NCBI RefSeq assembly: GCF_015277515.1
Contig: NZ_CP063767.1
Span: 1,860,001-1,924,000 of the forward strand
Source: Thermophilibacter immobilis
GTDB lineage: Bacteria; Actinomycetota; Coriobacteriia; Coriobacteriales; Atopobiaceae
DNA: 64,000 nucleotides
Direction of reading: 5' to 3'
The stretch's first letter is position 1, and each line of letters opens with the position of its first letter. A program made the translations under genes and the position numbers. Positions 1 to 64,000 of this stretch are shown one piece after another. The notes under the pieces are model-generated. The model searched no databases. It saw only the letters and a list, made by a program, of their open reading frames with translations, and was not told the origin of the DNA.

Positions 1-170
1 ACGAGCTGGCTTCCTCATCGGCTGCGGCTGCGTTTTTGGACACATGCCGTGAGAAGCTCGCGTCGAATCGCAACGTCACGCTGCTCTATGCCGCCAAGGA
101 TCCCGCCTGCAATCACGCGCTCGTTCTCAAGGCATGGCTCGAGCGCGGGCTGGACTCATCCGGTAAGTAG
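1..170 (+). CDS. DUF488 family protein, C-terminal end (partial)
   Basis: This is the last 55 codons of a gene that enters from the left edge, read from base 3 to a TAG at 168-170. The tail contains VTLLYAAKDP followed by N-H-A-x-V-L, the usual C-terminal signature of DUF488 proteins. These are small cytoplasmic proteins of unknown biochemical role. The N-terminal part lies outside the window. The gene converges on the YdcF-like gene, leaving about 30 bases between them. Confidence 0.7.
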   Translation, partial: ELASSSAAAAFLDTCREKLASNRNVTLLYAAKDPACNHALVLKAWLERGLDSSGK

Positions 171-200
171 GCGTGGGCGACAAGCTCCGTCAGGCACCCG

Positions 201-1208
201 TTAGAACAGCGAAAGAACCAGCCCCAGCGCCCACAGCACGAGGATGACCACGTAGGGCCAGAAGTGCGCGCGCGTGATGGCCGCGAACTCGCGGATGAAG
301 GCGGCCGGCCAGTACCAGCCACGCGTGTGGCTCCCCACGCCATCGGCAGAGATCCCCAGCTCATGGGCATACTCTGCGCAACGAAAGACGTGATAGTCAC
401 TCGTCACCACGGCGCAGCGATACGGCGCTCCGTCCGCACGCGCATCCATGAGCTCCTTGGAGAAGCGCAGGTTCTCCATCGTGGTCGTGGAGCGCTCCTC
501 CTTGACAATCGACCCTGCGGGAATGCCCTTTCGCAGCGTCAGATAGCGATACATCGCCTCGGCCTCAGATATCTCCTCGTCAGAGCCCTGCCCGCCCGAT
601 ACCACCAGAAGGCCCCCTCTCCCCTGCCGCTCCCAGAGCTCAAGGGCCTTGTCGACACGACCGGCCAGAAGCGGGGTCAGCTCGGTACCTGAGAGCCCGG
701 CACCATGTATGACAATGAAGTCGTACGTGCGGCGGCGCGGAAGGGCGCGATAGAGCCATGAGTAGAGCAAGAGCGCCACGAGCGTGAACGAAAACCACAT
801 GCCCTCCCACACGAAGAGCTCCAAGATCGAAACGACCCACGCGGGTGCGCTCATTATGCCCGCAGCGGGAATGACCGCGTACATCGACAAGATGAACAGC
901 GCGAGCGCCACGGGAAGAAGCGAGGCCGCAGAGAGCCCGTTTCGACGCACGACCACGACACCGTTGACGATCAATGCCAGCGCCGCAACGATTGGAAAGA
1001 AAAGAACAAGAAGGAGGAGCGGCACGACCATCCATTGCTGCCCATAGCGCATGAGCAGTATGAGCGCGGTAACGAGAACGAACAGCAGCAGGTAGATGGC
1101 GTTTCTAAACTGCCGGGGCTCGCGATGATAGGACACAAGAAAGAGCGCCCCGAACACGATGATCGGTGACCAAAGAACCATCTGGAGTATGAAAAGCCCT
1201 ATGTCCAC
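201..1208 (-). CDS. YdcF/ElyC-type DUF218 membrane protein
   Basis: The protein has about 335 residues: several hydrophobic helices in the first 160, a soluble DUF218 domain, and a last membrane helix at the C-terminus (FWPYVVILVLWALG). The DUF218 domain shows FIVIHGAGL, LVVSGGQGSDE, ERSTTTMENLRFS and VTSDYHVFRC, the conserved blocks of the YdcF fold. Family members are implicated in envelope precursor metabolism, but no substrate can be read here. I chose a GTG start at 1208 because GGAG lies just upstream. A longer in-frame start at 1265 would run into the neighbouring pseudogene. Confidence 0.75.
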   Translation of the reverse strand: MDIGLFILQMVLWSPIIVFGALFLVSYHREPRQFRNAIYLLLFVLVTALILLMRYGQQWMVVPLLLLVLFFPIVAALALIVNGVVVVRRNGLSAASLLPVALALFILSMYAVIPAAGIMSAPAWVVSILELFVWEGMWFSFTLVALLLYSWLYRALPRRRTYDFIVIHGAGLSGTELTPLLAGRVDKALELWERQGRGGLLVVSGGQGSDEEISEAEAMYRYLTLRKGIPAGSIVKEERSTTTMENLRFSKELMDARADGAPYRCAVVTSDYHVFRCAEYAHELGISADGVGSHTRGWYWPAAFIREFAAITRAHFWPYVVILVLWALGLVLSLF

Positions 1209-1264
1209 ATGTGCTCCGTTCGTCTCGAATGGACTGTATCGTAGCGCATGAGACGCGCGCGACA

Positions 1265-1864
1265 AATCGAGCCAACTGGTCCTCGTAGCTCTTCTCGATC
1301 TGGTGAATGCGCTGAGAGAGAAACTCGTTCTGCGGCATCCTCAGGTCGTGTCTCTCGCATGCCCACGCGGGCATAAAAGTCTGCCACGTCGCTTACCGTC
1401 TCCTGCGCAGTTCCTGACGCCGCGCCAAAGCGAACCTCACCGGGATGCGCATAGGTGAGCTCTCCCTCGATGAAGGTGGCATCCATGCCCTGGGCGACGC
1501 TGATGACGGTGTTCTTCCAGCCAAATCGTGCGGCGACGCGCTCCTCGCTTGTGGTGCCGTTCAAAAGGGGGACGACGCGCGTCCGAGGACCGACGAGGTC
1601 TTCCGCAACAACGAGAGTGCCCGCAAGACCCGTCGCTTTCGTCGCGAGAATCACCAAGTCGGTCGGAGAGGCATCTTGTGACGGAATCGTCTTGACACGA
1701 CAGGGAACTCCGTTGATCGCAAGGGCTTCCCCTTGATGACGCTCGAAGCGAGCGCCGTCCATGACGTACTCGACGGCATCAGGTCCAAGGCTTCGCGCGA
1801 TCAGGTCGCCATAGAGCAGACCGAGGGCCCCTCTGCCGATGATGGCAGCCTTTTATATAGCCAT
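1265..1864 (-). pseudogene. ketopantoate reductase (ApbA/PanE) family pseudogene
   Basis: An ATG at 1864 has a good ribosome binding site (GGGAGGT), but the fourth codon is TAA at 1853-1855. Beyond that stop the same frame gives KAAIIGRGALGLLYG, a GxGxxG dinucleotide-binding motif, then VILATKA, PLLNGTTSEE and YAHPGEVRFG, all typical of the ketopantoate reductase N-domain. Similarity ends near 1360, and the catalytic C-domain is missing. The frame then runs into the YdcF-like gene. Both the early stop and the 3' truncation argue for a dead gene. Internal re-initiation would still give only half an enzyme. Confidence 0.75.
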
Positions 1865-1923
1865 GCGGACCTCCCAGAGATATCTAGGCGCAGCTGCCAG
1901 CTTACACCCCACGCATCCCACAA

Positions 1924-1958
1924 CAAAAACCGGCGGGACGTAATACGTCCTGCCGGTC
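1924..1958 (-). terminator. rho-independent terminator after fda
   Basis: On the minus strand ACCGGCAGGACGT pairs with ACGTCCCGCCGGT across a 3-base loop and is followed by TTTTTG. It sits about 25 bases past the aldolase stop codon. Confidence 0.85.
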
Positions 1959-1983
1959 TTGAACGCACTTCTCTGCCCGCAAG

Positions 1984-2874
1984 CTACTTGTCGACTGACG
2001 CCTTATAGATCTCGGCCACCGACTCGGCGAGCGTGCTGTTGAACTCCCCGTCACTTTGCTGGGCCAAGAGACCCTGCAGAAGCGCACGCGAGAAGCTCGC
2101 GATGAGCCCGGGGTTCTTGACCAGGCGGGCATCGGCCTCGTCCCGCGTGTAGCCACCCGAGAGCGCGACCACGCGAACGACCTGCGGACGCTCCATGACG
2201 TCACTGTAGAAGCCGTCAACGGTGGGGATGGACACCTTGAGCATGATCTTGGCGTCGGCTGGCATCTCGTCGAGGTGCCGCAGAATCTCCTCCTTGAGCA
2301 GCGCCTCCGCGTCGGCCTTGTCCTCGCTGAAGATGGAAACCTCTGGCTCCAGGATGGGGACCAGACCGTGCGAGGCAATCTGACGACCCATCGCGAACTG
2401 CTGGTCAACGATCGCCTTGACGCCCTTGCGGTTTGCGTGCTTGATGACCGAGCGCTCCTTGGTCCCAAAGACGTGACGCGCGACCGCACGGTCAAGCAGA
2501 TCGTCAAGGCCGGGGATGTCCTTCATGAGCTGCACGTCGTCCTTCTCGGCAGAGAGGCCCTTGTCGACCTTCAGGATGGGCACGACGCCCTTGGTGTCCC
2601 AGAGGTAGTCTGACGTGTAGGAACCCTCAATCTTACGGTCCATCGTATTCTCGAACAGAATGGCCGCCAGAATGTGCTCGGAGCTAAACGAGGGGCTCGT
2701 GATGATGCGCGTACGCATGGCGTGCACCAGGTCGAACATCTCGTCATCGGTGTTGTATGCGTCGTTTTTGACGCCATAGAGCTCGAGCGCCTTGGGGGTG
2801 CTTCCTCCGCTCTGATCAAGCGCCGCTATGAAGCCCTTCCCGTGATGCATGCGCTCCAGCTGCTTCGCGTTCAT
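1984..2874 (-). CDS. fda: class I fructose-bisphosphate aldolase
   Basis: This 296-residue protein is the bacterial class I (Schiff-base) aldolase that splits fructose 1,6-bisphosphate in glycolysis. Family blocks visible are GFIAALDQSGGSTPKAL near the N-terminus, FENTMDR, VPILEPEVSI, and MLKVSIPTVDGFY, whose lysine is the expected Schiff-base residue. The start has the purine-rich site AAGGAAGGGA upstream. A strong terminator follows, so the gene is probably transcribed alone, although it lies downstream of the arc operon on the same strand. Confidence 0.95.
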   Translation of the reverse strand: MNAKQLERMHHGKGFIAALDQSGGSTPKALELYGVKNDAYNTDDEMFDLVHAMRTRIITSPSFSSEHILAAILFENTMDRKIEGSYTSDYLWDTKGVVPILKVDKGLSAEKDDVQLMKDIPGLDDLLDRAVARHVFGTKERSVIKHANRKGVKAIVDQQFAMGRQIASHGLVPILEPEVSIFSEDKADAEALLKEEILRHLDEMPADAKIMLKVSIPTVDGFYSDVMERPQVVRVVALSGGYTRDEADARLVKNPGLIASFSRALLQGLLAQQSDGEFNSTLAESVAEIYKASVDK

Positions 2875-3025
2875 GTTGCATTCCCTTCCTTGCGACGGGG
2901 TCTCTTGATGTGCCTATGCGACGTTATACCCGTAAGGGAGACAAACATAGCGGGGAAGAAAGAGGCTGCGCACGAGAGGGATGGGGCCACGCTAGAAGGG
3001 GAAGCAACTCCAGCCCGCAAAACGC

Positions 3026-3991
3026 CTACGCGTGGATGCGGGTTCCAGACTCGCCAGCCACGGCCTCGCGCGCGTGCTCAAGGGAGCCGATGACGCAGAC
3101 GCGCCCCGGCCGACTCCGTACGAACTTGATTGCCGCCCGGACCTTGGGCTCCATTGAACCCTTCCCAAATTGGCCGGCGTCGGCGTAGCCCTGAGCCTCG
3201 CTGGCACTCAGCTCGATGAGCTCCCTCTGATCGGGCCTCCCAAAGTTGATGGCAACGTGATCGACGGCGGTGAGCAGTACGAGCACGTCAGCAGAGCAAT
3301 CCTCCGCGAGGAGCTCACCGCCCATGTCCTTGTCGATGACGGCGGCCACGCCCCGGTAGGCACCCTTGTCCGAGGGGTCACGAACCACGGGGATGCCGCC
3401 TCCTCCGCAGGCGACGACGATGAATCCGTCATCAAGCAGGTTCAAGATCGACTCCGCCTCGACGATCTTCCTCGGCTCGGGAGACGCGACGACGCGTCGC
3501 CACCCGCGACCCGAGTCCTCGACGAACGCCATCTCGGGGTGAGCCGACCGCTCGGCGTCGGCCCTCTCCCTCGTCAGGAACTGCCCGATGGGCTTGCTCG
3601 GGTTCGCGAAGGCGGGGTCCTCCGGGTCGACCTCGATCTGCGTGACGACCGTGGCCACGTGCCAGCGCTTGTAGGCCTTGTGCATCGCTGCTCCGAGACC
3701 CTGCTGCAAGTGGTAGCCGATGTAGCCCTGGCTCATGGCCCCGCACTCGGGCAGGTCCATGGCAGGCACGGTGGGATCGTCGTCGTGAGCGAGCGAGAAG
3801 GCCTTCTGAATCATGCCGACCTGCGGGCCGTTGCCATGGGTGATGATGATCTCGTTGCCCCGCTCGATGACGCCGAGAAGCACCGGTGCCACCTCGCGAA
3901 CCCGTGCGGCCTGCTCCTCCGGTGTGTCGCCAAGGGCGTTTCCGCCCAGTGCGATGACGACGCGACTGGGCCTGTCGCTGATGCCTGGCAT
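3026..3991 (-). CDS. arcC: carbamate kinase
   Basis: Carbamate kinase catalyses the last step of the arginine deiminase pathway, making ATP from carbamoyl phosphate and ADP. The 321 residues match the usual length. The N-terminus carries VVIALGGNAL and ITHGNGPQVG, and the middle has VVACGGGGIPV, all conserved phosphate- and nucleotide-binding blocks of this amino acid kinase family. It is the last gene of an arginine deiminase operon, separated from arcB by about 110 bases that contain a hairpin. Confidence 0.96.
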   Translation of the reverse strand: MPGISDRPSRVVIALGGNALGDTPEEQAARVREVAPVLLGVIERGNEIIITHGNGPQVGMIQKAFSLAHDDDPTVPAMDLPECGAMSQGYIGYHLQQGLGAAMHKAYKRWHVATVVTQIEVDPEDPAFANPSKPIGQFLTRERADAERSAHPEMAFVEDSGRGWRRVVASPEPRKIVEAESILNLLDDGFIVVACGGGGIPVVRDPSDKGAYRGVAAVIDKDMGGELLAEDCSADVLVLLTAVDHVAINFGRPDQRELIELSASEAQGYADAGQFGKGSMEPKVRAAIKFVRSRPGRVCVIGSLEHAREAVAGESGTRIHA

Positions 3992-4026
3992 ACCTTGCCC
4001 CTTCCTCTTTTGAATGTTTCTTCTAG

Positions 4027-4063
4027 GCGCGAAGGGGGCACATCACGCGTGTCCCCTTCGCGC
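4027..4063 (-). other. intercistronic hairpin between arcB and arcC
   Basis: GCGCGAAGGGG at 4027-4037 pairs perfectly with CCCCTTCGCGC at 4053-4063. No T-run follows in the direction of transcription, so it looks more like an mRNA processing, stabilising or attenuation element than a terminator. Confidence 0.55.
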
Positions 4064-4100
4064 GTTCAAGCATGAAAGCAAAACGTTGCTAAGAACGGGC

Positions 4101-5108
4101 CTACCCCAGCGTCGCGTACATGACGGCCTTGATGGTGTGCAGGCGGTTCTCCGCCTCGTCGAACACGCGCGAGCGCGGCCCCTCGAAAACGGAGTCGGTC
4201 ACCTCCATCTCCGAGATGCCGAAGCCCTGGGCGATCTGCGCGCCCACCGTGGTGTTCGTGTCATGGAAGGATGGGAGGCAGTGCAGGAATATGGCATCGT
4301 CCGCGGCCATCCCCATGACCTCGTCGGTTACGCGGTAGGGAGACATCAGAGCAATCCTGCTCTCCCAGAGCTCCTTGGGCTGCCCCAGGCCCACCCACAC
4401 GTCCGTGTAGACCGCATTGGCGCCTGAGACGGCCTCCTTGACGTTGTCAGTGACCGAAAGGTGCGCACCCGTCTTGGCAGCCTCGTCCTGGCAGCGCTCC
4501 CAGATCCAGGGCTGGAAAGTGCGGTTGCCGGGAACGTCTTCCTGCGGGCCGCACTGGCAGAAGTCGATGCCGAGCTTGGAGCAGATGACGGCGAGGGAGT
4601 CCGCCGTGTTGCCCACCTGACCCATGAAGACGATCTTCTTGCCCTTCAGATCGTCGCCGAATTCCTCGCGCATGGTGAGGATGTCAGCGAGGGCCTGGGT
4701 GGGATGAAACTCATTGGTCAGACCGTTCCAGACGGGAACGCCGGAGAAGCGGGCGAGCTTCTCGACCTTCTCGTGCTCGAAGCCACGATACTCGATGCCA
4801 TCGAACATGCGGCCCAAGACACGGGCGGTGTCGGCGATGGACTCCTTATGCCCCATCTGGGAGCCGCTGGGATCAAGATAGGTGGTTCCCATGCCCAGGT
4901 CGTGTGCACCCACCTCGAAGGCACAGCGCGTGCGCGTGGAGGTCTTCTCGAAGACGAGGGCGACGTTTTTGCCCTCTAAGTAACGATGAGGAACACCGGC
5001 GCGCTTCATGCGCTTGAGGTCGACAGAAAGATCGAGAAGGTACTCTATCTCCGAGGTGGTGAAGTCCAGCAGGGACAGGAAGCTACGTCCCTTGATATTG
5101 ACGCCCAT
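4101..5108 (-). CDS. arcB: ornithine carbamoyltransferase, catabolic
   Basis: The enzyme converts citrulline and phosphate to ornithine and carbamoyl phosphate when run catabolically. The 335-residue sequence has the carbamoyl phosphate site STRTR (in FEKTSTRTRCAFE), the HPTQ block (NEFHPTQALAD) and the ornithine-site HCLPS (FLHCLPSFHD). The position between arcA and arcC indicates the catabolic rather than the biosynthetic role. The sequence alone does not settle direction. Confidence 0.96.
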   Translation of the reverse strand: MGVNIKGRSFLSLLDFTTSEIEYLLDLSVDLKRMKRAGVPHRYLEGKNVALVFEKTSTRTRCAFEVGAHDLGMGTTYLDPSGSQMGHKESIADTARVLGRMFDGIEYRGFEHEKVEKLARFSGVPVWNGLTNEFHPTQALADILTMREEFGDDLKGKKIVFMGQVGNTADSLAVICSKLGIDFCQCGPQEDVPGNRTFQPWIWERCQDEAAKTGAHLSVTDNVKEAVSGANAVYTDVWVGLGQPKELWESRIALMSPYRVTDEVMGMAADDAIFLHCLPSFHDTNTTVGAQIAQGFGISEMEVTDSVFEGPRSRVFDEAENRLHTIKAVMYATLG

Positions 5109-5167
5109 GATTGGTTCCTTTCGAAGGGATTGACGGGGGACCCACCGTCTCGCGGGTCAGCCCCGGT

Positions 5168-6412
5168 TTAGATTTCTTCACGCCAGAACGGCATGCTCAT
5201 GCAGCGGGGGCCTCCACGACCACGGGAGAGCTCGGCCGAGGGCACGACGAGAAGCTTCATGCCGTTCTTGCAGAGCAGGTCGTTGGTCACCACGTTGCGC
5301 TCGTAGACGCATACCACACCGGGCTTCACGCACAGGGTGTTGGAGCCATCGTTCCACTGCTCGCGAGCCGCCAGGACCGGGTCCCCTCCGCCGCATTCGA
5401 TGAGCTGGACGGAGTCAATCCCCAGGGCCTTCTCGAGAATGTGCTCGAGCGTGTCGTCTATCTCGGCGATTCTTACCTCGCCCTTGGTTGCGCCGGGGGT
5501 CAGTCGATAGACCTTGAGCGTGCCGAGGATGTTGGGGTGGACGGTGAACTTGTCGACGTCAACCTGCGTGAAGACGGTGTCCAGATGCATGAAGGCATAG
5601 GACGCGGGAATCTTGAAGGCGAGAATCTCCTCGATCTCGCACTCCTCGTCGCCCCAGAACATGTTCTGTGCCATCTGGTCGATGGCAGCGGCCTCGGTGC
5701 GCTGAGAGAGCCCGACGGCGAGGGTATGACGGCCAAAGTTGAGGACGTCGCCGCCCTCGGTATGGAATGAGCTCTTGCGGTCGTACCAGAGCGGAACGCC
5801 CCTGTACTCCGGATGATGCGTGAAGATGGTCTCGCCGAGCAGCGTCTCGCGATTGCGGTTGTAGTGGTACATGTGACTCATGTTCACGCCATTCCCCACG
5901 ACTGCGAAGGCGTCTCGCGTGAAATAGCTGCTGGGCAGGGGGTCGATAAGCGAGTCGGGATCGTCCTTGGTCGCGTCCAGCTCGGCGAGCGTGTGCGCCG
6001 AGCGGTGCGGCAGCTCGACCTCCTTGCGGCGTATGCCGCGAAAGACTCGCTTCACGAACTCGCCCGTGTCCTCGATGGAATCCAGGAACTCGCGTGCCGC
6101 GGCGGCATACTCCTTGCCGGGAAGCCTGCTCTCGGCGAGATAGGTGTTGGTAAACTCCCCACGGGCATCGGGGTCCGCGTCAAGAGCCTCCTTCAGCAGG
6201 TCCTCGAGGTAGAGCACCTCTGCGCCCTCCTGGCGCAGGAGCTCGGCGAACCTGTCGTGCTCCTCCTGAGCCCTCTCCAGATACAGAGCGTCGTGGAACC
6301 AGACGCGGTCGAAGTCCTCGTCACCAAAATAGACCATGTCGAGCCCCGGTCGATGGAGCATGACCTTCTTCAAGGGCCCGATCTCGGTATGAACGTTCAA
6401 ACCCTTAGGCAT
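5168..6412 (-). CDS. arcA: arginine deiminase
   Basis: Arginine deiminase hydrolyses arginine to citrulline and ammonia, the first step of the pathway. The protein has 414 residues from MPKGLNVHTEIGPLKKVMLH. That ATG has GGGAGGT about 8 bases upstream, which is why I prefer it to the ATG 51 bases earlier. Conserved features include FTRDAFAVVGNGV, a HTEGGDVLNFG block and a C-terminal cysteine in GGPRCMSMPF that would be the catalytic nucleophile. It follows the antiporter gene after about 100 bases. Confidence 0.96.
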   Translation of the reverse strand: MPKGLNVHTEIGPLKKVMLHRPGLDMVYFGDEDFDRVWFHDALYLERAQEEHDRFAELLRQEGAEVLYLEDLLKEALDADPDARGEFTNTYLAESRLPGKEYAAAAREFLDSIEDTGEFVKRVFRGIRRKEVELPHRSAHTLAELDATKDDPDSLIDPLPSSYFTRDAFAVVGNGVNMSHMYHYNRNRETLLGETIFTHHPEYRGVPLWYDRKSSFHTEGGDVLNFGRHTLAVGLSQRTEAAAIDQMAQNMFWGDEECEIEEILAFKIPASYAFMHLDTVFTQVDVDKFTVHPNILGTLKVYRLTPGATKGEVRIAEIDDTLEHILEKALGIDSVQLIECGGGDPVLAAREQWNDGSNTLCVKPGVVCVYERNVVTNDLLCKNGMKLLVVPSAELSRGRGGPRCMSMPFWREEI

Positions 6413-6514
6413 GAAATCGTACCTCCCACTTTCTTTCTTGGTTACCGTGCCACCGGTGACCATCGTGTACTACGTATCGTCACCCAGTCGAACAAACCGC
6501 CCGCATGGTTGCCC

Positions 6515-7969
6515 CTATGCCGGCATGAGACCGGAGATGGTCGTAAAGGCAATGCCCGCCACGACCAAGAAGGCCATGAGCTTCCAGCTCCCCTTCCACC
6601 ACTTGACGAGGGGGATGCCGCAGATCGCAAGGCCAGCGACCATCATTCCGCTCATGGGACTGAGGATGTTGGCGAGCTTGTTCGCCATGTCCACACCCGT
6701 GATGGCGGCCTGGGCGTTAAGACCCATGAGCTCGGTCAAGGGGCCGATGATGGGCATCGTCAGCGCGGCGAAGCCAGAGGAGCTCGGAACGAGCAAGGAC
6801 AGCAGGGCCAGGAAGACGTACAGCAGCACCGAGTAGATCGCGGGGGGCATGCCGGAGAGCGTGGTGGCCAGACCGTAGAGTATGGTGTCGATGATCTGGC
6901 CGTTCTGGGCGATGATCAGGACCGCGCGCGCCAGGCCGATGATGATGGCCGCATATGCAAAGTCCTTGACGCCGTTTACGAACTCCTCGGCGATCTGGTG
7001 CTCGTTGAGTCCTCCGACAATCCCGGAGAGGATGCCAATCGCAAGGTAGATGCCCGAGAGCTCGTTCATGTACCAGCCCTGTGTCACCAGGCCCCAGACC
7101 ATGACGATCATTCCGACGAGGAACACGACTAGGACGGCCTTCTGATGGCCGGTAAACGTTGACCTGTCGAGCTCGTCGTCTCCGGCGCCCTCCGCCATCT
7201 CGCTGCGCTTGGCGAGATCTTCCTCGTACACGATGGAGCGCTTCGCGTCTTTCCTGACCTTGTTCGCATAGTGCATAACGAAGGCGATGCCGACACCCGT
7301 GAGGATGACCCAGTAGATACTTCTAAGCCAAATCTGGGGATTGTCCGTGATGCCCACGATGCCTTGGGCCACGAGCGTGTTGAACGGATTAACGACGCCC
7401 GCCATATAGCCCACGCTGGGACCAACGAAAACGACCATGAACGCGGTGAAGGAATCAAAACCCATGCCGATCATAATCGGCACGAAAATCGCGAAGAAGG
7501 GCAGCGTCTCCTCGGACATCCCGAACATGGTCCCGCCGAGCGAGAAGAGAATCATCGTTATGGGAATGATGAGTATGTCATTTCCCCTGAGCGATTTCAC
7601 CAGGCGCTTCATGCCAGCCTCTATGGCACCCGTCTTCGTGATGATTCCGAAGGCACCACCGACTATGAAGACGAACGCCACGACGTCAATGGCAGCCTGG
7701 ATACCTTCCGTGGGTGCCATGAACAGGTCGAAGACGCCTTGGCGAAGGTCGGTTGTAACGCCGTCCTCGTCGGTGGATACCTTGTCCAAGCTCTCATAGG
7801 TATCGGCGACGGTCACCTCGCGGCCGTTTACCTCGGTCCTCTGATACTGGCCGGATGGTATCACCCACGTGAGAATCGTAACGGCCGCAAGTAGCGCGAA
7901 GATGATGGTGTACACATGCCATAACCTGGACTTCTTGGGCTCTTTTTCTTGTCTAGCCTCTTTTGCCAT
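6515..7969 (-). CDS. YfcC/DcuC-family transporter, probable arginine-ornithine exchanger
   Basis: This 484-residue polytopic membrane protein belongs to the YfcC (C4-dicarboxylate carrier-like, PF03606) family. About twelve hydrophobic segments are visible, with the motifs VVNPFNTLVAQGI and LLVPSSSGFAALTMP, the paired hairpin regions of this ion transporter superfamily. A charged loop (KRSEMAEGAGDDELD) divides the two halves. It is the first gene of the operon followed by arcA, arcB and arcC, so exchange of arginine for ornithine is the natural inference. Other family members carry dicarboxylates or peptides. The start has AGAGGAG upstream. Confidence 0.85.
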   Translation of the reverse strand: MAKEARQEKEPKKSRLWHVYTIIFALLAAVTILTWVIPSGQYQRTEVNGREVTVADTYESLDKVSTDEDGVTTDLRQGVFDLFMAPTEGIQAAIDVVAFVFIVGGAFGIITKTGAIEAGMKRLVKSLRGNDILIIPITMILFSLGGTMFGMSEETLPFFAIFVPIMIGMGFDSFTAFMVVFVGPSVGYMAGVVNPFNTLVAQGIVGITDNPQIWLRSIYWVILTGVGIAFVMHYANKVRKDAKRSIVYEEDLAKRSEMAEGAGDDELDRSTFTGHQKAVLVVFLVGMIVMVWGLVTQGWYMNELSGIYLAIGILSGIVGGLNEHQIAEEFVNGVKDFAYAAIIIGLARAVLIIAQNGQIIDTILYGLATTLSGMPPAIYSVLLYVFLALLSLLVPSSSGFAALTMPIIGPLTELMGLNAQAAITGVDMANKLANILSPMSGMMVAGLAICGIPLVKWWKGSWKLMAFLVVAGIAFTTISGLMPA

Positions 7970-8006
7970 GCCCCACTCCTCTTCAGCTTATAACAATACG
8001 TTTCAA

Positions 8007-8018
8007 TACCAGCTGGTA
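8007..8018. promoter_or_regulatory. perfect palindrome, candidate GntR operator of the arc operon
   Basis: TACCAGCTGGTA is a perfect 12-base palindrome 38 bases upstream of the antiporter start, within the presumed promoter. Its TGGTA half-site resembles operators of HutC-type GntR regulators, and such a regulator is encoded next door. Related half-sites (GGTATGCATTGGTAT at 9010-9024) lie upstream of the regulator gene itself. Confidence 0.5.
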
Positions 8019-8149
8019 CAGTAAGCATACCCGTAGAGGGGTGATTGCCACAAGGTAAATTTTATCTGCATTCTGCGAGCGGTAGAAAAATAGCGAGAAA
8101 ACCCCCACACCGTCCTGCGGCCTCAAGCTGACATCCTAGGCAAACCGAT

Positions 8150-8878
8150 CTAGAAGTCAAAGACCATGAGGCTTCCGACGACGTAGTTCTTTGCGATAAG
8201 GAGCGGCTTACCGTCGCTGTCCACCAGATCGATGAGCTCCATGAACAGGGGCTCCCCCATGGGGACCTCAAGCTGCTTCGACATTTCCACATCCGCCTTG
8301 GCAATGCGAAGCGAGCAGTGCACGTGCCCGCCGGCCTTTCGACCGAGGTTCTCCTCTATCAGACCGAAGATGCCCGGCTCCCTCATTACCCCCTGCCGCA
8401 GAAACTCGAAGCCCTCTATGGGAGTGAGGCTGTTCTCGAGCATTACGGGCATCCCATCTGCCGTACGCACTCGTTGGATACGAAGAAGATTGCTGCCCTT
8501 GGGAAGCCCGAGGAACTCGAGGTCCCGTTGGTCCCCCATTATCTCGTCCACCCGCATCACCCTGGTTCCGGGCTGCTTGCCGGCGGCCTCACACATCTGA
8601 GCGAACGTCAGGACCTCTGGCGTCTGGGTAATCTTCCTCTCAAGCGGGGCAGCGCTCACAAAGGTGCCCTTGCCCTGCTTCTTGCTGAGGATGCCCATGT
8701 CCACGAGCTCTTTGATGGCACGGCGCACCGTAACGCGACTTACCGAATAGTGTTCAGAAAGCTCCCTCTCTGAGGGGATGATGCCTCCCGGCACATAGCG
8801 ACCTGCCTCGATGCTTCCTCTCATGTCCTCCACGATTTGCTGAAAGAGAGGCAGACCTGACTTTTCCACGAGCTCCAT
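8150..8878 (-). CDS. GntR/HutC-family transcriptional regulator (UTRA domain)
   Basis: The 242-residue protein has an N-terminal winged helix (IIPSERELSEHYSVSRVTVRRAIKEL, residues about 30-60) and a C-terminal UTRA effector domain containing LLRIQRVRTADGMPVMLENS. Regulators of this class normally repress a neighbouring operon until a small ligand binds the UTRA domain. Its position directly upstream of the arc operon, on the same strand, suggests it controls arginine catabolism in place of the usual ArgR or ArcR. That link is inferred from position only. Confidence 0.88.
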   Translation of the reverse strand: MELVEKSGLPLFQQIVEDMRGSIEAGRYVPGGIIPSERELSEHYSVSRVTVRRAIKELVDMGILSKKQGKGTFVSAAPLERKITQTPEVLTFAQMCEAAGKQPGTRVMRVDEIMGDQRDLEFLGLPKGSNLLRIQRVRTADGMPVMLENSLTPIEGFEFLRQGVMREPGIFGLIEENLGRKAGGHVHCSLRIAKADVEMSKQLEVPMGEPLFMELIDLVDSDGKPLLIAKNYVVGSLMVFDF

Positions 8879-9222
8879 GAGGGAAAATCTCCGATCGAAT
8901 CCATGCTGCGTCGTCTAGCCGGGTGGCAAGACACAAACTGCGGGCTTGACTATACAATTTCTGACCCTCGCAACAGCATAGACAATATGTGGCTCGATTA
9001 GATACAAAAGGTATGCATTGGTATTAAAATACTTTCGCATAGTCCGAAAATAAATTCCCACAGGGACCCTCTGACTCCATCGTGAGAGGCGGTTTGTCTC
9101 TTGCTACGAATGTAGAATCATCGGTGCCCGGACTCTCGCAATCATGATATTGCATCAGCATGGCGTGTTTCTTTGCTCCTATGCAGATTCATCAATAGAA
9201 ACCGACAGACATACGGCAGGCT
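8879..9222. other. intergenic region with regulator promoter and TGGTAT half-sites
   Basis: This AT-richer stretch of about 340 bases should hold the promoter of the GntR gene on the minus strand. It contains the half-site cluster GGTATGCATTGGTAT (9010-9024). GTGGGAAT, matching eight bases of the guaA-end sequence seen at the att sites, appears on the minus strand at 9054-9061 and could mark the left edge of the accessory region, but this match is short. I see no coding sequence. Confidence 0.35.
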
Positions 9223-9307
9223 TTATTCTTTCCACAGGCCCCTGTTTCCCATCGCCCACAGGGGAACGTTTCTCATCCACCCCTCGTCACGAAAACCCGA
9301 GAGACTA
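9223..9307 (-). pseudogene. C-terminal fragment of a DUF4143 AAA ATPase
   Basis: Read leftwards, this segment encodes RLSLSGFRDEGWMRNVPLW and then a stop at 9223-9225. That matches the C-terminus of the intact DUF4143 ATPase at 11062-12363 (FSLSGFRDQGWMRNVPLHAI). Only about 28 codons remain, joined in another frame to an integrase fragment. Confidence 0.7.
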
Positions 9308-9640
9308 AGGCGCACGGGACGCAGTAGCGCGCGGCATGGTTGAGGATGGCGGAGAGCTGGTTGTTCACGGTCCGCAGGTACGTCTGCGTGTAGCCCCTAC
9401 CCTTGTTGTTGCTCCCGTCCATGAGGTGGCTCTGCCAACGGACGGTGTCGACGCCCCGGGCCTCGCTCATGCGGTGGCTCTCGAAGTGGGGCATGATCTT
9501 CGACTTGATGAGGTACTCCTTGTTGGGCCACGTGTGCTCGCGGATGCGCGGCACCACGTCGGCCCTGTACAGCTCGTAGAACTCCTCGAAGAAGTCAAGG
9601 CGGAATACCGAGGACAGGCGGAAGCGAACGAGTCCGCTTC
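9308..9640 (-). pseudogene. tyrosine recombinase (integrase) N-terminal fragment
   Basis: The frame encodes FFEEFYELYRADVVPRIREH, then WPNKEYLIKSKIMPHF and TYLRTVNNQLSAILNHAARY, a typical SAM-like core-binding domain of phage-type tyrosine recombinases. The catalytic domain with its R-H-R-Y residues is absent: after HAARYC the sequence joins the DUF4143 tail in another frame. The upstream end is also unclear. This is the only integrase trace in the accessory region. Confidence 0.7.
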
Positions 9641-9772
9641 GATACGAGTACCGGTGTGGTGAGGTGTATGGTTTTCCTAGCAGCGCTCTCAGCATCTCTG
9701 CTATCAATTAAGATACCTAGTAGTATTTCTGTCACAGGCGCTGCCAATAACCAAGGAGAGAAGAAAGACAAG

Positions 9773-10546
9773 ATGAAAAACTATTTTGATCTAACCGACC
9801 GTGTCGCACTTGTCACAGGCTGCTCGACCGGCCTTGGGGTTCAGATGGCCAAAGCTCTGGCGAGCCAGGGCTGCAATATCGTCGCTCTCGCCCGCAGGCA
9901 GGAGCTGATCGAGAAGGTCGCCTCGGAAATCGCCGAGGAATACGGCGTCAAGACACTTCCCGTGCGCTGCGATATCACCGATACCGAAATGGTGAATGCC
10001 GCAGTGAAAAAGATCATGGACGAGTTCGGTCGCATCGACATTCTTATCAATAATGCAGGTACCGGCGCTGTCGCCCCCGCTGAAGACATCACTGACGAGC
10101 AGTTCGGAAACGAACTCAACATCAATCTCTTCGGCAGCTTCAAGGTTGCCCGCGCGGTCGCCAAGGCCGCGATGATCCCCGCGAAGTACGGCCGCATCAT
10201 AAACATCGCTTCCATGTACGGCCTCGTCGGCAACAAGATTGCTCCCTGCTCTCCCTATCACGCGGCCAAAGGCGGCGTGGTCAACCTTAGCCGCGGCCTT
10301 GCCGGCGAGTGGGGCAAGTACGGCATCACCGTCAACTGCATCTGCCCCGGTTATTTCTGGACGCCGCTGACCAAAGAGACCCTGAATACCGATTGGTTCA
10401 AAGAGTACTCGAAGACCGTTATCCCCATGGAGCGCTATGGAAATGAGGGCGAGCTTGACACGGCCGCCATTTTCCTCGCCTCGCCGGCATCGAGCTATGT
10501 CTCGGGCATCATGGTTCCCGTCGACGGGGGCTATACCTGCGTCTAA
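9773..10546 (+). CDS. short-chain dehydrogenase/reductase, gluconate 5-dehydrogenase-like
   Basis: The 257-residue classical SDR has the cofactor motif VTGCSTGLG (residues about 14-22), NNAG near residue 90, and the catalytic serine and YHAAK at about residues 145-165. Its C-terminus, SSYVSGIMVPVDGGYT, is typical of gluconate 5-dehydrogenase or 3-ketoacyl reductase-like sugar oxidoreductases. The substrate is uncertain. I start at the ATG at 9773, behind AAGGAGAG, rather than 117 bases upstream. It stands alone between gene remnants and ends at a strong terminator. Its base composition is less GC-rich than its surroundings, which suggests acquisition. Confidence 0.85.
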   Translation: MKNYFDLTDRVALVTGCSTGLGVQMAKALASQGCNIVALARRQELIEKVASEIAEEYGVKTLPVRCDITDTEMVNAAVKKIMDEFGRIDILINNAGTGAVAPAEDITDEQFGNELNINLFGSFKVARAVAKAAMIPAKYGRIINIASMYGLVGNKIAPCSPYHAAKGGVVNLSRGLAGEWGKYGITVNCICPGYFWTPLTKETLNTDWFKEYSKTVIPMERYGNEGELDTAAIFLASPASSYVSGIMVPVDGGYTCV

Positions 10547-10599
10547 AGACTAAGCCATCCGTAGTATTTGCATGCGGGCTCGATAAAGAGTCCTGCTCC

Positions 10600-10638
10600 A
10601 GACGGCCGTACCTTCGATTGAGGTACGGCCGTCTTCAT
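10600..10638 (+). terminator. hairpin terminator after the SDR gene
   Basis: GACGGCCGTACCT pairs perfectly with AGGTACGGCCGTC (13 base pairs, 7-base loop), about 55 bases past the stop. Only a short T-rich tail (TTCATGGGGTTTT) follows. Confidence 0.7.
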
Positions 10639-10679
10639 GGGGTTTTCGGACAAGCCAGCCCGTGGAGACCCTAACCTCC

Positions 10680-10977
10680 TTGCAGGGAGGTATCGACTGG
10701 ACTCAACCTCCTCGTTCTCCTCGGGCAGGACGGGCTTCCATCCAGCTGACCAGCCCCATCCAGCTGACCAGCCCGCCGACGCCGCGACCGCAGACCCTAG
10801 GTGGCGGGGTCTCGGTCCGATCTGGCGTTCGAGCTGAACAAGGCTGCCGCCATCCACATGCCACTCATCTCTCTTCTCCAACAGCAGCCACCTCACCCGG
10901 GAGGCAGCAAATGGACCTGTGCCGACGGCGAGATTGACCAGCTCAAACCCACATTATTTGCGACGTCGTGCGCCTCG
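10680..10977 (-). pseudogene. AbiEi-type antitoxin, C-terminal remnant
   Basis: The minus strand encodes ELVNLAVGTGPFAASRVRWL, then EWHVDGGSLVQLERQIGPRP, and ends with KPVLPEENEEV. This parallels the intact AbiEi protein at 25043-25804 (ELVGLAVDAGPSMASRVGWL, EWHVGEESLSLLEGRLGPGP, RLVLPEDEEEV). A stop codon precedes the conserved part and the N-terminal winged helix is gone, so this is a decayed copy. It also carries an internal 18-base duplication. Confidence 0.75.
10739..10774. repeat. 18-base tandem duplication inside the AbiEi remnant
   Basis: CATCCAGCTGACCAGCCC occurs twice without a gap. It is in frame and repeats six residues (the SAGW block) of the remnant, so it probably arose by slippage. 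Confidence 0.85.
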
Positions 10978-11061
10978 GGGACAGAGTGGCACGAGATGAC
11001 CGCGCTGGTATGCCGTCTGTCGATGGACTTTGTTGATCTAAAGGCTCGCAATCAGCGTCGC

Positions 11062-12363
11062 TCACTCCCAGTTCTTTGGGTTCCCGATGGCGTGGAGCGG
11101 CACGTTGCGCATCCACCCCTGGTCTCGGAAGCCCGAGAGGCTGAAGCGCCTCGGAACCGTGTCGGGGTACCGCTCGGAAAACGCCCTCAAACTCTTCGAG
11201 CGCAGGTTCTCCTCGGCTTTAACCTCGATTGGGTAGATTCCGCTGCCGCGTTGGATGAGGAAATCAATCTCGCCGCTAGAGTTCTCAGCTGACCAGTAGA
11301 AGGGTTTGAGGTCGCAGTCCGAGACAAGCTGCTGACATACGTACTGCTCGGTGAGGGCTCCCTTGAACTCCGTGAAAAGTGCGTTGCCGTCGACGATGCT
11401 CGAAGCATCGAGCCCGGAGAGCGCACAGAGGAGGCCAACATCGAGGGCGAAGAGCTTGAACGCTGATTCATCGGCGTAAGAGACCAATGGGATGCCTGGC
11501 TTGGACACTCTAGGAACCTTCGTCGCAATACCGGCTTGGGTGAGCCAGGTGATCGCCGAGCGATAGTCCCGAGCCCGAGCCCCATCCTTGATATGACCGA
11601 ACACAAATTTCTTGTTCTCCTGACCGAGATGCGCTGGCAGAGAACGCCATGCGGAAAGGATATATTCCGCGCTGGCAGCACCGAGATGTTTGGAGATGTC
11701 TCTCTCGTAGCCGAACAGGATGCCTTCCTGCACGGCGCGGACGACACCTAGGTCGTCGGACTCGACGAATGCGGACACGGACTCAGGCATACCCCCTACG
11801 AAGTAATACTGCTTGAGCAGTTCCTTGAACTTCACAGCAAAAGGCCCGAGGAGATGCTCGTCGCCCGAATCAACGATCTCCCGCAGCGTTGAATTGTCAG
11901 TCGCATCAAGGTACTCGCGAAAGTTCAAGGGATAGAGATCAAGCATGTCGACCTTGCCAACGGGATAGCCGGTGCCCTCATGGAACGTAATGCTGAGGAG
12001 AGATCCTGCCGCTGCTACGGCAAGCTCTGGGACATTCTCGCAGAAGTACTTGAGCGAGGTGAGCGCTTTGGGGCATTCCTGAATTTCGTCAAGTATGACG
12101 AATGTCTTCCCGGGAGTTACCTTCTGCCCGCTCTCCGCTTGCACCATGAGCAGAAGACGGGGCAAGTCGTAGCCTGCATCGAACTGGGCGGCGAGACCTG
12201 GATTGTTGTCGAGGTTGACATAGGCGACGTTCTCGAAGTATCTCGCCCCGAACTCCTTGAGCAGCCAGGTCTTTCCAACCTGCCTGGCTCCGTTGAGCAC
12301 GAGGGGCTTTCTGCGGACAGAATCTTTCCACCCGATGAGATCATCCATAAGGAACCGCTCCAT
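11062..12363 (-). CDS. AAA-family ATPase with DUF4143 domain
   Basis: The 433-residue protein has Walker A GARQVGKT at residues 25-32, Walker B FVILDEIQE near residue 90, a sensor-like AAAGSLLSI, and a C-terminal DUF4143 region with GEIDFLIQ...YPIEVKAE, which resembles a PD-(D/E)XK nuclease core. Members of this family are common in accessory regions and are of uncertain function. The gene appears intact and is the only whole gene between the remnants and the first guaA-end copy. A near-perfect inverted repeat lies just upstream of its start. A second, truncated relative is at 9223-9307. Confidence 0.88.
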   Translation of the reverse strand: MERFLMDDLIGWKDSVRRKPLVLNGARQVGKTWLLKEFGARYFENVAYVNLDNNPGLAAQFDAGYDLPRLLLMVQAESGQKVTPGKTFVILDEIQECPKALTSLKYFCENVPELAVAAAGSLLSITFHEGTGYPVGKVDMLDLYPLNFREYLDATDNSTLREIVDSGDEHLLGPFAVKFKELLKQYYFVGGMPESVSAFVESDDLGVVRAVQEGILFGYERDISKHLGAASAEYILSAWRSLPAHLGQENKKFVFGHIKDGARARDYRSAITWLTQAGIATKVPRVSKPGIPLVSYADESAFKLFALDVGLLCALSGLDASSIVDGNALFTEFKGALTEQYVCQQLVSDCDLKPFYWSAENSSGEIDFLIQRGSGIYPIEVKAEENLRSKSLRAFSERYPDTVPRRFSLSGFRDQGWMRNVPLHAIGNPKNWE

Positions 12364-12388
12364 GGCCCTCCAATCATCATGACATCAG

Positions 12389-12430
12389 AACGTCCTTATT
12401 ATCGCACAAGATGGCGAAAATAAGGACGTT
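12389..12430. repeat. inverted repeat upstream of the DUF4143 ATPase gene
   Basis: AACGTCCTTATT at 12389-12400 is the perfect reverse complement of AATAAGGACGTT at 12419-12430, and pairing continues inwards through most of ATCGC/GCGAA. It starts 25 bases before the ATG, where an operator for autoregulation would sit. Confidence 0.6.
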
Positions 12431-12464
12431 AAAAAGCAAATCGTGGCTATTTTAATGATGTAAA

Positions 12465-12485
12465 TTATTCCCACTCAACTGCGGC
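12465..12485 (-). repeat. guaA 3'-end-like copy D (candidate att site)
   Basis: The minus strand reads AAVEWE and then TAA, close to the true guaA end (ATIEWE stop) at 27955. TTATTCCCACTC is identical to the first twelve bases of the guaA copy. In another frame the preceding codons read RYEITS, like the YDITS that precedes the guaA end. This copy would be the left boundary of the arsenic cassette. Confidence 0.55.
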
Positions 12486-13155
12486 GTTTGTCCAGCTGGT
12501 TCGATGTAATCTCATATCGTGTTACCTCGTCCGTCTCGTACCGTTCGATACGAATCGCGTCCGAATCAGCCTTTGATTCGGACGGAAAAGGAGTAGTTAC
12601 ACTTTTGCTGGAAAAATATGCTTGCAGACTTGATTATTCCCAGTTTTGCCTGCGGGAATGATTGCAGGCGGCTTGGAGACAAGCAATCTCGCGTTCCGTC
12701 TCTTCGACCACCCCTTGGCAGGGCAATGGCAAGAAGTATTACCCTCTCATCTGCAATGCGTAAGTGCTTGCTTATGCATTGCTTCTGACAGGCGTCTCAT
12801 GGATGTCACACAAGAATCGGTTTTCCTTCTTGTTCTCAAGCTTTGCAAAAGTTTCTTTACACTCGTTTTGTCAAGTAGAGACCAATCGACAAATTCCTCG
12901 ATGCCGCCTTTGTCCAATTTAGCTTTTACAGGAATAAACCCTTCTTTCAATAGAACGCAGGGCAATAGATCATCTTTGAGTCCAGCTCTCAGTTCATAGC
13001 AGAGAGCATCGGCGAAGATTTAGCTTCATATCGCGAATGTCAATTATCTGCCGTAAGTGAAGGGCTGTCTCCCTTGGGTCACCTTTGATATTCCGGCAAC
13101 ACACACGAGTTTCATTGTGCAAACGGGAATACTCTGGCCTCGCCTTGTCCAGAGT
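12486..13155. other. 670-base region without a convincing gene
   Basis: A 10-base-pair hairpin (GTCCGAATCA/TGATTCGGAC, 12559-12583) lies near the left end. A 72-codon minus-strand frame at 12747-12965 (DKGGIEEFVDWSLLDKTSVK) looks protein-like, but I do not recognise it and its upstream extension is interrupted. It may be a decayed gene. The composition is AT-richer than the rest of the window. Confidence 0.4.
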
Positions 13156-14232
13156 TCATTCATCTTCAACCGTCACTGCCGGATACATCCGTTCCTTCAT
13201 CCTTAGTGCTGCGTTTACCAGCAGGATAAGTACTGGCACCTCGATCAATGGACCGACCACGGCGGCGAAGGCCTCGCCGGACGAGAGTCCAAACACCGCA
13301 GCTGATACAGCGATGGCAAGCTCAAAGTTGTTGCCTGTGGCGGTGAATGCAACTGAGGCGTTTTTGGGATAATCTATATCACGACTGCGCCCGAGAAGGA
13401 AGCTCGCGAAGAACATGATCGCAAAATAGCAGACCAATGGCACGGCGATACGCACCACGTCGAGCGGGATCTGCACGATCATCTGACCCTTGAGCGAGAA
13501 CATGACCACGATGGTGAACAGCAGCGCGATGAGGCTCACCGGCGAGATCTTCGGCACCACGTATGTCTCATATCATTCAAGCCCCTTGGCCCGCACGAAC
13601 AGGAAGCGCGTAAGCGCGCCTGCTGCGAACGGGATACCGAGATAGAGGAGCACGCTCTGCGCGATCTGCCAGACTGTGACGTCCACTGCAACACCCTGCA
13701 AGCCAAAAACTTGCGGAAGCACGGTGATGAACAGCCACGCCATGGGCGCGTAGAAGAGTATCTGGAATATGGCGTTCATCGCCACGAGCCCCGCCGTGTA
13801 CTCATTGCTGCCGCCGGCAAGGCCACTCCAGACGATGACCATGGCGATGCAGCGCGCCAGGCCGATCATGATGAGCCCCGCCATGTACTCGGGATATCCA
13901 TGCAGAAAGATGAGTGCGAGAGCGAACATGAGGATGGGACCGACCACCCAGTTCAGCAACAGCGAGAGAGTGAGCGTCTTCTTGTCGGCGAACACGGCCG
14001 GCAACTCCTCATAGCGCACCTTCGCAAGCGGCGGATACATCATAAACATGAGCCCAATGGCGATGGGGATGTTAGTGGTGCCCACGGACAGTGAATCTAT
14101 CGCCGACGCCGTGCCTGGCGCGAAGTAGCCTATCGCCACGCCTGCTCCCATGGCCAAGAATATCCACAGCGTGAGGAATCTGTTCAGGACGCCCAGGCGC
14201 TTGCCGGTGCTTCTCTCATTCCCATCACTCAT
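13156..14232 (-). pseudogene. acr3: ACR3-type arsenite efflux pump, interrupted by in-frame TGA
   Basis: The frame from ATG 14232 encodes an ACR3-family arsenite permease of about 358 residues with ten or so hydrophobic segments (for example [28 protein letters not shown] and [15 protein letters not shown], which are family landmarks). A single TGA at 13573-13575 splits it after RAKGLE, exactly where relatives have a tryptophan (KEWYE); the frame then continues intact through [11 protein letters not shown] to a normal stop at 13156. A one-base change of TGG to TGA explains this. The start overlaps the previous stop as ATGA. The gene is the last of the ars operon. It could be a recent nonsense mutation, low-level readthrough or a sequencing error. 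Confidence 0.88.
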
Positions 14233-14834
14233 GATGCACGCCTCGGATGGTAGGGGCACGTGCTGCCCAGGCACACGGTGTTCTTCGGCATCGTCTTGCA
14301 TAGGGGGAGCACGCCCAGCGTCTGCATATCGCAGCCAAACAGGTCATTGAAGGCTCTGGTCGCCGAGGCGACCGCGATGCGGGAGTCACGCTTGCAGCAG
14401 CGTGGCGCACCAGTCTTTGCGATTTCGGCCAGGATGCGTGCGACCATCGACTGGCCCTCCGACCAGCCTTCCTTCTCAAGGGGTTCGTTGCCCCGGATGA
14501 TGGCGTGCGCCATGCCCGCCGAGGCGGCCGCTCCGCATACGCCCCAGTAGGCGCAGGCGGCACCGGGAACGATGGCGGAACGCTGCCGCAGTTCCTCGAG
14601 GTCCGCTTGTAGCCGTTCATCGCGATCGGCGCCTCCGAGTGCATTCCGATAGCAGGTCAGCAGGACCGCGCCTACGATGAAATGGTGTATGGGACCGAAC
14701 GCATCGCATCGCGGATCGGCCATAACCTCCTCAAGCAGACCCGAGGGGCATGTGCCGTCGCTCGCCTCGCAGAGCTCGGCCACCCAGGCCGTTGGATCGT
14801 TCATCTCTTCCATGACAGGCTCCTTGTCGCTCAT
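14229..14834 (-). CDS. DUF5714 domain protein in ars operon
   Basis: The 201-residue protein is cysteine-rich, with [23 protein letters not shown] and a terminal [10 protein letters not shown]. These match the DUF5714 family, whose function is unknown. Family members often occur near redox or metal genes. The ATG at 14834 overlaps the arsA stop as ATGA, which decides the start, and the gene's own stop overlaps acr3 in the same way. Translation is therefore coupled through the operon, and a role in arsenic handling, perhaps as a thiol-containing carrier, is a guess from context. Confidence 0.75.
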
Positions 14835-16564
14835 CTCACATCTCCCGATGCGTTCCATGGTATGCCGACGGTCAGACCCTTCGACATGTCATCGATACGG
14901 TCGAGCCACTGTCGCTCGGAGGCGGCGCGGGCCCTGAGCATTGGGTCGGTCGCATCTCCCAGCGACAGGCACTGGTTCACCACCCACCACCTGCTGTCGA
15001 TACCCGTCCGGTCGAGGTCGTCGCGTAGGCGCTGCGCCTCGTAGACCGGTGTCGCCTCGGGAAGCGTCACGATGACGACCTCCGTCTGAGCTGGATCGTG
15101 CAGGCGAGGGAGCAGTTCTCTGACGGATTCGGGAACCTCGCCGCCGGTACTCTCCATCTGCTCGTCGTAGCTCTGCGTGCTCTCCAGCAGCAGAAGCGTA
15201 TGCCCGGTGGGAGCGGTGTCGATGACGACGACTTCCTCATCGGCTTTCGCGACGATATCGGCGAACGCTCGGAACACGGCGATCTCCTGGGTGCAGGGTG
15301 ACCTCAGGGACTCCTGGATATAGGAGAAGTCCTCATCGCCCATGGTCTTGCGCGCCGTGTCGAGCACTTCGGTCTCATAGGCTTCGAGTTCATGTTTCTC
15401 GTCGATATGGCTGACCGAGAGACCGGGTGTATCCAAATCGAAGTTACCCAGATGGTCGGCCGGATCGGTCGTCGTCAGACGCACCTTCTCCCCGCGTCTT
15501 GCGAGACCCTTGGCGATGTCGACGGCCACCGAGGTTTTCCCGACCCCGCCCTTGCCCATCGTGAATATGACGCGTCGGCCGCTTCCGGCGAGTTCGTCCA
15601 CCAGATCATCGAGCGAGCGGACGTCAGGACGCTCGACCTCGATTGACGTCATCAATCGGTCCGCCTCACCCTTCAGGAATCTGCGGAGAAAGTCGAGCCC
15701 GGTGACGTTATAGGACCTGAGCGGATTCCGATACATCCTCAGCCCCGCGAGGCCTTCCGGCATATGCTCGAGCGCCTTCTCCTGCGCATCGAGCATCTCA
15801 CCGGATGCCTCATCGGTGGCTTGCTCCAGCATGCCGTTCACCACGAGCATCTGGCAGACTATCCCGAGGTCCGAGAGCTCGGCACGCGAACGCGCCGCCT
15901 CCTCGAGCGTCGGGGTCTGCGGACGAGCGACGAGTACCATGCCGGTCTGTGTCACGTCGGCAAGCGTGGCCACCGCCTTGGCATAGGTTTCCCGTTTATC
16001 GCCCAGGCCGGAGAGCTGTCCCAGGCATGAGGTTCCGGTCGAGTTCTCGTCCAGATAGTTCGTCCACGCCGACGGGAGCTCGAGGGTCCTCAAGGTATGT
16101 CCGGTAGGTGCGGTGTCGAACACGATGCGGTCGTACCTAGTCGCAACATCGTTGTCGGTGAGCGCCCAGGCGAACCTGTCGAATGCGGCGATCTCGATGG
16201 TGCACGACCCAGAGAGCTGCTCCTCGATGTTCGCTATGGCGTCATCGGGAAGGATGCCGCGATAGGGCCCCACGACGTTCTCACGATAGGCTGCCGCCTC
16301 CTTGAGCGGATCGACATCCATCACGGTGAGGTTCGGGCAATCTTCTATCCTCGTGCCTTCCTCCGAGATCTCGGTCTCGAAGACGTCCTGCATATTGGAG
16401 GCCGGATCGGTACTCACGATGAGCACTCGTTCACCGGCGTCGGCGAACGCGACCGCCGCCGCACAGGAGACCGAGGTCTTGCCGACACCTCCTTTGCCTG
16501 TGAAGAACAGGTACTTGTAAGGTTCAAGCGCGTTTATATCGAAAGCATTCATCGTAGGTTGCAT
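14831..16564 (-). CDS. arsA: arsenite-transporting ATPase ArsA (two-domain)
   Basis: ArsA is the cytosolic ATPase that energises arsenite efflux. The 577-residue protein is a tandem duplication: a P-loop GKGGVGKT at residues 23-30 and again near 335, each half followed by a DTAPTGHTL signature. The cysteines needed for metalloid binding are present in both halves (SGSCTIE, RSPCTQE). I start at MQPTMNAF; an upstream ATG would overlap arsD. It normally works with ArsB but can also couple to ACR3. Here ACR3 is broken by a stop. Confidence 0.93.
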   Translation of the reverse strand: MQPTMNAFDINALEPYKYLFFTGKGGVGKTSVSCAAAVAFADAGERVLIVSTDPASNMQDVFETEISEEGTRIEDCPNLTVMDVDPLKEAAAYRENVVGPYRGILPDDAIANIEEQLSGSCTIEIAAFDRFAWALTDNDVATRYDRIVFDTAPTGHTLRTLELPSAWTNYLDENSTGTSCLGQLSGLGDKRETYAKAVATLADVTQTGMVLVARPQTPTLEEAARSRAELSDLGIVCQMLVVNGMLEQATDEASGEMLDAQEKALEHMPEGLAGLRMYRNPLRSYNVTGLDFLRRFLKGEADRLMTSIEVERPDVRSLDDLVDELAGSGRRVIFTMGKGGVGKTSVAVDIAKGLARRGEKVRLTTTDPADHLGNFDLDTPGLSVSHIDEKHELEAYETEVLDTARKTMGDEDFSYIQESLRSPCTQEIAVFRAFADIVAKADEEVVVIDTAPTGHTLLLLESTQSYDEQMESTGGEVPESVRELLPRLHDPAQTEVVIVTLPEATPVYEAQRLRDDLDRTGIDSRWWVVNQCLSLGDATDPMLRARAASERQWLDRIDDMSKGLTVGIPWNASGDVR

Positions 16565-16610
16565 AGCACCCTTCGTTCTACCAAGTGATCGCTCGCGTCG
16601 GATGACGACA

Positions 16611-17000
16611 TCAACAGCAGCAAGTGCCTTCATCGGACGCCGCTGGTGGGCAACAGCATGATGAATCCTCTGTGGCAGGTTCCGGTGCGGAGTTCAGTTC
16701 GAAGTCGAGCAGTTCTGATATCCGTTCGTTTGAAGGGTAGGAACCGGTTGCGACCACCTTCCCATCCACGAGCGTTATGGGAAGCGAATCGATGCCGAGT
16801 TCCTTCAGGATTCCCGCTACGGTCTCGTTGGTGACGAAGGCGTCCGGGTCGGATTTCAGGTTATGCCGTGATACGTAGTTTCCCGATTTGAGCACCTCCT
16901 CGACTACGGTGGCTACACGCAGCAGCTCGGGATCGATGCTCGGGCCGCAGAGCCCCGTATCACAGCACATCGCCGGTTCGAAGAACTCAAGCTTTTTCAT
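16611..17000 (-). CDS. arsD: ArsD arsenical metallochaperone
   Basis: ArsD hands arsenite to ArsA. The 129-residue protein has the essential CC pair and third cysteine (MCCDTGLCGP, residues 11-20), the conserved thioredoxin-like core, and further cysteine clusters at the C-terminus (SSCCCPP, GTCCC). The ATG overlaps the arsR stop as ATGA, so the two are translationally coupled. Confidence 0.93.
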   Translation of the reverse strand: MKKLEFFEPAMCCDTGLCGPSIDPELLRVATVVEEVLKSGNYVSRHNLKSDPDAFVTNETVAGILKELGIDSLPITLVDGKVVATGSYPSNERISELLDFELNSAPEPATEDSSCCCPPAASDEGTCCC

Positions 17001-17350
17001 TTCTTTTCCTCCATCTGTTCGTTTACCTTGATACTATCCGCGCAATTCCGTTTCGCAGCTTCGCAGATGCAATCCTCCTTTTCCATCGAGAGGTGCCCTA
17101 TGTAGCGGGCTAACTCCTCGAAACGGGTCGTATCGAGGTGGTAGCGCATCCACGGACCCTGTTTCTCGCCGAGCACAAGTCCGCAGCTGGTAAGCGCTTT
17201 CATGTGGTAACTCAGGGTCGATTGCGATATCTCGAGGTGCTCCAGCAGATCGCAGGCGCACATCTCCTCGCAGGAGAGCATGTCGACGATTTTCAGACGC
17301 GTCGCATCCGAGAGCACATTACAGACCGCAGCGCAGGTTCCATAGTCCAT
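16997..17350 (-). CDS. arsR: ArsR-family arsenic-responsive repressor
   Basis: The 117-residue winged-helix repressor has the metalloid-binding CxC motif in EEMCACDLLEHL, directly before the recognition helix ISQSTLSYHMKAL. It should bind the operator upstream of its own start and release on arsenite. It opens the order arsR-arsD-arsA-DUF5714-acr3. Further cysteines near both termini (GTCAAVC, DCICEAAKRNC) may contribute to sensing. Confidence 0.93.
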   Translation of the reverse strand: MDYGTCAAVCNVLSDATRLKIVDMLSCEEMCACDLLEHLEISQSTLSYHMKALTSCGLVLGEKQGPWMRYHLDTTRFEELARYIGHLSMEKEDCICEAAKRNCADSIKVNEQMEEKK

Positions 17351-17372
17351 CTGACCTCACTTTGCGTTTGAT

Positions 17373-17426
17373 ATATCGATAACTCTCAATAGATTATTCT
17401 AGGCATTATATCGATACCTGTCAATA
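17373..17426 (-). promoter_or_regulatory. ars promoter with two direct-repeat operators
   Basis: On the minus strand TTGACA (17419-17424) and TAGAAT (17396-17401) are separated by exactly 17 bases, a near-consensus promoter. Two copies of a 19-base element, ATATCGATAnCTnTCAATA, lie at 17373-17391 and 17408-17426, 35 bases apart. The upstream copy overlaps the -35 box and the other lies just downstream of the -10 box. They are probable ArsR sites. Confidence 0.8.
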
Positions 17427-17722
17427 TAGTTCGCTTATTTCTGCAAATGGATTGAAGTCGATTTTTTATTTTCCGAATCAATAACAATCGCCGTCTCGAG
17501 TTAATGGGCAAAATGTCCGGGTGCCCGAGTTGACGGCAATCAATTCGGGCGGCGATTCTGTGCATGGCGATCTGCGGTTATGAATGAATTTAGCAACCCA
17601 ATTAACTCCAGTATTGGAAAGGACACTGGCGCGAACATGGATTACGCGCAGCCTTGGTGCTTTGCTGCATGATAAACTTTGACAATGAGGTTTCTCGACA
17701 ACGAGTGCACATTCTGTGGCAG
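17427..17722. other. AT-rich gap between ars promoter and IS element
   Basis: About 300 bases separate the ars promoter from the left end of the insertion sequence. I see no gene, only AT-rich sequence. Confidence 0.4.
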
Positions 17723-19209
17723 TTGGGACCCCGGACGTTCCTCTGGACCACCGCTACGCCGCGTAGCCCAGCGCCGCGCGGTGCTCCCTCAGCGTCCTCC
17801 ATCCTAGCGCCTTCTTCGGCTTGCCGCCCCCGTGCCACTCGACGTGGGCGCCCAGCCTCTCGCGGAACTCCGCGAACGTCACGCCCCTCCAGTCGGTCCC
17901 GTGGAAGAAGTCGCTCTTGAGGGTGCCGAAGAACCCCTCGCACCTCGCGTTGTCCGGGCTCCTGGCCTTGCGCGACATCGAGCGCGCCGCGTGGCCGGCG
18001 GCGCACGCCGCCGCCCACTCGTCGGTCATGTACACCGCGCCCCCGTCGCTGTGCAGGACCAGCGGCCTCCCCTCCGTCGGGCGCACGGCGGCGACCAGGT
18101 CCCCGAGCGTGCCGAGCGCCGGCCCCGCGTCGGGGTGCGGGGACACCCTCCAGCACACCGGCCAGCCGTCGAAGCAGTCGACGGCCGCGCTGAGGTAGGC
18201 CTTGAAGCCGCCCAGCCGGAACTCGGTGACGTCGGTGACGCAGAGCAGGCCGGGCTCGGCGGCGTGGAAGTCGTGCGCCCCGTCCTCGCGGAGGGGCAGG
18301 TTGGCCGGCCTCTCGCCGCGCTCCCCGGCGTAGCTGCTGCACCTCGCCCTCCGTCGCACCTGGGCCGCCTTGCGGGGCACGAGGCCCTCCTCGCGCATCA
18401 CCCGGCGCACCACCTTCTCGGAGACGACGACCGGCGTGGCCATGTCGCCCTCCGCGAGGCCGCGCCAGGAGACCGGCTCGCCCTCCCCGCGCCTGAGGTC
18501 GGCCCACACGCTCTCGGAGCCGAAGGCGCCGCCGGACGCCTCGAAGGAGGCGCGGACGCGCGCCCTGAGGGCCGCCTCGGGGTCGGGCCGCGACAGCCTC
18601 GCCCGCTGCGAGAGGTAGGTGCTCTTGGGTATGGAGGGCGTCTCGCAGACGTCAGCGAGCCTCACCGCCGGGCTCGCCTCCCTGGCCGCCTGGCCCGCGA
18701 GGTACCTCTCCTCGCTGGTCAAAGAGCCAGGGCCGGGTGCTTTTAGGACGTCCAACACCGCCAGGGCCTCGGCGAGCCTGGCCTCGGCCACCCTCGCCCG
18801 CTCGGCCGGGTCCTCCGGCAGGTCGGCGCCCCAGTCGCGCCAGTCGGTCTGCCCCTCGCGCCCCTCGGTGCCGGCCAAGTCGGGCCCCCTTCCCTCCGTG
18901 CGCGCGCGTGCCGCGGGCCCGGGGCGGGGGCGCGCCCTCCGGTACGCGGGGCTGCCCTCGCCGTGGGCGCAGTGCATGCGGGAGGCCCGTTCGGGCATCT
19001 CGCGGGCGGCGAGCTCCCCCGCCTCCTCCATGCGCAGCCACCGTCTCAGGTTCCACTCGTTGGGGAACAGCGGGAGCCTGCGGCAGGCCTCCGCCACGCT
19101 CATCCCGCTACGGTGGAACTCCCAGAGTGTCCCCTCGCGCTCCCCTTTGGTATACATCCCGGGCTCCCTCCCGGACCAAGAAGGTCCGATCGTTCGTCCG
19201 GGGTCCCAA
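17723..19209 (-). mobile_element. IS3-type insertion sequence with 15-base terminal inverted repeats
   Basis: TTGGGACCCCGGACG at 17723-17737 is repeated as its exact reverse complement at 19195-19209. The ends enclose one transposase gene and give an element of about 1487 bases. No short target duplication is obvious in the flanks. It lies between the ars promoter and guaA-end copy C, and its GC content is markedly higher than the neighbouring DNA. Confidence 0.85.
17754..19157 (-). CDS. IS3-family transposase, single reading frame
   Basis: The 467-residue transposase has a helix-turn-helix at the N-terminus (EFHRSGMSVAEACRRLP) and an integrase core with the DDE residues in LCVTDVTEF, LVLHSDGGAVY and CEGFFGTLKSDFF. 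Most IS3 elements make this from two frames by -1 slippage, whereas here orfA-like and orfB-like parts form one continuous frame. The ATG at 19157 follows GGAGGGAG. Intact coding and matching ends suggest a recently active element. Confidence 0.9.
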   Translation of the reverse strand: MYTKGEREGTLWEFHRSGMSVAEACRRLPLFPNEWNLRRWLRMEEAGELAAREMPERASRMHCAHGEGSPAYRRARPRPGPAARARTEGRGPDLAGTEGREGQTDWRDWGADLPEDPAERARVAEARLAEALAVLDVLKAPGPGSLTSEERYLAGQAAREASPAVRLADVCETPSIPKSTYLSQRARLSRPDPEAALRARVRASFEASGGAFGSESVWADLRRGEGEPVSWRGLAEGDMATPVVVSEKVVRRVMREEGLVPRKAAQVRRRARCSSYAGERGERPANLPLREDGAHDFHAAEPGLLCVTDVTEFRLGGFKAYLSAAVDCFDGWPVCWRVSPHPDAGPALGTLGDLVAAVRPTEGRPLVLHSDGGAVYMTDEWAAACAAGHAARSMSRKARSPDNARCEGFFGTLKSDFFHGTDWRGVTFAEFRERLGAHVEWHGGGKPKKALGWRTLREHRAALGYAA

Positions 19210-19264
19210 CGAAACTCAGGAGTACAGTGCGGCACTCAAAAGTGCTGGTCAAAGCCCTATCGAC

Positions 19265-19285
19265 TTACTCCCACTCTATCGTGAC
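19265..19285 (-). repeat. guaA 3'-end-like copy C (candidate att site)
   Basis: The minus strand reads VTIEWE followed by TAA, matching the guaA C-terminus (ATIEWE). It begins TTACTCCCACTC, one base different from the guaA copy. It divides the arsenic cassette from the metallophosphoesterase cassette and is followed on its right by the heptamer module. Confidence 0.7.
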
Positions 19286-19300
19286 AAGGCAAGTATGAGT

Positions 19301-19601
19301 GTAGTCGGCACAGCGTCTGACCTGCGGTTCCTGTCACTCTTCGCTCTCGGGAAACGTGTAGTCACCGTGTAGTCGGGGATGACTACATGCCGTGTAGTCA
19401 CTTTCGAAGAGTATTTTCCGCCGACCGAAGAGTGATGCGTATGACCTGCGGAAACTCCGTCCGATTGCACGCAACTGACTACATGCCCCGAAACGAGTGG
19501 AGCGGTGCTGCATGGGGCTCGACCAGAGAGTGACAAATCCCGACCGAAGAGTGACACGTCTGACCTGCGGAAACGTGCCGTCTAGACAAGGCACTGACTA
19601 C
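19301..19601. repeat. heptamer array next to copy C (recombinase arm-type sites?)
   Basis: GTAGTCA or its complement, allowing one mismatch, occurs at 19301, 19358, 19369, 19380 (inverted), 19394, 19476 (inverted) and 19595 (inverted). The first six lie 36, 93, 104, 115, 129 and 211 bases from the start of copy C, the same offsets as in the module next to copy B. A second motif, GAAGAGTGA, also recurs. No protein is encoded. The remaining bases up to 19836 show nothing recognisable. Confidence 0.65.
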
Positions 19602-19836
19602 ACGAGATCAGAACGCTACGCATTAGGCAGAATCCCCATCGGCGCGCACCGATGGACGCAATGCTCACCTCTTACGGCAACCTCGCTATTGCGTCATAGG
19701 ACTTTGCCCGTTTCGAGCGCAAGCGCTCGTCCGCTACGCTAAACCCCGAGTGGCATGTCATTTATGAACTCTGCTATATGGCTGGCGCCCCATTCGGCCC
19801 CAAGCGCTAGAAGTCTACGGCGAGGAGTGAACATGC

Positions 19837-22713
19837 CTATGACGAGGAGCCGCCTTTTAGCCCGCCAACTGGGAGCGCGCCAGCCTTGCCAGCGTAGTCC
19901 AGCACCTCGTCACGCCAGATGCGGATAACGTCCTGGTCGAAGACGTACTGTATCGACCTCATGATGCGCGACGGTTCATACATCCTTGCGTCAGTATCGA
20001 TGACCGCATCGGGCACGGGAGCCAGGGACGTCGCTCTCTTTGAAAGGATCGGAAGAGCGTCGCCCTTCTTGGCTTTATCGAAACGTCCAAGCAGGTAGGT
20101 GCCATCTGAAGACACAGGACGCACCGGGGATGACTTGAGAAGAGCCCGGAATGTCTTGAAGAGCCTCCTCTCGGCAGTGGATTCCGCATAGTAATAGGAC
20201 ACCTTTCCGTCATAAGGATTCAGATACACATGGTTCCAGAAGTCCACGTCGACGATGCAGCCATGGATATCGCCGCAGCCCCCTACCGCTCGGACCTCCT
20301 TCGATATGGCGTTGAGGGCTCGCCTGTACGGCGCGAACGCGTTTCGAACGCCATCGGCATAACGGGACATGTTCTCGTAATAGTATTCCTTCGGGTGATA
20401 AAGACGGTTGAGGCGACCCCCGACCAGGAGATTCAGGTTAGCCCCGCTCGAGAACACGAACATGTATGTCCCATCGCACTTGAGCATCCAGATGGTCCCC
20501 TTACGCTTGAAAGGATCCATCGATATTCCGCGGCCGCGGCTGAAGTCCTCGTATTGCGCGGCCGTTATCTCGTAGATGCCGTCAGGCCATTCCTCGAACG
20601 GGTCGTATCTACCGCGAACGACAAGCTCGTCGAAGTGCCACTCGCGGGGCTCGTAGCCGACCTGGTTGTTTGAGAGAACAGTCGTCCCATCGTTCTTACG
20701 CAGAATGACGTTCCGGTGAGTGTGCCCGTTCACGTAGACCCAGTTGGGATTGAGGGCTACGTCCGACCAATCATGCACGGGATTATGGGTGAGCACGATC
20801 ACGCGACGGTCGCCGGCGCACCGCAGCACCTTCTTGTAGGCTGCCCGGAAGCGCTCCGCGCGCCTCACGTCCTCATCATAGTCGAGCGTTCCGCGGTAGA
20901 TGTCTCCGACCTCGGCGTTAAAAGTTGGATTCAGCGCAGAGAATCCCGTTCCCCCGAGCACGAGGAGCGTGGATTTGCGGCAGACCTCCGCGAGCTCTGC
21001 GTCGCCGGCATCGAGGAGAACGTCTTCCGGTATACGCCTGAGGTTAATACCCCTATGCATGACGATAAGGCTGTTGTCGAGCAGGTAGACGCCGAGCTCC
21101 TTTAACCTGTCACGGTAGCTCGCGATAACGTCGTCAATCGGTCGATTCGTCGTCTTCCCGTCAACGCCGAGATCCCACAATTCGTGGTTTCCCAGAACAC
21201 CTATTCTTATCATGTTGGGTAGGCCGCGACATAGCGCGTCATAGAAAAGGGCAGTCAACTCCAATCCATCCGCAACGTCTCCGCCGACGAGTACGACGCC
21301 TTGCCCATTGTTGACGACATGCATGGGCCCTATCCCTCTCTCGGATCCGACGCTGCCATAGGTACCGTCGAGAGAGTTGATCAGTTCAGCGACCTTCCCT
21401 TCGACCACCGGCCTCGCCTGGGAGAGAGTCATGCCGCCCAGTTTCAGCTGATGTTCGAGATGGAGGTCGGTGACATAATGGACGCGCAGCGAGGACTCGT
21501 CAGGCTCGTCCCTCACCACTAATTCTGGAGATTCACCGATTCTCACAATGGAGCCGTCTGGTGCAGCCGTTTTCGGAATCTGCAACCCAGCAGCCGTCCG
21601 CAGCTTGGTTCTGTCCCGTGGCTGAGCCAGCTCTCTTTTTACCTCTTCAGGAAACCAATCGAGACTCACGCTGTCGCCGCCGCGTCTCCTTGCTTTGAGG
21701 CACATCTTCTTCGTACGAAGATGCCTCGGAACGTATTGCAGGGCGAGTGGGGACGAGTCGAGCGCCGCCTTAATGAGTCGACTGTTCTCGTTAGTCGGAG
21801 GTGCGATGAGACCGTAGTACTTCCAATTCTCCGAAATTGACTTGACACACGCCTTGATGTCGACGAAGTCATCGGGCACTCCCGAGATACTGGCGGGGAA
21901 CAGCGATACGGACAAGTCTGCAAGCCCCTGGGACATGAAGGCGTCCGGGACGCGGTTTATCGGCCATGACAATTGCCAGGGACGGAAGCGCAAGTAATTG
22001 TCGCTCGTTGGTGGAACCTCTTTCAGAAGCGCCTCAACCGGATGGCGTATCGCCGATTCAGCGAGCTCGCGACTCATAAGCTCAGGCGCTACGCTTGAGA
22101 TGGCCGCGCCGTTTTTCCGTACAGCCAGTTCGCAGAGCTCTCGGCCGGCATCGCCTTTCAGGAGTTCTTTAGGGACATACGCGAGGGCTGGGTCAAATCC
22201 GCCGTTCACGCGGTCGTCGTTGCTGACTGCCACCTTGCATAGGGCAAAGTCGACGATACGGGCCGGCACATTTCGGAGCGCCTGCCCATTGTTCGAGACG
22301 GCCGCCATGCAGATGTCGTACGAGCGGTGCTCCTCCGGTACAGACGAGAGCGCCCCTCCTTCGTTCGACACCGCCGTAAGGAATATCGCATCATCGAGGT
22401 ACTTCTCTGGTACATAGCGGAGGTTGTGCGCATCCCTCTCACATGCCTCTAGGCACAAATCGTACGTCATCGCGCGTTTCGAGGCGAACTTGAGGACGTG
22501 AAGCTGGGCTGCATAGCGTTGTCGCCAGTCATTCATGTCGTATTCGAACTCTATGGCCTCGCGGAGAATTTCTTCGGTCTGTCCGCGCTTTCCCATCGCC
22601 TTTAAGCCCCACGCACCGGGATACGAGGCAATGTCTGGAGCGGCAACACTGTCTATTTTCCTCGGAACCAGACCGAGAGACTGCTTAAGGGAGTTGCTAT
22701 TGTCCGAATCCAT
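19837..22713 (-). CDS. calcineurin-like metallophosphoesterase with N-terminal DUF4116-like repeats
   Basis: The 958-residue protein begins with about 350 residues of repeated units such as AVSNEGGALSSVPEE, AVSNNGQALRNVP and AVRKNGAAISSVAPE, which look like DUF4116 repeats. Residues about 410-670 form a metallophosphoesterase with every metal ligand block: TDLHLEH, VGGDVAD, GNHE, LTHNP and GHTH. The last 290 residues are unrecognised. The enzyme should hydrolyse phosphoesters, possibly nucleic acid or nucleotides. It is the only large gene between guaA-end copies C and B, so it is probably the cargo of that cassette. A role in phage defence is plausible but unproven. Confidence 0.85.
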   Translation of the reverse strand: MDSDNSNSLKQSLGLVPRKIDSVAAPDIASYPGAWGLKAMGKRGQTEEILREAIEFEYDMNDWRQRYAAQLHVLKFASKRAMTYDLCLEACERDAHNLRYVPEKYLDDAIFLTAVSNEGGALSSVPEEHRSYDICMAAVSNNGQALRNVPARIVDFALCKVAVSNDDRVNGGFDPALAYVPKELLKGDAGRELCELAVRKNGAAISSVAPELMSRELAESAIRHPVEALLKEVPPTSDNYLRFRPWQLSWPINRVPDAFMSQGLADLSVSLFPASISGVPDDFVDIKACVKSISENWKYYGLIAPPTNENSRLIKAALDSSPLALQYVPRHLRTKKMCLKARRRGGDSVSLDWFPEEVKRELAQPRDRTKLRTAAGLQIPKTAAPDGSIVRIGESPELVVRDEPDESSLRVHYVTDLHLEHQLKLGGMTLSQARPVVEGKVAELINSLDGTYGSVGSERGIGPMHVVNNGQGVVLVGGDVADGLELTALFYDALCRGLPNMIRIGVLGNHELWDLGVDGKTTNRPIDDVIASYRDRLKELGVYLLDNSLIVMHRGINLRRIPEDVLLDAGDAELAEVCRKSTLLVLGGTGFSALNPTFNAEVGDIYRGTLDYDEDVRRAERFRAAYKKVLRCAGDRRVIVLTHNPVHDWSDVALNPNWVYVNGHTHRNVILRKNDGTTVLSNNQVGYEPREWHFDELVVRGRYDPFEEWPDGIYEITAAQYEDFSRGRGISMDPFKRKGTIWMLKCDGTYMFVFSSGANLNLLVGGRLNRLYHPKEYYYENMSRYADGVRNAFAPYRRALNAISKEVRAVGGCGDIHGCIVDVDFWNHVYLNPYDGKVSYYYAESTAERRLFKTFRALLKSSPVRPVSSDGTYLLGRFDKAKKGDALPILSKRATSLAPVPDAVIDTDARMYEPSRIMRSIQYVFDQDVIRIWRDEVLDYAGKAGALPVGGLKGGSSS

Positions 22714-22763
22714 GCGGCCAACCTTTTCGATATCGCGAAACGCTGGTAACAGCTACGAATATG

Positions 22764-22808
22764 ACAAATTGTCTGACGATTTGTCAGGTTCTGACGATTT
22801 GTCAGGTT
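22764..22808. repeat. TGACAAAT-type tandem repeat upstream of the phosphoesterase gene
   Basis: CTGACGATTTGTCAGGTT occurs twice in tandem (22773-22790 and 22791-22808). A related inverted half-site, GACAAATTGTC, precedes it. The block lies 50-95 bases before the start codon, where operator sites would be expected. Confidence 0.65.
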
Positions 22809-23717
22809 CGGTTCTTTGTCTGCCTCCATTATGACGCGCCGGATCAAGCCGTCGAACGTCACGGCCGGGAACTCGAGGGAGGGGCGCAAGCCGCCCGCGT
22901 TCTCGTACCGGGCGGCTTACAAACCGCGCCTCGATACGCACCGCCAATGTGCGTCGCCAAAAGACCGCTCGACGCAAACGCCAATGGCGCCTTGGGATGC
23001 AAGGCTGAATTTGGGCATCGGATTCCAAGATTCAGCCGCCCCACCCGGTGTTGGCGTTAAGCCGAGGGCTGCTGCCAGAAGTGCGGCTGCACATCCGGAA
23101 ACCTTATGCTTTGGAGAAACGTCGCCGCATCGTCAGGGCCACCGGAAATCACCTCACATCCGCTTCGCCCGCAGCTCCCTCAGTACGCCCTTCTTGAACT
23201 GCGACCAGCCGCCAAAGAACTTCTCGTCGGTGGCCGTGGCCCGTCATGAGCGGCCCCGCGTGCAGCGGGATGTGGGAGCCCCCTGTCGCGCAGGTTGTCC
23301 GACCCCCGATTCGTCTACGAAGCAGCCCTCTTCTTCCAAGGGGGCTCCTATATAAAGAAAACGCCGGGAAAAAGGCCCCGGCACTTGGGGGCCATCCTAT
23401 TGAGATCGCCGGTTAATTCATACCACGGGCGGGGCTGTCGAGGCCCTGCCCGCGAACCGCCGGGGCGCGGGCACCGGCGCGTCCCCGGCACAGGGACCGC
23501 ACCGACCTGGTGGTGAAGCGCTTGCTACCACTCGGTACTGTTTAACCGCGGTTCGCGCCGGCGCCTTCCTTGAAGATGGCCTATAAAGATCTCGAGATGC
23601 CCCGCACGGGATGCGGGCACCAGCCGATCAGGAGGACATCCAGAAGAGAGAAGCCGAATCTAGGACATATAGGCACACGGCGCGGAGGCCGCCGCCGGAG
23701 GCCCGCAGGGGCCGTCA
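22809..23717. other. 900-base region without a convincing gene
   Basis: Several open frames exist, but none has a credible start or recognisable motif, and they overlap on both strands as expected at this GC content. Small inverted repeats are present (for example GGCTGAAT/ATTCAGCC near 23004-23038). It may be decayed or regulatory DNA of the cassette. Confidence 0.4.
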
Positions 23718-23750
23718 TAAAAAAGGCCGGCTCTAACGGAGCCGGCCTTG
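23718..23750 (-). terminator. rho-independent terminator just beyond copy B
   Basis: AAGGCCGGCTC and GAGCCGGCCTT form an 11-base-pair stem with a 5-base loop, followed on the minus strand by TTTTTTAT. No gene on that strand ends here except the guaA-like tail of copy B, 21 bases away. It could be the original guaA terminator, displaced when the next cassette integrated. Confidence 0.75.
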
Positions 23751-23770
23751 CGGAGCATGACCTTTTCGGC

Positions 23771-23791
23771 TCACTCCCACTCGATTGTTGC
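23771..23791 (-). repeat. guaA 3'-end-like copy B (candidate att site)
   Basis: The minus strand reads YATIEWE followed by TGA, the same six final residues as GuaA. TCACTCCCACTCGAT differs from the guaA copy at two of its first fifteen bases. It separates the phosphoesterase cassette from the AbiE/HEPN cassette and is followed on its right by the heptamer module. Confidence 0.75.
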
Positions 23792-23806
23792 ATAGCCCGT
23801 TTTGAT

Positions 23807-23988
23807 GTAGTCAACAGGGCAGTTGAGCTGGTATTCCCTCCGCTCTCTCGTCGCGAAAACCATATAGTCACCCCGTAGTCATCGATGATTACATACTCCG
23901 TAGTCACTTGGGGAGAGTATTTTATGCCGAACGAAGAGTGACATGTTTGACCTGCGTAAACGCAGTTCGATTGCGCGCAACTGACTAT
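23807..23988. repeat. heptamer array next to copy B (recombinase arm-type sites?)
   Basis: GTAGTCA-type heptamers, direct or inverted and allowing one mismatch, start at 23807, 23864, 23875, 23886, 23900 and 23982. These are 36, 93, 104, 115, 129 and 211 bases from the start of copy B, identical to the spacing beside copy C. The shared block also includes AGAGTATTTT and GAAGAGTGA, and extends to about 24070. Confidence 0.65.
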
Positions 23989-24125
23989 ATGGACGGGTAT
24001 AGCGGCGGCGGGGCGAGGTGTCTCCCAACTCAAGAGTGACGATTCTCGAGTGAAGAGTGACAGCTCTGAGCTGGTGGAATACATTGGCGAGATCGCTGAG
24101 TGGCTACAAGCCGTCGGACGCCTTG

Positions 24126-25061
24126 TTACTCGGTCCCAAGCATCTTTCTAATGTTCTGCAGCTTCCACTGGGCCTCCGGACTGGCAATGGCCGCACGCGC
24201 CGTTGTCTCGTTCTCGAACAGCAGGGCAGGCTCGAACGCCCCTCTCGAGAATCGACCGAGATATTCTTCCTCGACGTCCGTCTGCGGCAGAACGTAGGCG
24301 GAAACGAACTCGCGCGCAGTGCCGACAAGCTGTTCGAGAACGGGAGATTCTTCATCCCTCCGGAGCATGGGCAGGAGCTGCTCCTCGAGCTCGCGTCCCC
24401 TGCCGGCAAATCGCTCGGGACGGCTCTCGAACCCGTGCGGGAACGTCGCCGAGAGCGACGCGTAGAAGAGGATGACCTTATGGGCAACGCCGCGCTCCTC
24501 AACGCCTCTGGCGTCGAGCACGCGCTTCAAGTTCGCGATATCGTATAGGTCGCGCACCTTCACGCGGTCGAAGAACGCCTTGACCTTGCCTCCGGCGAGC
24601 TCGACATCGGCGAAGAGCGGGACGCGGAGCTCTGGCATGAGGGTCGAAGCCCTGCGTTCGATGGCCATCAGCGGGGAGCGGTTCAAATAGATGCAGTCGA
24701 TCTTCACGTGGTCGGGCCCCCACTGCGACCTGTAATTGAGGATGAAGGTCCTACCGGCATGGCCACCTGGAGCCCCGGAGACGGCATATCCTTGGGAGCG
24801 CGCCACCTCGCCGATGGACCTCTCGATGGCCGGCCTCTCGGCAAGCATCGCGTCCCTGTCGAGCGCGCCGACGTACGAGAGGTCGATGTCCACTGACAGC
24901 CTCGGCACTTCGAGCATGAACAGGTTGATCGCGGTCCCGCCGTGCAGCGCCCACTTGCCCCTGAGCATGGGGTGCTCGTCGAGCTCCGCGAGCAGGTCGA
25001 GAAGTCTCTCGACCTTGTCTAGCGTGCGGGGCGGGAACTCCCTCACGAGCGCGTTATCCAC
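24126..25061 (-). CDS. abiEii: AbiEii-type nucleotidyltransferase toxin
   Basis: The 311-residue protein has the DNA polymerase beta-like core of AbiEii toxins: LHGGTAINLF (GG at residues 41-42) followed by LSVDIDLSYVG (D58, D60), then KVRDLYDIANLKRV. Toxins of this class transfer nucleotides to tRNA or other acceptors and stop growth, giving abortive phage resistance. I chose a GTG start at 25061 because it follows GAGG and overlaps the antitoxin end by 19 bases, as expected for a coupled pair. An in-frame start further upstream would lie deep within the antitoxin gene. Confidence 0.9.
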   Translation of the reverse strand: MDNALVREFPPRTLDKVERLLDLLAELDEHPMLRGKWALHGGTAINLFMLEVPRLSVDIDLSYVGALDRDAMLAERPAIERSIGEVARSQGYAVSGAPGGHAGRTFILNYRSQWGPDHVKIDCIYLNRSPLMAIERRASTLMPELRVPLFADVELAGGKVKAFFDRVKVRDLYDIANLKRVLDARGVEERGVAHKVILFYASLSATFPHGFESRPERFAGRGRELEEQLLPMLRRDEESPVLEQLVGTAREFVSAYVLPQTDVEEEYLGRFSRGAFEPALLFENETTARAAIASPEAQWKLQNIRKMLGTE

Positions 25062-25804
25062 GACATCACCTCTTCCTCGTCTTCGGGCAGGACGAGCCGC
25101 CAGCTGGCGACCCAGCCCGCCGATCCCGCGCTCGCGGGCCCCAGGCGGTAAGGTCCGGGCCCGAGTCGACCTTCGAGCAGCGACAGGCTCTCCTCGCCCA
25201 CGTGCCATTCAGCCTTCTTCGCGGACAGCAGCCACCCGACGCGAGAAGCCATCGAAGGCCCCGCATCGACGGCGAGCCCGACTAGCTCCTCCACGTCGAG
25301 GTACACGAAGGCGGTCAGGCTCCGCACCGCCTCCTCGACCCCTCCCGCCAGGGCCGGCTTGCCCAGGCAGTCGACTACCGTCTGCTCCCTGGTCGTGGCG
25401 AGGTACGTGCCCGCGGGCGACCTCATGGTCTTCGACCTCGCGTTTCCCACCGGGCCACAGGGGCAGTAGGCGACGCCCCGAAAGTCGAACCTGGACCGCA
25501 CGGAGTCCGAGCGGAAGCGGCACGCGAAGCCCGCATTGTGCGCGACGCCGTGCGACTCGAGGGCCGAGTGGTACGAGACGACCGCGCCGGCGTCGAGCAC
25601 CGCGACGACCTCCGTCTGCTCAACGGGGACGTCTTCGAACCGCCCGTGGTTGGAGACGAGGAGCCCGCGGCGCACGCGCTCCACCGCCCCGGACCTCACG
25701 GCGCGGCGCAGCTGCTCCTCGGCCGCGCCCGCAGAATCCATCGCCTCGAGGAGCGAGGACGTGGTGAACACGTGATGGCTATCTATGTAGTCTGAGAACT
25801 TCAT
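25043..25804 (-). CDS. abiEi: AbiEi-type antitoxin/transcriptional repressor
   Basis: The 253-residue protein starts MKFSDYIDSHHVFTTSSLLE, an N-terminal winged helix typical of AbiEi antitoxins, followed by a larger domain (VVSYHSALESHG, REQTVVDCLGKP) and an AbiEi C-terminal region. It should neutralise the downstream nucleotidyltransferase and repress the operon. A remnant of a close relative is present at 10680-10977. No ribosome binding site is visible before the ATG, and TAAATT sits only seven bases upstream, so a leaderless transcript is possible. Confidence 0.88.
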   Translation of the reverse strand: MKFSDYIDSHHVFTTSSLLEAMDSAGAAEEQLRRAVRSGAVERVRRGLLVSNHGRFEDVPVEQTEVVAVLDAGAVVSYHSALESHGVAHNAGFACRFRSDSVRSRFDFRGVAYCPCGPVGNARSKTMRSPAGTYLATTREQTVVDCLGKPALAGGVEEAVRSLTAFVYLDVEELVGLAVDAGPSMASRVGWLLSAKKAEWHVGEESLSLLEGRLGPGPYRLGPASAGSAGWVASWRLVLPEDEEEVMSWITRS

Positions 25805-25921
25805 GCTGCATAATTTATCACGAAACCACAATTATTGGTTGGTATATCCATGGTCTATCAGCAGCAAATCATTCCGTGACGTCTCGAAACAAGCCTTGCC
25901 ACACAGCCAAGTAGGCAGAAT

Positions 25922-27181
25922 CTACTTCGTGGGCTCCGCTTCCTCGATGTCGGAAAACGGATCGACTCCGTACCTACTCACTTTCCATTCGCCCGGCTCC
26001 CACTCTGCTGCCGGGTCAACCCCGTCGAATCGGCAAAGGCGAATAAGCGCAGTCCACGATCTGTTTTGGAAACGGAGACTCACTTTTACAAGAGCAAGCG
26101 CAGCAGCAGGCCTGTCTATCTCCTCGATCTTGAATTCCTCAATCGGATGGGGCGAGTAGAGCTCCCTCGCCTGGCCCGCAAGCTTGCCGTACGTCATGCC
26201 CACGATGTTTGGGAAAAACGACCCCAAGGCCCCGTAATTTTTCGCCTTCCATGCCTCCAAGAAGTCGTTGCAGCTTCTCAGGACCTCATCGTCCGGGCCG
26301 ATGGGATGCTCGAGATCCACCTGGTGCTTCTTCCAAGCCTTCAACCTCATGTCGTTCTCAGCGTTCCGCCTTTTCATCTCGGAGATGCGCCTGAGCGTCT
26401 CAGCCAGGCTTTGACGGTTGCCTTCGCCCTCTTTCTGCGCCCTGGTTACAGAATCGACCCAATCCCCGACAGCGAATAGCATGCACCACGCCTTCGAGGC
26501 GACCACGTCGTTATCGTAATCAACGGTCATCCCGTGCATAATGCCGTTGCGGTAGACCTCGTAAACCGGCTTGTCCTCCCTTGCAAAAAAGGGTTTCGTA
26601 AACGTCTTTTGAACGGAAGGCAATCCATCCCACACGGTGGCGACGCAATCCTCGGAATGGAGTTCCCCGGCCTCCCTCGCGTGAAGCCCCTTCCTCTCGG
26701 CCTTGAAAGCGTCGTTCACGAACCCGTCCATCATGGAAACCGTCACGAGAACCGAACTGTAGTAGCGCCCTTCGAGATAGTCCCTCTCCGCCTTTTCCAG
26801 AAGCGGGATACGGGGGCGCATGTCGGGAAAACGGCTCAGCCGAGTGACCATCCAGTGAAGCGAGTCCTTCTCCTTGAGATATTCGACAAGTTCGCGCTCC
26901 GCCTCCTCGGGCGTAGGTTGCGCGACAACTTTGCGCATCCTATCCAGATTGAGGGTTTCAGAGAAGACCCAGTTCCTGTCGCCGAGCAGACGATAGAAGT
27001 CGTCTACGAGCGAAACGATAACATCAAGTTCATCATTGATACCACGTGCGGTTTTCCTAGCATCGCCGTTCCCCAACAGCCAGCCGAGAGCGCCAAGGGC
27101 CGACGCTTCTCGTCGCAGCTTCTTGACTTTAGGAAGGTCGCCAATCGATTCATGTGCGCGATGTTCCATATCTCGCCTCAT
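25922..27181 (-). CDS. unknown protein with HEPN-type R-N-x3-H motif, partner of an AbiEi-like gene
   Basis: I do not recognise the 419-residue protein as a named family. Its central region (about residues 125-245) is helical, with YYSSVLVTVSMMDGFVND and then YRNGIMHGMTVDYDN. R211-N-x3-H216 fits the R-x4-6-H active site of HEPN ribonucleases, and the spacing to the preceding helix fits that fold. The C-terminal part (FLEAWKAKNYGALGSFFP onwards) resembles an NTF2/SnoaL-like fold. The ATG follows GGAGATTGAGGA and lies only 3 bases after the stop of an AbiEi-like gene. This is the place where the toxin sits in AbiE operons, but no nucleotidyltransferase motif is present. A toxin role is inferred. 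Confidence 0.6.
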   Translation of the reverse strand: MRRDMEHRAHESIGDLPKVKKLRREASALGALGWLLGNGDARKTARGINDELDVIVSLVDDFYRLLGDRNWVFSETLNLDRMRKVVAQPTPEEAERELVEYLKEKDSLHWMVTRLSRFPDMRPRIPLLEKAERDYLEGRYYSSVLVTVSMMDGFVNDAFKAERKGLHAREAGELHSEDCVATVWDGLPSVQKTFTKPFFAREDKPVYEVYRNGIMHGMTVDYDNDVVASKAWCMLFAVGDWVDSVTRAQKEGEGNRQSLAETLRRISEMKRRNAENDMRLKAWKKHQVDLEHPIGPDDEVLRSCNDFLEAWKAKNYGALGSFFPNIVGMTYGKLAGQARELYSPHPIEEFKIEEIDRPAAALALVKVSLRFQNRSWTALIRLCRFDGVDPAAEWEPGEWKVSRYGVDPFSDIEEAEPTK

Positions 27182-27184
27182 TCC

Positions 27185-27829
27185 TCAATCTCCAAGAATC
27201 CCCGAGTCCTCAACCAGACCTTGGTAGATGACCCGTCCGCATTCATTACCGTAACGACCTTCGAGCAGCCTCTGGAGCCTCCCGTAGTCGAAGTCGGAGT
27301 ACCTCCTCGAAGCGTCGCTCAAGGCGTCCGCCACGAGCGAGAGGTCCTCGTCGTCCACGACGAGGTCGAAGACGGTGCGCTCGGGGCGCGTCACGGGGAG
27401 CCCCGAGTCGAACGTCACCTCGTCGCGGGCCACTTCCCGCCTGACGAAGCTCGCCGACGGGTTCCTCGTGTTGATTCTCCTTGGGGCGTAGAGCCGGTAG
27501 GGCGAGAGCTGCAGATCTCCGATCCCGAGGAGGGCGGAGGCGGTGGACCCCCCGACGGCGATGCCGTCCCAATCCGCGACCCGCATCCTCTCGCGGGAGA
27601 ACTTCGCCGGGGCGGTGAGCTTCCATATCGCCGCCAGCTCGTCCGCGAGGGAGGAGCCGAACCCCACCATGCGGTAGGCGCCGCGCACGACGCGCTCGAG
27701 GCGGCCGGACTCGACAGCGTCGTGAAGGGCGTCGCGCGGGATGCCCATGCGAGCAGCCTGGGCCGTGGTGAAGACGCCCTCCGACTCGGAGAGCTCGGCG
27801 ATCTTCTCTATGTGGTTCGAATACTTCAT
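27185..27829 (-). CDS. AbiEi-like winged-helix antitoxin, second copy
   Basis: The 214-residue protein begins MKYSNHIEKIAELSESEGVF with TTAQAARMGI and RLERVVRGAYRMVG, the winged helix shared by AbiEi antitoxins. VGGSTASALLGIG and RPERTVFDLVV match the following domain. It is shorter than the first copy and lacks its C-terminal region. It is followed by the HEPN-candidate gene, not by a nucleotidyltransferase. I start at 27829 because a strong promoter ends just before that ATG. The longer frame would run through an inverted repeat and into guaA. Confidence 0.8.
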   Translation of the reverse strand: MKYSNHIEKIAELSESEGVFTTAQAARMGIPRDALHDAVESGRLERVVRGAYRMVGFGSSLADELAAIWKLTAPAKFSRERMRVADWDGIAVGGSTASALLGIGDLQLSPYRLYAPRRINTRNPSASFVRREVARDEVTFDSGLPVTRPERTVFDLVVDDEDLSLVADALSDASRRYSDFDYGRLQRLLEGRYGNECGRVIYQGLVEDSGILGD

Positions 27830-27865
27830 GTTGCGATTGTAGGCTGTTTCCCTACAATCGCAACA
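27829..27865 (-). promoter_or_regulatory. promoter embedded in a 15-base inverted repeat; probable leaderless start
   Basis: TGTTGCGATTGTAGG at 27829-27843 and CCTACAATCGCAACA at 27851-27865 are perfect reverse complements with a 7-base centre. On the minus strand the arms supply TTGCGA (-35) and TACAAT (-10) with a 16-base spacer, and the ATG comes six bases after the -10 box. No ribosome binding site fits. A dimeric repressor bound here would cover the whole promoter. Confidence 0.7.
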
Positions 27866-27954
27866 TTCCGCTTCGACTAAAGGAGATGCGAGAGCAAAGC
27901 CTGATACGGAACGACGTTCGATGCCAGCTGTTGCCAGCCAATGCAAAATGTGCT

Positions 27955-27975
27955 TTATTCCCACTCGATCGTCGC
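27955..27975 (-). repeat. guaA 3' end, copy A (candidate att site)
   Basis: This is the true end of guaA, coding ATIEWE and TAA. Its first twelve bases TTATTCCCACTC, or close variants, recur as copies B, C and D. The guaA 3' end is a known integration site for genomic islands, and the three other copies suggest repeated integration here. Confidence 0.75.
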
Positions 27976-29556
27976 GGGCGGCTTGCTCGTGATGTCGTAG
28001 GCCACGCGGTTGACGCCGGGGACCTCGTCCACGATGCGCCCGGAGATGCGCGCGAGCACGTCGTAGGGAAGCTTCGCCCAGTCGGCGGTCATCGCGTCGG
28101 AGGATTCCACGGCACGCAGGATCACCGGGCGCGCGTAGGTGCGCTCGTCGCCCATCACGCCCACGGAGCGAATGTCGGGCAGCACGGCAAAGTACTGCCA
28201 GCAGCTGTGCTCGGAGTTGCGCTCGCCGGTCTGGTCGAACAGGCGCTGGTTGTAGGCGTCGAGCTCCTCGCGCACGATGGCGTCGGCGCCCTTGAGGATC
28301 TGAAGCTTCTCGGGAGAGACCGCACCGATGATACGGATGGCCAGGCCCGGCCCGGGGAACGGCTGGCGATACACGATGTGCGCCGGCAGCCCCAGGGCCA
28401 GCCCCAGCTCGCGGACCTCGTCCTTGAAGAAGTGGTCGAGCGGCTCGATCAGGTCAAAGCTCACGCCCTCGGGGAACGGGATCAGGTTGTGGTGGCTCTT
28501 GATCGTGGACGCCTTGCCGCCGGTCTTGCGCGCGCCGCTCTCGATGATATCGGGGTAGATGGTGCCCTGCGCCAGGAACTTCACCGGGCGGCCACCCTCC
28601 TCGAGCTGCTGTGCGACGGCGAAGAACTCCTTCCAGAACTGCGTGCCAATGATGCGGCGCTTCTGCTCGGGGTCGGTCACGCCGTCGAGCAACGCGGCAT
28701 AGCGCCCCTCCGCGTGGACGTGGATGAAGTCGACGTCGAACTGCTTGGTGAAGACCTCCTCGACCTGCTCGGGCTCGTTGGCGCGCAGCATGCCGTGGTT
28801 GATGAACACGCAGGTCATCTGCCGTCCGATGGCGCGCGCGCCCAGAGCCGCGACCACGGAGGAGTCCACGCCGCCGGAAAGGGCCAAGATCACGCGGTCC
28901 TCCCCCACCTTCTTGCAGATCTCCTCCACCTTCCGGTCCACGATGTTCTCCATGGTCCAGTCGCCGGAGAGGCCACAGATGTCAAAGAGGAAGTTGGAGA
29001 GCATCTGCTGGCCGTGCTCGGTGTGGCGCACCTCGGGATGGAACTGCGTCGAGTAGAGCTTGCGCGCGGGGCACTCCATGGAGGCCACGGGGCAGACCGC
29101 GGTGCTCGACGTCACGATGAACCCCTCGGGCGCGCGGCTCACGGCGTCGCGGTGACTCATCCAGACGGTCTGCTTGAGCGGCGTGGCGTTGAACAGAGCA
29201 GACTTGGGCGCGCGCTCGATCGTGGCCGGGCCATACTCCCCCACGTCGGAGTGGGAGACCTCGCCCCCCAGCGTCACGGCCATGATCTGATGGCCGTAGC
29301 AAAAGCCCAGAACCGGTAGGCCCAGGTCGAAGATCGCGGGGTCGATGGAGGGGGCGTCCTTGGCGTAGACCGAGGCGGGGCCGCCGGAGAGGATGAGCGC
29401 GCTGGGAGCCAGCTCGCGCAGCTCCTCCGCCGAGACGTCACAGGGGACGATCTCGGAGTAGACGTGCAGGTCGCGCACGCGCCGGGCGATAAGTTGTCCA
29501 TACTGGGCCCCAAAGTCCAATACTGCGACGAACTGCTCTGGCCTCGCTTCGCTCAT
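27955..29556 (-). CDS. guaA: GMP synthase (glutamine-hydrolysing)
   Basis: GuaA converts XMP to GMP using glutamine. The 533-residue enzyme has the glutamine amidotransferase domain (FGAQYGQLIARRVRD, LGFCYGHQ with the catalytic cysteine, HPEVRHTEHG), the PP-loop LSGGVDSSV, and the C-terminal dimerisation domain ending in ATIEWE. The gene is intact. All DNA downstream of its stop for about 19 kb is accessory, and no terminator is visible directly after it. Confidence 0.97.
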   Translation of the reverse strand: MSEARPEQFVAVLDFGAQYGQLIARRVRDLHVYSEIVPCDVSAEELRELAPSALILSGGPASVYAKDAPSIDPAIFDLGLPVLGFCYGHQIMAVTLGGEVSHSDVGEYGPATIERAPKSALFNATPLKQTVWMSHRDAVSRAPEGFIVTSSTAVCPVASMECPARKLYSTQFHPEVRHTEHGQQMLSNFLFDICGLSGDWTMENIVDRKVEEICKKVGEDRVILALSGGVDSSVVAALGARAIGRQMTCVFINHGMLRANEPEQVEEVFTKQFDVDFIHVHAEGRYAALLDGVTDPEQKRRIIGTQFWKEFFAVAQQLEEGGRPVKFLAQGTIYPDIIESGARKTGGKASTIKSHHNLIPFPEGVSFDLIEPLDHFFKDEVRELGLALGLPAHIVYRQPFPGPGLAIRIIGAVSPEKLQILKGADAIVREELDAYNQRLFDQTGERNSEHSCWQYFAVLPDIRSVGVMGDERTYARPVILRAVESSDAMTADWAKLPYDVLARISGRIVDEVPGVNRVAYDITSKPPATIEWE

Positions 29557-29773
29557 GCGTCCTCCGGTTTTCTCGGCAGCTGATGCGTTATCTGGAAAGC
29601 CCCTCTATTATTGCCAGTTTTCTGTGGAGAGCGGCGAATTAATGACCCTTCATGCGCCTTACATCTGTTTTATCTATCATGTAGTGCTCGCGTTTGAGCA
29701 GCTCGCGGGGGCACAGCCTCCCATTCGATCAGGAGAAGGGGCCCTCTTGGCTGACAGAAGACCTCATGGACGC

Positions 29774-31273
29774 ATGACTCGTGCAGAGCAGGCGCGCCTC
29801 TCGGAGGACCGCTACGGACAAGGTACCCCGGCTCAGGCTCCTCGGAGCAGGGCCGCCCATGCGGGCCGGCATTCTGGCTCCCATGCAGACAACTCTCGCG
29901 ACGCCGCCTCGCGCACGAACGGCGTTGAGGCATATGCCGCCCGTCGCAAGAAGAAGGGCCATGGTCACGTGCTGCGCGGCGTGCTCATCTCGCTCGCGGT
30001 GATCCTCGTGGGCGTAGGCGTGGCGGCCGGCGTCTACCTCACGGACATCAACAGCCGTCTGAGCGCGGGCGTCTCCGACAGCCTGCGCCAGCAGCTCGTC
30101 TCCGTGGAGCCCCAGGAGCCGTTCTACATGCTCCTTCTGGGCGTCGACAAGAGCGACGAGCGCGCCGAGGACTGGGGCTCCGACACCTCGAACTTCCGCT
30201 CTGACACGATCATCCTGGCGCGCGTCGACCCGCCCAACCAGACCATCACGCTCGTCTCGATCCCCCGCGACACGATGGTGGACATGGGAGACTACGGCAA
30301 GCAGAAGATAAACGCCGCCTACTCCTACGGTGGCGCCGCCTACATGACCCAGGTCGTCTCCCAGTTTGCCGGCGTCAACATCTCCCACTACGCCGAGATC
30401 GACTTCGAGCAGTTCACCTCCATCGTCGACACCATCGGCGGCATTGAGGTCACCCTGCCCGTGGCCGTCTCCGACGTGGACTACGCCGGCATCGACCTGC
30501 CCGCCGGCACCCAGACGCTCGACGGCGGGGAGGCCCTTGGCCTCGTGCGCAGCCGTCACGCCTACGACGCGTACGGAGCGGGCGACTTCTACCGCGCCGC
30601 CAACCAGCGCATGGTCATAGGTGCCATCGTCAAGAAGGTCCTGCAGCTCGACGCAGCCTCCATGACCTCCACGGTCTCACAGCTCGCGAGCAGCGTCACC
30701 ACGGACTTCAACGTCACGGACATCTTGAGCCTCGCCACGCAGTTCAAGGACCTTGACGTGGACAACAACGTCTACTCGGGCCTGGTGCCCACCAACTCCC
30801 AGTACATCGACAGCCTCTGGTACGAGGTGGTCGACGAGAGCGCCTGGAAGACCATGATGCAGCGCGTCAACAACGGCGAGAGCCCCTACGCCGACGAGAG
30901 TGAGGACCCGACCGCGGGCGTTGCCGGCTCGGTGGGCACTACCAGCTCGGACAGCTCCACGAGCTCCGTTGCGGCGAGCTTCACCGGCTCCGTCACCGTC
31001 CTCAACGGCACTGGCACGAGCGGGCTCGCTCAGAACATGGCCAACACCCTGGTGAACGCGGGCTTCTCGGCCACGGCGGAGAACGCCTCGTCCAGCGACA
31101 TAGCGGAGACGGCCATCCTCTACAACCGCTCGCGCACGGGCGCGCAGGCTGCGGCGCTCGGCGTGGCCCAGACGCTCGGCATCGACGAGGACGCCGTCAC
31201 CACCAACGACGGGACCTACCCCACGAGCACGGACGTCGTGGTCGTGCTCGGAGCCGATCAGGTCGAGGACTAG
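29774..31273 (+). CDS. LytR-CpsA-Psr (LCP) family cell wall polymer ligase
   Basis: LCP enzymes attach glycopolymers to peptidoglycan at the outer membrane face. From the ATG at 29774 the protein has about 499 residues: a basic cytoplasmic segment (YAARRKKKGHGH), one membrane helix (GVLISLAVILVGVGVAAG), the LCP domain with FRSDTIILARVD, SIPRDTMVDMG and GEALGLVRSRHAYD, and a C-terminal LytR_C-like domain after a serine-rich linker. Arginines needed for pyrophosphate binding are present. An alternative TTG start lies at 29747. Neighbouring glycosyltransferases suggest the polymer is made nearby. Confidence 0.92.
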   Translation: MTRAEQARLSEDRYGQGTPAQAPRSRAAHAGRHSGSHADNSRDAASRTNGVEAYAARRKKKGHGHVLRGVLISLAVILVGVGVAAGVYLTDINSRLSAGVSDSLRQQLVSVEPQEPFYMLLLGVDKSDERAEDWGSDTSNFRSDTIILARVDPPNQTITLVSIPRDTMVDMGDYGKQKINAAYSYGGAAYMTQVVSQFAGVNISHYAEIDFEQFTSIVDTIGGIEVTLPVAVSDVDYAGIDLPAGTQTLDGGEALGLVRSRHAYDAYGAGDFYRAANQRMVIGAIVKKVLQLDAASMTSTVSQLASSVTTDFNVTDILSLATQFKDLDVDNNVYSGLVPTNSQYIDSLWYEVVDESAWKTMMQRVNNGESPYADESEDPTAGVAGSVGTTSSDSSTSSVAASFTGSVTVLNGTGTSGLAQNMANTLVNAGFSATAENASSSDIAETAILYNRSRTGAQAAALGVAQTLGIDEDAVTTNDGTYPTSTDVVVVLGADQVED

Positions 31274-31330
31274 CGCCGGCCGGACACGCCTCGGGAGCGC
31301 CCCGACTCGCAGGAGAAGACCCCGCGAACC

Positions 31331-32395
31331 CTACACGTTGAAGCGGAAGTGCATCACGTCGCCGTCGGCCACCACGTAGTCCTTGCCCTCCATGCGGAGC
31401 TTGCCGGCAGTCTTGCATCCCACCTCGCCGCCGAGCGCCACGTAGTCCTCGTAGCTAGCCACCTCGGCCTTGATGAAGCCCCGCTCGAAGTCGGAGTGGA
31501 TCACGCCGGCGGCCTCGGGCGCCTTGGCCCCAATGCGCACGGTCCAGGCCTTGACCTCGAGCTCTCCTGCCGTGAAGTAGCTCTGCAGTCCCAGCAGCTT
31601 GTACGCCGCCTGCGCGAGCGTCTCAAGGCCGCTCTTCTCCAGGCCCAGGCTCTCCAGGTACTCGGCGGCCTCCTGCTCGTCGAGCTCGGCGAGCTCGGCC
31701 TCCACCTCGGCGCACACGGGAATGGCCTCCACGTCGCCGACCATCGGTGCGGGTCCTCCGAGCTTGTCCTCGTCCACGTTGGCCACGTAGAGGATCGGCT
31801 TCATCGTGAGCAGGAAGAGGTCGTGGGACGCCTCGCGCTCCTTGTCGCTCATCTCCAGGTCCGCTGCTCGCCGGCCCTCGTTCAGCCACTCCTGCAGGCG
31901 CTTGGCCACGGCGAGGCGCGCCACGTTCTCCTTGTCGCGCTTGGCCTCCTTCTCGAGCTTGGGAATCGCGCGCTCGAGGGTGCCCAGGTCAGCCAGGATG
32001 AGCTCGGTCTGGATGATGTCGGCGTCCTCGGCGGGATCGACGCGCCCCTCCACGTGTACGACGTCGGGATCCGAGAAGAACCGCACGACCTCACAGATCG
32101 CGTCGGTGTTGCGGATGTTGGCCAGAAACTGATTGCCCAGCCCCTCGCCCTCGTTGGCGCCCTTCACCAGGCCGGCGATGTCCACGAACTCGACCGTGGC
32201 CGGCACGATGCGGCTGGGGTGCACGATCTGGGCCAGCTTGGACAGGCGGGCGTCCGGCACGTCGACGACGCCCACGTTGGGATCGATCGTGGCGAACGGA
32301 TAGTTGGCCGCGAGCCCGCCCTTGCGGGTCAACGCGGTGAACAGGGTCGACTTGCCCACGTTGGGCAGGCCGACGATACCTATCGATAAAGACAC
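31331..32395 (-). CDS. ychF: ribosome-binding ATPase YchF
   Basis: The 354-residue OBG-family protein has the P-loop GLPNVGKST at residues 8-16, [26 protein letters not shown] and a C-terminal TGS domain ending in [17 protein letters not shown]. It hydrolyses ATP rather than GTP and binds ribosomes. I start at the GTG at 32395, behind AAGGAGAGG. The upstream iron-sulfur gene ends 10 bases before, so the two are probably cotranscribed. Confidence 0.95.
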
Positions 32396-32405
32396 GTCCC
32401 TCTCC

Positions 32406-33722
32406 TTACTCCTTCTTGGCAACCGTGGCGCCGCTCTCGCCTGCGGCGGTGCCTGAGCCGTCCAGGCGCTCGAGCGCGTCGGCCGCGCGATTAAGCTGCT
32501 TCTTGCCCTGCTCCAGATACTTGGCGACCTCGGTCTTGGCCTGCGCCTTCTTGAGCGCGACCTCCTCGGCCAGCTTGTCCGGGACCACGAGGTCGTGCGC
32601 ATCCATGGGCTCCATGGTGAGCGCACCGTCCGCGCAGACGGTCACGCACGCCCCGCAGCTCACGCAATAGGGACTCTGGACCGTGATGTTGCCGCCCTTG
32701 TCAAGGTCGATCGCACGCGTGGTACAGACCTTGGTGCACTCCCCGCACAGGGTGCAAAGCGCCGAGTCGCAGACGGGAATCCGGAGCTTCACGAAGTCAG
32801 CGAGGCCCTCGTCGTGCTGCAGGGCGCCCATCATGAGCTTGCGGCTCTGGGTGAGCATGCGCGCGCGGTTGGACGAGGTCTTGGAGCCCACGGCGTTCTC
32901 GAGCTGGCGCTGAAGCTGATCAAGGCGCTTGGAGTGGTCGGATATCTTCTTGGCCACGGCCTGGGCGCCCGCGAGCGCGGGAGTGCTCCTCACGACCAGG
33001 CGCTCGGCCGAGTGGATGGCACTGCTCATGAACTGGCTGCGCTTGTAGGCGCGCGTAAGCTCGTGGTCCAGATCCTTCTCGTCGACCTCCAGGCCCAGGG
33101 CAGCGTCCGCCCACTCCTCGGCCGTGCCGATGGCCTCCACGTAGGTGTCCTCGCCCGTCGTGGTGCGGCAGCGGTCGCAGATGCCCACCGGCAGGTAGAC
33201 GCTGATGTTATCGTAGTCCGCGAGCAGCGAGAACCACATCTCGCGCGAAATCATGCCCACGCAGGCGAGGGTCACCTCGTTGCCCTTGGGCAGACGCCTG
33301 AGGGCGCGCGTGCAGGTCACGTAGCAGTGCTCGTAGGCCGAGGCCACGCGCGCGATCTGGTCGTAGACCTGACGCGGCATGTGCCGGCGCGACGAGAAGG
33401 TCTCCGTGGGGCACACGGCCGCGCACAGGCCGCACTTGCGGCAGGCGTCGGAGATGCTCACCGACTGCTTGTGAATCGTGATGGCGTCGACCGGGCAGAC
33501 GTCGAGGCAGCGCGAGCACACGTCCTCGCGACCGGCCGCCCCACGCAGGCAGCGATTTGAGTTGGCGAAGGGCTTCTCCTTGTAGTCGGCCGGATCGAAG
33601 ACCTTGCGCGCGCCCGGGTCCGCGACCAGGGAGTTCATCATCGAGCTGGGGAGGTCCTGCAGCCGTTGCCAGTCGGTCTGGATGTCGATGAGGTCATCGA
33701 GGAAGTCTCTCTTCTCGGCCAC
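32406..33722 (-). CDS. polyferredoxin-like 4Fe-4S protein
   Basis: The 438-residue protein has four-cysteine clusters near the N-terminus (CSRCLDVCPV and CRKCGLCAAVCP) and near residues 350-390 (CTLCGECTKVC and CVSCGACVTVC), so it can hold about four 4Fe-4S centres. A central CDRCRTTTG may bind metal. The C-terminus is a charged helix ending KKE. No enzyme family is obvious. It could be an electron carrier or a sensor. The GTG at 33722 follows GGAGAGG at a rather long spacing. Confidence 0.75.
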   Translation of the reverse strand: MAEKRDFLDDLIDIQTDWQRLQDLPSSMMNSLVADPGARKVFDPADYKEKPFANSNRCLRGAAGREDVCSRCLDVCPVDAITIHKQSVSISDACRKCGLCAAVCPTETFSSRRHMPRQVYDQIARVASAYEHCYVTCTRALRRLPKGNEVTLACVGMISREMWFSLLADYDNISVYLPVGICDRCRTTTGEDTYVEAIGTAEEWADAALGLEVDEKDLDHELTRAYKRSQFMSSAIHSAERLVVRSTPALAGAQAVAKKISDHSKRLDQLQRQLENAVGSKTSSNRARMLTQSRKLMMGALQHDEGLADFVKLRIPVCDSALCTLCGECTKVCTTRAIDLDKGGNITVQSPYCVSCGACVTVCADGALTMEPMDAHDLVVPDKLAEEVALKKAQAKTEVAKYLEQGKKQLNRAADALERLDGSGTAAGESGATVAKKE

Positions 33723-33939
33723 GCGTCGACCGTCCTCTCCTTGGGTTGGTGAGCGTCCTATTGTACCGCCCGCGTGCAGGCATGTGTGTCCGTACCGAGA
33801 AGGACTACGTCCCCCCGTCGACCTCACGTTTCTCGTTGGGCCACAGTCCTCGACTCCCAGCCGTTGCGCCTCGTCCCCCCTCGTCACGTCGAAACCCCGA
33901 TTTCCAGCCGCTAGCCCCCGTCCCCCTCCTGTCCACTAT

Positions 33940-34370
33940 TTATGTACGACCCCGCTCATGCATGAATATTTTTTCTCCTCCTTGCGCGCGGCGTCGATCG
34001 AGCAGGCGGCCGTACCCCCAACCGCTGCAGCCACGGCATCGAGCTTGACCTCGTAGTTGAGCTGCGGAGCAGCGAACGCAAGGGTTCCATGCTCCTCCGG
34101 CAGGTAGAGCAGACGCGACATCACCGTCTCCATGGGAGAGCGCGAGCCGTCGCGAATCCAGCGCAGGGCCTCGCGCGCCATCTGGGCGAAGCAGGCCTCC
34201 GGACCGGCGGCATAGACTTCCGGGGCCGCCTCGAGCATCGGCCCAGCCGGAACCTCGCCGAGCCCGAAGCGGTGAATCTGAATCCCCTGCGCCTTGCAGG
34301 CGGGGGCGTATCTGCGCACGAGGACGTGAAGAGGCGCGCGTCGTAGCCCGAGCGCAGAGTTGTGACTCAT
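33940..34370 (-). pseudogene. shortened member of a coriobacterial DUF559-like family
   Basis: About 143 residues from MSHNSALGLRRAPLHVLV remain. VYAAGPEACFAQMA and SPMETVMSRLLYLPEEHG look like blocks of a family common in Coriobacteriia and resembling restriction-endonuclease-like DUF559 proteins. The segment that usually lies between them is missing here and the C-terminus is cut short, so I read it as decayed. The family assignment is from memory of such motifs and is tentative. The flanking 33723-33939 holds no gene. Confidence 0.45.
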
Positions 34371-34672
34371 AAGAATCAACACGGTGATCCCCTCCCTGGA
34401 GGATGGGGGCCCTCGGCCATACCAATCCATCCCGGACGCAGGGGTTTCCCTCGAGAAAATAAAGCTTAGTTCTTTGTGTCTGACGCGAATCGTACATAAA
34501 CCTGTCACCACTTGACAAAGCCCCCGATAAACAATGTCAAAGGGTCGTCTGAAAAAGATTCATGAGCGACTTCGGTCATACATAAAAAGTTGCTGCTTTA
34601 GGGGAGGTGGCCTTCGAGGGGCGCGGCAAGTGACGAGAAGGGCAGAAACAAGACCCGGGTCACACGTCGCCC

Positions 34673-35665
34673 CTACCCCAGTGGGGGCATGGGCTCCCAG
34701 TCGGGATCCTTCTGGATGCGGCGCTGCTCGCGCCAGCCGGCGAAGAGCCGCTTGGTGCCCGAGACGAGACTCCCCCGGTCCACGATGAGGATGCGCACGA
34801 TCTCCTTGGCGAACGTGAGGAAGGTCCCCACGCCAAAGGCCGCGGGATGGTAGTCGCCATGGAGCCGGTAGTAGCGGGCCAGAAAGCCGCGGTTGCGCGT
34901 GATGTAGAAGCGCGTCATGTCCGAGGTGGAGTTGAGCTGGCGGACCGTCCCGATCTCCTTGTTGGGCACCTCTCGACGGCGCCTCAGCACGTAGTCCGGC
35001 ACGAGCAGCACCGGGCACACCTTGCTGGCCAGGTAGCCGTAGAGGGCGTCGTCCCAGTAGATGAAGAAGCGCGGGTCCGGCAGGCCGATCTTCTGGACCA
35101 CCCGCCGGCTGAAGCAGCCCCCCTCGAAGCACAGCGCGTTGCACTCCTTGTACTCCTCCCCGGGCTCCCAGCGCGCCCGGGAGAGAGGGTTGTAGATGCC
35201 GAGCGCGGTGTTGAAGCGATACTGCCAGAAGAACGGGCCGCCGTCGAAGTCGTAGCGCTGCCCCTGGATGGCGTCGGCCCGCTCGGACCAGCGGCCCAGG
35301 ACCTCGAGCGCCTCCGGCAGCGCGCACACGTCGTCGTCCATGACCCAGAACCACTCCGCGCCCAGCTCGAAGGCCCGTCGCACGCCCTCCGAGAAGCCCC
35401 CGGAGCCTCCCGTATTGGTCTGCATGGGGTCGTAGACCACACGCCCGACGCCACCAGCGGCGTCCGGGTCGTCGGTGGTGGGACCCCACAGGGCACCCGC
35501 GCGTGCGGAGAAGTCCGCCACGAGCCGCGCGGTGTCAGAGGAGTTTTCGTTGTCCACGACCACGACGCGCCACGGCGCCACGGTAAGCTCCAGAATCGAG
35601 TCGAAGAGCTCGGCCAGCAGCTGCTGGCGCTTGAAGGTCACGATGACGATCGCAGGTCTTCTCAT
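34673..35665 (-). CDS. glycosyltransferase family 2, galactofuranosyl/rhamnosyl-transferase-like
   Basis: The 330-residue cytoplasmic enzyme has the GT-A start AIVIVTFKRQQLLAELFDS, then VVVDNENSSDT, NTGGSGGFSEGVRRAF and WFWVMDDDVCALPEAL with the metal-binding DDD. This pattern resembles GlfT1-like galactofuranosyl- or rhamnosyltransferases that extend wall polymers. It is divergent from another family 2 enzyme and close to an LCP ligase. I start at MRRPAIVIV; the longer frame runs into the divergent promoter. Confidence 0.85.
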   Translation of the reverse strand: MRRPAIVIVTFKRQQLLAELFDSILELTVAPWRVVVVDNENSSDTARLVADFSARAGALWGPTTDDPDAAGGVGRVVYDPMQTNTGGSGGFSEGVRRAFELGAEWFWVMDDDVCALPEALEVLGRWSERADAIQGQRYDFDGGPFFWQYRFNTALGIYNPLSRARWEPGEEYKECNALCFEGGCFSRRVVQKIGLPDPRFFIYWDDALYGYLASKVCPVLLVPDYVLRRRREVPNKEIGTVRQLNSTSDMTRFYITRNRGFLARYYRLHGDYHPAAFGVGTFLTFAKEIVRILIVDRGSLVSGTKRLFAGWREQRRIQKDPDWEPMPPLG

Positions 35666-35762
35666 GCACGTCCCTCTACGGCTCCTGTCGCAGCTCCGCG
35701 ACCCGTCCGACATACTAGTATAGGGTACGACCGAATCGGACCCGCATCCGCAGGGAGGCCGC

Positions 35763-36875
35763 ATGAGCACCAACAACGCAGAGGTCGAACGGGACCTGGT
35801 CTCGGTCGTCGTCCCCATCTACAACGTCAAGAAGACCCTCGACGAGTGCCTGGGCAGCATCGAGTCCCAAACGCACGAGCGACTCGAGATCATCTGCGTG
35901 AACGACGGCTCGACCGACGGCTCGAGCGCCCTCGCGCACGCGCACGCCGCGCGCGACCCGCGCGTCCTGGTGGTCGACAAGCCCAACGAGGGCTACGGCG
36001 CCTCCTGCAATCGGGGCATGGGCATGGCACGCGGGACCTGGGTCGCCATCGTGGAGCCCGACGACGTCCTCGAGCCCACCTGCTACGAGGAGCTTCTCGC
36101 CTGTGCCGAGAAGCACGGCGGGGCTCGCGACGTCGACGTGGTGCGCTGCGCCTACTGGCGCGTCTTCGAGGATTCGCAGGGTGCGGACGGGCCGCGAACG
36201 ACCTGCCCGTACAAGGGGCGCGTCCACCCGCGCCACCAGCCCTTCTCGGTGGGAGACGGCGTCGAGCTCCTGCGCCACCACCCCGCCGTCTGGTCGGGCG
36301 TGTATCGGCGCGACTACCTCGCCCAGAGGCGCATCCGCTTCGTGGAGGCCCCGGGGTCCGGCTGGGTCGACAACCCCTTCCTCGTGGAGTCGCTCTGCCG
36401 CACGGACAAGATCTGCTATCTCGACCGCCCGCTTTACGTCTACCGCGAGCACGCCCTCGATGACGCGAGCGCCTTCGCCGCGCGCTTCCCGCTCGTGCCG
36501 CTCACGCGCTGGAACGACATGCTGGACGCCGCCGCCCTCGCCGGCGTGGACGACGCGCGCGTCATCTCGGCGCTTGCCCTGCGCGGCGTCAACTACGCCC
36601 TGATCACGGTCGGTGCGGCAGGCGATGCCCCCGGCGTGCGCGAGCTCGTGGAATCCTCTCTGCGCAGGATCGACGAGGACGTGGTGATGGCCGAGCCCCG
36701 GATCAGCCCCGCGGGAAAGAGGCTCTACGCCCGGGCGTGCGGCCTGCCCGGGCCCAAGGCCAGCCCCCTTCCCCACTACGCCCACCTCGCGGGCGAGGCT
36801 CTCTATCGCGTGCGCACGAACGGGCTGGGCCTCGCGCTGAGGACCGCCCGCGCCCGTCTCGCCGACCGCGAGTAG
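35763..36875 (+). CDS. glycosyltransferase family 2
   Basis: The 370-residue protein has a classical GT-A domain: VSVVVPIYNVKKTLDECLGS, ICVNDGSTDGSS and VEPDDVLEP, with the sugar-nucleotide and metal ligands. The C-terminal third is helical and unassigned. The acceptor and donor cannot be read from the sequence. It is transcribed away from the neighbouring transferase from a shared region of about 100 bases and ends at a strong hairpin. Confidence 0.88.
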   Translation: MSTNNAEVERDLVSVVVPIYNVKKTLDECLGSIESQTHERLEIICVNDGSTDGSSALAHAHAARDPRVLVVDKPNEGYGASCNRGMGMARGTWVAIVEPDDVLEPTCYEELLACAEKHGGARDVDVVRCAYWRVFEDSQGADGPRTTCPYKGRVHPRHQPFSVGDGVELLRHHPAVWSGVYRRDYLAQRRIRFVEAPGSGWVDNPFLVESLCRTDKICYLDRPLYVYREHALDDASAFAARFPLVPLTRWNDMLDAAALAGVDDARVISALALRGVNYALITVGAAGDAPGVRELVESSLRRIDEDVVMAEPRISPAGKRLYARACGLPGPKASPLPHYAHLAGEALYRVRTNGLGLALRTARARLADRE

Positions 36876-36888
36876 GACAAGCCGAGAA

Positions 36889-36930
36889 GGGAGCGGCCCC
36901 GACACCGGTGAGGCATCGGGGCCGCTCCTC
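36889..36930. terminator. bidirectional hairpin terminator
   Basis: GGAGCGGCCCCGA pairs with TCGGGGCCGCTCC (13 base pairs, 13-base loop) between the convergent glycosyltransferase and transaldolase genes. T-runs are poor on both sides. Confidence 0.65.
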
Positions 36931-36953
36931 GCAGGCCCACCTGAGACGAGGCG

Positions 36954-37625
36954 CTACTCGGCAGCGAAGGTGCTGCGCCCGAACGAGCTCTTCCATGCGG
37001 TGCTGAACTCGTCGACGGCGATCTGCGTGCCGGGGTGATCGATTATGGCCCACACGATGTCCGGCGACACGGTGACCGCGTGCGCCCCCAGGTGCATGAT
37101 GTCGTGCACCTGGCCCGAGTTCTTGAACGAGGCCGCGACCACCTTGGACTCGAGCCCATTGACGGCCAGCATGTCGAGCAGATCGGAGACCTGCTGGATG
37201 CCGTCGCCGTAGTTGCACATGCGGTTGACGTAGGGAGCCAGGTAGTCCGCCCCGTTCATGGCCGCGAGAAAGGCCTCGTCGGCAGAGTAGATCGCGGTGG
37301 CCAGCACCCCCAGGCCCTCCGCCTTGGCCGCCTTGATCGCACGCAGCCCGGCCGGCGTCACGGGAATCTTCACGTACATGTTCTTGGGGCGCAGGGAGCA
37401 GATCTTGCGCGCGTCCGTCATGATGCCCTCGAAGTCCGTGGCGATGCTCTGCATGAAGAACGCCTGGTCTTCCGAGAGCACCTCGAGCATCTCCTGGGCG
37501 ACCTGCTCGGGAGCCTTGCCGCTCTTGGTGATGATCGTGGGATTGGTGGTGACGCCAAAAACGCTGATGACGGAGCTGAGCTCCTTGACGGCCTGGGCAT
37601 CTGCGGTATCGAGCATGAACTCCAT
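36954..37625 (-). CDS. transaldolase-like aldolase (TalC/FSA type)
   Basis: The 223-residue protein is of the short transaldolase class that includes fructose-6-phosphate aldolase. MEFMLDTADAQAVKEL, GVTTNPTII, MYVKIPVTPAGLRA (Schiff-base lysine) and GADYLAPYVNRM are visible. In E. coli a similar gene sits beside the pflC-pflD pair and PTS genes, as here. Whether it acts as transaldolase or aldolase is undecided. It lies about 90 bases downstream of the activase gene. Confidence 0.88.
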   Translation of the reverse strand: MEFMLDTADAQAVKELSSVISVFGVTTNPTIITKSGKAPEQVAQEMLEVLSEDQAFFMQSIATDFEGIMTDARKICSLRPKNMYVKIPVTPAGLRAIKAAKAEGLGVLATAIYSADEAFLAAMNGADYLAPYVNRMCNYGDGIQQVSDLLDMLAVNGLESKVVAASFKNSGQVHDIMHLGAHAVTVSPDIVWAIIDHPGTQIAVDEFSTAWKSSFGRSTFAAE

Positions 37626-37717
37626 GTGACTGCCTTTCCTTTCCTGCTTAAGCTTTCTTTTTTTGCGAAGCATCTCGCAATGATGCATCTATGACTCCCC
37701 AGTTTATGCCTTGTTGA

Positions 37718-38590
37718 TCACTCCCCGTGGATGATCGTCTTCAGGCCCGCCCGCCCGCACAGGTCGACGACGGTCTTGACGTCGCTCTCGGAGAGCTGCC
37801 TCATTCCCCTGAGCGCATAGGGCATCTCGAGCGCGTCGTACTTGCCCTCCCCCAGCTGATGGAAGGGGAGCACGTCCACCCGGTCGATGCCCTGCCGCTT
37901 GATGGTGGCCACGTTGGACGCCACGCAGTCGAGGTCGTCGGTGAACCCCGGGATGATGGGCATGCGCGCAACCACCCGGCCCCCCAGCGTGAGAATCGCC
38001 CGGACGTTGGCGTCTCGAACCCTGGGGTCGATGCCCGTCACCTCGAGGCTTCGCTCCCGGTCGGCCATCTTGTAGTCGACGAGGAAGCTGTCACACGCCG
38101 CGACCAGGCGAGGAGCGTCCTTGAGGGGGATACCGAGCGTGCTCTCCAGGGCGGTGTTCAGCCCCCTCTCGTGGCAGGCCTCCAAAAAGGCATGGAGAAA
38201 GTCCTGGTAGATAAGGCATTCTCCGCCGGAGACCGTGACGCCGCCCCCGCTCTCCTCGTAGAAGGTCCTGTCCCGCTCGACCTCGTCGACGAGCTCGGAG
38301 ACGCCCCTCACCTTGCCGAGAAGCTCCTTGGCACCCGTCGGGCACTCCTCGGGCGCCACGGGGCACACGTGCTCGCCCGCGCGCATGGAGCACCGGATGC
38401 AGAGGCGCTCCTTGTAGGACACCTCAGGCTCGCACGAGAGGTTCTCCGGGTTGCAGCACCAGGGGCAGCGAAAGGGGCAGCCCTTGAGAAAGACCACGGT
38501 GCGTATGCCGCCCCCATCGTGCAGGGAGAAGCGTTGCACGTTGGTGACCACGGCCGCGGGAGCACCATCAAGCTCGCGCCTACAGTTCAT
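37718..38590 (-). CDS. glycyl radical enzyme activase (radical SAM)
   Basis: The 290-residue protein installs the glycyl radical on its partner using S-adenosylmethionine. The radical SAM motif C-x3-C-x2-C is in KGCPFRCPWCCNPE. Two further cysteine clusters (LCIRCSMRAGEHVC) form the extra ferredoxin-like insert of this activase group, and GGVTVSGGECLIY is the usual SAM-binding block. The ATG at 38590 overlaps the end of the glycyl radical enzyme gene by 11 bases, so the two are translationally coupled. Confidence 0.93.
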   Translation of the reverse strand: MNCRRELDGAPAAVVTNVQRFSLHDGGGIRTVVFLKGCPFRCPWCCNPENLSCEPEVSYKERLCIRCSMRAGEHVCPVAPEECPTGAKELLGKVRGVSELVDEVERDRTFYEESGGGVTVSGGECLIYQDFLHAFLEACHERGLNTALESTLGIPLKDAPRLVAACDSFLVDYKMADRERSLEVTGIDPRVRDANVRAILTLGGRVVARMPIIPGFTDDLDCVASNVATIKRQGIDRVDVLPFHQLGEGKYDALEMPYALRGMRQLSESDVKTVVDLCGRAGLKTIIHGE

Positions 38591-40913
38591 GCTCGGTTCG
38601 ATTGATGATGTCATCTTGAATCGCCTTCGAGAGCTCGACGAACATGGCGGAGTAGCCCGCGACGCGCACGACGAGGTCCTTGTGGTTCTCGGGGTACTCC
38701 TGGGCGTCCAAGAGCGTCGCGCGGTCCACCACGTTGAACTGGATGTGCTGGATGCCGAGCCTGCAGTAGCTGCGCAGGTACGCCATGAGCCTCGCCAGGC
38801 CCGTCTCCCCCTCGAGCGTCGACGGGGAGAACTTGACGTTGAGCAAAGAGCCGTTCGTGTCGAGGACGTTGTTGAGCTTGGACACCGAGAGCAGGCTGGC
38901 GGTGGGACCGTTTTTGTCGCGACCAACCATCGGGGAAAGACCCCCGTCCGCGAGCTGCTCGCCCGCGCGGCGCCCGTCGGGAGTGGCTCCCACGGCGGCC
39001 CCCAGGGGGATGTGGGCCGAGACGGTATAGCTTCCCGGCTGGAACCTGCCGCCACGCACGTTGTCGTAGCGGGCCACCTCGCACCCATAGTGGTGCAGGA
39101 AGCGGCGGCCTATCTCGTCGACCTCGTCGACGTCGTTTCCGTACTTTGCGTGCCCGTTGATGAAGCGCTGCCTCAGAACCTCGTCGCCCTCGCCGGCCCA
39201 GTCGCGGTCCAGAACCTCGAGCAGGTGCTCCCAGGTAATGGAGTGCTCCTCGAAGACGGCCTCCTTGATCACGAGAAGCGAGTCCGCGAGGTTGGCCGTT
39301 CCCACGCCCTGCACGCCGGACGGGTTGTAACGAGCGCCGCCCGACGTGATGTCGGCTCCCCGCTCGAGGGAGTCGTGCACGAGGGTCGAGAGAAACGGTG
39401 TCGGCGAGGTCTCTCGATGGGCCTTGTCACAGACGTTGCACCCCTGCACCATGAGGCGGATGTAACGGTCGATGGTCTTTTCGACCGCCGTCTCGAGCCC
39501 CTCGAAGGAGGGAAATCCCTCGGGGTGTGCGCGCAGGGTCAGCTCGAGGCAGCGCACCATGTTGAACATGGATATGTCATGCAGGCCGTACATGCGCCCT
39601 GGGATGGAGAGCTCCACGCAGCCCACGACGGCATAGTCTCGGGCGTCTGCCAGGGAGATGCCCCGCTCCACGAAGGACTCGACGTTGACCCCGTCGTTGA
39701 AGCACTGGGGAAGACCGTCGCCCAGGCGGATGATCTCGGTCGCCTTGTGGAGAAGGGAGTCGGGCGTCTTCTGGTGCATGCGCAGGCTCAGGTTGGGCTG
39801 GGGCAGGCGCGTATCGCGCTGAAGGTCGAGGAGCAGGGAGGAGAGCTCGTTGCTCGCGTCGTTGCCCTCCGCGTCCACCCCACCCACCACGAGGTTGTAG
39901 CCAATGGGGAATCCCGCGAAGAAGCGGGCGCTGTCGGTAGAGCGTATGGCGACCACCGTGTTCGTCTTGAGGTAGAAGCACTGAAGGAGCTCACGCACCT
40001 CGGCGCCGCTTGCTCCGGACGCCAGGCTCGCCTGGTAGTACGGGAGCAGGTACTGGTCCATGCGCCCCAGCGAGAGGGAGCTCGCGTTCGACTCGTGCTG
40101 CAGCACCACCGAGAGCAGCCACACCATCTGGAGGGCGTCGTAGAGGTCTCGGCAGGGCTCCGTGGCGATGTGGGCAAGGACGTCCGCGAGGCGAACGAGC
40201 TCAGAGATACGCTGGGGCGTGTCGGGCAGCTCCACGAGGGCGTGGGCGTCATCGGAGGGCGAGCCCTGCGCGGCAAGACGCACCGCATGCTCGTAGCGAC
40301 GCACGTAGTCGATCATGGCCTGCAGGCTCAGGACGGACGCCTGCAGGAAGTCCTTGTCCGGAGAGGCGTCCCGAAGCGCGCTCGCCTCCCTCAGAAGCGC
40401 GCCGAGTCCCCGAGAGAGAACGAGCCCGAAGTCAGCGATGATGTGGCCCTGACCCTTGTCGGTCTGGGCAACGGCGAAGACGCGGTCATTCTCGGCATCC
40501 GCGACCTCGGGGGGTCGATGCTGCGTGTACCAGTCATTGAGCGAGCGACCCGCCCAGTAGGGGTAGATGACCTCGCGATACGTGCGCTTGTCCTGGTCGG
40601 ACATCTCAAAGGTGTCCTGGGGGCGCGTGGGGAACTGGTCGAGCTCGTCAAGAATCCAGTAGGGCGACATCTCGGGCGAGAGCACGCCGGCGCGCGGAGT
40701 GGCGCTGCGGTTGCCCACGAGCAGGTCATAGCCATCAATGACGATCTGGTGGTTCTCCAGTACATGACAAAACGCCTTCGCCCGCCGCATGACCGGGGGC
40801 TCCCCCTCCGTCTGCTGATAGCTCTCCTGCCAGAGAAGGGCGCGCTCGATGGAGACCTGCCTCTTTCGGGAAAACAGACTGTCCTTGATGCGCTGCGTGC
40901 GTGGCGTAAGCAT
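38580..40913 (-). CDS. glycyl radical enzyme, PflD-like, substrate unknown
   Basis: The 777-residue enzyme has the active-site cysteine in VVGCVELSIPGRM and the glycyl radical loop VRVAGYSAMFVELS near the C-terminus. GCVE, rather than the CC pair of true pyruvate formate-lyase, places it with eliminases and dehydratases (glycerol, propanediol, choline, hydroxyproline or sulfonate types) and with PflD of unknown substrate. HESNASSLSLGRMDQY lines the pocket but does not identify the substrate. The ATG at 40913 follows GGGAGGA. A GntR regulator lies upstream on the same strand. Confidence 0.92.
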   Translation of the reverse strand: MLTPRTQRIKDSLFSRKRQVSIERALLWQESYQQTEGEPPVMRRAKAFCHVLENHQIVIDGYDLLVGNRSATPRAGVLSPEMSPYWILDELDQFPTRPQDTFEMSDQDKRTYREVIYPYWAGRSLNDWYTQHRPPEVADAENDRVFAVAQTDKGQGHIIADFGLVLSRGLGALLREASALRDASPDKDFLQASVLSLQAMIDYVRRYEHAVRLAAQGSPSDDAHALVELPDTPQRISELVRLADVLAHIATEPCRDLYDALQMVWLLSVVLQHESNASSLSLGRMDQYLLPYYQASLASGASGAEVRELLQCFYLKTNTVVAIRSTDSARFFAGFPIGYNLVVGGVDAEGNDASNELSSLLLDLQRDTRLPQPNLSLRMHQKTPDSLLHKATEIIRLGDGLPQCFNDGVNVESFVERGISLADARDYAVVGCVELSIPGRMYGLHDISMFNMVRCLELTLRAHPEGFPSFEGLETAVEKTIDRYIRLMVQGCNVCDKAHRETSPTPFLSTLVHDSLERGADITSGGARYNPSGVQGVGTANLADSLLVIKEAVFEEHSITWEHLLEVLDRDWAGEGDEVLRQRFINGHAKYGNDVDEVDEIGRRFLHHYGCEVARYDNVRGGRFQPGSYTVSAHIPLGAAVGATPDGRRAGEQLADGGLSPMVGRDKNGPTASLLSVSKLNNVLDTNGSLLNVKFSPSTLEGETGLARLMAYLRSYCRLGIQHIQFNVVDRATLLDAQEYPENHKDLVVRVAGYSAMFVELSKAIQDDIINRTEHEL

Positions 40914-41066
40914 GCGATTCCTCCCTCGTCCCTCTTCCTGCATTCGCTCTTAGTATATCCCATTTGCAGCTAATTATTATTTATTCCTATTGTTTAAGAC
41001 GAAATAGGTTGGATAGGAAACTGCCGCAGGGCACGGCTCGAGAGGCACCTTCGCTCTGGGCCTCTT

Positions 41067-41783
41067 CTAGGCATAGGAGAGGCCCTCGGTAAAGTCGAAG
41101 GCGTTGCTCGCGCCGCGATAGCTGGCAACCGAGTACTCGACGATCCGCCCGCTGCGGTCGGTCGCCGACGTGTTGAACAGGAAGAGGGGGTCTCCCTCGT
41201 TCATGTCGAGCAGGGTCGCCATGTGCGCGTCCGAGCGCTCGACCCTCAGACGGCGTCTCACGCACGTGACCGGGTTTCCGCACTCGTGGAAGTAGTCGTA
41301 GAGCGAGGTCACCTCAAAGTTGGCCGAGCCGATGCTGGGATACAGCTCCATGGGAACGAGCGAGTCGACAAGAACGTTCGGGAGCTCGTCCGCGTAGCGA
41401 AGGCGCACCAGCTTGAACACCTCGTCGCCTCTTGTCAGTCCCATTTTTTTTGCCATGGACTCATCGGCCGCCACGACTCTGCCCAAGATCACCTTCGTGC
41501 GCGGAACCTTGCCGTGACGATACATCTCGTCGTTGAAGCTGAGGATCGACGTGGCAAAGGCCTGCTCGATCTTGCGGGAGCGCACGATCACCCCTCGACG
41601 TGGCCTCCTCTCAAGACAGCCCTCCTCCACCAGGAGGTCTATGGCACGGCGTATGGTCGGACGGCTCACGCCGTAGAGCTCGGCGAACTGCTCCTCGGAG
41701 GGCAGGACTTCTTTCTCCTTGTAGGTCCCGTCGGCGATCAGGGAGCGAAGCTCGTCACGTATGGAAAGGTACAGAGACTTCAT
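41067..41783 (-). CDS. GntR/HutC-family regulator (UTRA)
   Basis: The 238-residue regulator has the winged helix VLPSEEQFAELYGVSRPTIR at residues about 27-46 and a UTRA domain with DEVFKLVRLRYADELPNVLV. It lies just upstream of the glycyl radical enzyme operon and probably represses it. A palindromic site (41884-41899) lies upstream of its start. It is similar to the second regulator at 42595-43383 (SRPTIR, KLIRLRYVDDVPNVFM), which suggests duplication. Confidence 0.9.
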   Translation of the reverse strand: MKSLYLSIRDELRSLIADGTYKEKEVLPSEEQFAELYGVSRPTIRRAIDLLVEEGCLERRPRRGVIVRSRKIEQAFATSILSFNDEMYRHGKVPRTKVILGRVVAADESMAKKMGLTRGDEVFKLVRLRYADELPNVLVDSLVPMELYPSIGSANFEVTSLYDYFHECGNPVTCVRRRLRVERSDAHMATLLDMNEGDPLFLFNTSATDRSGRIVEYSVASYRGASNAFDFTEGLSYA

Positions 41784-41883
41784 CTCTTAAAGCTCCTCAC
41801 CAGGATTTCCATTAAGTCATGAGTTTTATAATGACATATTTCTTAACTTTATCGGTCATATTCAGTATCTCACCTCAGTTTGC

Positions 41884-41899
41884 TACCATAAGTATGGTA
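41884..41899. promoter_or_regulatory. palindromic GntR-type operator
   Basis: TACCATA and TATGGTA form a perfect inverted repeat with a 2-base centre in the divergent region between a GntR gene and the TPR-like gene. Its TGGTA half-sites match the palindrome in front of the arc operon (8007-8018). Confidence 0.55.
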
Positions 41900-41966
41900 T
41901 CTGCGTTAACATGTTTTTTGCAGATAGAAGGCTCGCTCCCGTCCGCACGTGCCCGAGGAGGCATCC

Positions 41967-42563
41967 GTGTCACCATTTCTCCTGATTCCCCTTGCCTTCG
42001 TCGCGCTTGTGGTGTGGAACAATTTGGAGCGCGAGCATGCGTATCGGAGGGTCCATCGGCTCTTTGCCCAGGGACGTCCCGACGAGGTCCTCGACTATCT
42101 CGATCGATGGTGGGTCAGGCTCTGCTTTCCCACCTACAACCTCACGCTCCTGCGTCTTAACGCCAAGCTGCAGAAGGGGGACCGGAAGGCCGCAGGCACC
42201 CTGATGGGCGATCTTCTTCGCTCTAAGTGCACCAAGAAGCAGCGCGCTGACCTGCTTCCGCGAGCCTTCGACTTCTACCTTCAGAACGGGAAGTACAAGC
42301 AGGCCCAGGTGATCCTTGATGAGATTACCTCGACCTCAACAAACCCGCGGTTCGTGGCGGAGTGTCAGCTCACCTATGACATCACGGCCAAGGCGGACAC
42401 GAGCCACATAGCCGAGATGGAGGAGAGGGCCGCGCACGCCGAGGCCTCCGAGCGAATGCGCCTCCTCCACCTGCTGGCCATCCAATATGAGAACGCCCAC
42501 AACCCGGAGATGGTCGAGCGCTGTCACGAGCGCATGAGCGCCCTCGTCGAGAAGTCTCTCTAG
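41967..42563 (+). CDS. membrane-anchored TPR-like protein of unknown function
   Basis: From the GTG at 41967, which follows GAGGAGG at five bases, the protein has 198 residues. It starts with one membrane helix (SPFLLIPLAFVALVVW), then a helical region with repeat-like pairs (AYRRVHRLFAQGRPDEVLDY, KYKQAQVILDEIT) resembling tetratricopeptide repeats. No function is apparent. It is the only plus-strand gene between the two GntR genes and probably shares its promoter region with one of them. Confidence 0.65.
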   Translation: MSPFLLIPLAFVALVVWNNLEREHAYRRVHRLFAQGRPDEVLDYLDRWWVRLCFPTYNLTLLRLNAKLQKGDRKAAGTLMGDLLRSKCTKKQRADLLPRAFDFYLQNGKYKQAQVILDEITSTSTNPRFVAECQLTYDITAKADTSHIAEMEERAAHAEASERMRLLHLLAIQYENAHNPEMVERCHERMSALVEKSL

Positions 42564-42594
42564 GAACCTCGGCGATGGAGGGGTTGCCGGCCGA

Positions 42595-43383
42595 TCAGCC
42601 GATCAGCGCGTCATCGTAGGTGGCAAAGCCGTCGAAGGCGTCCCGCTGGCTATCCGAGGACGGGGCGACCTCGAACTCGAACGAGTTCTCGCTGCCCCGG
42701 TACATCGAGGCCGAGTACTCAACGATGTTATCGTTCTCGTCGCGTCCCACGGTGTGGAAGTAAAAAAGGGGGTCCCCCACGGGCACGTCAAGAAGGACGG
42801 AGATGGACGAGTCCGCCTTGATGACCTCCAGGTGACGCGTGATCCTCTTTACCGGATGGCCCAGCTCGGTCATGCGCTCGTAGAGGCGCTTCTGGGAGAA
42901 GTCGCAGTCAGTGAAGTTGGGAAAGAGGGCACAGGGAACGTAGTTCTCCATGAAGACGTTGGGAACGTCATCCACGTAGCGAAGGCGTATCAGCTTGTAC
43001 ACGGGGTCTCCCGGAGCAATTCTCAGCCCTGCGGCGACCTCGTCGTCTGCCGGCTCCTCCTTTACCAGGATGGGCAGCGTCCTGACTGCGCGACCCGCCG
43101 CCGCGATCTCGTCCTCGAAGCTTCGCACGCCCGAGCCCCCCAGAGGGGTCTCCGGCTCGCTTGTCGCAAGGTCGGGATTCATGACAATGGTCCCGCGGCG
43201 CTTGCGCTTGTCGAGGTAGCCCGCGTTGACAAGAATCTGGAGCGCCTGCCTGATGGTCGGGCGGCTGACGCCGTACTCCTTGGCAAGGGCGACCTCCGTG
43301 GGGATGACGTCTCCCACGGCGTAGGTACCGTTCTTGATCTTTGCGAGGAGGTCGTTCTTTATAGACGAGTAAAGCGTTTCCAT
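42595..43383 (-). CDS. GntR/HutC-family regulator (UTRA), second copy
   Basis: The 262-residue regulator has the winged helix VIPTEVALAKEYGVSRPTIR and a UTRA domain with DPVYKLIRLRYVDDVPNVFM. It lies downstream of the PTS-manA-rpe genes on the same strand, after a terminator, and is a likely regulator of that set or of the divergent deoC operon. An acidic tail (SSDSQRDAFDGFATYDD) is unusual. It is a paralogue of the regulator at 41067-41783. Confidence 0.9.
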   Translation of the reverse strand: METLYSSIKNDLLAKIKNGTYAVGDVIPTEVALAKEYGVSRPTIRQALQILVNAGYLDKRKRRGTIVMNPDLATSEPETPLGGSGVRSFEDEIAAAGRAVRTLPILVKEEPADDEVAAGLRIAPGDPVYKLIRLRYVDDVPNVFMENYVPCALFPNFTDCDFSQKRLYERMTELGHPVKRITRHLEVIKADSSISVLLDVPVGDPLFYFHTVGRDENDNIVEYSASMYRGSENSFEFEVAPSSDSQRDAFDGFATYDDALIG

Positions 43384-43447
43384 GTTCTCGTAATCCCATG
43401 CTGCTATACAAATACTTATGTACTTACAAAAATACCATGTTTAAAAG

Positions 43448-43482
43448 AATGTGCCCTGACTATTCCCGAATCAGGGCACACC
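43448..43482 (-). terminator. terminator after the PTS-manA-rpe operon
   Basis: GTGCCCTGA and TCAGGGCAC pair (9 base pairs, 11-base loop) about 60 bases past the rpe stop, followed on the minus strand by ATTCTTTTAAA. Confidence 0.7.
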
Positions 43483-43541
43483 ACTACAAAACCAGCAGGA
43501 TTGACCCATCGTCACTATTGCGTCAGCAGCCGTGGACGCTG

Positions 43542-44186
43542 CTAGAGGCGGCGAAGGTCCTTCATAATCTCGGCATAGGGCCTGCCCTTGCCGAACAAGG
43601 CACTCGTTCCCAAAACGGCGCCATCGGCACCGAGCGTCTCGGCCTGCTTGATCACCTGCGCGGAGCAGGCACCATCAATAATAATCTGGTAGCCGAACTC
43701 TTCCTTGTGCGCGGCAAACTCCTCGATCTTGGGGTTGACGTAGTCGAGGTAGGTCTGACCCGCAAAGCCCGGGTTGACGGTCATGATCAAGACATAGTCG
43801 ACGGTGGGCAGGGAGTACCTGACGCTCTCGAAGCTCACCCCCGGATCTACGACGATACCGGCCTTCATGCCAAGCTCGGCAATCTTGAGCAGCGTGGAGT
43901 TAATCGGTTGCACGGCATCGGTATGAACGTAGACGATCTTGACGCCGGACTGGGCAGCCAGGTCGATGAAGACGTCCGGCTGGGCGGCCATCAGATGGAT
44001 GTCACAGGGAACGTCCGTCCTCCTGCAGATGGCCTCCACGTCATACTGCCCGAGCCCGAAGTTGGGCACGAAGGAGCCGTCCATCACGTCCAGATGAAAG
44101 ATATCGGCACCGGCCGCGGCAAGCTCGTCGGTCTCCTCGCCAAGCCGGGAAAAGTCAGCGCACATCATTGAGGGGCAAAGCAGCAT
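43542..44186 (-). CDS. rpe: ribulose-phosphate 3-epimerase family protein
   Basis: The 214-residue TIM barrel has CPSMMCADF, FHLDVMDGSFVPNFGLG (catalytic aspartate and metal-binding histidine), IHLMAAQPDVFI, IMTVNPGFAGQ and IIIDGACSAQ. Pentulose-5-phosphate and allulose-6-phosphate epimerases share these blocks. Because it sits in a sugar PTS operon and not with other pentose phosphate genes, the hexulose-phosphate activity is possible. It follows manA after 11 bases. Confidence 0.88.
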   Translation of the reverse strand: MLLCPSMMCADFSRLGEETDELAAAGADIFHLDVMDGSFVPNFGLGQYDVEAICRRTDVPCDIHLMAAQPDVFIDLAAQSGVKIVYVHTDAVQPINSTLLKIAELGMKAGIVVDPGVSFESVRYSLPTVDYVLIMTVNPGFAGQTYLDYVNPKIEEFAAHKEEFGYQIIIDGACSAQVIKQAETLGADGAVLGTSALFGKGRPYAEIMKDLRRL

Positions 44187-44197
44187 GCGTGTTCTCC

Positions 44198-45127
44198 TTA
44201 CGCAGTCGTCATCATGCAGGTAAGCGTTCCGGAAATCTCGGTCTTGCAGCCCCGTGGGGCAAGGAAGTGGGAGCCGACCGCAACCCCGACGCCGTTGACC
44301 GTGCCCTGGCCGCGCACGACGCTCACGAGCTCGTAGGTGCCTCCCTCGAGGACGTAGGCGTCGTCGTCGACCACGAGCTTCTCGATGGTGAACGAGGGGC
44401 TGTCGCAGTAGGTTGTCCTGACGCAGCCGCCATAGGCAACAACGGACGCCTGGTAGCCCTCGTAGTTGCCTGCGGAGTCATAGTGAAGCGTGGACAGGGC
44501 CTGCTCGAGGTGGAGCGGGCGCTTGTTGCCCTCAGGATCGACGCGATCGTAGTCGTAGAAGCGATAGGTGACGTCGGTGGACTGCTGGACCTCGTAGGCA
44601 ATCACGCCCCTGCCGCAGGCGTGCAGGGTGCCGGACGGGATGTAGACGAAGTCGTCCCTACGCACCTTGAGGTGGCGCACGAGCTCGACCCACCTCCCGG
44701 CGGCGATCTTCTGACGCAGGTCCCGCTCGTTCGCACCGTTGTGACCAAAGACGATGCGCGCGTCGGGATCGGCCTCAAGAAAGTACCATGCCTCGTTCTT
44801 GCCATAGGGATAGCCCAGGGCACGGGCGTGCTCCTGGTCGGGATGGACTTGAATGGAGAGGTCGTCGCAGAGGCAGAGCAGAGAGACGATCACCGGGAAC
44901 GCGCGATCGGTGTCGCCAAAGAGCTCGGGATTCGACTCCCACAGCTCGCCCAGCGTCTGGCCCTTGAACGGTCCGCTCTGGCAAATGTTCGATCCCTTGT
45001 CCTGGGCGGCAAACGCCCAAGCCTGCCCGGTCATGCGAGGCATCCAGTCGTAGCCGTAGTACTCCCTGATGGCGGCGCCGCCCCAAACGGTCTCGAAGGG
45101 GAGGGGCTTGAAGAAGAGGGGTTCCAT
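44198..45127 (-). CDS. manA: class I mannose-6-phosphate isomerase
   Basis: The 309-residue cupin enzyme interconverts mannose 6-phosphate and fructose 6-phosphate. Visible are ETVWGG, LSIQVHPDQEHA (zinc-binding histidines), NEAWYFLEADPDA and YIPSGTLHACG with the third histidine. It starts at MEPLFFKPLPF. It is the gene after the PTS IID component. A second enzyme of the same class is at 48947-49891. Confidence 0.92.
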   Translation of the reverse strand: MEPLFFKPLPFETVWGGAAIREYYGYDWMPRMTGQAWAFAAQDKGSNICQSGPFKGQTLGELWESNPELFGDTDRAFPVIVSLLCLCDDLSIQVHPDQEHARALGYPYGKNEAWYFLEADPDARIVFGHNGANERDLRQKIAAGRWVELVRHLKVRRDDFVYIPSGTLHACGRGVIAYEVQQSTDVTYRFYDYDRVDPEGNKRPLHLEQALSTLHYDSAGNYEGYQASVVAYGGCVRTTYCDSPSFTIEKLVVDDDAYVLEGGTYELVSVVRGQGTVNGVGVAVGSHFLAPRGCKTEISGTLTCMMTTA

Positions 45128-45153
45128 GAGACTCCTTACCATGCGTTGAAGCA

Positions 45154-45186
45154 GGGGCCCAGCAATTCCTCGAACTGCTGGGCCCC
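45154..45186 (-). other. hairpin between PTS IID and manA genes
   Basis: GGGGCCCAGCA and TGCTGGGCCCC form a perfect 11-base-pair stem with an 11-base loop. No T-run follows, so it may attenuate or stabilise the mRNA between the transporter and manA genes. Confidence 0.6.
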
Positions 45187-45227
45187 GCATTTCTCTGTGC
45201 CAGAGCCCGTGCGAGCGGTTCGGGGGC

Positions 45228-46076
45228 CTACAGGAAGGTGACGGCGCAGAGCACGATAACAGCGACGACCAAGATAAGCATGGTCTTGGTGGCGGTGTAC
45301 TGCTTCTTATTGAGCATCCAGTAGGTGAACAGGACGGTGATAAGAGCAAGCAGGCCGGGGAACACGCCGTTGAGCGTATCCTGGAGCGCGCTCATCTCCG
45401 AGCCCATGGGAATCTGGACGATGGTCTTAACCGAGATCATCGATGCCGCCAGCGTGCCGGTGATGATGATGCCCACGACGTTGATCGCGTCCATGATGCG
45501 ACGGGAGTTCTCGCCCACGAAGATGTCCAGGGCGTTCAGGCCCATCTTGTAGCCGTAGCGAAACAGGCCGTAGGAGAGCCCCATGCCGATGATCAGCCAG
45601 GAGACGATGTAGAACAGGGGGCCGGCGGCGCTGCCGTCAGCGGCGATGGACATGCCGATGGAGAGCAGCGTCGGAACGATGATGCCCTGAATGACGGAGT
45701 CACCAAGACTGGCGAGGGGGCCCATCAGGGTCGTCTTGATGGAGACGGGAAGCTCATTGGGAGTCTCGCCGCCCAGGGCGATATCCTCCTCCATGGAGGC
45801 GACGATGCCGTTGATGATGGTGCCCACCTGGGGCTCGGTGTTGTAGAACTGCGAGTGGCGGAGCAGGAGCTCCTTTTTGCCCTCGGGATCGTCGGCATAG
45901 AACTTCTCCGCGAAGGGGATGTAGGACCACGCGAACCCGTGGGTCTCGAGCTTCTCGTAGGAGGAGGTTGCGAACCAGCCCACCTGCCAGCGATACCAGA
46001 GCTTGTTGAGGTCGCTGTTGGTAAGGCCCTGCTTGCCGTTGGCGCCAACGCGCACGGACTGACTATCCTTTGCCAT
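45228..46076 (-). CDS. PTS system mannose-family IID component
   Basis: This 282-residue membrane subunit works with IIC to move the sugar. GWFATSSYEKLETHGFAWSYIP, FYNTEPQVGTIINGIVASMEE and LMGPLASLGDSVIQGIIVPTLL are standard IID blocks, followed by hydrophobic segments to the end. Gene order on this strand is IIA, IIB, IIC, IID. The sugar cannot be read from the sequence, but mannose, fructose, sorbose or amino sugars are typical for the family. Confidence 0.94.
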   Translation of the reverse strand: MAKDSQSVRVGANGKQGLTNSDLNKLWYRWQVGWFATSSYEKLETHGFAWSYIPFAEKFYADDPEGKKELLLRHSQFYNTEPQVGTIINGIVASMEEDIALGGETPNELPVSIKTTLMGPLASLGDSVIQGIIVPTLLSIGMSIAADGSAAGPLFYIVSWLIIGMGLSYGLFRYGYKMGLNALDIFVGENSRRIMDAINVVGIIITGTLAASMISVKTIVQIPMGSEMSALQDTLNGVFPGLLALITVLFTYWMLNKKQYTATKTMLILVVAVIVLCAVTFL

Positions 46077-46096
46077 GAGTGAGTCCTCTCCTCTCG

Positions 46097-46912
46097 TTAG
46101 AATAGGTCGGCGTCTTCGTACGCGGCGTCTGCGGAGGACGTCAGGACCTCACCTGCGGCGGACTTGCCAGAAGCGAGGTAGACGAGGTACGCGACGACGG
46201 CAGCGATGAAGACGACGGGGATGGTCCCCAGGCCGGCAAAGGCAAAGAGCACGAAGCCGAGGAAGAAGAAGACGAGCTGGGTCTTCTCCTTGACGACGAT
46301 GTTCATGAGCATGCCGACGCCAAGGGCGGGCAGAACGCCACCGAGGACCTGGATCATGTGGGTGACCAGCTCGGGAACGCTGGAGATAAGAACGTCGACG
46401 AAGCCCTGGCCAAAGTAGACGGCGATGAAGGCGGGAAGGAAGCGGATGAGGAAGGTGCAGATCTGGGACACCACGATGTGCCAGAAGTTGAGCGCCTTGG
46501 TGTCTCCCGCTGCCGCGGCGTCATACTCCTTGTTGTTGATCACGGAGTAGAAGGCCATACGGAGGTTGTAGAAGATGAGGCCGAAGCTGTTGCCCACCAG
46601 CACGGAGAGCGTAACCGCAATCGCGGGGTCCTTGGTGGTGGCCATCGCGAGGCCCATGCCCGCGTAGCTGGCATAGGAGATCTCGGCGTTGGTGGCCCCG
46701 CCAGTGGAGAGGTTGGCGATGAAGACCGCCTGGACGGCGACGCCACACAAAACGCCCTGGGTCACATCGCCAAAGATGAGGCCGAGGACCAGACCGGCTA
46801 CCAGGGGGCGGCCAAGGCAGTAGAAGCTTCCGGTGGTACCCAGTGGGTTAGCGGCTTCGATGGCGGCAAGATAGCTGAAAATGCCAACGAGCGCTGCTTG
46901 AAGTGCAAGCAT
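46097..46912 (-). CDS. PTS system mannose-family IIC component
   Basis: The 271-residue polytopic protein has LVAGLVLGLIFGDVTQGVLC and FIANLSTGGATNAEISYASY, typical of mannose-family IIC sugar channels. It is 20 bases upstream of IID. The tail ends AAYEDADLF, similar to the last residues of the IIA protein (EIDDDLF). Confidence 0.94.
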   Translation of the reverse strand: MLALQAALVGIFSYLAAIEAANPLGTTGSFYCLGRPLVAGLVLGLIFGDVTQGVLCGVAVQAVFIANLSTGGATNAEISYASYAGMGLAMATTKDPAIAVTLSVLVGNSFGLIFYNLRMAFYSVINNKEYDAAAAGDTKALNFWHIVVSQICTFLIRFLPAFIAVYFGQGFVDVLISSVPELVTHMIQVLGGVLPALGVGMLMNIVVKEKTQLVFFFLGFVLFAFAGLGTIPVVFIAAVVAYLVYLASGKSAAGEVLTSSADAAYEDADLF

Positions 46913-46932
46913 GTTTTCCTCCTTCGTTCACG

Positions 46933-47427
46933 CTATGCAGACTGATACTTGGCCTTGATCTGGGGCCAAGCGGTGACCTTGTTGTCGGGAATCAGCTGGA
47001 ACTGAAGATCGATTCCCTGGGACGCCAGGTAGTCGAATGCCTCGACGTCCTCGGTCCCGATGACGACGGCGTTGCCGAGGTTCTTGGCGCCGCCTCCGGA
47101 GGCGTGGATGTTGCCCACGTTGAGCACGCCTCCAAAATCGCCGCCGGCCTTCTTGAGGTTCGCGAACTCCTCGACGGTGTCCGAGATGACGAAGAAGTTC
47201 TTGGGAGACTCCTTTGCCTTCTTGAGCGCCTCGACCCCCTGGGCGACCGTGTAGATGCCGATCTTGAAGTGACCGGCTGCGGCACGCAGGACCTTCTTGC
47301 GCAGCTCGTCGCCAGCGACTGCGTCGCTGATGACGAGAATCGCGTTGAGCGGCCTCTGCGTTGCCCAGCGGGTCATGGTCTGCCCGTGAATCACGCGGTC
47401 GTCAATCCGTACAAAGCTGATAGCCAT
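46933..47427 (-). CDS. PTS system mannose-family IIB component
   Basis: The 164-residue cytoplasmic subunit starts MAISFVRIDDRVIHGQTMTRW; the histidine in RVIHGQ is the phosphorylation site. LNVGNIHASGGGAKN is another family block. It passes phosphate from IIA to the sugar at IIC-IID. Confidence 0.94.
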   Translation of the reverse strand: MAISFVRIDDRVIHGQTMTRWATQRPLNAILVISDAVAGDELRKKVLRAAAGHFKIGIYTVAQGVEALKKAKESPKNFFVISDTVEEFANLKKAGGDFGGVLNVGNIHASGGGAKNLGNAVVIGTEDVEAFDYLASQGIDLQFQLIPDNKVTAWPQIKAKYQSA

Positions 47428-47525
47428 TGCGCGACACTCCTCTCTCTTGTTCTTTGCTTTTGCTATTTCATCGAAGCGCCTCTGCGCGCCTCGACCTGAC
47501 ACCACCGCATGTGCGACGCCTCTCC

Positions 47526-47954
47526 CTAGAAGAGGTCGTCGTCAATCTCGCAGGCGTCCGGACCAGGAGCGTCCGCTCCGCTCACTCCGAGGGCACCGGA
47601 GGAAAGGGCGCACTGGTAGATGGCCTCGAGATCATCGGAGGACGCCGCGTCCATGCCCACCTCGATCAGCATGGGAAGGTTGAGACCGCACGCGATGCGG
47701 ATGCGGTCGGGGTCTTGAAGGTAGCGGGCGTAGGCCTCGTTATAGGGAGTCCCACCCTTGAGATCGGCCATCACGAGGACGCCTTTGTCAACGAGGTCGT
47801 CCATCTTCTTGTTGAACTCGGCGCGAAACCCTTCGATGCCCCCGTCGACCGTGAGGCTGAGCGTATCGATGGTGTCTGTGGGGCCCATCAGCATCCGATA
47901 GGCGTCATAGACGCCCCCGCACAGCGTTCCATGAGAGACGAGAAGGATGTTCAA
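47526..47954 (-). CDS. PTS system mannose-family IIA component
   Basis: The 142-residue subunit begins MNILLVSHGTLCGGVYDAYR; H8 is the expected phosphorylated residue. VMADLKGGTPYNEA matches the family. It is the first gene of the operon and is divergent from deoC, with about 250 AT-rich bases between the starts. Confidence 0.93.
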   Translation of the reverse strand: MNILLVSHGTLCGGVYDAYRMLMGPTDTIDTLSLTVDGGIEGFRAEFNKKMDDLVDKGVLVMADLKGGTPYNEAYARYLQDPDRIRIACGLNLPMLIEVGMDAASSDDLEAIYQCALSSGALGVSGADAPGPDACEIDDDLF

Positions 47955-48036
47955 GGCAGCTCCTTACATATGGCAGTTCGGTGTAGCTTGCTTATATGAC
48001 AGCATTTATTTCCTACACTCTTCCATCACATTCGAA

Positions 48037-48060
48037 TTATTGCAGCACTTATTGCAGCAC
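48037..48060. repeat. 12-base tandem repeat in the PTS-deoC divergent promoter region
   Basis: TTATTGCAGCAC occurs twice without a gap. It lies about 85 bases upstream of the IIA start and 145 bases upstream of deoC, and may be a regulator binding site. ACTGGTATATTTTGA nearer deoC carries a GntR-type TGGTAT half-site. Confidence 0.6.
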
Positions 48061-48205
48061 TATTCGGACAAATCAAGAGGAATTTTGCGATTTTTGTAGT
48101 CACGATACAGACATATTTCCATATATGCAAACCACACTGGTATATTTTGACTAACATGTTTTCAAACAGACGAAAGGCGTCTGTTCCGCAACCGAAGGGG
48201 AAGCC

Positions 48206-48919
48206 ATGACCACCTGGACCATCGATGACCTCTGTCAGCTGATTGACCACACCAACCTCAAGCCCAATGCGACCACAGCCGACATGCACACGCTCTGCGA
48301 TGAGGCGCGTCAGTACCACTTCCGCATGGTCGCGATTGAGTCGTCCCAGGTAGCCCGATGCGCGCAGATGCTCAAGGGGACCGATGTCCACGTGGGCGCC
48401 GCAATCAGCTTCCCCCTGGGTCAGACGAGCGTTGCCACCAAGGTCTTCGAGACCAAGGACGCCCTCGCCAACGGGGCTACTGAGATCGACTACGTGGTCA
48501 ACCGCACCGAGCTCAAGAATGGCAACTGGGACTACGTGCGCGACGAGATGCAGCAGATCGTCGACGTGTGCAACGAGGCCAAAGTTCCCTCAAAAGTCAT
48601 CTTTGAGACCCAAGAGCTCACCAAAGATGAGAAGATAAGACTCTGCCAGATTGCCGCGGAGGTGAAGCCGACCTTCGTCAAGACCTCCACCGGCTTCTCT
48701 CTCGCGGGAGGTGCCACTCTTGAAGACGTCGAGCTCATGCGTGCCAACGTCCCCGCTGAGGTCAGCGTCAAGGCCGCCGGTGGCATCCGCGACGCCGACA
48801 CGTTTCTCGCCATGGTCAAGGCGGGTGCCCGGCGCATCGGCTGCTCTGCAGGCATCCCCATCATCGAGGAGATCCGCCGTCGCATGGACGAGCAGGGTGT
48901 CGACCATATAGAGTTGTAG
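48206..48919 (+). CDS. deoC: deoxyribose-phosphate aldolase family protein
   Basis: The 237-residue aldolase has IDHTNLKPNAT, SFPLGQTSVATKVFE, VNRTELKNG, FVKTSTGFSLAGG (Schiff-base lysine) and VKAAGGIRD. DeoC splits deoxyribose 5-phosphate to acetaldehyde and glyceraldehyde 3-phosphate. No other nucleoside genes are nearby, so a related aldol substrate from the PTS sugar is possible. It leads a plus-strand operon. Confidence 0.93.
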   Translation: MTTWTIDDLCQLIDHTNLKPNATTADMHTLCDEARQYHFRMVAIESSQVARCAQMLKGTDVHVGAAISFPLGQTSVATKVFETKDALANGATEIDYVVNRTELKNGNWDYVRDEMQQIVDVCNEAKVPSKVIFETQELTKDEKIRLCQIAAEVKPTFVKTSTGFSLAGGATLEDVELMRANVPAEVSVKAAGGIRDADTFLAMVKAGARRIGCSAGIPIIEEIRRRMDEQGVDHIEL

Positions 48920-48946
48920 GAATCCGGAAAGACAGGAGAGACCGAT

Positions 48947-49891
48947 ATGACCCCTCTGAGGCTCAAGCCAAACTACATCTCTCCCATCTGGTCGGGGGAC
49001 CGCATCGCCCGAGCTCGCGGAATCGTCTACGACAAGGGCACTCCCCCGGGAGAGTCCTTTGACGTCACCGCTCACCGCGACCTGGTCAACACCGTCGAGG
49101 GAGGACCCTACGACGGTATCAGGCTCGATGAGCTCATCGACACCCACCACGAGGAGCTTCTCGGCCAAGGCCTTCCCGATGACGACGGGATCATCCAGGT
49201 GGTGACCATGGACGCGCGCGAGTCCCTCTCGGTGCAGGTCCATCCCGACGAGGCCTACGCCCAGGCTCACGAGAACGATCACGAGAAGACCGAGTCGTGG
49301 TACATCTTGGCGGCCGATCCCGGCGCGACCCTCATCGCCGGATCCACCACCAACGACAGGGACGCCCTGCGCGCGGCGGCGGCCGATGACACCGTCGGGA
49401 ACCTCTTTGGACGACACGTGAGCGTGAGCGAGGGCGACTTCATCCTCATCCCGGCCGGCACCATGCACGCGCTGGGCGCGGGCATCTTCGCCGTGGAGAT
49501 CGGGTCCCTGGGCTTCAAGACCTATCGCATCTGCGACTGGGGCCGTGGCCGCGAGCTGCACGTCAAACAGGGCTTCGACCTCATAGACACCTCCCTGCGC
49601 CCCGAGCCGCGCCATCTGGGAGCCTTCGACCCCAACGGGCCCGACCAGGTGCAGCTCGGCGTCACCCACGAGCTCTTCGAGGCCGAGGTCGTTGACGTCC
49701 ACGGCGAGTTCGCAGGCGAGCTCTTGGACCGCTACCAGATTCTCACCTGCGTCTGGGGCGACGCTCAGGTGTCCACCCCCGAGGGGGGCACCACGGACCT
49801 CAAGTTCACCGAGTCCCTTCTCATCCCCGCAAGCGCGGGAAGCTACACCGTGCGGGGGACCTGCCGCGTCATCCGGAGCTACCGCCCCTAG
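48947..49891 (+). CDS. manA: class I mannose-6-phosphate isomerase, second copy
   Basis: The 314-residue cupin protein has SVQVHPDEAYAQAHEND, ESWYILAADPGA and LIPAGTMHALGAG, with zinc ligands in place. It begins LRLKPNYISPIWSGDRIAR and is quite different in sequence from the copy at 44198-45127. Two such isomerases in one locus suggest different hexose phosphate substrates or regulation. It follows deoC by 27 bases. Confidence 0.88.
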   Translation: MTPLRLKPNYISPIWSGDRIARARGIVYDKGTPPGESFDVTAHRDLVNTVEGGPYDGIRLDELIDTHHEELLGQGLPDDDGIIQVVTMDARESLSVQVHPDEAYAQAHENDHEKTESWYILAADPGATLIAGSTTNDRDALRAAAADDTVGNLFGRHVSVSEGDFILIPAGTMHALGAGIFAVEIGSLGFKTYRICDWGRGRELHVKQGFDLIDTSLRPEPRHLGAFDPNGPDQVQLGVTHELFEAEVVDVHGEFAGELLDRYQILTCVWGDAQVSTPEGGTTDLKFTESLLIPASAGSYTVRGTCRVIRSYRP

Positions 49892-49951
49892 CCCGAGCAA
49901 GAGCGCGCATCACGAGGTTTGGCACCGAACACGACCGCAAGGGAGAGCAGC

Positions 49952-50824
49952 ATGAAACCACATATGATCATCACCGGCGCGCGGGGCTATCTTGCCAGCC
50001 TGATCCAGCTGTACAACAAGGACAACTTCGACTTCACCGGCTTCGAGCGCCATGACGTCGACTACTCAAAGCCCCAGGAGGTCGGGAGGTTCTTCGACGC
50101 GCTCGACTTCGACCTCTTCTTCCACACCGCCGCCAACGCCCAGACCGCTGCCTGCGAGAACGACCCCGAGGGCACGCATCTGGTGAACTGCGACTCCGCC
50201 ATAGAAATCGCAAAGGTCTGCCGTAAGAAGGGCAAGCGCTTCGTCTTCATCTCCACCGAGCAGGTCTTCAATGGCAAAGCGGTTCCCGGCCCCTTCGACG
50301 AGGCCACGGCCGCGGACAGCGTCACGAACTACGGCAGGCAGAAGGCTGAGGTCGACTCCTGGATTCGCGAGAACCTCGACGATTACATCATCATCCGCCT
50401 GAGCTGGCAGTTCGGCATGCCCCTGCCGCACATCAATCCGTCCCCCGGGATCGTGCTCAACGCGCTTGCGGCCCTGCGCTCCCAGACCCCCACGAAGTTC
50501 ACCGTCAACGAGAGGCGCTGCATGACCTACGCCCAGCACCTCGCCGACAACTTCAAGAGGATAACGGAGCTCCCCACGGGCGAGTATCACATCGCCAGCT
50601 CCAACGACAAGAGCACCTACGAGTGCGCCAGGATCGTGGCCCGCGCGCTTGGCTACCCCGACGCCCAGATCGAGAAGTTCATACTCCCCGACAACGAGCG
50701 CTACTCCGACCGCTTCCGCGACTATCGCCTGGACAACGCCAAGGCGCTGGGCGCCGGCATTGAGCTTGGGTCCTCGTTCGAGGATGACGTGGAGCGCTGC
50801 GCGAGGGATTTCGGCTGGGCATAG
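49952..50824 (+). CDS. RmlD-like NAD(P)-dependent sugar epimerase/reductase
   Basis: The 290-residue extended SDR has MIITGARGYLAS as the cofactor loop, FHTAANAQTAACENDP, VFISTEQVFNG and the catalytic YGRQK. This matches the dTDP-4-dehydrorhamnose reductase family, which reduces a nucleotide sugar. Here it lies in a catabolic operon behind manA, so its substrate is uncertain. The ATG at 49952 follows GGGAGAG. Confidence 0.85.
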   Translation: MKPHMIITGARGYLASLIQLYNKDNFDFTGFERHDVDYSKPQEVGRFFDALDFDLFFHTAANAQTAACENDPEGTHLVNCDSAIEIAKVCRKKGKRFVFISTEQVFNGKAVPGPFDEATAADSVTNYGRQKAEVDSWIRENLDDYIIIRLSWQFGMPLPHINPSPGIVLNALAALRSQTPTKFTVNERRCMTYAQHLADNFKRITELPTGEYHIASSNDKSTYECARIVARALGYPDAQIEKFILPDNERYSDRFRDYRLDNAKALGAGIELGSSFEDDVERCARDFGWA

Positions 50825-50861
50825 GCCCGGCCTTGGGGGCATCGGACAGAGCGGAGGGGCC

Positions 50862-51269
50862 ATGTTCGTGGGCAAAGCGCTGCAGACCTATCAGAAGACC
50901 AACAACTATAGCTGCTCGGAGGCGCTCATACATGCCGCCAATGATTACTATGATTTAGGATTAGATGAAAAGTCATTCAAGATGATGTCTGCCTTCAGCG
51001 GTGGCATGTACTCCGACCAGACCTGTGGGGCCCTTGTCGGGGCGAGTGCGGTGCTCGGGGTGCTCTACTCCACCGGGCGGGCCCACGACAGCGAGCTCAT
51101 GCGGCGGCTCGTCAAGGAGCTGGTCTCTCGGTTTGACCACGACCTGGGAGCCATGAGGTGCGAGGAGCTCAAGAGCCGCCACAAGACCGACGAGCTCCGC
51201 TGCGAGTGCATGGTCAAAACGGCCGCGGCCATTCTCGAGGATCTCATCGCCCGGCATCCCGTCGAGTAA
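50862..51269 (+). CDS. C-GCAxxG-C-C family redox protein
   Basis: The 135-residue protein has the family pattern: NNYSCSEA, then QTCGALVGASAVLG, then MRCEEL and LRCECMV. This spacing (C, CGAxxG, C, C) marks a small family of putative redox-active proteins of unknown substrate. The ATG follows GGAGGGG. It ends the deoC operon, before a strong terminator. Confidence 0.85.
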   Translation: MFVGKALQTYQKTNNYSCSEALIHAANDYYDLGLDEKSFKMMSAFSGGMYSDQTCGALVGASAVLGVLYSTGRAHDSELMRRLVKELVSRFDHDLGAMRCEELKSRHKTDELRCECMVKTAAAILEDLIARHPVE

Positions 51270-51298
51270 TCCCTCAGCGTGGTCGCAGGCAGCCCCCT

Positions 51299-51331
51299 CT
51301 GCCGCGCCTCATACGAGGTGCGGCAGTTTTT
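51299..51331 (+). terminator. strong rho-independent terminator
   Basis: CTGCCGCGCCTC and GAGGTGCGGCAG pair with a 4-base loop and one mismatch, followed by TTTTT. It closes the deoC operon. Confidence 0.92.
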
Positions 51332-51386
51332 ATGCGGCACCGGGGTCGAGGTGCCTCAGACTCGACACGCCTCAGCTTGGAATCGC

Positions 51387-52142
51387 CTATATGACTATCG
51401 ACCCGAGGTCCTTGATCTGGGCCCGCAGCTTCGTGGAGGGCCGGTCGGTGATGAGGGCGTCGAAGCTCGAGACGCTCGCGTAGACGTAGTTCCCTCCGAT
51501 GCCAAACTTGTGCTCGTCCACCACCAGAAAGCTCCGTCGCGAGTTCGCTATGACCAGCTGTTTGATCATGGCGTCGTCCCAGACGTAGGTGGTGACGTCG
51601 CCCGTCTCCAAGTCGACGCCCAAGCCGCCCAGAAAGACCTTGTCGAACCGCATGGGCTTAAGGCACGCAAGGGCCATGGTCCCAATGAAGCCGTCGAGCT
51701 CCGTGTTGACGCTGCCTCCGGTGCCCAGAACGGTGAGGGCGGGGTTGGTCGCGAGCGTGCGAAGGATCTCCATCATGTTGGAGACCACGAAGACCTGCTT
51801 GGACCCCTTGGCAAGGAGCTCGGCAAGGGCGAGGTTGGTGGTCGAGACGTCCAGAAAGATGGTGTCCCCGGAGGCGATCTGCTCGAGGGCCTTCTCCGCA
51901 ATGACGCGCTTCTCGGCAATGTGGCTGCCCACGCGCTTGCTGACGTTTCTGTCGGGCGCGCTCGCGACGCTGAGCGCGCCCCCGTAGACCTTCTTAAGGG
52001 CGCCCTGCGCGTTAAGCTGCTTGAGGTCCTTTCTGATGCAATCCTCGGTCACCGAGAAGCGCTGGGCCAGGTCGGCCACGGTAACGCGCCCCTCGGCGTT
52101 GATGAGCTCGATGATCTTCGCCTGTCGCTCCTTGAGAAACAT
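51387..52142 (-). CDS. DeoR/GlpR-family sugar regulator
   Basis: The 251-residue protein has the DeoR helix-turn-helix (AEGRVTVADLAQRFSVTEDC and IRKDLKQLNAQGALKKVYGG) and the phosphosugar-sensing domain (TIFLDVSTTNLALAELL, VLGTGG). It converges on the deoC operon and may regulate it or the nearby PTS, as DeoR proteins often sense sugar phosphates. Confidence 0.9.
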   Translation of the reverse strand: MFLKERQAKIIELINAEGRVTVADLAQRFSVTEDCIRKDLKQLNAQGALKKVYGGALSVASAPDRNVSKRVGSHIAEKRVIAEKALEQIASGDTIFLDVSTTNLALAELLAKGSKQVFVVSNMMEILRTLATNPALTVLGTGGSVNTELDGFIGTMALACLKPMRFDKVFLGGLGVDLETGDVTTYVWDDAMIKQLVIANSRRSFLVVDEHKFGIGGNYVYASVSSFDALITDRPSTKLRAQIKDLGSIVI

Positions 52143-52225
52143 GGGTCCTCCGTCGGTAATTCCCTTGTGCGTAATTCCCTTTTGTTTTTGTGTTGGGTCC
52201 AGGAGAGGGCCAGGCGTCAGGCTCC

Positions 52226-53299
52226 CTACACGAATGCGTCCGGTACGATCCGCGCCATGGAGCCACGCCTCAAGAGCGAGACGAGCCGGGCCTGCACGCA
52301 GACGAGCGCCACGTTATGCGCGCGAAGGGGGACGAGAAGGGCGCGTGCCTCGCTGCCCTGCGGATGGGCCACGCTGAGCGCGAGCTGGGCGCTCTCGGTC
52401 CCGATCATCTGAGATACCAGATGGCGCTGCTCGGAGGCAGACAGGGGGCTCCCCCACCCGCACACGTCCTCGATGCAGGCCACGAGGCGCTCGAGATGGC
52501 GGTTCTGGAGCATCTCCATGCTCGCCACGTCACCGTCGAGCCCCCAGGCGTGGTAGAGGGCCAGAAGGTTCGCGTGCTCCTCCTCCAGAAGACGAACCCG
52601 GGCGGACCCTCCTCCCGCGCTCAGCGCAGGGGCGCTCGAGCGGCTCAGATGATACCCGACGCCACCCATCACGCCGACGCGCTGGACCTCGCGCAGATAC
52701 CCCATGACGAAGGCGTGGTCCGTCAGCGCCTCGGGGTCAAAGCGCACGCCCCACTCGTCGATGCGCGCGCGCGAGAAGAGCTTGGCGCTCGCGGGAAGGA
52801 GCTGCCCCGAGGCAAAGAGCTGCCAGGCGGCGGCCCTGAAGTCCTGCTGCGTGGGATAGATCAGAGGTTCCGAGGAGGCAGCGAGCTCCGATACGCGCGG
52901 GCCCGCAGAGGACACGCTCACCGAGAAGCCGCCCACGGCCAGGTCGAGATCGTGCTCCTCGGCGCTCTTCACGAGGTCGGTGAGCAGCGAGGGCTCGGCC
53001 CATCCGTCGGCGTCCATGACAAGCACCCAGGAGCCTCGCGCACGGTCAAGCGCGAGCGACAGGGCTTCCTGACGGCCCAGCTCGTCAGCACGCACGACCA
53101 CTACGCGCAGGTCGCGCTCAGCGAGCGCGTCGAGGAGCCTTAGGGTGGTGTCATCGGACCCCGCGTCGACGACCACGAGCTCGAAGTTTCTGAAGGTCTG
53201 ATTCTGGAGGCTCTCGACGGCACGCCGCACGGTCTTACCGGCATCATGGGTCATCATGAGTACCGAAACCGTAGGTGAAGTTGGCGTGTAGTGCATCAT
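52226..53299 (-). CDS. glycosyltransferase family 2
   Basis: The 357-residue protein has a GT-A domain with VSVLMMTHDAGKTVRRAVES, VVVDAGSDDTTL and WVLVMDADGWAEP carrying the DAD metal site. The C-terminal 150 residues are unassigned. It lies downstream of the LCP-like gene on the same strand and probably takes part in wall glycan synthesis. Confidence 0.88.
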   Translation of the reverse strand: MMHYTPTSPTVSVLMMTHDAGKTVRRAVESLQNQTFRNFELVVVDAGSDDTTLRLLDALAERDLRVVVVRADELGRQEALSLALDRARGSWVLVMDADGWAEPSLLTDLVKSAEEHDLDLAVGGFSVSVSSAGPRVSELAASSEPLIYPTQQDFRAAAWQLFASGQLLPASAKLFSRARIDEWGVRFDPEALTDHAFVMGYLREVQRVGVMGGVGYHLSRSSAPALSAGGGSARVRLLEEEHANLLALYHAWGLDGDVASMEMLQNRHLERLVACIEDVCGWGSPLSASEQRHLVSQMIGTESAQLALSVAHPQGSEARALLVPLRAHNVALVCVQARLVSLLRRGSMARIVPDAFV

Positions 53300-53457
53300 G
53301 CACGGTCCTTTCGCCCCACAAGAAGCTGCGTAGGAACATGCTCCCTAGGTTATCAGCCACCCCGCCAAGCTGAAGGCACACGACCCCCCCTTGGCAAAAT
53401 GAGCACAGTGGGGTCTCACATGACCCCTGGCCGCGGGACACTCTACGAAAGGGGCTC

Positions 53458-54243
53458 CTACTCCGCCGCCACCAGAAGACCGAGCGCCACGTCGAGCTGC
53501 GTCGCGTCGATCACCTGAGAGCCCGTCTCGGTGACGCTGCCCTCGTCATCGGTCGTGGTCTGGGGCACGAGCGTCGCGTCCACGCGCGTCAGGTTGGCCC
53601 TCCCCACGCTCGAGAGGGTCTGCGCGAGCGAGAGCAGCTCCTGGGCGCCCATGTCCGTTCTAATCTTGGAGAGCAGCCCCGAGGCCGAGCTCACGAGCTC
53701 GGACGCGCTCGACCCCGCAAGCGACGAGGCCTCCTCGAGCACGTCGTCCGTTGCGACGACCACGTGGGCAAACTCCACGTTGGTCGCCTTGGAGAGGGGC
53801 GCCACGCACGCGGCGTAGCCCGAGGACGTGTAGAGGTCAGAGAGGGTGACGGACGAGTCCTGCACGCTCAGCGTGGCCTCGAGCGGAACGTCAGCCAGGA
53901 TCGCCGTGCCCTGGGTCTTGTTGAGCGCGAGGATGCGCGCGGAGTTGAGGGTGGCACCCGTCTGATCTAAGCTGTCCGCCGTAAACAGGAGGATGCACTC
54001 GAACTCGTCCGTGGAGGCGACGTAGGACTCGTCTGACACGCTCGTCGAGCTCTGGGCGCCCACGGCGCTCGTGAGGCCCGTGTCACCAAGACGGCTCTCG
54101 AGCTGCACGCGGTTCCATACCACGCCCACGACGAGGGCCGCCGCCACGAGCACCACGCCGCTTATGACCGCACCCATCACGTTTTTGTGCGGACTCTCAC
54201 GAGGGACGTCAATGCGGTCGAACTTCTCACGCTTTCTGGGCAT
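53458..54243 (-). CDS. degenerate LCP-like membrane protein
   Basis: The 261-residue protein has a basic N-terminus, one membrane helix (MGAVISGVVLVAAALVVGVV) and an extracellular domain. EFECILLFTADS, ARILALNKTQGTAILADVPL and LSDLYTSSGYAAC follow the layout of LCP domains (compare DTIILARVDPPNQTITLVSI at 29774-31273), but the conserved arginines of the active site are absent. It may be a non-catalytic relative. The assignment is tentative. Confidence 0.6.
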   Translation of the reverse strand: MPRKREKFDRIDVPRESPHKNVMGAVISGVVLVAAALVVGVVWNRVQLESRLGDTGLTSAVGAQSSTSVSDESYVASTDEFECILLFTADSLDQTGATLNSARILALNKTQGTAILADVPLEATLSVQDSSVTLSDLYTSSGYAACVAPLSKATNVEFAHVVVATDDVLEEASSLAGSSASELVSSASGLLSKIRTDMGAQELLSLAQTLSSVGRANLTRVDATLVPQTTTDDEGSVTETGSQVIDATQLDVALGLLVAAE

Positions 54244-54358
54244 CTCACGCGCCTCCCTCTGGCTCCTACAAGACGGACTCTAGAATAGGATACCCGAGGC
54301 GATGGGCGCAGTTCCTGCAGTCGCAGCAATCCCACGGACGGGTTGGGGCTCGCCGGGG

Positions 54359-55150
54359 CTACTCCCAGCTCTCCAGCATCCGTTTGGGATATGCCACCCC
54401 CACGAACGTGAGGCCCTTGGCCGGGGCGCAGGGGCCTGCGGCTGTCCGCTCAAGCGCGTCGAGGACCTCGCTCACCCACGCGGCAGGACGGTGGCCTCTG
54501 CCCACCTCCACGAGCGTCCCCGCGATGGTGCGCACCATGTTGTGGAGAAAGGCGTTGCCCGTGACGTCGATGGCCACGAGCCGCTCGCCCGCCTCGCAGA
54601 CGCTGCTCACCGTGAGCCCCTCCACCCGGCGACAGGTTGGCCTGCCCACGGCCGAAGTGGCCTTGCAGAAGCTCTTGAAGTCGTGCTCGCCCACGAGAGG
54701 CTGGGCGGCGGCGTTCATAGCCTCGACGTCAAGCGCGCCCTTGTACCACCAGGCGTGGTCCCATGCCAGGACGGGACGCGCCTCCCCCGCCGCGATGCGG
54801 TAGCGATAGCTCCGGCTCAGGGCATCAAAGCGCGCCGAGAAGCCCTCCGGGGCGCGCTGGATCCCCCTGATCGAGAGGTCGTCTGGCGTGAGCGCCACGA
54901 GCGCGCGCAGAAGCCGCCGTGCCGGGAGCTTAAGCTCGTCAGCGCTCACGGGCAGGCTCACGTACTGGCAGAGCGCATGGACACCCGCGTCCGTGCGCCC
55001 GGCGCAGGTCAGCTCGATGGGACGACGTAGCACGGTCTCCAGGGCGCGACGCAGCTCGCCGGCCACGGTGCGCTCGCTCGGCTGCTCGGCGAAGCCGGCA
55101 AAGTCCGCCCCGCGATAGCCCAGCTCTATGACCATGGTCGCGTCTGCCAT
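54359..55150 (-). CDS. truA: tRNA pseudouridine synthase A
   Basis: TruA makes pseudouridine at positions 38-40 of tRNA anticodon arms. The 263-residue enzyme has the catalytic aspartate in CAGRTDAGVHALCQ, SARFDALSRSYRY and AFLHNMVRTIAGTLVEVG. It is the usual last gene of the rplQ-ecfA-ecfT-truA arrangement. Confidence 0.95.
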   Translation of the reverse strand: MADATMVIELGYRGADFAGFAEQPSERTVAGELRRALETVLRRPIELTCAGRTDAGVHALCQYVSLPVSADELKLPARRLLRALVALTPDDLSIRGIQRAPEGFSARFDALSRSYRYRIAAGEARPVLAWDHAWWYKGALDVEAMNAAAQPLVGEHDFKSFCKATSAVGRPTCRRVEGLTVSSVCEAGERLVAIDVTGNAFLHNMVRTIAGTLVEVGRGHRPAAWVSEVLDALERTAAGPCAPAKGLTFVGVAYPKRMLESWE

Positions 55151-55199
55151 GAGGCCCCCTTCTCCCCTGCGAGGATACCACGCGCCCCTTCTTCTCTGC

Positions 55200-55958
55200 T
55201 CAGGCGAGGACCGTCACCACGACCCAGGCCAGGCCACCGAGAAGGACCGCGCGGTCGCGCCTGGTGAGCGGACGCGCCATCAAGGTCTGCTCGCCCGTGT
55301 AGCAGCGATCCGCCATGGCGCACGCCAGCTCGTCGGCTCGGCGGAACAGCCCCACGAGCAGGGGCACGAGCACCTGGGTCCAGCCCCGCAGACGCCTCAC
55401 GATGCCCCCCTCGTCGAGACGGGCCCCCCGGGCGCGCTGCGCGCATCTGATCCGTTCGACTTCCTCGACCGTGAGGGGAATGAAGCGAAGCGCCACCGAG
55501 ATCGCCGTGCCCACGCTCCCCACGGGAACGCCCACCCGGGCGAGCGGAGACATGAGACTCGCGAACGCGTCGGCGATGGCGGGCGGCATCGTCGTGGCGG
55601 AGAACACGAGCGCGAAGCCCACCACAAGCACGATCCTTCCCACGGCAAGCGCCCCGCGCACGAGGCCTGCCAGAGAGACCTGGGGCTGCCCCGCGAGCAC
55701 GACCGCATTGGCGAGAAGCGAGAACGCAAGGACCACGAGCGCGGGGCGCAGCCCCAGGGCGACGGTGCGAAGCGACGTCTTGCTTGCCGTGAGAGCTGCC
55801 ACGAGCCCTGCCGCCGCGAAGGCAAAGCCGAGGGGCGTCGAGGCCCCAAAGGAGGCCACGGCGGCCCCCAGAAGCAGGGCCGTCTTCACGCGCGCGTCAA
55901 GCAGGTGCATGGGGGTTGCTCCGGGGGCATAGGCACCCGGCAAGGGAGCCCTACGCAT
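55200..55958 (-). CDS. ecfT: energy-coupling factor transporter transmembrane protein EcfT
   Basis: EcfT couples the ATPases to substrate-binding S components in vitamin and metal uptake. The 252-residue membrane protein has HLLDARVKTALLL at the start, several hydrophobic segments and ARGARLDEGGIVRR with an ARG coupling motif. The ATG overlaps the ecfA end by 8 bases. No S component is encoded in the window, so it serves S components from elsewhere. Confidence 0.9.
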   Translation of the reverse strand: MRRAPLPGAYAPGATPMHLLDARVKTALLLGAAVASFGASTPLGFAFAAAGLVAALTASKTSLRTVALGLRPALVVLAFSLLANAVVLAGQPQVSLAGLVRGALAVGRIVLVVGFALVFSATTMPPAIADAFASLMSPLARVGVPVGSVGTAISVALRFIPLTVEEVERIRCAQRARGARLDEGGIVRRLRGWTQVLVPLLVGLFRRADELACAMADRCYTGEQTLMARPLTRRDRAVLLGGLAWVVVTVLA

Positions 55959-57546
55959 GGTCCCTTCCTCCCCGGGCCGCGCGCAGGCGCACCTCGAAGG
56001 GCACCTCGAGGCCAGCTTCCTCAAAGATCTTCGGGGCCTCGAACAGCGCCTCGGGCGGCACCGTCCGCACGACGCGACCGTCACGGACAAAGACGACGCG
56101 CGTGGCCTCGTCCAGCCACTCATCTGCGTCATGGCTGATCACGAGCACGGAGGCACCGCGCGAGGTCAGATTCCGTATGAGATCGTGCAGAAGCCGTCGC
56201 GCAGGCGCATCGAGTCCCGCCGTGGGCTCGTCGAAGACGTAGGCGACGGGTTCGGCAGCGATCACGCCCGCGAGCGCGACGCGGCGCATCTGACCGCCCG
56301 AGAGCTCGAAGGGAGACCTTCTCAGAAGCTCCTTTCCCACCCCGAGCCGGACGGCCGCGGCGTGGGCGTCCTTCTCGGCCTCCCGGGGCGTGCGACCCGC
56401 CGCCAGGGGGCCAAAGGCTATGTCGGCAAGGATGGTGTCGGCAAAGAGCTGGTCCTCGGGTCGCTGGAAGGCAAGGCCCACACGCCCGGCCCGCACCGAC
56501 TTCCTGTCAAGCAGCGCCCGGCCCGCGTCCGGCTCGAGGACGCCCGCGAGCACCCGGGCGGCCGTGGTCTTTCCCGAGCCGGGTCGCCCCAGCACGAGGG
56601 TCAGCCCGCTCGACGCCGCAAGCGAGACCTCATCGAGGGCGCGCACGTCACCATACCCCACCGTCACCTGAGAGAGCGAAATCTCATGAGTTTGGGCGGT
56701 GGGGCATGGCTCGTCCGTAGCCTCCCGCCGCACGCGGACGGACTCCGGTCCCAGGAACGCCGCGAGCCCCTCGGGGTCGGGCTGCTGACCAAGCGCGTAG
56801 CCCCGTCGGGTCGCCTCTGAGAGGAGACGCGCCAGCGTATCATCCGCCAGCCCCGCAGCCGCCAGGGCTGCCTCGCTCTCAAAGAAGCCCTGCGTTGTGC
56901 CCTCCCAGCCCATGCGGCCGCCCGAGAGCACCAGGACGTGATCGGCCCCAAAGGGCGCCTGGGCCCCATGAGCTATCTCGAGGACGCCAACGCCTCGCTC
57001 GACCAGGTGCCCGACCGTCGCGCGGAGCCGAGCGCGCGCGATACCGTCCAGCTGAGAGCCCGCCTCGTCGAGCACCAGGTAACTCGGATGCAGGGTGAGC
57101 ACGCCAGCCAGGGCCAGGAGCTGCTGTTGTCCGCCCGAGAGCTCCGTGGTCATGCGATCGGACAGCTCGGAGATGCCGCAGGCGACAAGCGACTCGTCGA
57201 CGCGCGCCAGGACCTCCTCGCGCGCGAGGCCCAGATTGCGAGGCCCAAAGGCGACCTCGTCGGACACGAGCGCGCTTACGATCTGATTGCGCGGGTCCTG
57301 CCGCACGTAGCCCACGCGACGGGCCAGCTCGCGCGCTGTAGCGAGTCCCGAGACGACCCCATCGACCGTGACGGTGCCGTGCGCAGGGAGAAGGGCACCA
57401 TTCAGCATGCGAGCGAGCGTCGACTTTCCGGACCCGTTGAGCCCGAGCAGCACCGTGCGCTCGCCCGGCATCAGGTTCAGTGAGACATCCTCGAGCACAG
57501 GGTGCTCTCCGTCATAGGAGAACCCCACGCGGCGCAGCTCGATCAA
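55951..57546 (-). CDS. ecfA: fused energy-coupling factor ATPase (EcfA1-EcfA2)
   Basis: The 531-residue protein contains two complete ABC ATPase domains. The first has GLNGSGKST, LSGGQQQLLALAG and LVLDEAGSQLD; the second has GRPGSGKTT, LSGGQMRRVALAG and VFDEPTAGLD. In Firmicutes these are separate proteins encoded in the same position between rplQ and ecfT. Here they are one chain. Confidence 0.93.
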   Translation of the reverse strand: MIELRRVGFSYDGEHPVLEDVSLNLMPGERTVLLGLNGSGKSTLARMLNGALLPAHGTVTVDGVVSGLATARELARRVGYVRQDPRNQIVSALVSDEVAFGPRNLGLAREEVLARVDESLVACGISELSDRMTTELSGGQQQLLALAGVLTLHPSYLVLDEAGSQLDGIARARLRATVGHLVERGVGVLEIAHGAQAPFGADHVLVLSGGRMGWEGTTQGFFESEAALAAAGLADDTLARLLSEATRRGYALGQQPDPEGLAAFLGPESVRVRREATDEPCPTAQTHEISLSQVTVGYGDVRALDEVSLAASSGLTLVLGRPGSGKTTAARVLAGVLEPDAGRALLDRKSVRAGRVGLAFQRPEDQLFADTILADIAFGPLAAGRTPREAEKDAHAAAVRLGVGKELLRRSPFELSGGQMRRVALAGVIAAEPVAYVFDEPTAGLDAPARRLLHDLIRNLTSRGASVLVISHDADEWLDEATRVVFVRDGRVVRTVPPEALFEAPKIFEEAGLEVPFEVRLRAARGGRDHA

Positions 57547-57561
57547 CGTCTCACCTCCCGA

Positions 57562-57594
57562 GAAAAAGGGCCCCGGCGCATGGCCGAGGCCCCA
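57562..57594 (-). terminator. terminator after rplQ
   Basis: On the minus strand GGGGCCTCGGC pairs with GCGCCGGGGCCC, followed by TTTTTCTC. It lies between rplQ and ecfA and would end or attenuate the ribosomal operon. Confidence 0.75.
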
Positions 57595-57619
57595 ACATCA
57601 AACGTACGAGAAGCCCGAC

Positions 57620-58123
57620 CTACTCGGCCGTCTCCTCAGAGGCCTCCTCGGCCTTGGGCTCGTCCTCGGCGGGAGCGTCATTCTCGGCGGGCTTGTCCTC
57701 CTCGACGGGGGCAGCCTCGACCTTGGTGACCTTTGCCTTGGGAGCGACCTTGGCCTTGACGGGCTCAGTGACGAGCTCCATGATCACGACCTCGGCAGCG
57801 TCGCCCTTGCGGGGACCGAGCTTCATGATGCGCGTGTAGCCGCCGTTGCGATCGGCCCACATGCCCTGCGCGGCCTTCTCAAAGATCTCGCGAACGAGAT
57901 CCTTGTCACCGAGCTTGGCGATGGCAAGGCGACGAGCCGCAAGGTCGCCCCTCTTGGCCCAGGTGATGACCTTGTCCACGTCTCCGCGGATGGCCTTGGC
58001 GCGCGCGTCCAGCGTCTTGATGCGGTCGTTCTGAAACAGGGCACAGACCAGGCTCTTCTTCATGGCCTTGGTATGGCTGGCATCGGTGCCAAGCTTCATG
58101 CCCCTCTTCTTGTTGTGTCGCAT
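57620..58123 (-). CDS. rplQ: 50S ribosomal protein L17
   Basis: The 167-residue protein begins MRHNKKRGMKLGTDASHTKA and has NRNGGYTRIMKL-like sequence (RNGGYTRIMKLG), both universal in L17. The last 45 residues are a long acidic and alanine-rich extension, common in high-GC Gram-positives. Confidence 0.97.
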   Translation of the reverse strand: MRHNKKRGMKLGTDASHTKAMKKSLVCALFQNDRIKTLDARAKAIRGDVDKVITWAKRGDLAARRLAIAKLGDKDLVREIFEKAAQGMWADRNGGYTRIMKLGPRKGDAAEVVIMELVTEPVKAKVAPKAKVTKVEAAPVEEDKPAENDAPAEDEPKAEEASEETAE

Positions 58124-58153
58124 TTCTTGCTTCTCCTAAATCCGGCGGCGCGC

Positions 58154-59095
58154 CTAGAGCTTGAGGGAAAGTCCCATGGTCTCGAGCTTGTCCTTGACTT
58201 CCTCGATGGACTTGACGCCAAAGTTTCTGATATTGAGCAGGTCATTCTCAGAGAACTCGACGAGCTGGCGCACAGAGTGGATGCCGGCGCGCTTGAGGCA
58301 GTTGTAGGAGCGGACGGAGAGGTCCAGGTCCTCGATCTGCTTGTCGAGCTCAACGTTGTCCTCGACGGTGCCTACGGCGAAGATGGATGCGTCCTCGGCG
58401 GGCTCGTCCTCGTCGGCCAGGCTCATGAACGCAGCCATGTGCTGGTTGATGATGTTGGCGGCCTCGACGACGGCATCGCGCGGAGTGATCGAGCCATTGG
58501 TCTCGACCTCGAGAACGAGACGGTCGTAGTCGGTGTGGCGTCCGACGCGGCAGGCCTCGACGGCCTTGGCGCAACGGCGCACGGGCGAGTAGAGCGAGTC
58601 CACGTGGATGATTCCGATGGGGTCGTTCTCGCGCTCGTTGTCCTCACCGGAGACGTAGCCGCGACCCACGCCTATGCGCATGCGCATGGTGAGGTGCGCA
58701 CCCGCTCCAAGCGTGCAGATGACCTGATCGGGGTTCACGAGCTCAAACTCGGCGGGAATCGAGAAGTCGCCACCCGTGACCGTCATGGGGCCGTCGACGG
58801 AAAGTGTGGCCTCCGCCTCGTCCCCGGTTTCCATGGAGCGGAAGTACAGCCCCTTGACGTTCAAGACGATGTCGGTGACGTCCTCGTACACACCCTCGAC
58901 CGTCGTAAACTCATGCTGCACGCCGTCGATCTGGATGGCCTCCACGGCAGCCCCCGAAAGAGAGGACAGCAGCACGCGGCGCAGCGAGTTTCCCAGCGTG
59001 TCACCATAGCCGCGCTCGAGCGGCTCGGCGCTCACGCGCGCGAGGTTCTCGCTGATCTCTTCGACCGACACTTGGGGTCGGATGAATTCGGACAT
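58154..59095 (-). CDS. rpoA: RNA polymerase alpha subunit
   Basis: The 313-residue subunit starts MSEFIRPQVSVEEI. The N-terminal domain has PLERGYGDTLGNSLRRVLLS for assembly. The C-terminal domain LSVRSYNCLKRAGIHSV with DLLNIRNFGVKS contacts promoters and activators. A few residues upstream could extend the start to 59107, but the chosen ATG gives the usual N-terminus. Confidence 0.97.
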   Translation of the reverse strand: MSEFIRPQVSVEEISENLARVSAEPLERGYGDTLGNSLRRVLLSSLSGAAVEAIQIDGVQHEFTTVEGVYEDVTDIVLNVKGLYFRSMETGDEAEATLSVDGPMTVTGGDFSIPAEFELVNPDQVICTLGAGAHLTMRMRIGVGRGYVSGEDNERENDPIGIIHVDSLYSPVRRCAKAVEACRVGRHTDYDRLVLEVETNGSITPRDAVVEAANIINQHMAAFMSLADEDEPAEDASIFAVGTVEDNVELDKQIEDLDLSVRSYNCLKRAGIHSVRQLVEFSENDLLNIRNFGVKSIEEVKDKLETMGLSLKL

Positions 59096-59119
59096 TGCTA
59101 CCTCCAAAACTAGTCGGGC

Positions 59120-59713
59120 TTACTTGGAGTAGAGCTCGACGATCAGCTGCGCGTCGATGTCGAGGTCAATCTGATCGCGCGTCGGCGTCTGGAGGACGGT
59201 GCCCTTGAGCTTCTCGATGTCGACCTCAAGCCAGGCCGGCACGGCCATGTGCTCGGAGGAGATGAGGGCCTCCTTGATGGGGAGCAGCTCCTTGGCCTTC
59301 TCGGCGACCGCGACGACGTCACCAGCCTTCACCTGATAGGAGGGGATGTCGACGCGACGACCGTTGACGGTGATGTGACCGTGACGGACAGTCTGACGAG
59401 ACTCCTTGCGGGTGCGGGCAAAGCCGAGACGAAACACCACGTTATCGAGGCGGCACTCGAGGATGCTCATGAGGTTGTCACCGGTGATGCCCTCGCGCTT
59501 CATGGCAAGCGCGTAGTAGCCGTGGAACTGCTTCTCGAGGACGCCATAGATGAACTTGGCCTTCTGCTTCTCGCGAAGCTGCATGCCGTATTCACTCTCC
59601 TGGCGGCGACGACGCTTGGGCTCGCGGTGAGAGGTCTTGTTGATGCCCATGACAACGGGATCGATGCCGAGCTGGCGGCACCTTTTAAGGACCGGGGTCC
59701 TATCGATAGCCAT
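59120..59713 (-). CDS. rpsD: 30S ribosomal protein S4
   Basis: The 197-residue protein has the S4 RNA-binding domain (LDNVVFRLGFARTRKESRQT and VRHGHITVNGRRVDIPSYQV) and ends ELYSK. It lies in the conserved order rpsM-rpsK-rpsD-rpoA-rplQ. Confidence 0.97.
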   Translation of the reverse strand: MAIDRTPVLKRCRQLGIDPVVMGINKTSHREPKRRRRQESEYGMQLREKQKAKFIYGVLEKQFHGYYALAMKREGITGDNLMSILECRLDNVVFRLGFARTRKESRQTVRHGHITVNGRRVDIPSYQVKAGDVVAVAEKAKELLPIKEALISSEHMAVPAWLEVDIEKLKGTVLQTPTRDQIDLDIDAQLIVELYSK

Positions 59714-59728
59714 TGATACTCCTCCTAG

Positions 59729-60130
59729 CTACACGCGGCGACGCTTGCTCAGACGGCAACCGTTGTGCGCGATGGGGGTCATGTCCTGGATGCCCGAAAC
59801 CTCCAGGCCAGCGGCCTGAAGAGAACGGATGGCGGTCTCGCGGCCGGAGCCGGGACCCTTCACGAAGACGGCAACCTTGTGCAGACCGTGCTCCATGGCC
59901 GCCTTGGCCGCAGCCTCGGCAGCGAGCTGTGCAGCAAACGGCGTGGACTTACGAGAGCCCTTGAAGCCGACGGTGCCACCAGACTGCCAGGAGATGACGT
60001 TGCCCTGAGGATCGGTAATCGAGACAATGGTGTTGTTGAAGGTGCTCTTGATGTGGGCCTGGCCCACAGCGATGTTCTTGCGCTCAGACCGGCGGACGCG
60101 CGTGGTGCGAGCGTTCTTCTTCTGCGGCAT
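59729..60130 (-). CDS. rpsK: 30S ribosomal protein S11
   Basis: The 133-residue protein has [35 protein letters not shown] and a C-terminal [15 protein letters not shown] typical of S11. Confidence 0.97.
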
Positions 60131-60140
60131 GGTCTACTCC

Positions 60141-60512
60141 CTAGCCCCTCTTCTTTGCACCGATCTGACGCTTCTTGCCCTTGCGGGTGCGAGCGTTAGT
60201 GTGGGTGCGCTGGCCACGGACAGGAAGTCCCTTGCGATGACGCAGACCGCGATAGCAGCCAATCTCCATGAGGCGGGCCGTGTTCTGCCTGACCTCGCGG
60301 CGAAGGTCGCCCTCGGTGGTGAAGTTGGCGTCAAGGTAGTCGCGAATCTTGGTGACCTCGTCCTCGGTCAGATCCTTGACGCGGGTATCCGGATTAACGC
60401 CGGCCTCTGCGCAAATCTTGGTTGCGCTGGTCTGGCCGATGCCGTAGATATAAGTGAGTCCGACCTCAACGCGCTTCTCGCGCGGCAGGTCGACGCCGTT
60501 GATACGGGCCAA
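60141..60512 (-). CDS. rpsM: 30S ribosomal protein S13
   Basis: The 123-residue protein begins [20 protein letters not shown] and contains [10 protein letters not shown] and [20 protein letters not shown], as in all bacterial S13. Confidence 0.97.
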
Positions 60513-60527
60513 CTTGGAGCTCCTTCC

Positions 60528-60641
60528 TTAGCCCTGACGCTGCTTATGGCGCGGGTTCTCGCAGATGACGTAAACCTTGCCATGGCGACGGACAATCTTG
60601 CACTTGTCGCACATCTTTTTGACCGAAGGACGTACCTTCAT
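60528..60641 (-). CDS. rpmJ: 50S ribosomal protein L36
   Basis: A 37-codon gene encodes [20 protein letters not shown] and ends [11 protein letters not shown]. The C-x2-C ... C ... H pattern is the zinc site of the C+ form of L36. It is too short for most automatic searches and lies in its expected position between infA and rpsM. Confidence 0.96.
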
Positions 60642-60725
60642 GAGCCATTCCTTCCGGTAGTGCTGATACGAACTTATCTACTCGCCCAGCCGCTGGCGTG
60701 AACATCCACAGCTGAAAGACGCGAC

Positions 60726-60944
60726 CTACTTGTAGCGGTAGGTGATGCGCCCCCTGGTGAGATCGTAGGGAGAAATCTCGACCACGACCTTGTCGCCGGG
60801 AAGGATGCGGATGTAGTTCATCCGAATCTTGCCCGATATGGTGCAGAGGATAGTCTTACCGTTCTCGAGCTCAACCTTGAACATCGCGTTGGGCAGGGGC
60901 TCGACGACCTTGCCCTCCAGTTCGATGGCATCTTGCTTGCTCAA
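60726..60944 (-). CDS. infA: translation initiation factor IF-1
   Basis: The 72-residue protein reads from a TTG at 60944 as (M)[20 protein letters not shown], with [19 protein letters not shown], the OB-fold of IF-1. GAGAGGGTGGAA precedes the TTG. An ATG six codons upstream is less likely because it would cover this binding site. Confidence 0.95.
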
Positions 60945-61046
60945 ATTCCACCCTCTCCACACTGTGACAGCGACTGATAATCATACCTAAAACACACAAC
61001 GGAATCCATGCTGCACCAGACAAACACAACACGTGCCGAGAAGGGC

Positions 61047-61838
61047 TTACTCCTCGACGCCGCCCTGCAGGGGACACCAGGGACCCTCGTCGTCGGCGGT
61101 CAGGATCACCGGACCGTCCTCGGTGATGGCGAGCGTGTTCTCGTAGTGGGCCGCCGGCAGGCCGTCCTCGGTCACGACGGTCCAGCCGTTGGCGAGCGCC
61201 ACGCACTCATAGGTGCCAAGCGTAATCATGGGCTCGATGGCGATGACCATGCCCGCCTGAAGCTTGACACCGCGACCGCGCTTGCCGTAGTTGCGCACCT
61301 CGGGCTCCTCGTGCATTACGTGGCCCACGCCGTGGCCCACGTAGTCGCGCACCACGCCGTACCCGTTCGACTCGGCGAGCTCCTGAACGGCAGCACCAAT
61401 GTCGCCCAGGTGGTTTCCCGGAACAGCCTCGTCGATGCCCGCCTTGAGACAGTCGCGCGTGCACTCACAGAGGGCCTGATAGGCCTCGGACGGCGTGCCC
61501 ACGTAGAAGGTCCAGGCGTTGTCCCCCACCCATCCCCGGTAGGTGGCGCCCGTGTCGATGGAGACGATGTCGCCCTCCTGCAGAACCGTCAGAGGAGACG
61601 GAATGCCGTGGACGATCTGCTCGTTGACGGACGAGCAGATGCTCGCCGGAAAGCCGCCGTATCCCTTGAAGGTGGGAATGGCACCGTGGAGGCGGATGAG
61701 GCCCTCCACGACCTGGTCGATCTCCTTGGTGGTGACGCCTGGCTTAACAAGCGTCCCCGCGCGACGAAGGGCCGCCTTGGACAATGCCCCAGCGGCCTTC
61801 ATCTGCTCGATCTCTGCAGGCGACTTAATGTTGATCAT
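61047..61838 (-). CDS. map: type I methionine aminopeptidase
   Basis: The 263-residue enzyme removes initiator methionines. Metal ligands appear in VSIDTGATYRGWVGDNAWTF (two aspartates), GHGVGHVMHEEPEV (histidine), MVIAIEPM and VTEDGLPAAHYENT (glutamates). It overlaps the adk end by 4 bases and lies in the usual secY-adk-map order. Confidence 0.95.
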   Translation of the reverse strand: MINIKSPAEIEQMKAAGALSKAALRRAGTLVKPGVTTKEIDQVVEGLIRLHGAIPTFKGYGGFPASICSSVNEQIVHGIPSPLTVLQEGDIVSIDTGATYRGWVGDNAWTFYVGTPSEAYQALCECTRDCLKAGIDEAVPGNHLGDIGAAVQELAESNGYGVVRDYVGHGVGHVMHEEPEVRNYGKRGRGVKLQAGMVIAIEPMITLGTYECVALANGWTVVTEDGLPAAHYENTLAITEDGPVILTADDEGPWCPLQGGVEE

Positions 61839-62461
61839 AGACCCAGGAGTGCCTTGACGTCGGCATACACCTCGTCGACCGGACGGTCTCCCTTGACCTC
61901 CTTGAGAATTGAATGCCCCTTGTAGTACTCGACGAGCGGTGCCGTCTGCGTCTGGTAGACGTCAAGGCGCTGCTGGATCGTCTCGGGCTTATCGTCATCG
62001 CGCTGGTACATCTGACCTGAGCAGCGCGGGCACACGTCCACGCCCGCGGGTGCCGTGTAGCCGCAGTCGCGGCAGGTGCGACGCGAGCTCAGGCGCTCAA
62101 TGATCACGTCCGGCTCCACGTCCACGAGCAAGGCTGCGTCAAGCGTGCGACCCATGTCGGCAAGCTCGGAGTCAAGTACGACCGCCTGCGACGTGTTGCG
62201 AGGGAAGCCGTCGAGGATAAAGCCCTCCTGCGCGTCATCGGCAGCCAGGCGCTCCTTGACGAGGTCGATGACGAGTGCGTCGGGAACGAGCTTGCCAGAA
62301 TCCATATAGCCCTTGGCGCGCGCGCCGAGCTTCGAGCCATCCTTGATGGCCGCGCGCAAGAGGTCACCCGTGGAGATGTGGGCAAAGCCAAACTCGGCCA
62401 CGAGCTTTTGGGCCTGCGTGCCCTTACCGGCACCCGGCGCGCCAAGGAGAACAATGTTCAT
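61835..62461 (-). CDS. adk: adenylate kinase
   Basis: The 208-residue enzyme balances adenine nucleotides. GAPGAGKGT is the P-loop at residues 7-15, and FILDGFPRN and YYKGHSILKEV are conserved. The lid has CRDCGYTAPAGVDVCPRCSG, a four-cysteine zinc site typical of Gram-positive forms. Confidence 0.97.
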   Translation of the reverse strand: MNIVLLGAPGAGKGTQAQKLVAEFGFAHISTGDLLRAAIKDGSKLGARAKGYMDSGKLVPDALVIDLVKERLAADDAQEGFILDGFPRNTSQAVVLDSELADMGRTLDAALLVDVEPDVIIERLSSRRTCRDCGYTAPAGVDVCPRCSGQMYQRDDDKPETIQQRLDVYQTQTAPLVEYYKGHSILKEVKGDRPVDEVYADVKALLGL

Positions 62462-62510
62462 GATGATGCCGCCTGCCTTTCCCTCGCCTTGCCTGTCTGC
62501 CACGAGGGGC

Positions 62511-63788
62511 CTACTTGAAGAACCCCTCGTAATTGTGCATCTTGAGCTGGCTTTCGATGGATGAGAGCGTATCCATGGCAACGCCGACCATGATGAGGAC
62601 CGAGGTGCCGCCAAAGGCCTGGATGAGCGAGTTGCCCGTGAACCAGAAGATGATCGTGGGCACGACGGCCAGGACGGCCATGAACAGGGCACCTGGAAGC
62701 GTGACGTGATCAATCGTGCTCTTGATGTAGGCCGCGGTGGCAGCTCCCGGACGGACGCCGGGGATGAAGCCACCCTGCTTGCGCAGCTGGTCGGCAGTCT
62801 CCGTGGGGTTGAAGACCATCGAGGAGTAGAAGTACGCAAAGGCAACGATGAGCACCACGGAAAGCACCCAGTTGACCCAGCCGGCCGAAAGGGCGTTGGC
62901 CACGACCTGAACCCAGCCCACGGTGGGGAAGAAGACGGCGAGCTGCACCGGCAGATACAAAATTGCCGAGGCGAAGATGATGGGCACGACGCCCGCCGTG
63001 TTCACCTTGATGGGAAGGTAGGTCGACTGGCCGCCCATCATCTTGCGGCCCACGACCCGCTTGGCGTACTGGACCGGGATGCGCCTCTGGCCGCGCTCCA
63101 CGTAGACGATGATCGGGATGATCGCGACAATGATCGCAAGCGTGACCAGCGTGAGGGCCACGTTGCCCGTGCTGGTGACCGACGAGATGAGCGAGGTGGG
63201 CAGGCCCGACATGATGTTCGCAAAGATGATGAGCGACATGCCGTTGCCCACGCCGCGCTGCGTGATGACCTCGCCGAGCCACATGATGACCACGGCGCCC
63301 ACGAGCATGGTGAAGACCACGATGACGTTCTCGAGCATCGCGGGGATGCCCATGTTCGAGAAGCTCACGCCGTAGCTCTTGAAGAGGAAGAGGTAGCCAA
63401 TGGCGTTGAGAAGGGCAAGCCCGATCGTGAGGTAGCGCGTGTACTGCGTTACCTTGCGCTGACCGGCCTCGCCCTCCTTGGCAAGCTCGCCGAGGGACGG
63501 AATGACGACCTGCAGAAGCTGCAGAATGATCTGCGCCGTGATGTAGGGCATGATTCCCAGGCTAAAAACGGACATGCGGGAAAGCGCGCCACCTGAGAAC
63601 AGGTTGAGCACGGCCATCGCACCACCCGAGGAGAGCCCCGCCTGATAGGCGGAGAGCATGTCCTTGAACGGAGCGCCCGGGACGGGCAGATAGGCACCAA
63701 AGCGGTACAGCAGGAGGATTCCCGCCGTCAGCAGGAGCTTCTGCCTCAGTTCCGGAACGCGAAACGCGTTGGCGATTCCCTTTAGCAC
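62511..63788 (-). CDS. secY: preprotein translocase subunit SecY
   Basis: SecY is the channel of the Sec translocase in the cytoplasmic membrane. The 425-residue protein has ten membrane segments, FSGGALSRMSVFSLGIMPYI, and VERGQRRIPVQYAKRVVGRK in a cytoplasmic loop that contacts the ribosome. The GTG start overlaps the end of rplO by 7 bases. Confidence 0.97.
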   Translation of the reverse strand: MLKGIANAFRVPELRQKLLLTAGILLLYRFGAYLPVPGAPFKDMLSAYQAGLSSGGAMAVLNLFSGGALSRMSVFSLGIMPYITAQIILQLLQVVIPSLGELAKEGEAGQRKVTQYTRYLTIGLALLNAIGYLFLFKSYGVSFSNMGIPAMLENVIVVFTMLVGAVVIMWLGEVITQRGVGNGMSLIIFANIMSGLPTSLISSVTSTGNVALTLVTLAIIVAIIPIIVYVERGQRRIPVQYAKRVVGRKMMGGQSTYLPIKVNTAGVVPIIFASAILYLPVQLAVFFPTVGWVQVVANALSAGWVNWVLSVVLIVAFAYFYSSMVFNPTETADQLRKQGGFIPGVRPGAATAAYIKSTIDHVTLPGALFMAVLAVVPTIIFWFTGNSLIQAFGGTSVLIMVGVAMDTLSSIESQLKMHNYEGFFK

Positions 63789-64000
63789 GCCTGCTCGACC
63801 TTTCCTCCGGCCGCCTCGATCTTAGCCTTGGCCGAGGCGGAGACCTTATCCACCTTGATGGTGAGCTTCTTGGTGAGCTCGCCGTCCCCGAGGACCTTCA
63901 CGGGGACGTACGCGTGCTTGATGACGCCCTTGGCGACCAGGCTGTCGGAGTCGACGGTGTCACCGTCGGCGAACAGCGTGTCGAGACGAGCGACGTTCAC
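63782..64000 (-). CDS. rplO: 50S ribosomal protein L15, C-terminal part (partial)
   Basis: The 72 residues present, including VARLDTLFADGDTVDSDSLV and KVLGDGELTKKLTIKVDKVS, match the C-terminal half of L15. The gene continues beyond the right edge and precedes secY as in the spc operon. Confidence 0.94.
   Translation of the reverse strand: MNVARLDTLFADGDTVDSDSLVAKGVIKHAYVPVKVLGDGELTKKLTIKVDKVSASAKAKIEAAGGKVEQAC

Follow-up and report, generated by a model that had tools for sequence, protein, structure and literature searches.

GTAGTCA heptamer modules beside guaA-end repeats in Thermophilibacter immobilis as putative integrase arms of cassettes that lack an integrase

The guaA array and its cargo

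The window analysed here, a stretch of 64,000 nucleotides from the genome of Thermophilibacter immobilis, contains guaA together with a series of guaA-end copies, A to D, that bound the units listed in Table 1. Units B-C and C-D lie in tandem, and Pfam scans of their larger reading frames revealed neither integrase nor transfer genes. The guaA-end pattern is matched without mismatch by core B and with one mismatch each by core C and the guaA end itself, and unit A-B ends at core B in a flank similar to the one that another, TTACTCCC-type element has on its guaA side; the module profile scored this flank in G044, G114 and G116. At four of 25 same-genus loci (L159, L160, L166 and L168) guaA is joined directly to the sequence that in the window lies to the left of copy A.

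Table 1. Features of the guaA array, with positions in the window
Feature	Position	Strand	Remarks
Decayed guaA-type tyrosine integrase fragment	9273..9707	-	Pfam Phage_int_SAM_3; only residues 57-169 matched
Core copy A, diverged guaA-end copy	12466..12482	+	3 mismatches; distal (outer) array edge
Unit A-B	12483..19265	.	ArsR-type regulator, ArsD, ArsA, DUF5714, part of SBF transporter; transposase with rve domain (Pfam)
Core copy B, guaA-end repeat	19266..19282	+	Pattern search, core scan
Module B	19266..19601	+	Putative P' arm of attP
Module B heptamers	19301, 19358, 19369, 19380 (inverted), 19394, 19476 (inverted), 19595 (inverted)
Module B GAAGAGTGA sites	19427, 19546, 19334 (inverted)
Unit B-C cargo, 958-aa protein	19837..22713	-	DUF4116 repeats and calcineurin-like phosphoesterase domain (Pfam); no integrase
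Core copy C, guaA-end repeat	23772..23788	+	Pattern search, core scan
Module C	23772..24107	+	Putative P' arm of attP
Module C heptamers	23807, 23864, 23875, 23886 (inverted), 23900, 23982 (inverted), 24101 (inverted)
Module C GAAGAGTGA sites	23933, 24052
Unit C-D cargo, whole span	24126..27964	-	Pfam scans; no integrase
AbiEii, unit C-D	24126-25208	-	Pfam
AbiEi_4 protein, unit C-D	25043-25831	-	Pfam
419-aa protein, unit C-D	25922-27181	-	No Pfam match
Second AbiEi_4 protein, unit C-D	27185-27964	-	Pfam
Core copy D	27956..27972	+	Genuine guaA 3' end; guaA-proximal junction of unit C-D; pattern search, core scan
guaA (GMP synthase)	27955..29556	-	Pfam GMP_synt_C and GATase; target site (attB side) at its 3' end

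The only strong match in a search of the T. immobilis genome for a cognate integrase was the decayed fragment, which lies outside units B-C and C-D; three weak matches occurred elsewhere, and none of these represented an intact cognate integrase, so that movement of the units in this genome would require an incoming helper. The fragment is 54% identical to the integrase of genome G052, a member of the integrase clade described below, but matches members of that clade and a TTACTCCC-type integrase (G311) with equal scores.

Heptamer modules and their conservation

Core copies B and C each mark the start of a module of about 340 bases. When GTAGTCA-type heptamers were counted in bins of 300 bases over the whole window, the mean was 0.53 per bin, and the two highest bins, with six each, coincided by coordinates with modules B and C. 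The initial annotation had placed six such heptamers, direct or inverted and with at most one mismatch, at offsets of 36, 93, 104, 115, 129 and 211 in both modules, without net insertion or deletion between them, and had reported one further common motif. We reproduced all six (offsets 1-based), at the same offsets in B and in C, and found the further motif, GAAGAGTGA, exact at two corresponding offsets in each module, with an additional inverted copy in module B. A seventh pair, absent from that annotation, is present at offset 330, exact in module B and with one mismatch in module C. The same annotation described the interval as non-coding; this applies to the two modules themselves, but between them lies a 4.5-kb cassette with the gene for the 958-aa protein.

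Over 308 bases the modules are 70% identical (BLAST), and judged by this alignment they are diverged homologues. Chance occurrence in a single sequence is consequently the wrong null for the shared heptamers, and conservation across copies is the better test. From 27 copies found, seven were excluded as partial or diverged; the remaining 20 made up the module profile and, after removal of one near-copy, gave a non-redundant set of 19 that includes B and C. In this set the columns of the first six heptamers carry a mean of 1.72 bits of information, compared with 1.18 bits for the other columns. None of 20,000 random placements was as informative, and only one of 317 shifts of the whole mask. 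The distance from the core to the sixth site is 210 bases in 14 of the 19 modules (208, 205, 193, 174 and 172 in the others), so that the proposed constancy of spacing in the face of sequence drift is upheld.

A hairpin could form from the sites at offsets 104 and 115, which are inverted relative to each other, as might be expected if the module encoded a conserved RNA or a small gene or served as a regulatory leader. However, no Rfam family matched the window at gathering score, a result that also bears on the suggestion that a known RNA might account for the pattern, and four of the five spacing differences (-2, -5, -17 and -38, the fifth being -36) are not multiples of three. Moreover, the six base pairs of the hairpin show just one two-sided change (G-C to A-T, in one of the 17 sequences that have the pair) as against several one-sided changes or breaks, and the heptamers on the integrase side of related elements (see below) are direct repeats that would form no hairpin. 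With the Rfam null, the mostly frame-breaking spacing differences and almost no compensatory change, we reject an RNA or a small gene as highly improbable.

Alternatively, the modules may be inherited debris, that is, old attL arms of decayed elements, functionless now and alike by recent common descent. This would agree with the presence of a mere integrase fragment in the genome, the lack of matching heptamers at the other end of the window's units, the divergence of core copy A and the existence elsewhere of partial modules, some of them without the core half. Yet conservation of the heptamers above background together with exact spacing is not what debris would do, and related cassettes recur next to modules in genomes of two other genera. 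We regard this explanation as unlikely for the modules as a whole, although individual copies in the window may be debris of this kind.

Modules and integrases in other genomes

A search of related genomes showed that, as the initial annotation had anticipated, the pattern recurs beside guaA-end copies elsewhere. Complete modules follow a guaA-end core in fixed register, some of the cores having mismatches, and mark the end farther from guaA of a unit inserted downstream of this gene. Where a module and a full-length guaA were present on one contig (11 genomes checked), the module was downstream of guaA in all 11, and all modules but one had the orientation seen in the window; one full module in G041 (2515944) is reversed. 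Genes related to the unit C-D cargo occur next to modules or cores in other genomes; homologues of AbiEii, AbiEi and the 419-aa protein adjoin the module in G041, G078 and G079. The integrase unit of G052 terminates in a full module and that of G041 in a partial one, while no convincing distal module was found within the stretches examined of the integrase units of G120, G048 and G337, the last from Curtanaerobium. Weak profile matches in G120 (961877), a stretch without heptamers, and in G122 were discarded as modules, as were matches at GTCTCCCAGTC in G032, G078 and G025, which are not guaA-end cores; two of these three proved to be the seventh heptamer of an adjacent module found again. Module matches in G044, G114 and G116 covered the guaA-end core region alone.

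The spacing of the repeats, about one helical turn apart, is iteron-like, and a NikA-like mobilisation gene follows the G052 integrase, so that a transfer or replication origin, or else a transposon end, has to be considered. However, the fixed register of complete modules after a guaA-end core speaks against this, module and mobilisation gene lie at opposite ends of the G052 unit, and one module used as a query had no match in plasmid and phage collections at E up to 1e-5. Such an origin or transposon end thus has very little probability. A scan of viral contigs yielded no relative of the integrase.

We further compared the modules with integrase-bearing elements at guaA, using a weight matrix built from 77 module sites, with the modules of G052 and G041 left out, and 32 integrase-side arms of 340 to 3,600 bases, some shortened by contig ends. 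The arms were hand-picked as the closest integrase matches plus a spread, and integrase positions were taken from Pfam and protein searches. Five members of one guaA integrase clade rank first, at 18.4-20.6 bits, whereas the best of the other 27 arms reaches 13.4; these five integrases include two near-copies (G048 and G120a, the latter from Olsenella sp. Marseille-P4559) and one, that of G041, whose N terminus is not normal, about 25 residues being absent there, while the other four are full length. They make up one side of a branch with support of 100/99. The exact pair TGACTAC-N4-TGACTAC occurs in four of the five clade arms (G041 has one heptamer) and in none of the other 27, and the distance from the core to the inner heptamer, on the side opposite to the modules, is 323-324 bp in those four of the five clade members whose core is visible. 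A sixth clade member by identity, G351, has a broken integrase with a truncated N terminus and an arm that scores only 9.6 bits; G351 is the one exception among the six clade members in the 32 arms, five of which have the opposite-side heptamers. The same heptamers are thus found in full integrase elements, across the core and, among the arms examined, in one integrase clade only, which supports the arm-type-site reading put forward initially. The integrase-side heptamers are direct repeats. As a separate observation, the N terminus that is incomplete in G041 is precisely where arm binding would be expected to reside.

It is conceivable that an Xis or a regulator of the element, such as a small XRE-type protein encoded beside the integrase, binds the heptamers in place of the integrase; they would then determine in which direction recombination runs and would not serve to recruit Int. 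Indeed, the two distinct motifs GTAGTCA and GAAGAGTGA recur in both arms, which may mean that two or more proteins bind; clade members encode, on our reading of their sequences, an XRE-like protein between integrase and core; and the G041 arm retains a heptamer although its integrase is without a normal N terminus. Against this, occurrence of the heptamer follows the integrase clade, an Arm-DNA-bind_4 domain (Pfam, E 3.5e-11) is present in the G052 integrase, the one clade member that was scanned, and related integrases have other repeats at the same place, all of which is expected if the integrase itself reads the heptamers. No Xis was identified, and we consider binding by an Xis or regulator rather improbable. 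When the 64 N-terminal residues of the integrase were compared with solved structures, no match was obtained.

The pattern is present in some other guaA islands, in line with the initial annotation, but many carry different repeats in the same place. For most other guaA integrases no repeats were seen at the distal end: G044 had no distal core or TTACTCCC array in 68 kb; G217, G311, G338 and G275 had neither distal core nor array in the approximately 40 kb examined; and G314 and G300 had no clear distal core with their repeats. Other cores are present in G175, none of them with an adjacent TTACTCCC array and one carrying GTAGTCA, and G057 has a second TTACTCCC cluster, located at another core on its guaA-type left side. 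In G326, two of eight ATACTCCC copies are beside a distal core. Two-ended repeats were therefore observed in the GTAGTCA clade and in one further case (G326), not in the commonest clade.

A putative attachment-site arm and its known counterparts

In our view the modules very probably constitute the P' arm of the attP recognised by a tyrosine integrase specific for guaA, and the units in the window CIME-like cassettes that are probably mobilised by a helper. Our current working hypothesis is that the GTAGTCA heptamers are arm-type sites that would be recognised by the N-terminal arm-binding domain of the integrase, while its catalytic domain would cut the guaA-end core. After integration the unit would retain the module at its distal edge, with a guaA end restored at the proximal one, so that successive insertions at guaA could stack units in tandem. 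The units ending in B and C, which carry cargo and no integrase, would probably be mobilised in the presence of a related element that has one. In the window's own units no P-side heptamers were found at about -323, so their attP may be incomplete. The locus is an accretion array of CIME-like cassettes; we infer that the integrase binds the sites and that units are excised and move in trans.

Heterobivalent tyrosine integrases such as lambda Int and Tn916 Int use short repeats on both sides of the core, which are read by an N-terminal arm-binding domain. The likeness to these systems is one of arm-type layout and of the Arm-DNA-bind_4 domain of the G052 integrase, not of compared sequences, and the elements described here have a heptamer and a layout of their own, in which seven sites from +36 to +330 are combined with others near -334/-323.

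Cis-mobilizable elements (CIMEs) are described as elements that have lost integration and transfer genes (PMC5704250); the units in the window resemble them in keeping att sites, in having no integration genes and in lying in tandem at one target gene, but as small cassettes with a conserved arm in several genera they are more like a non-autonomous class, and their transfer is putative. Among the Dehalococcoides ssrA islands, 15 are without an integration module and were suggested as possible CIMEs (PMC3146451). These islands likewise lie in tandem downstream of one gene and are bounded by copies of its 3' end, but with a serine recombinase (CcrB-like) at ssrA instead of a tyrosine integrase at guaA, and, in the portion of the report considered here, with a 15-bp motif adjoining the repeat instead of an arm array (PMC3146451). 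GIsul2 / CR2-sul2 also targets the guaA 3' end, with the core GAGTGGGA, and its integrase is reported to excise both the inner unit between two att copies and the whole island (PMC9376610). That integrase is located inside the same island, in another bacterial group, and the portion of the report considered here describes no heptamer array (PMC9376610). ATE-1 of Trueperella pyogenes is actinobacterial and has a tyrosine integrase at the guaA 3' end (PMC5704250), a likeness by target and not by compared arms.

Integrase-less islands are often recognised just by short direct repeats and are hard to distinguish from debris, whereas the cassette end studied here bears a readable code that may name the helper integrase. 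As a tentative extension, to which we give slightly less than an even chance, Coriobacteriales may host a dedicated class of short integrase-less cassettes with a conserved one- or two-sided arm array. These would be captured in tandem at guaA, and a guaA integrase clade with a fitting arm-binding domain would carry them in trans from genus to genus. Several classes would share an array, each marked by a repeat code of its own (GTAGTCA, TGAACTCA and perhaps TTACTCCC), and the arm repeat would be the label by which compatible cassettes and helpers are paired. The question of whether integrase-less islands move in trans, and how partners are chosen, is reduced to a simple recombination assay. 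With a readable code at the cassette end, it is possible to pair cassettes with helpers by sequence in genomes throughout Coriobacteriales, which provides a tool for mapping cargo, such as the AbiE defence genes, that may travel on such cassettes.

The guaA cores, their modules and the units they delimit

Four copies of the guaA 3' end, cores A to D, delimit three tandem units in the window, and this anatomy is a matter of direct observation. Modules B and C are stretches of about 340 bases, and a pattern search of both bore out the six GTAGTCA-type heptamers that the initial annotation had placed at 36, 93, 104, 115, 129 and 211 bases from the core start; a seventh is present at offset 330 in each. 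The second motif said to be common to the two, GAAGAGTGA, was recovered at matching offsets of 162 and 281. The modules themselves are non-coding; the interval containing them is only partly so, because a 4.5-kb cassette separates the modules.

Features of the guaA region in the window
Feature	Position	Strand	Content or basis
guaA	27955-29556	minus	
Core D	27956		guaA's own 3' end
Core A	12466		diverged; leftmost (order leftward from D: C, B, A)
Module B	right of guaA-end copy at 19266		pattern search
Module C	right of guaA-end copy at 23772		pattern search
Unit C-D			AbiEii, two AbiEi_4 proteins, 419-aa protein
Unit B-C			958-aa metallophosphoesterase/DUF4116 protein
Unit A-B			arsenic operon, rve transposase

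At four of the 25 same-genus guaA loci examined (L159, L160, L166 and L168), guaA is followed directly by an AAA_14/DUF4143 gene, which in the window lies left of copy A, and the junction of the two genes at those loci aligns with the window through copy A. This joined site, observed directly in the relatives, suggests that about 15.5 kb of tandem units have been inserted between guaA and the AAA_14/DUF4143 gene in the window. At 19160-19265, where arsenic unit A-B ends, the left flank of core B is very similar to the flank on the guaA side of an integrase element of the TTACTCCC type in G044, another genome of the class; from this likeness, units of two att types seem to be combined in the window array. 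A transposase with rve and HTH_21 domains (17754-19235), which we take to be IS3-like, abuts core B; relatives of 33-44% identity occur in the fetched stretches of G032, G039, G040, G041 and G351. Short repeats of the form TGCCAGC..AATGCAAAATG or CTAGATGG lie immediately left of cores (e.g. window 27915-27955) and recur between genomes, and are possibly further protein sites.

Conservation and distribution of the module

When 19 modules were aligned (20 minus one near-copy, both window modules among them), mean information was 1.72 bits in the columns covered by heptamers one to six versus 1.18 in the remaining columns. None of 20,000 random placements of six 7-base windows equalled the conservation of the heptamers; when the pattern was shifted as a whole, one of 317 shifts did. 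Spacing was likewise observed directly: the distance from core to sixth site is exactly 210 in 14 of the 19 modules (208, 205, 193, 174 and 172 in the rest), and the three middle sites are absent from two module copies. Since the conserved stretches besides the heptamers include AGAGTATTT and AAGAGTGA, the module may be bound by more than one protein.

A search of the family with module B gave matches in 18 of 140 genomes (E up to 1e-3), some via the guaA-end core alone, and a search of the class with a module from G039 gave matches in 26 of 396 genomes (E up to 1e-6), which belong to three families and to 16 of the 153 genera; in both searches the window's own genome was the only one matched in its genus. 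A 20-module profile run over the fetched stretches found copies in 15 genomes, counting partial ones and excluding weak matches in G120 and G122. Linkage of guaA and module was scored for part of the 26 genomes. The pattern does recur beside guaA-end copies in other genomes, where the initial annotation had proposed to look for it. In all 11 genomes checked with a module and full-length guaA on one contig (G000, G025, G028, G033, G036, G038, G040, G041, G052, G351 and G175), the module is downstream of guaA, at a distance of 4 to 94 kb. Disregarding short reverse-strand echoes within modules, every module of these genomes is oriented as in the window except that at G041 C1:2515944, a complete inverted module 53 kb from guaA and adjoining an AbiE block, which reflects an inversion or a second insertion. 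In G027, G032, G039, G147 and G337, guaA and the module are on separate contigs.

Half-length guaA-like frames, corresponding to the C-terminal half at about 47-52% identity, were seen at G078 C13:138260-139177, G079 C25:105554-106465, G032 C32:3886-4866 and on G122 C12, and in G078 and G079 guaA is represented solely by such a frame. The module is on another contig in G078 and about 4 kb from the frame in G079, and because of the latter the half-length gene may be an alternative target.

Integrase arms and elements with both ends

Relatives of the G052 integrase occur, at guaA or elsewhere, in 83 of 396 class genomes (E up to 1e-30); for 32 of these relatives the arm on the integrase side was fetched and scanned with a 13-base weight matrix built from 77 module sites, G052 and G041 modules excluded. 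The five integrases that share 80% identity or more with that of G052 (G052, G048, G120a and G337, full-length, and G041, without about 25 N-terminal residues) ranked top at 18.4 to 20.6 bits, versus 13.4 for the next-best arm, that of G326; the arm of G351 reached 9.6, and its integrase, though near G052's in identity, is both truncated and broken. The top five together make up one side of a branch with strong support (100/99). An exact TGACTAC-N4-TGACTAC pair is present in four of their arms, with a single site in G041, and absent from the other 27; the inner site lies 323-324 bases from the core in four of the five, the G048 contig ending near the expected core. All five arms also contain GAAGAGTGA, which none of the others showed when scanned, those lacking a guaA match being limited to 1,600 bases. 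Integrase-bearing elements thus do carry the heptamers, which the initial annotation had put as a question, and among the arms examined the heptamers are restricted to this clade. The window's own genome holds no intact cognate integrase, its sole strong match being a fragment at 9273-9707 that cannot be assigned to a clade. Two related guaA-type integrases stand in immediate succession in L144, L145, G300, G305, G314, G407 and G276.

The guaA-adjacent unit of G052 has the integrase inside, followed by a NikA-like frame, and a full module at its far end (2656579), and the integrase unit of G041 is bounded by a partial module (2551402) on one side and a core (2566866) on the other. A heptamer on the P (integrase) side of the core at -322 or -323, a far-end module and no integrase match in the Pfam search characterize two further G052 units and the guaA-adjacent unit of G033; G038 has a P-side heptamer at -326. 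P-side sites are absent from window units B-C and C-D. Homologues of the AbiEii, AbiEi and 419-aa proteins adjoin the module in G041, G078 and G079 (65-87% identity over matched parts), as does an AbiEii fragment in G039 and G040, the genomes with AbiE-type genes so placed being of two other genera. Homologues of the second AbiEi_4 protein, encoded at the other end, adjoin cores in G040, G052 and G041. Left flanks of cores beside recurring cassettes differ between genomes, as expected if a cassette had been placed beside different neighbours.

TTACTCCC repeats occupy the same arm position in many other guaA integrases; in G044 all seven copies outside the core (80 kb) fall between integrase and guaA, and others are alike. 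The arm repeat is TGAACTCA in G314, ACAGTTCA in G300 and ATACTCCC in G326, where two of eight copies (46.7 kb) adjoin a distal core. In G041, G038, G351, G025 and G027, guaA-end cores are followed by a second class of distal module, which has a sequence resembling TGAACTCA near offset 36; this class is plausibly an arm that belongs to a different integrase clade. Judged from these repeats, a rule of one code per integrase type at both element ends applies to the GTAGTCA clade and probably to one further clade; in the TTACTCCC clade it was not observed.

Proposed mechanism and relation to known elements

Heterobivalent tyrosine integrases engage arm sites through the N-terminal domain and the core through the catalytic domain. 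The proposal that the heptamers are arm-type sites is well supported by the clade-matched repeats on the integrase side and the conserved spacing. The N-terminal domain of the integrase would bind the heptamers and its catalytic domain would join the core to the guaA end; we infer this binding, excision and the use of a helper.

Among the papers searched, none combined Coriobacteriia with guaA, and in a broader search neither Eggerthella nor Collinsella was named in the 10 of 21 matches listed. Tandem accretion and cis-mobilizable elements (CIMEs) are described in PMC5704250, integrase-less tandem islands flanked by target-gene copies at ssrA in PMC3146451, and guaA as a target in PMC9376610, where the integrase is reported to excise an inner unit flanked by att copies as well. 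The cassettes of the window are CIME-like and read as a variant of such elements. A conserved arm array on cassettes that lack an integrase, matched to a single integrase clade, does not appear in the portions of these papers considered here.
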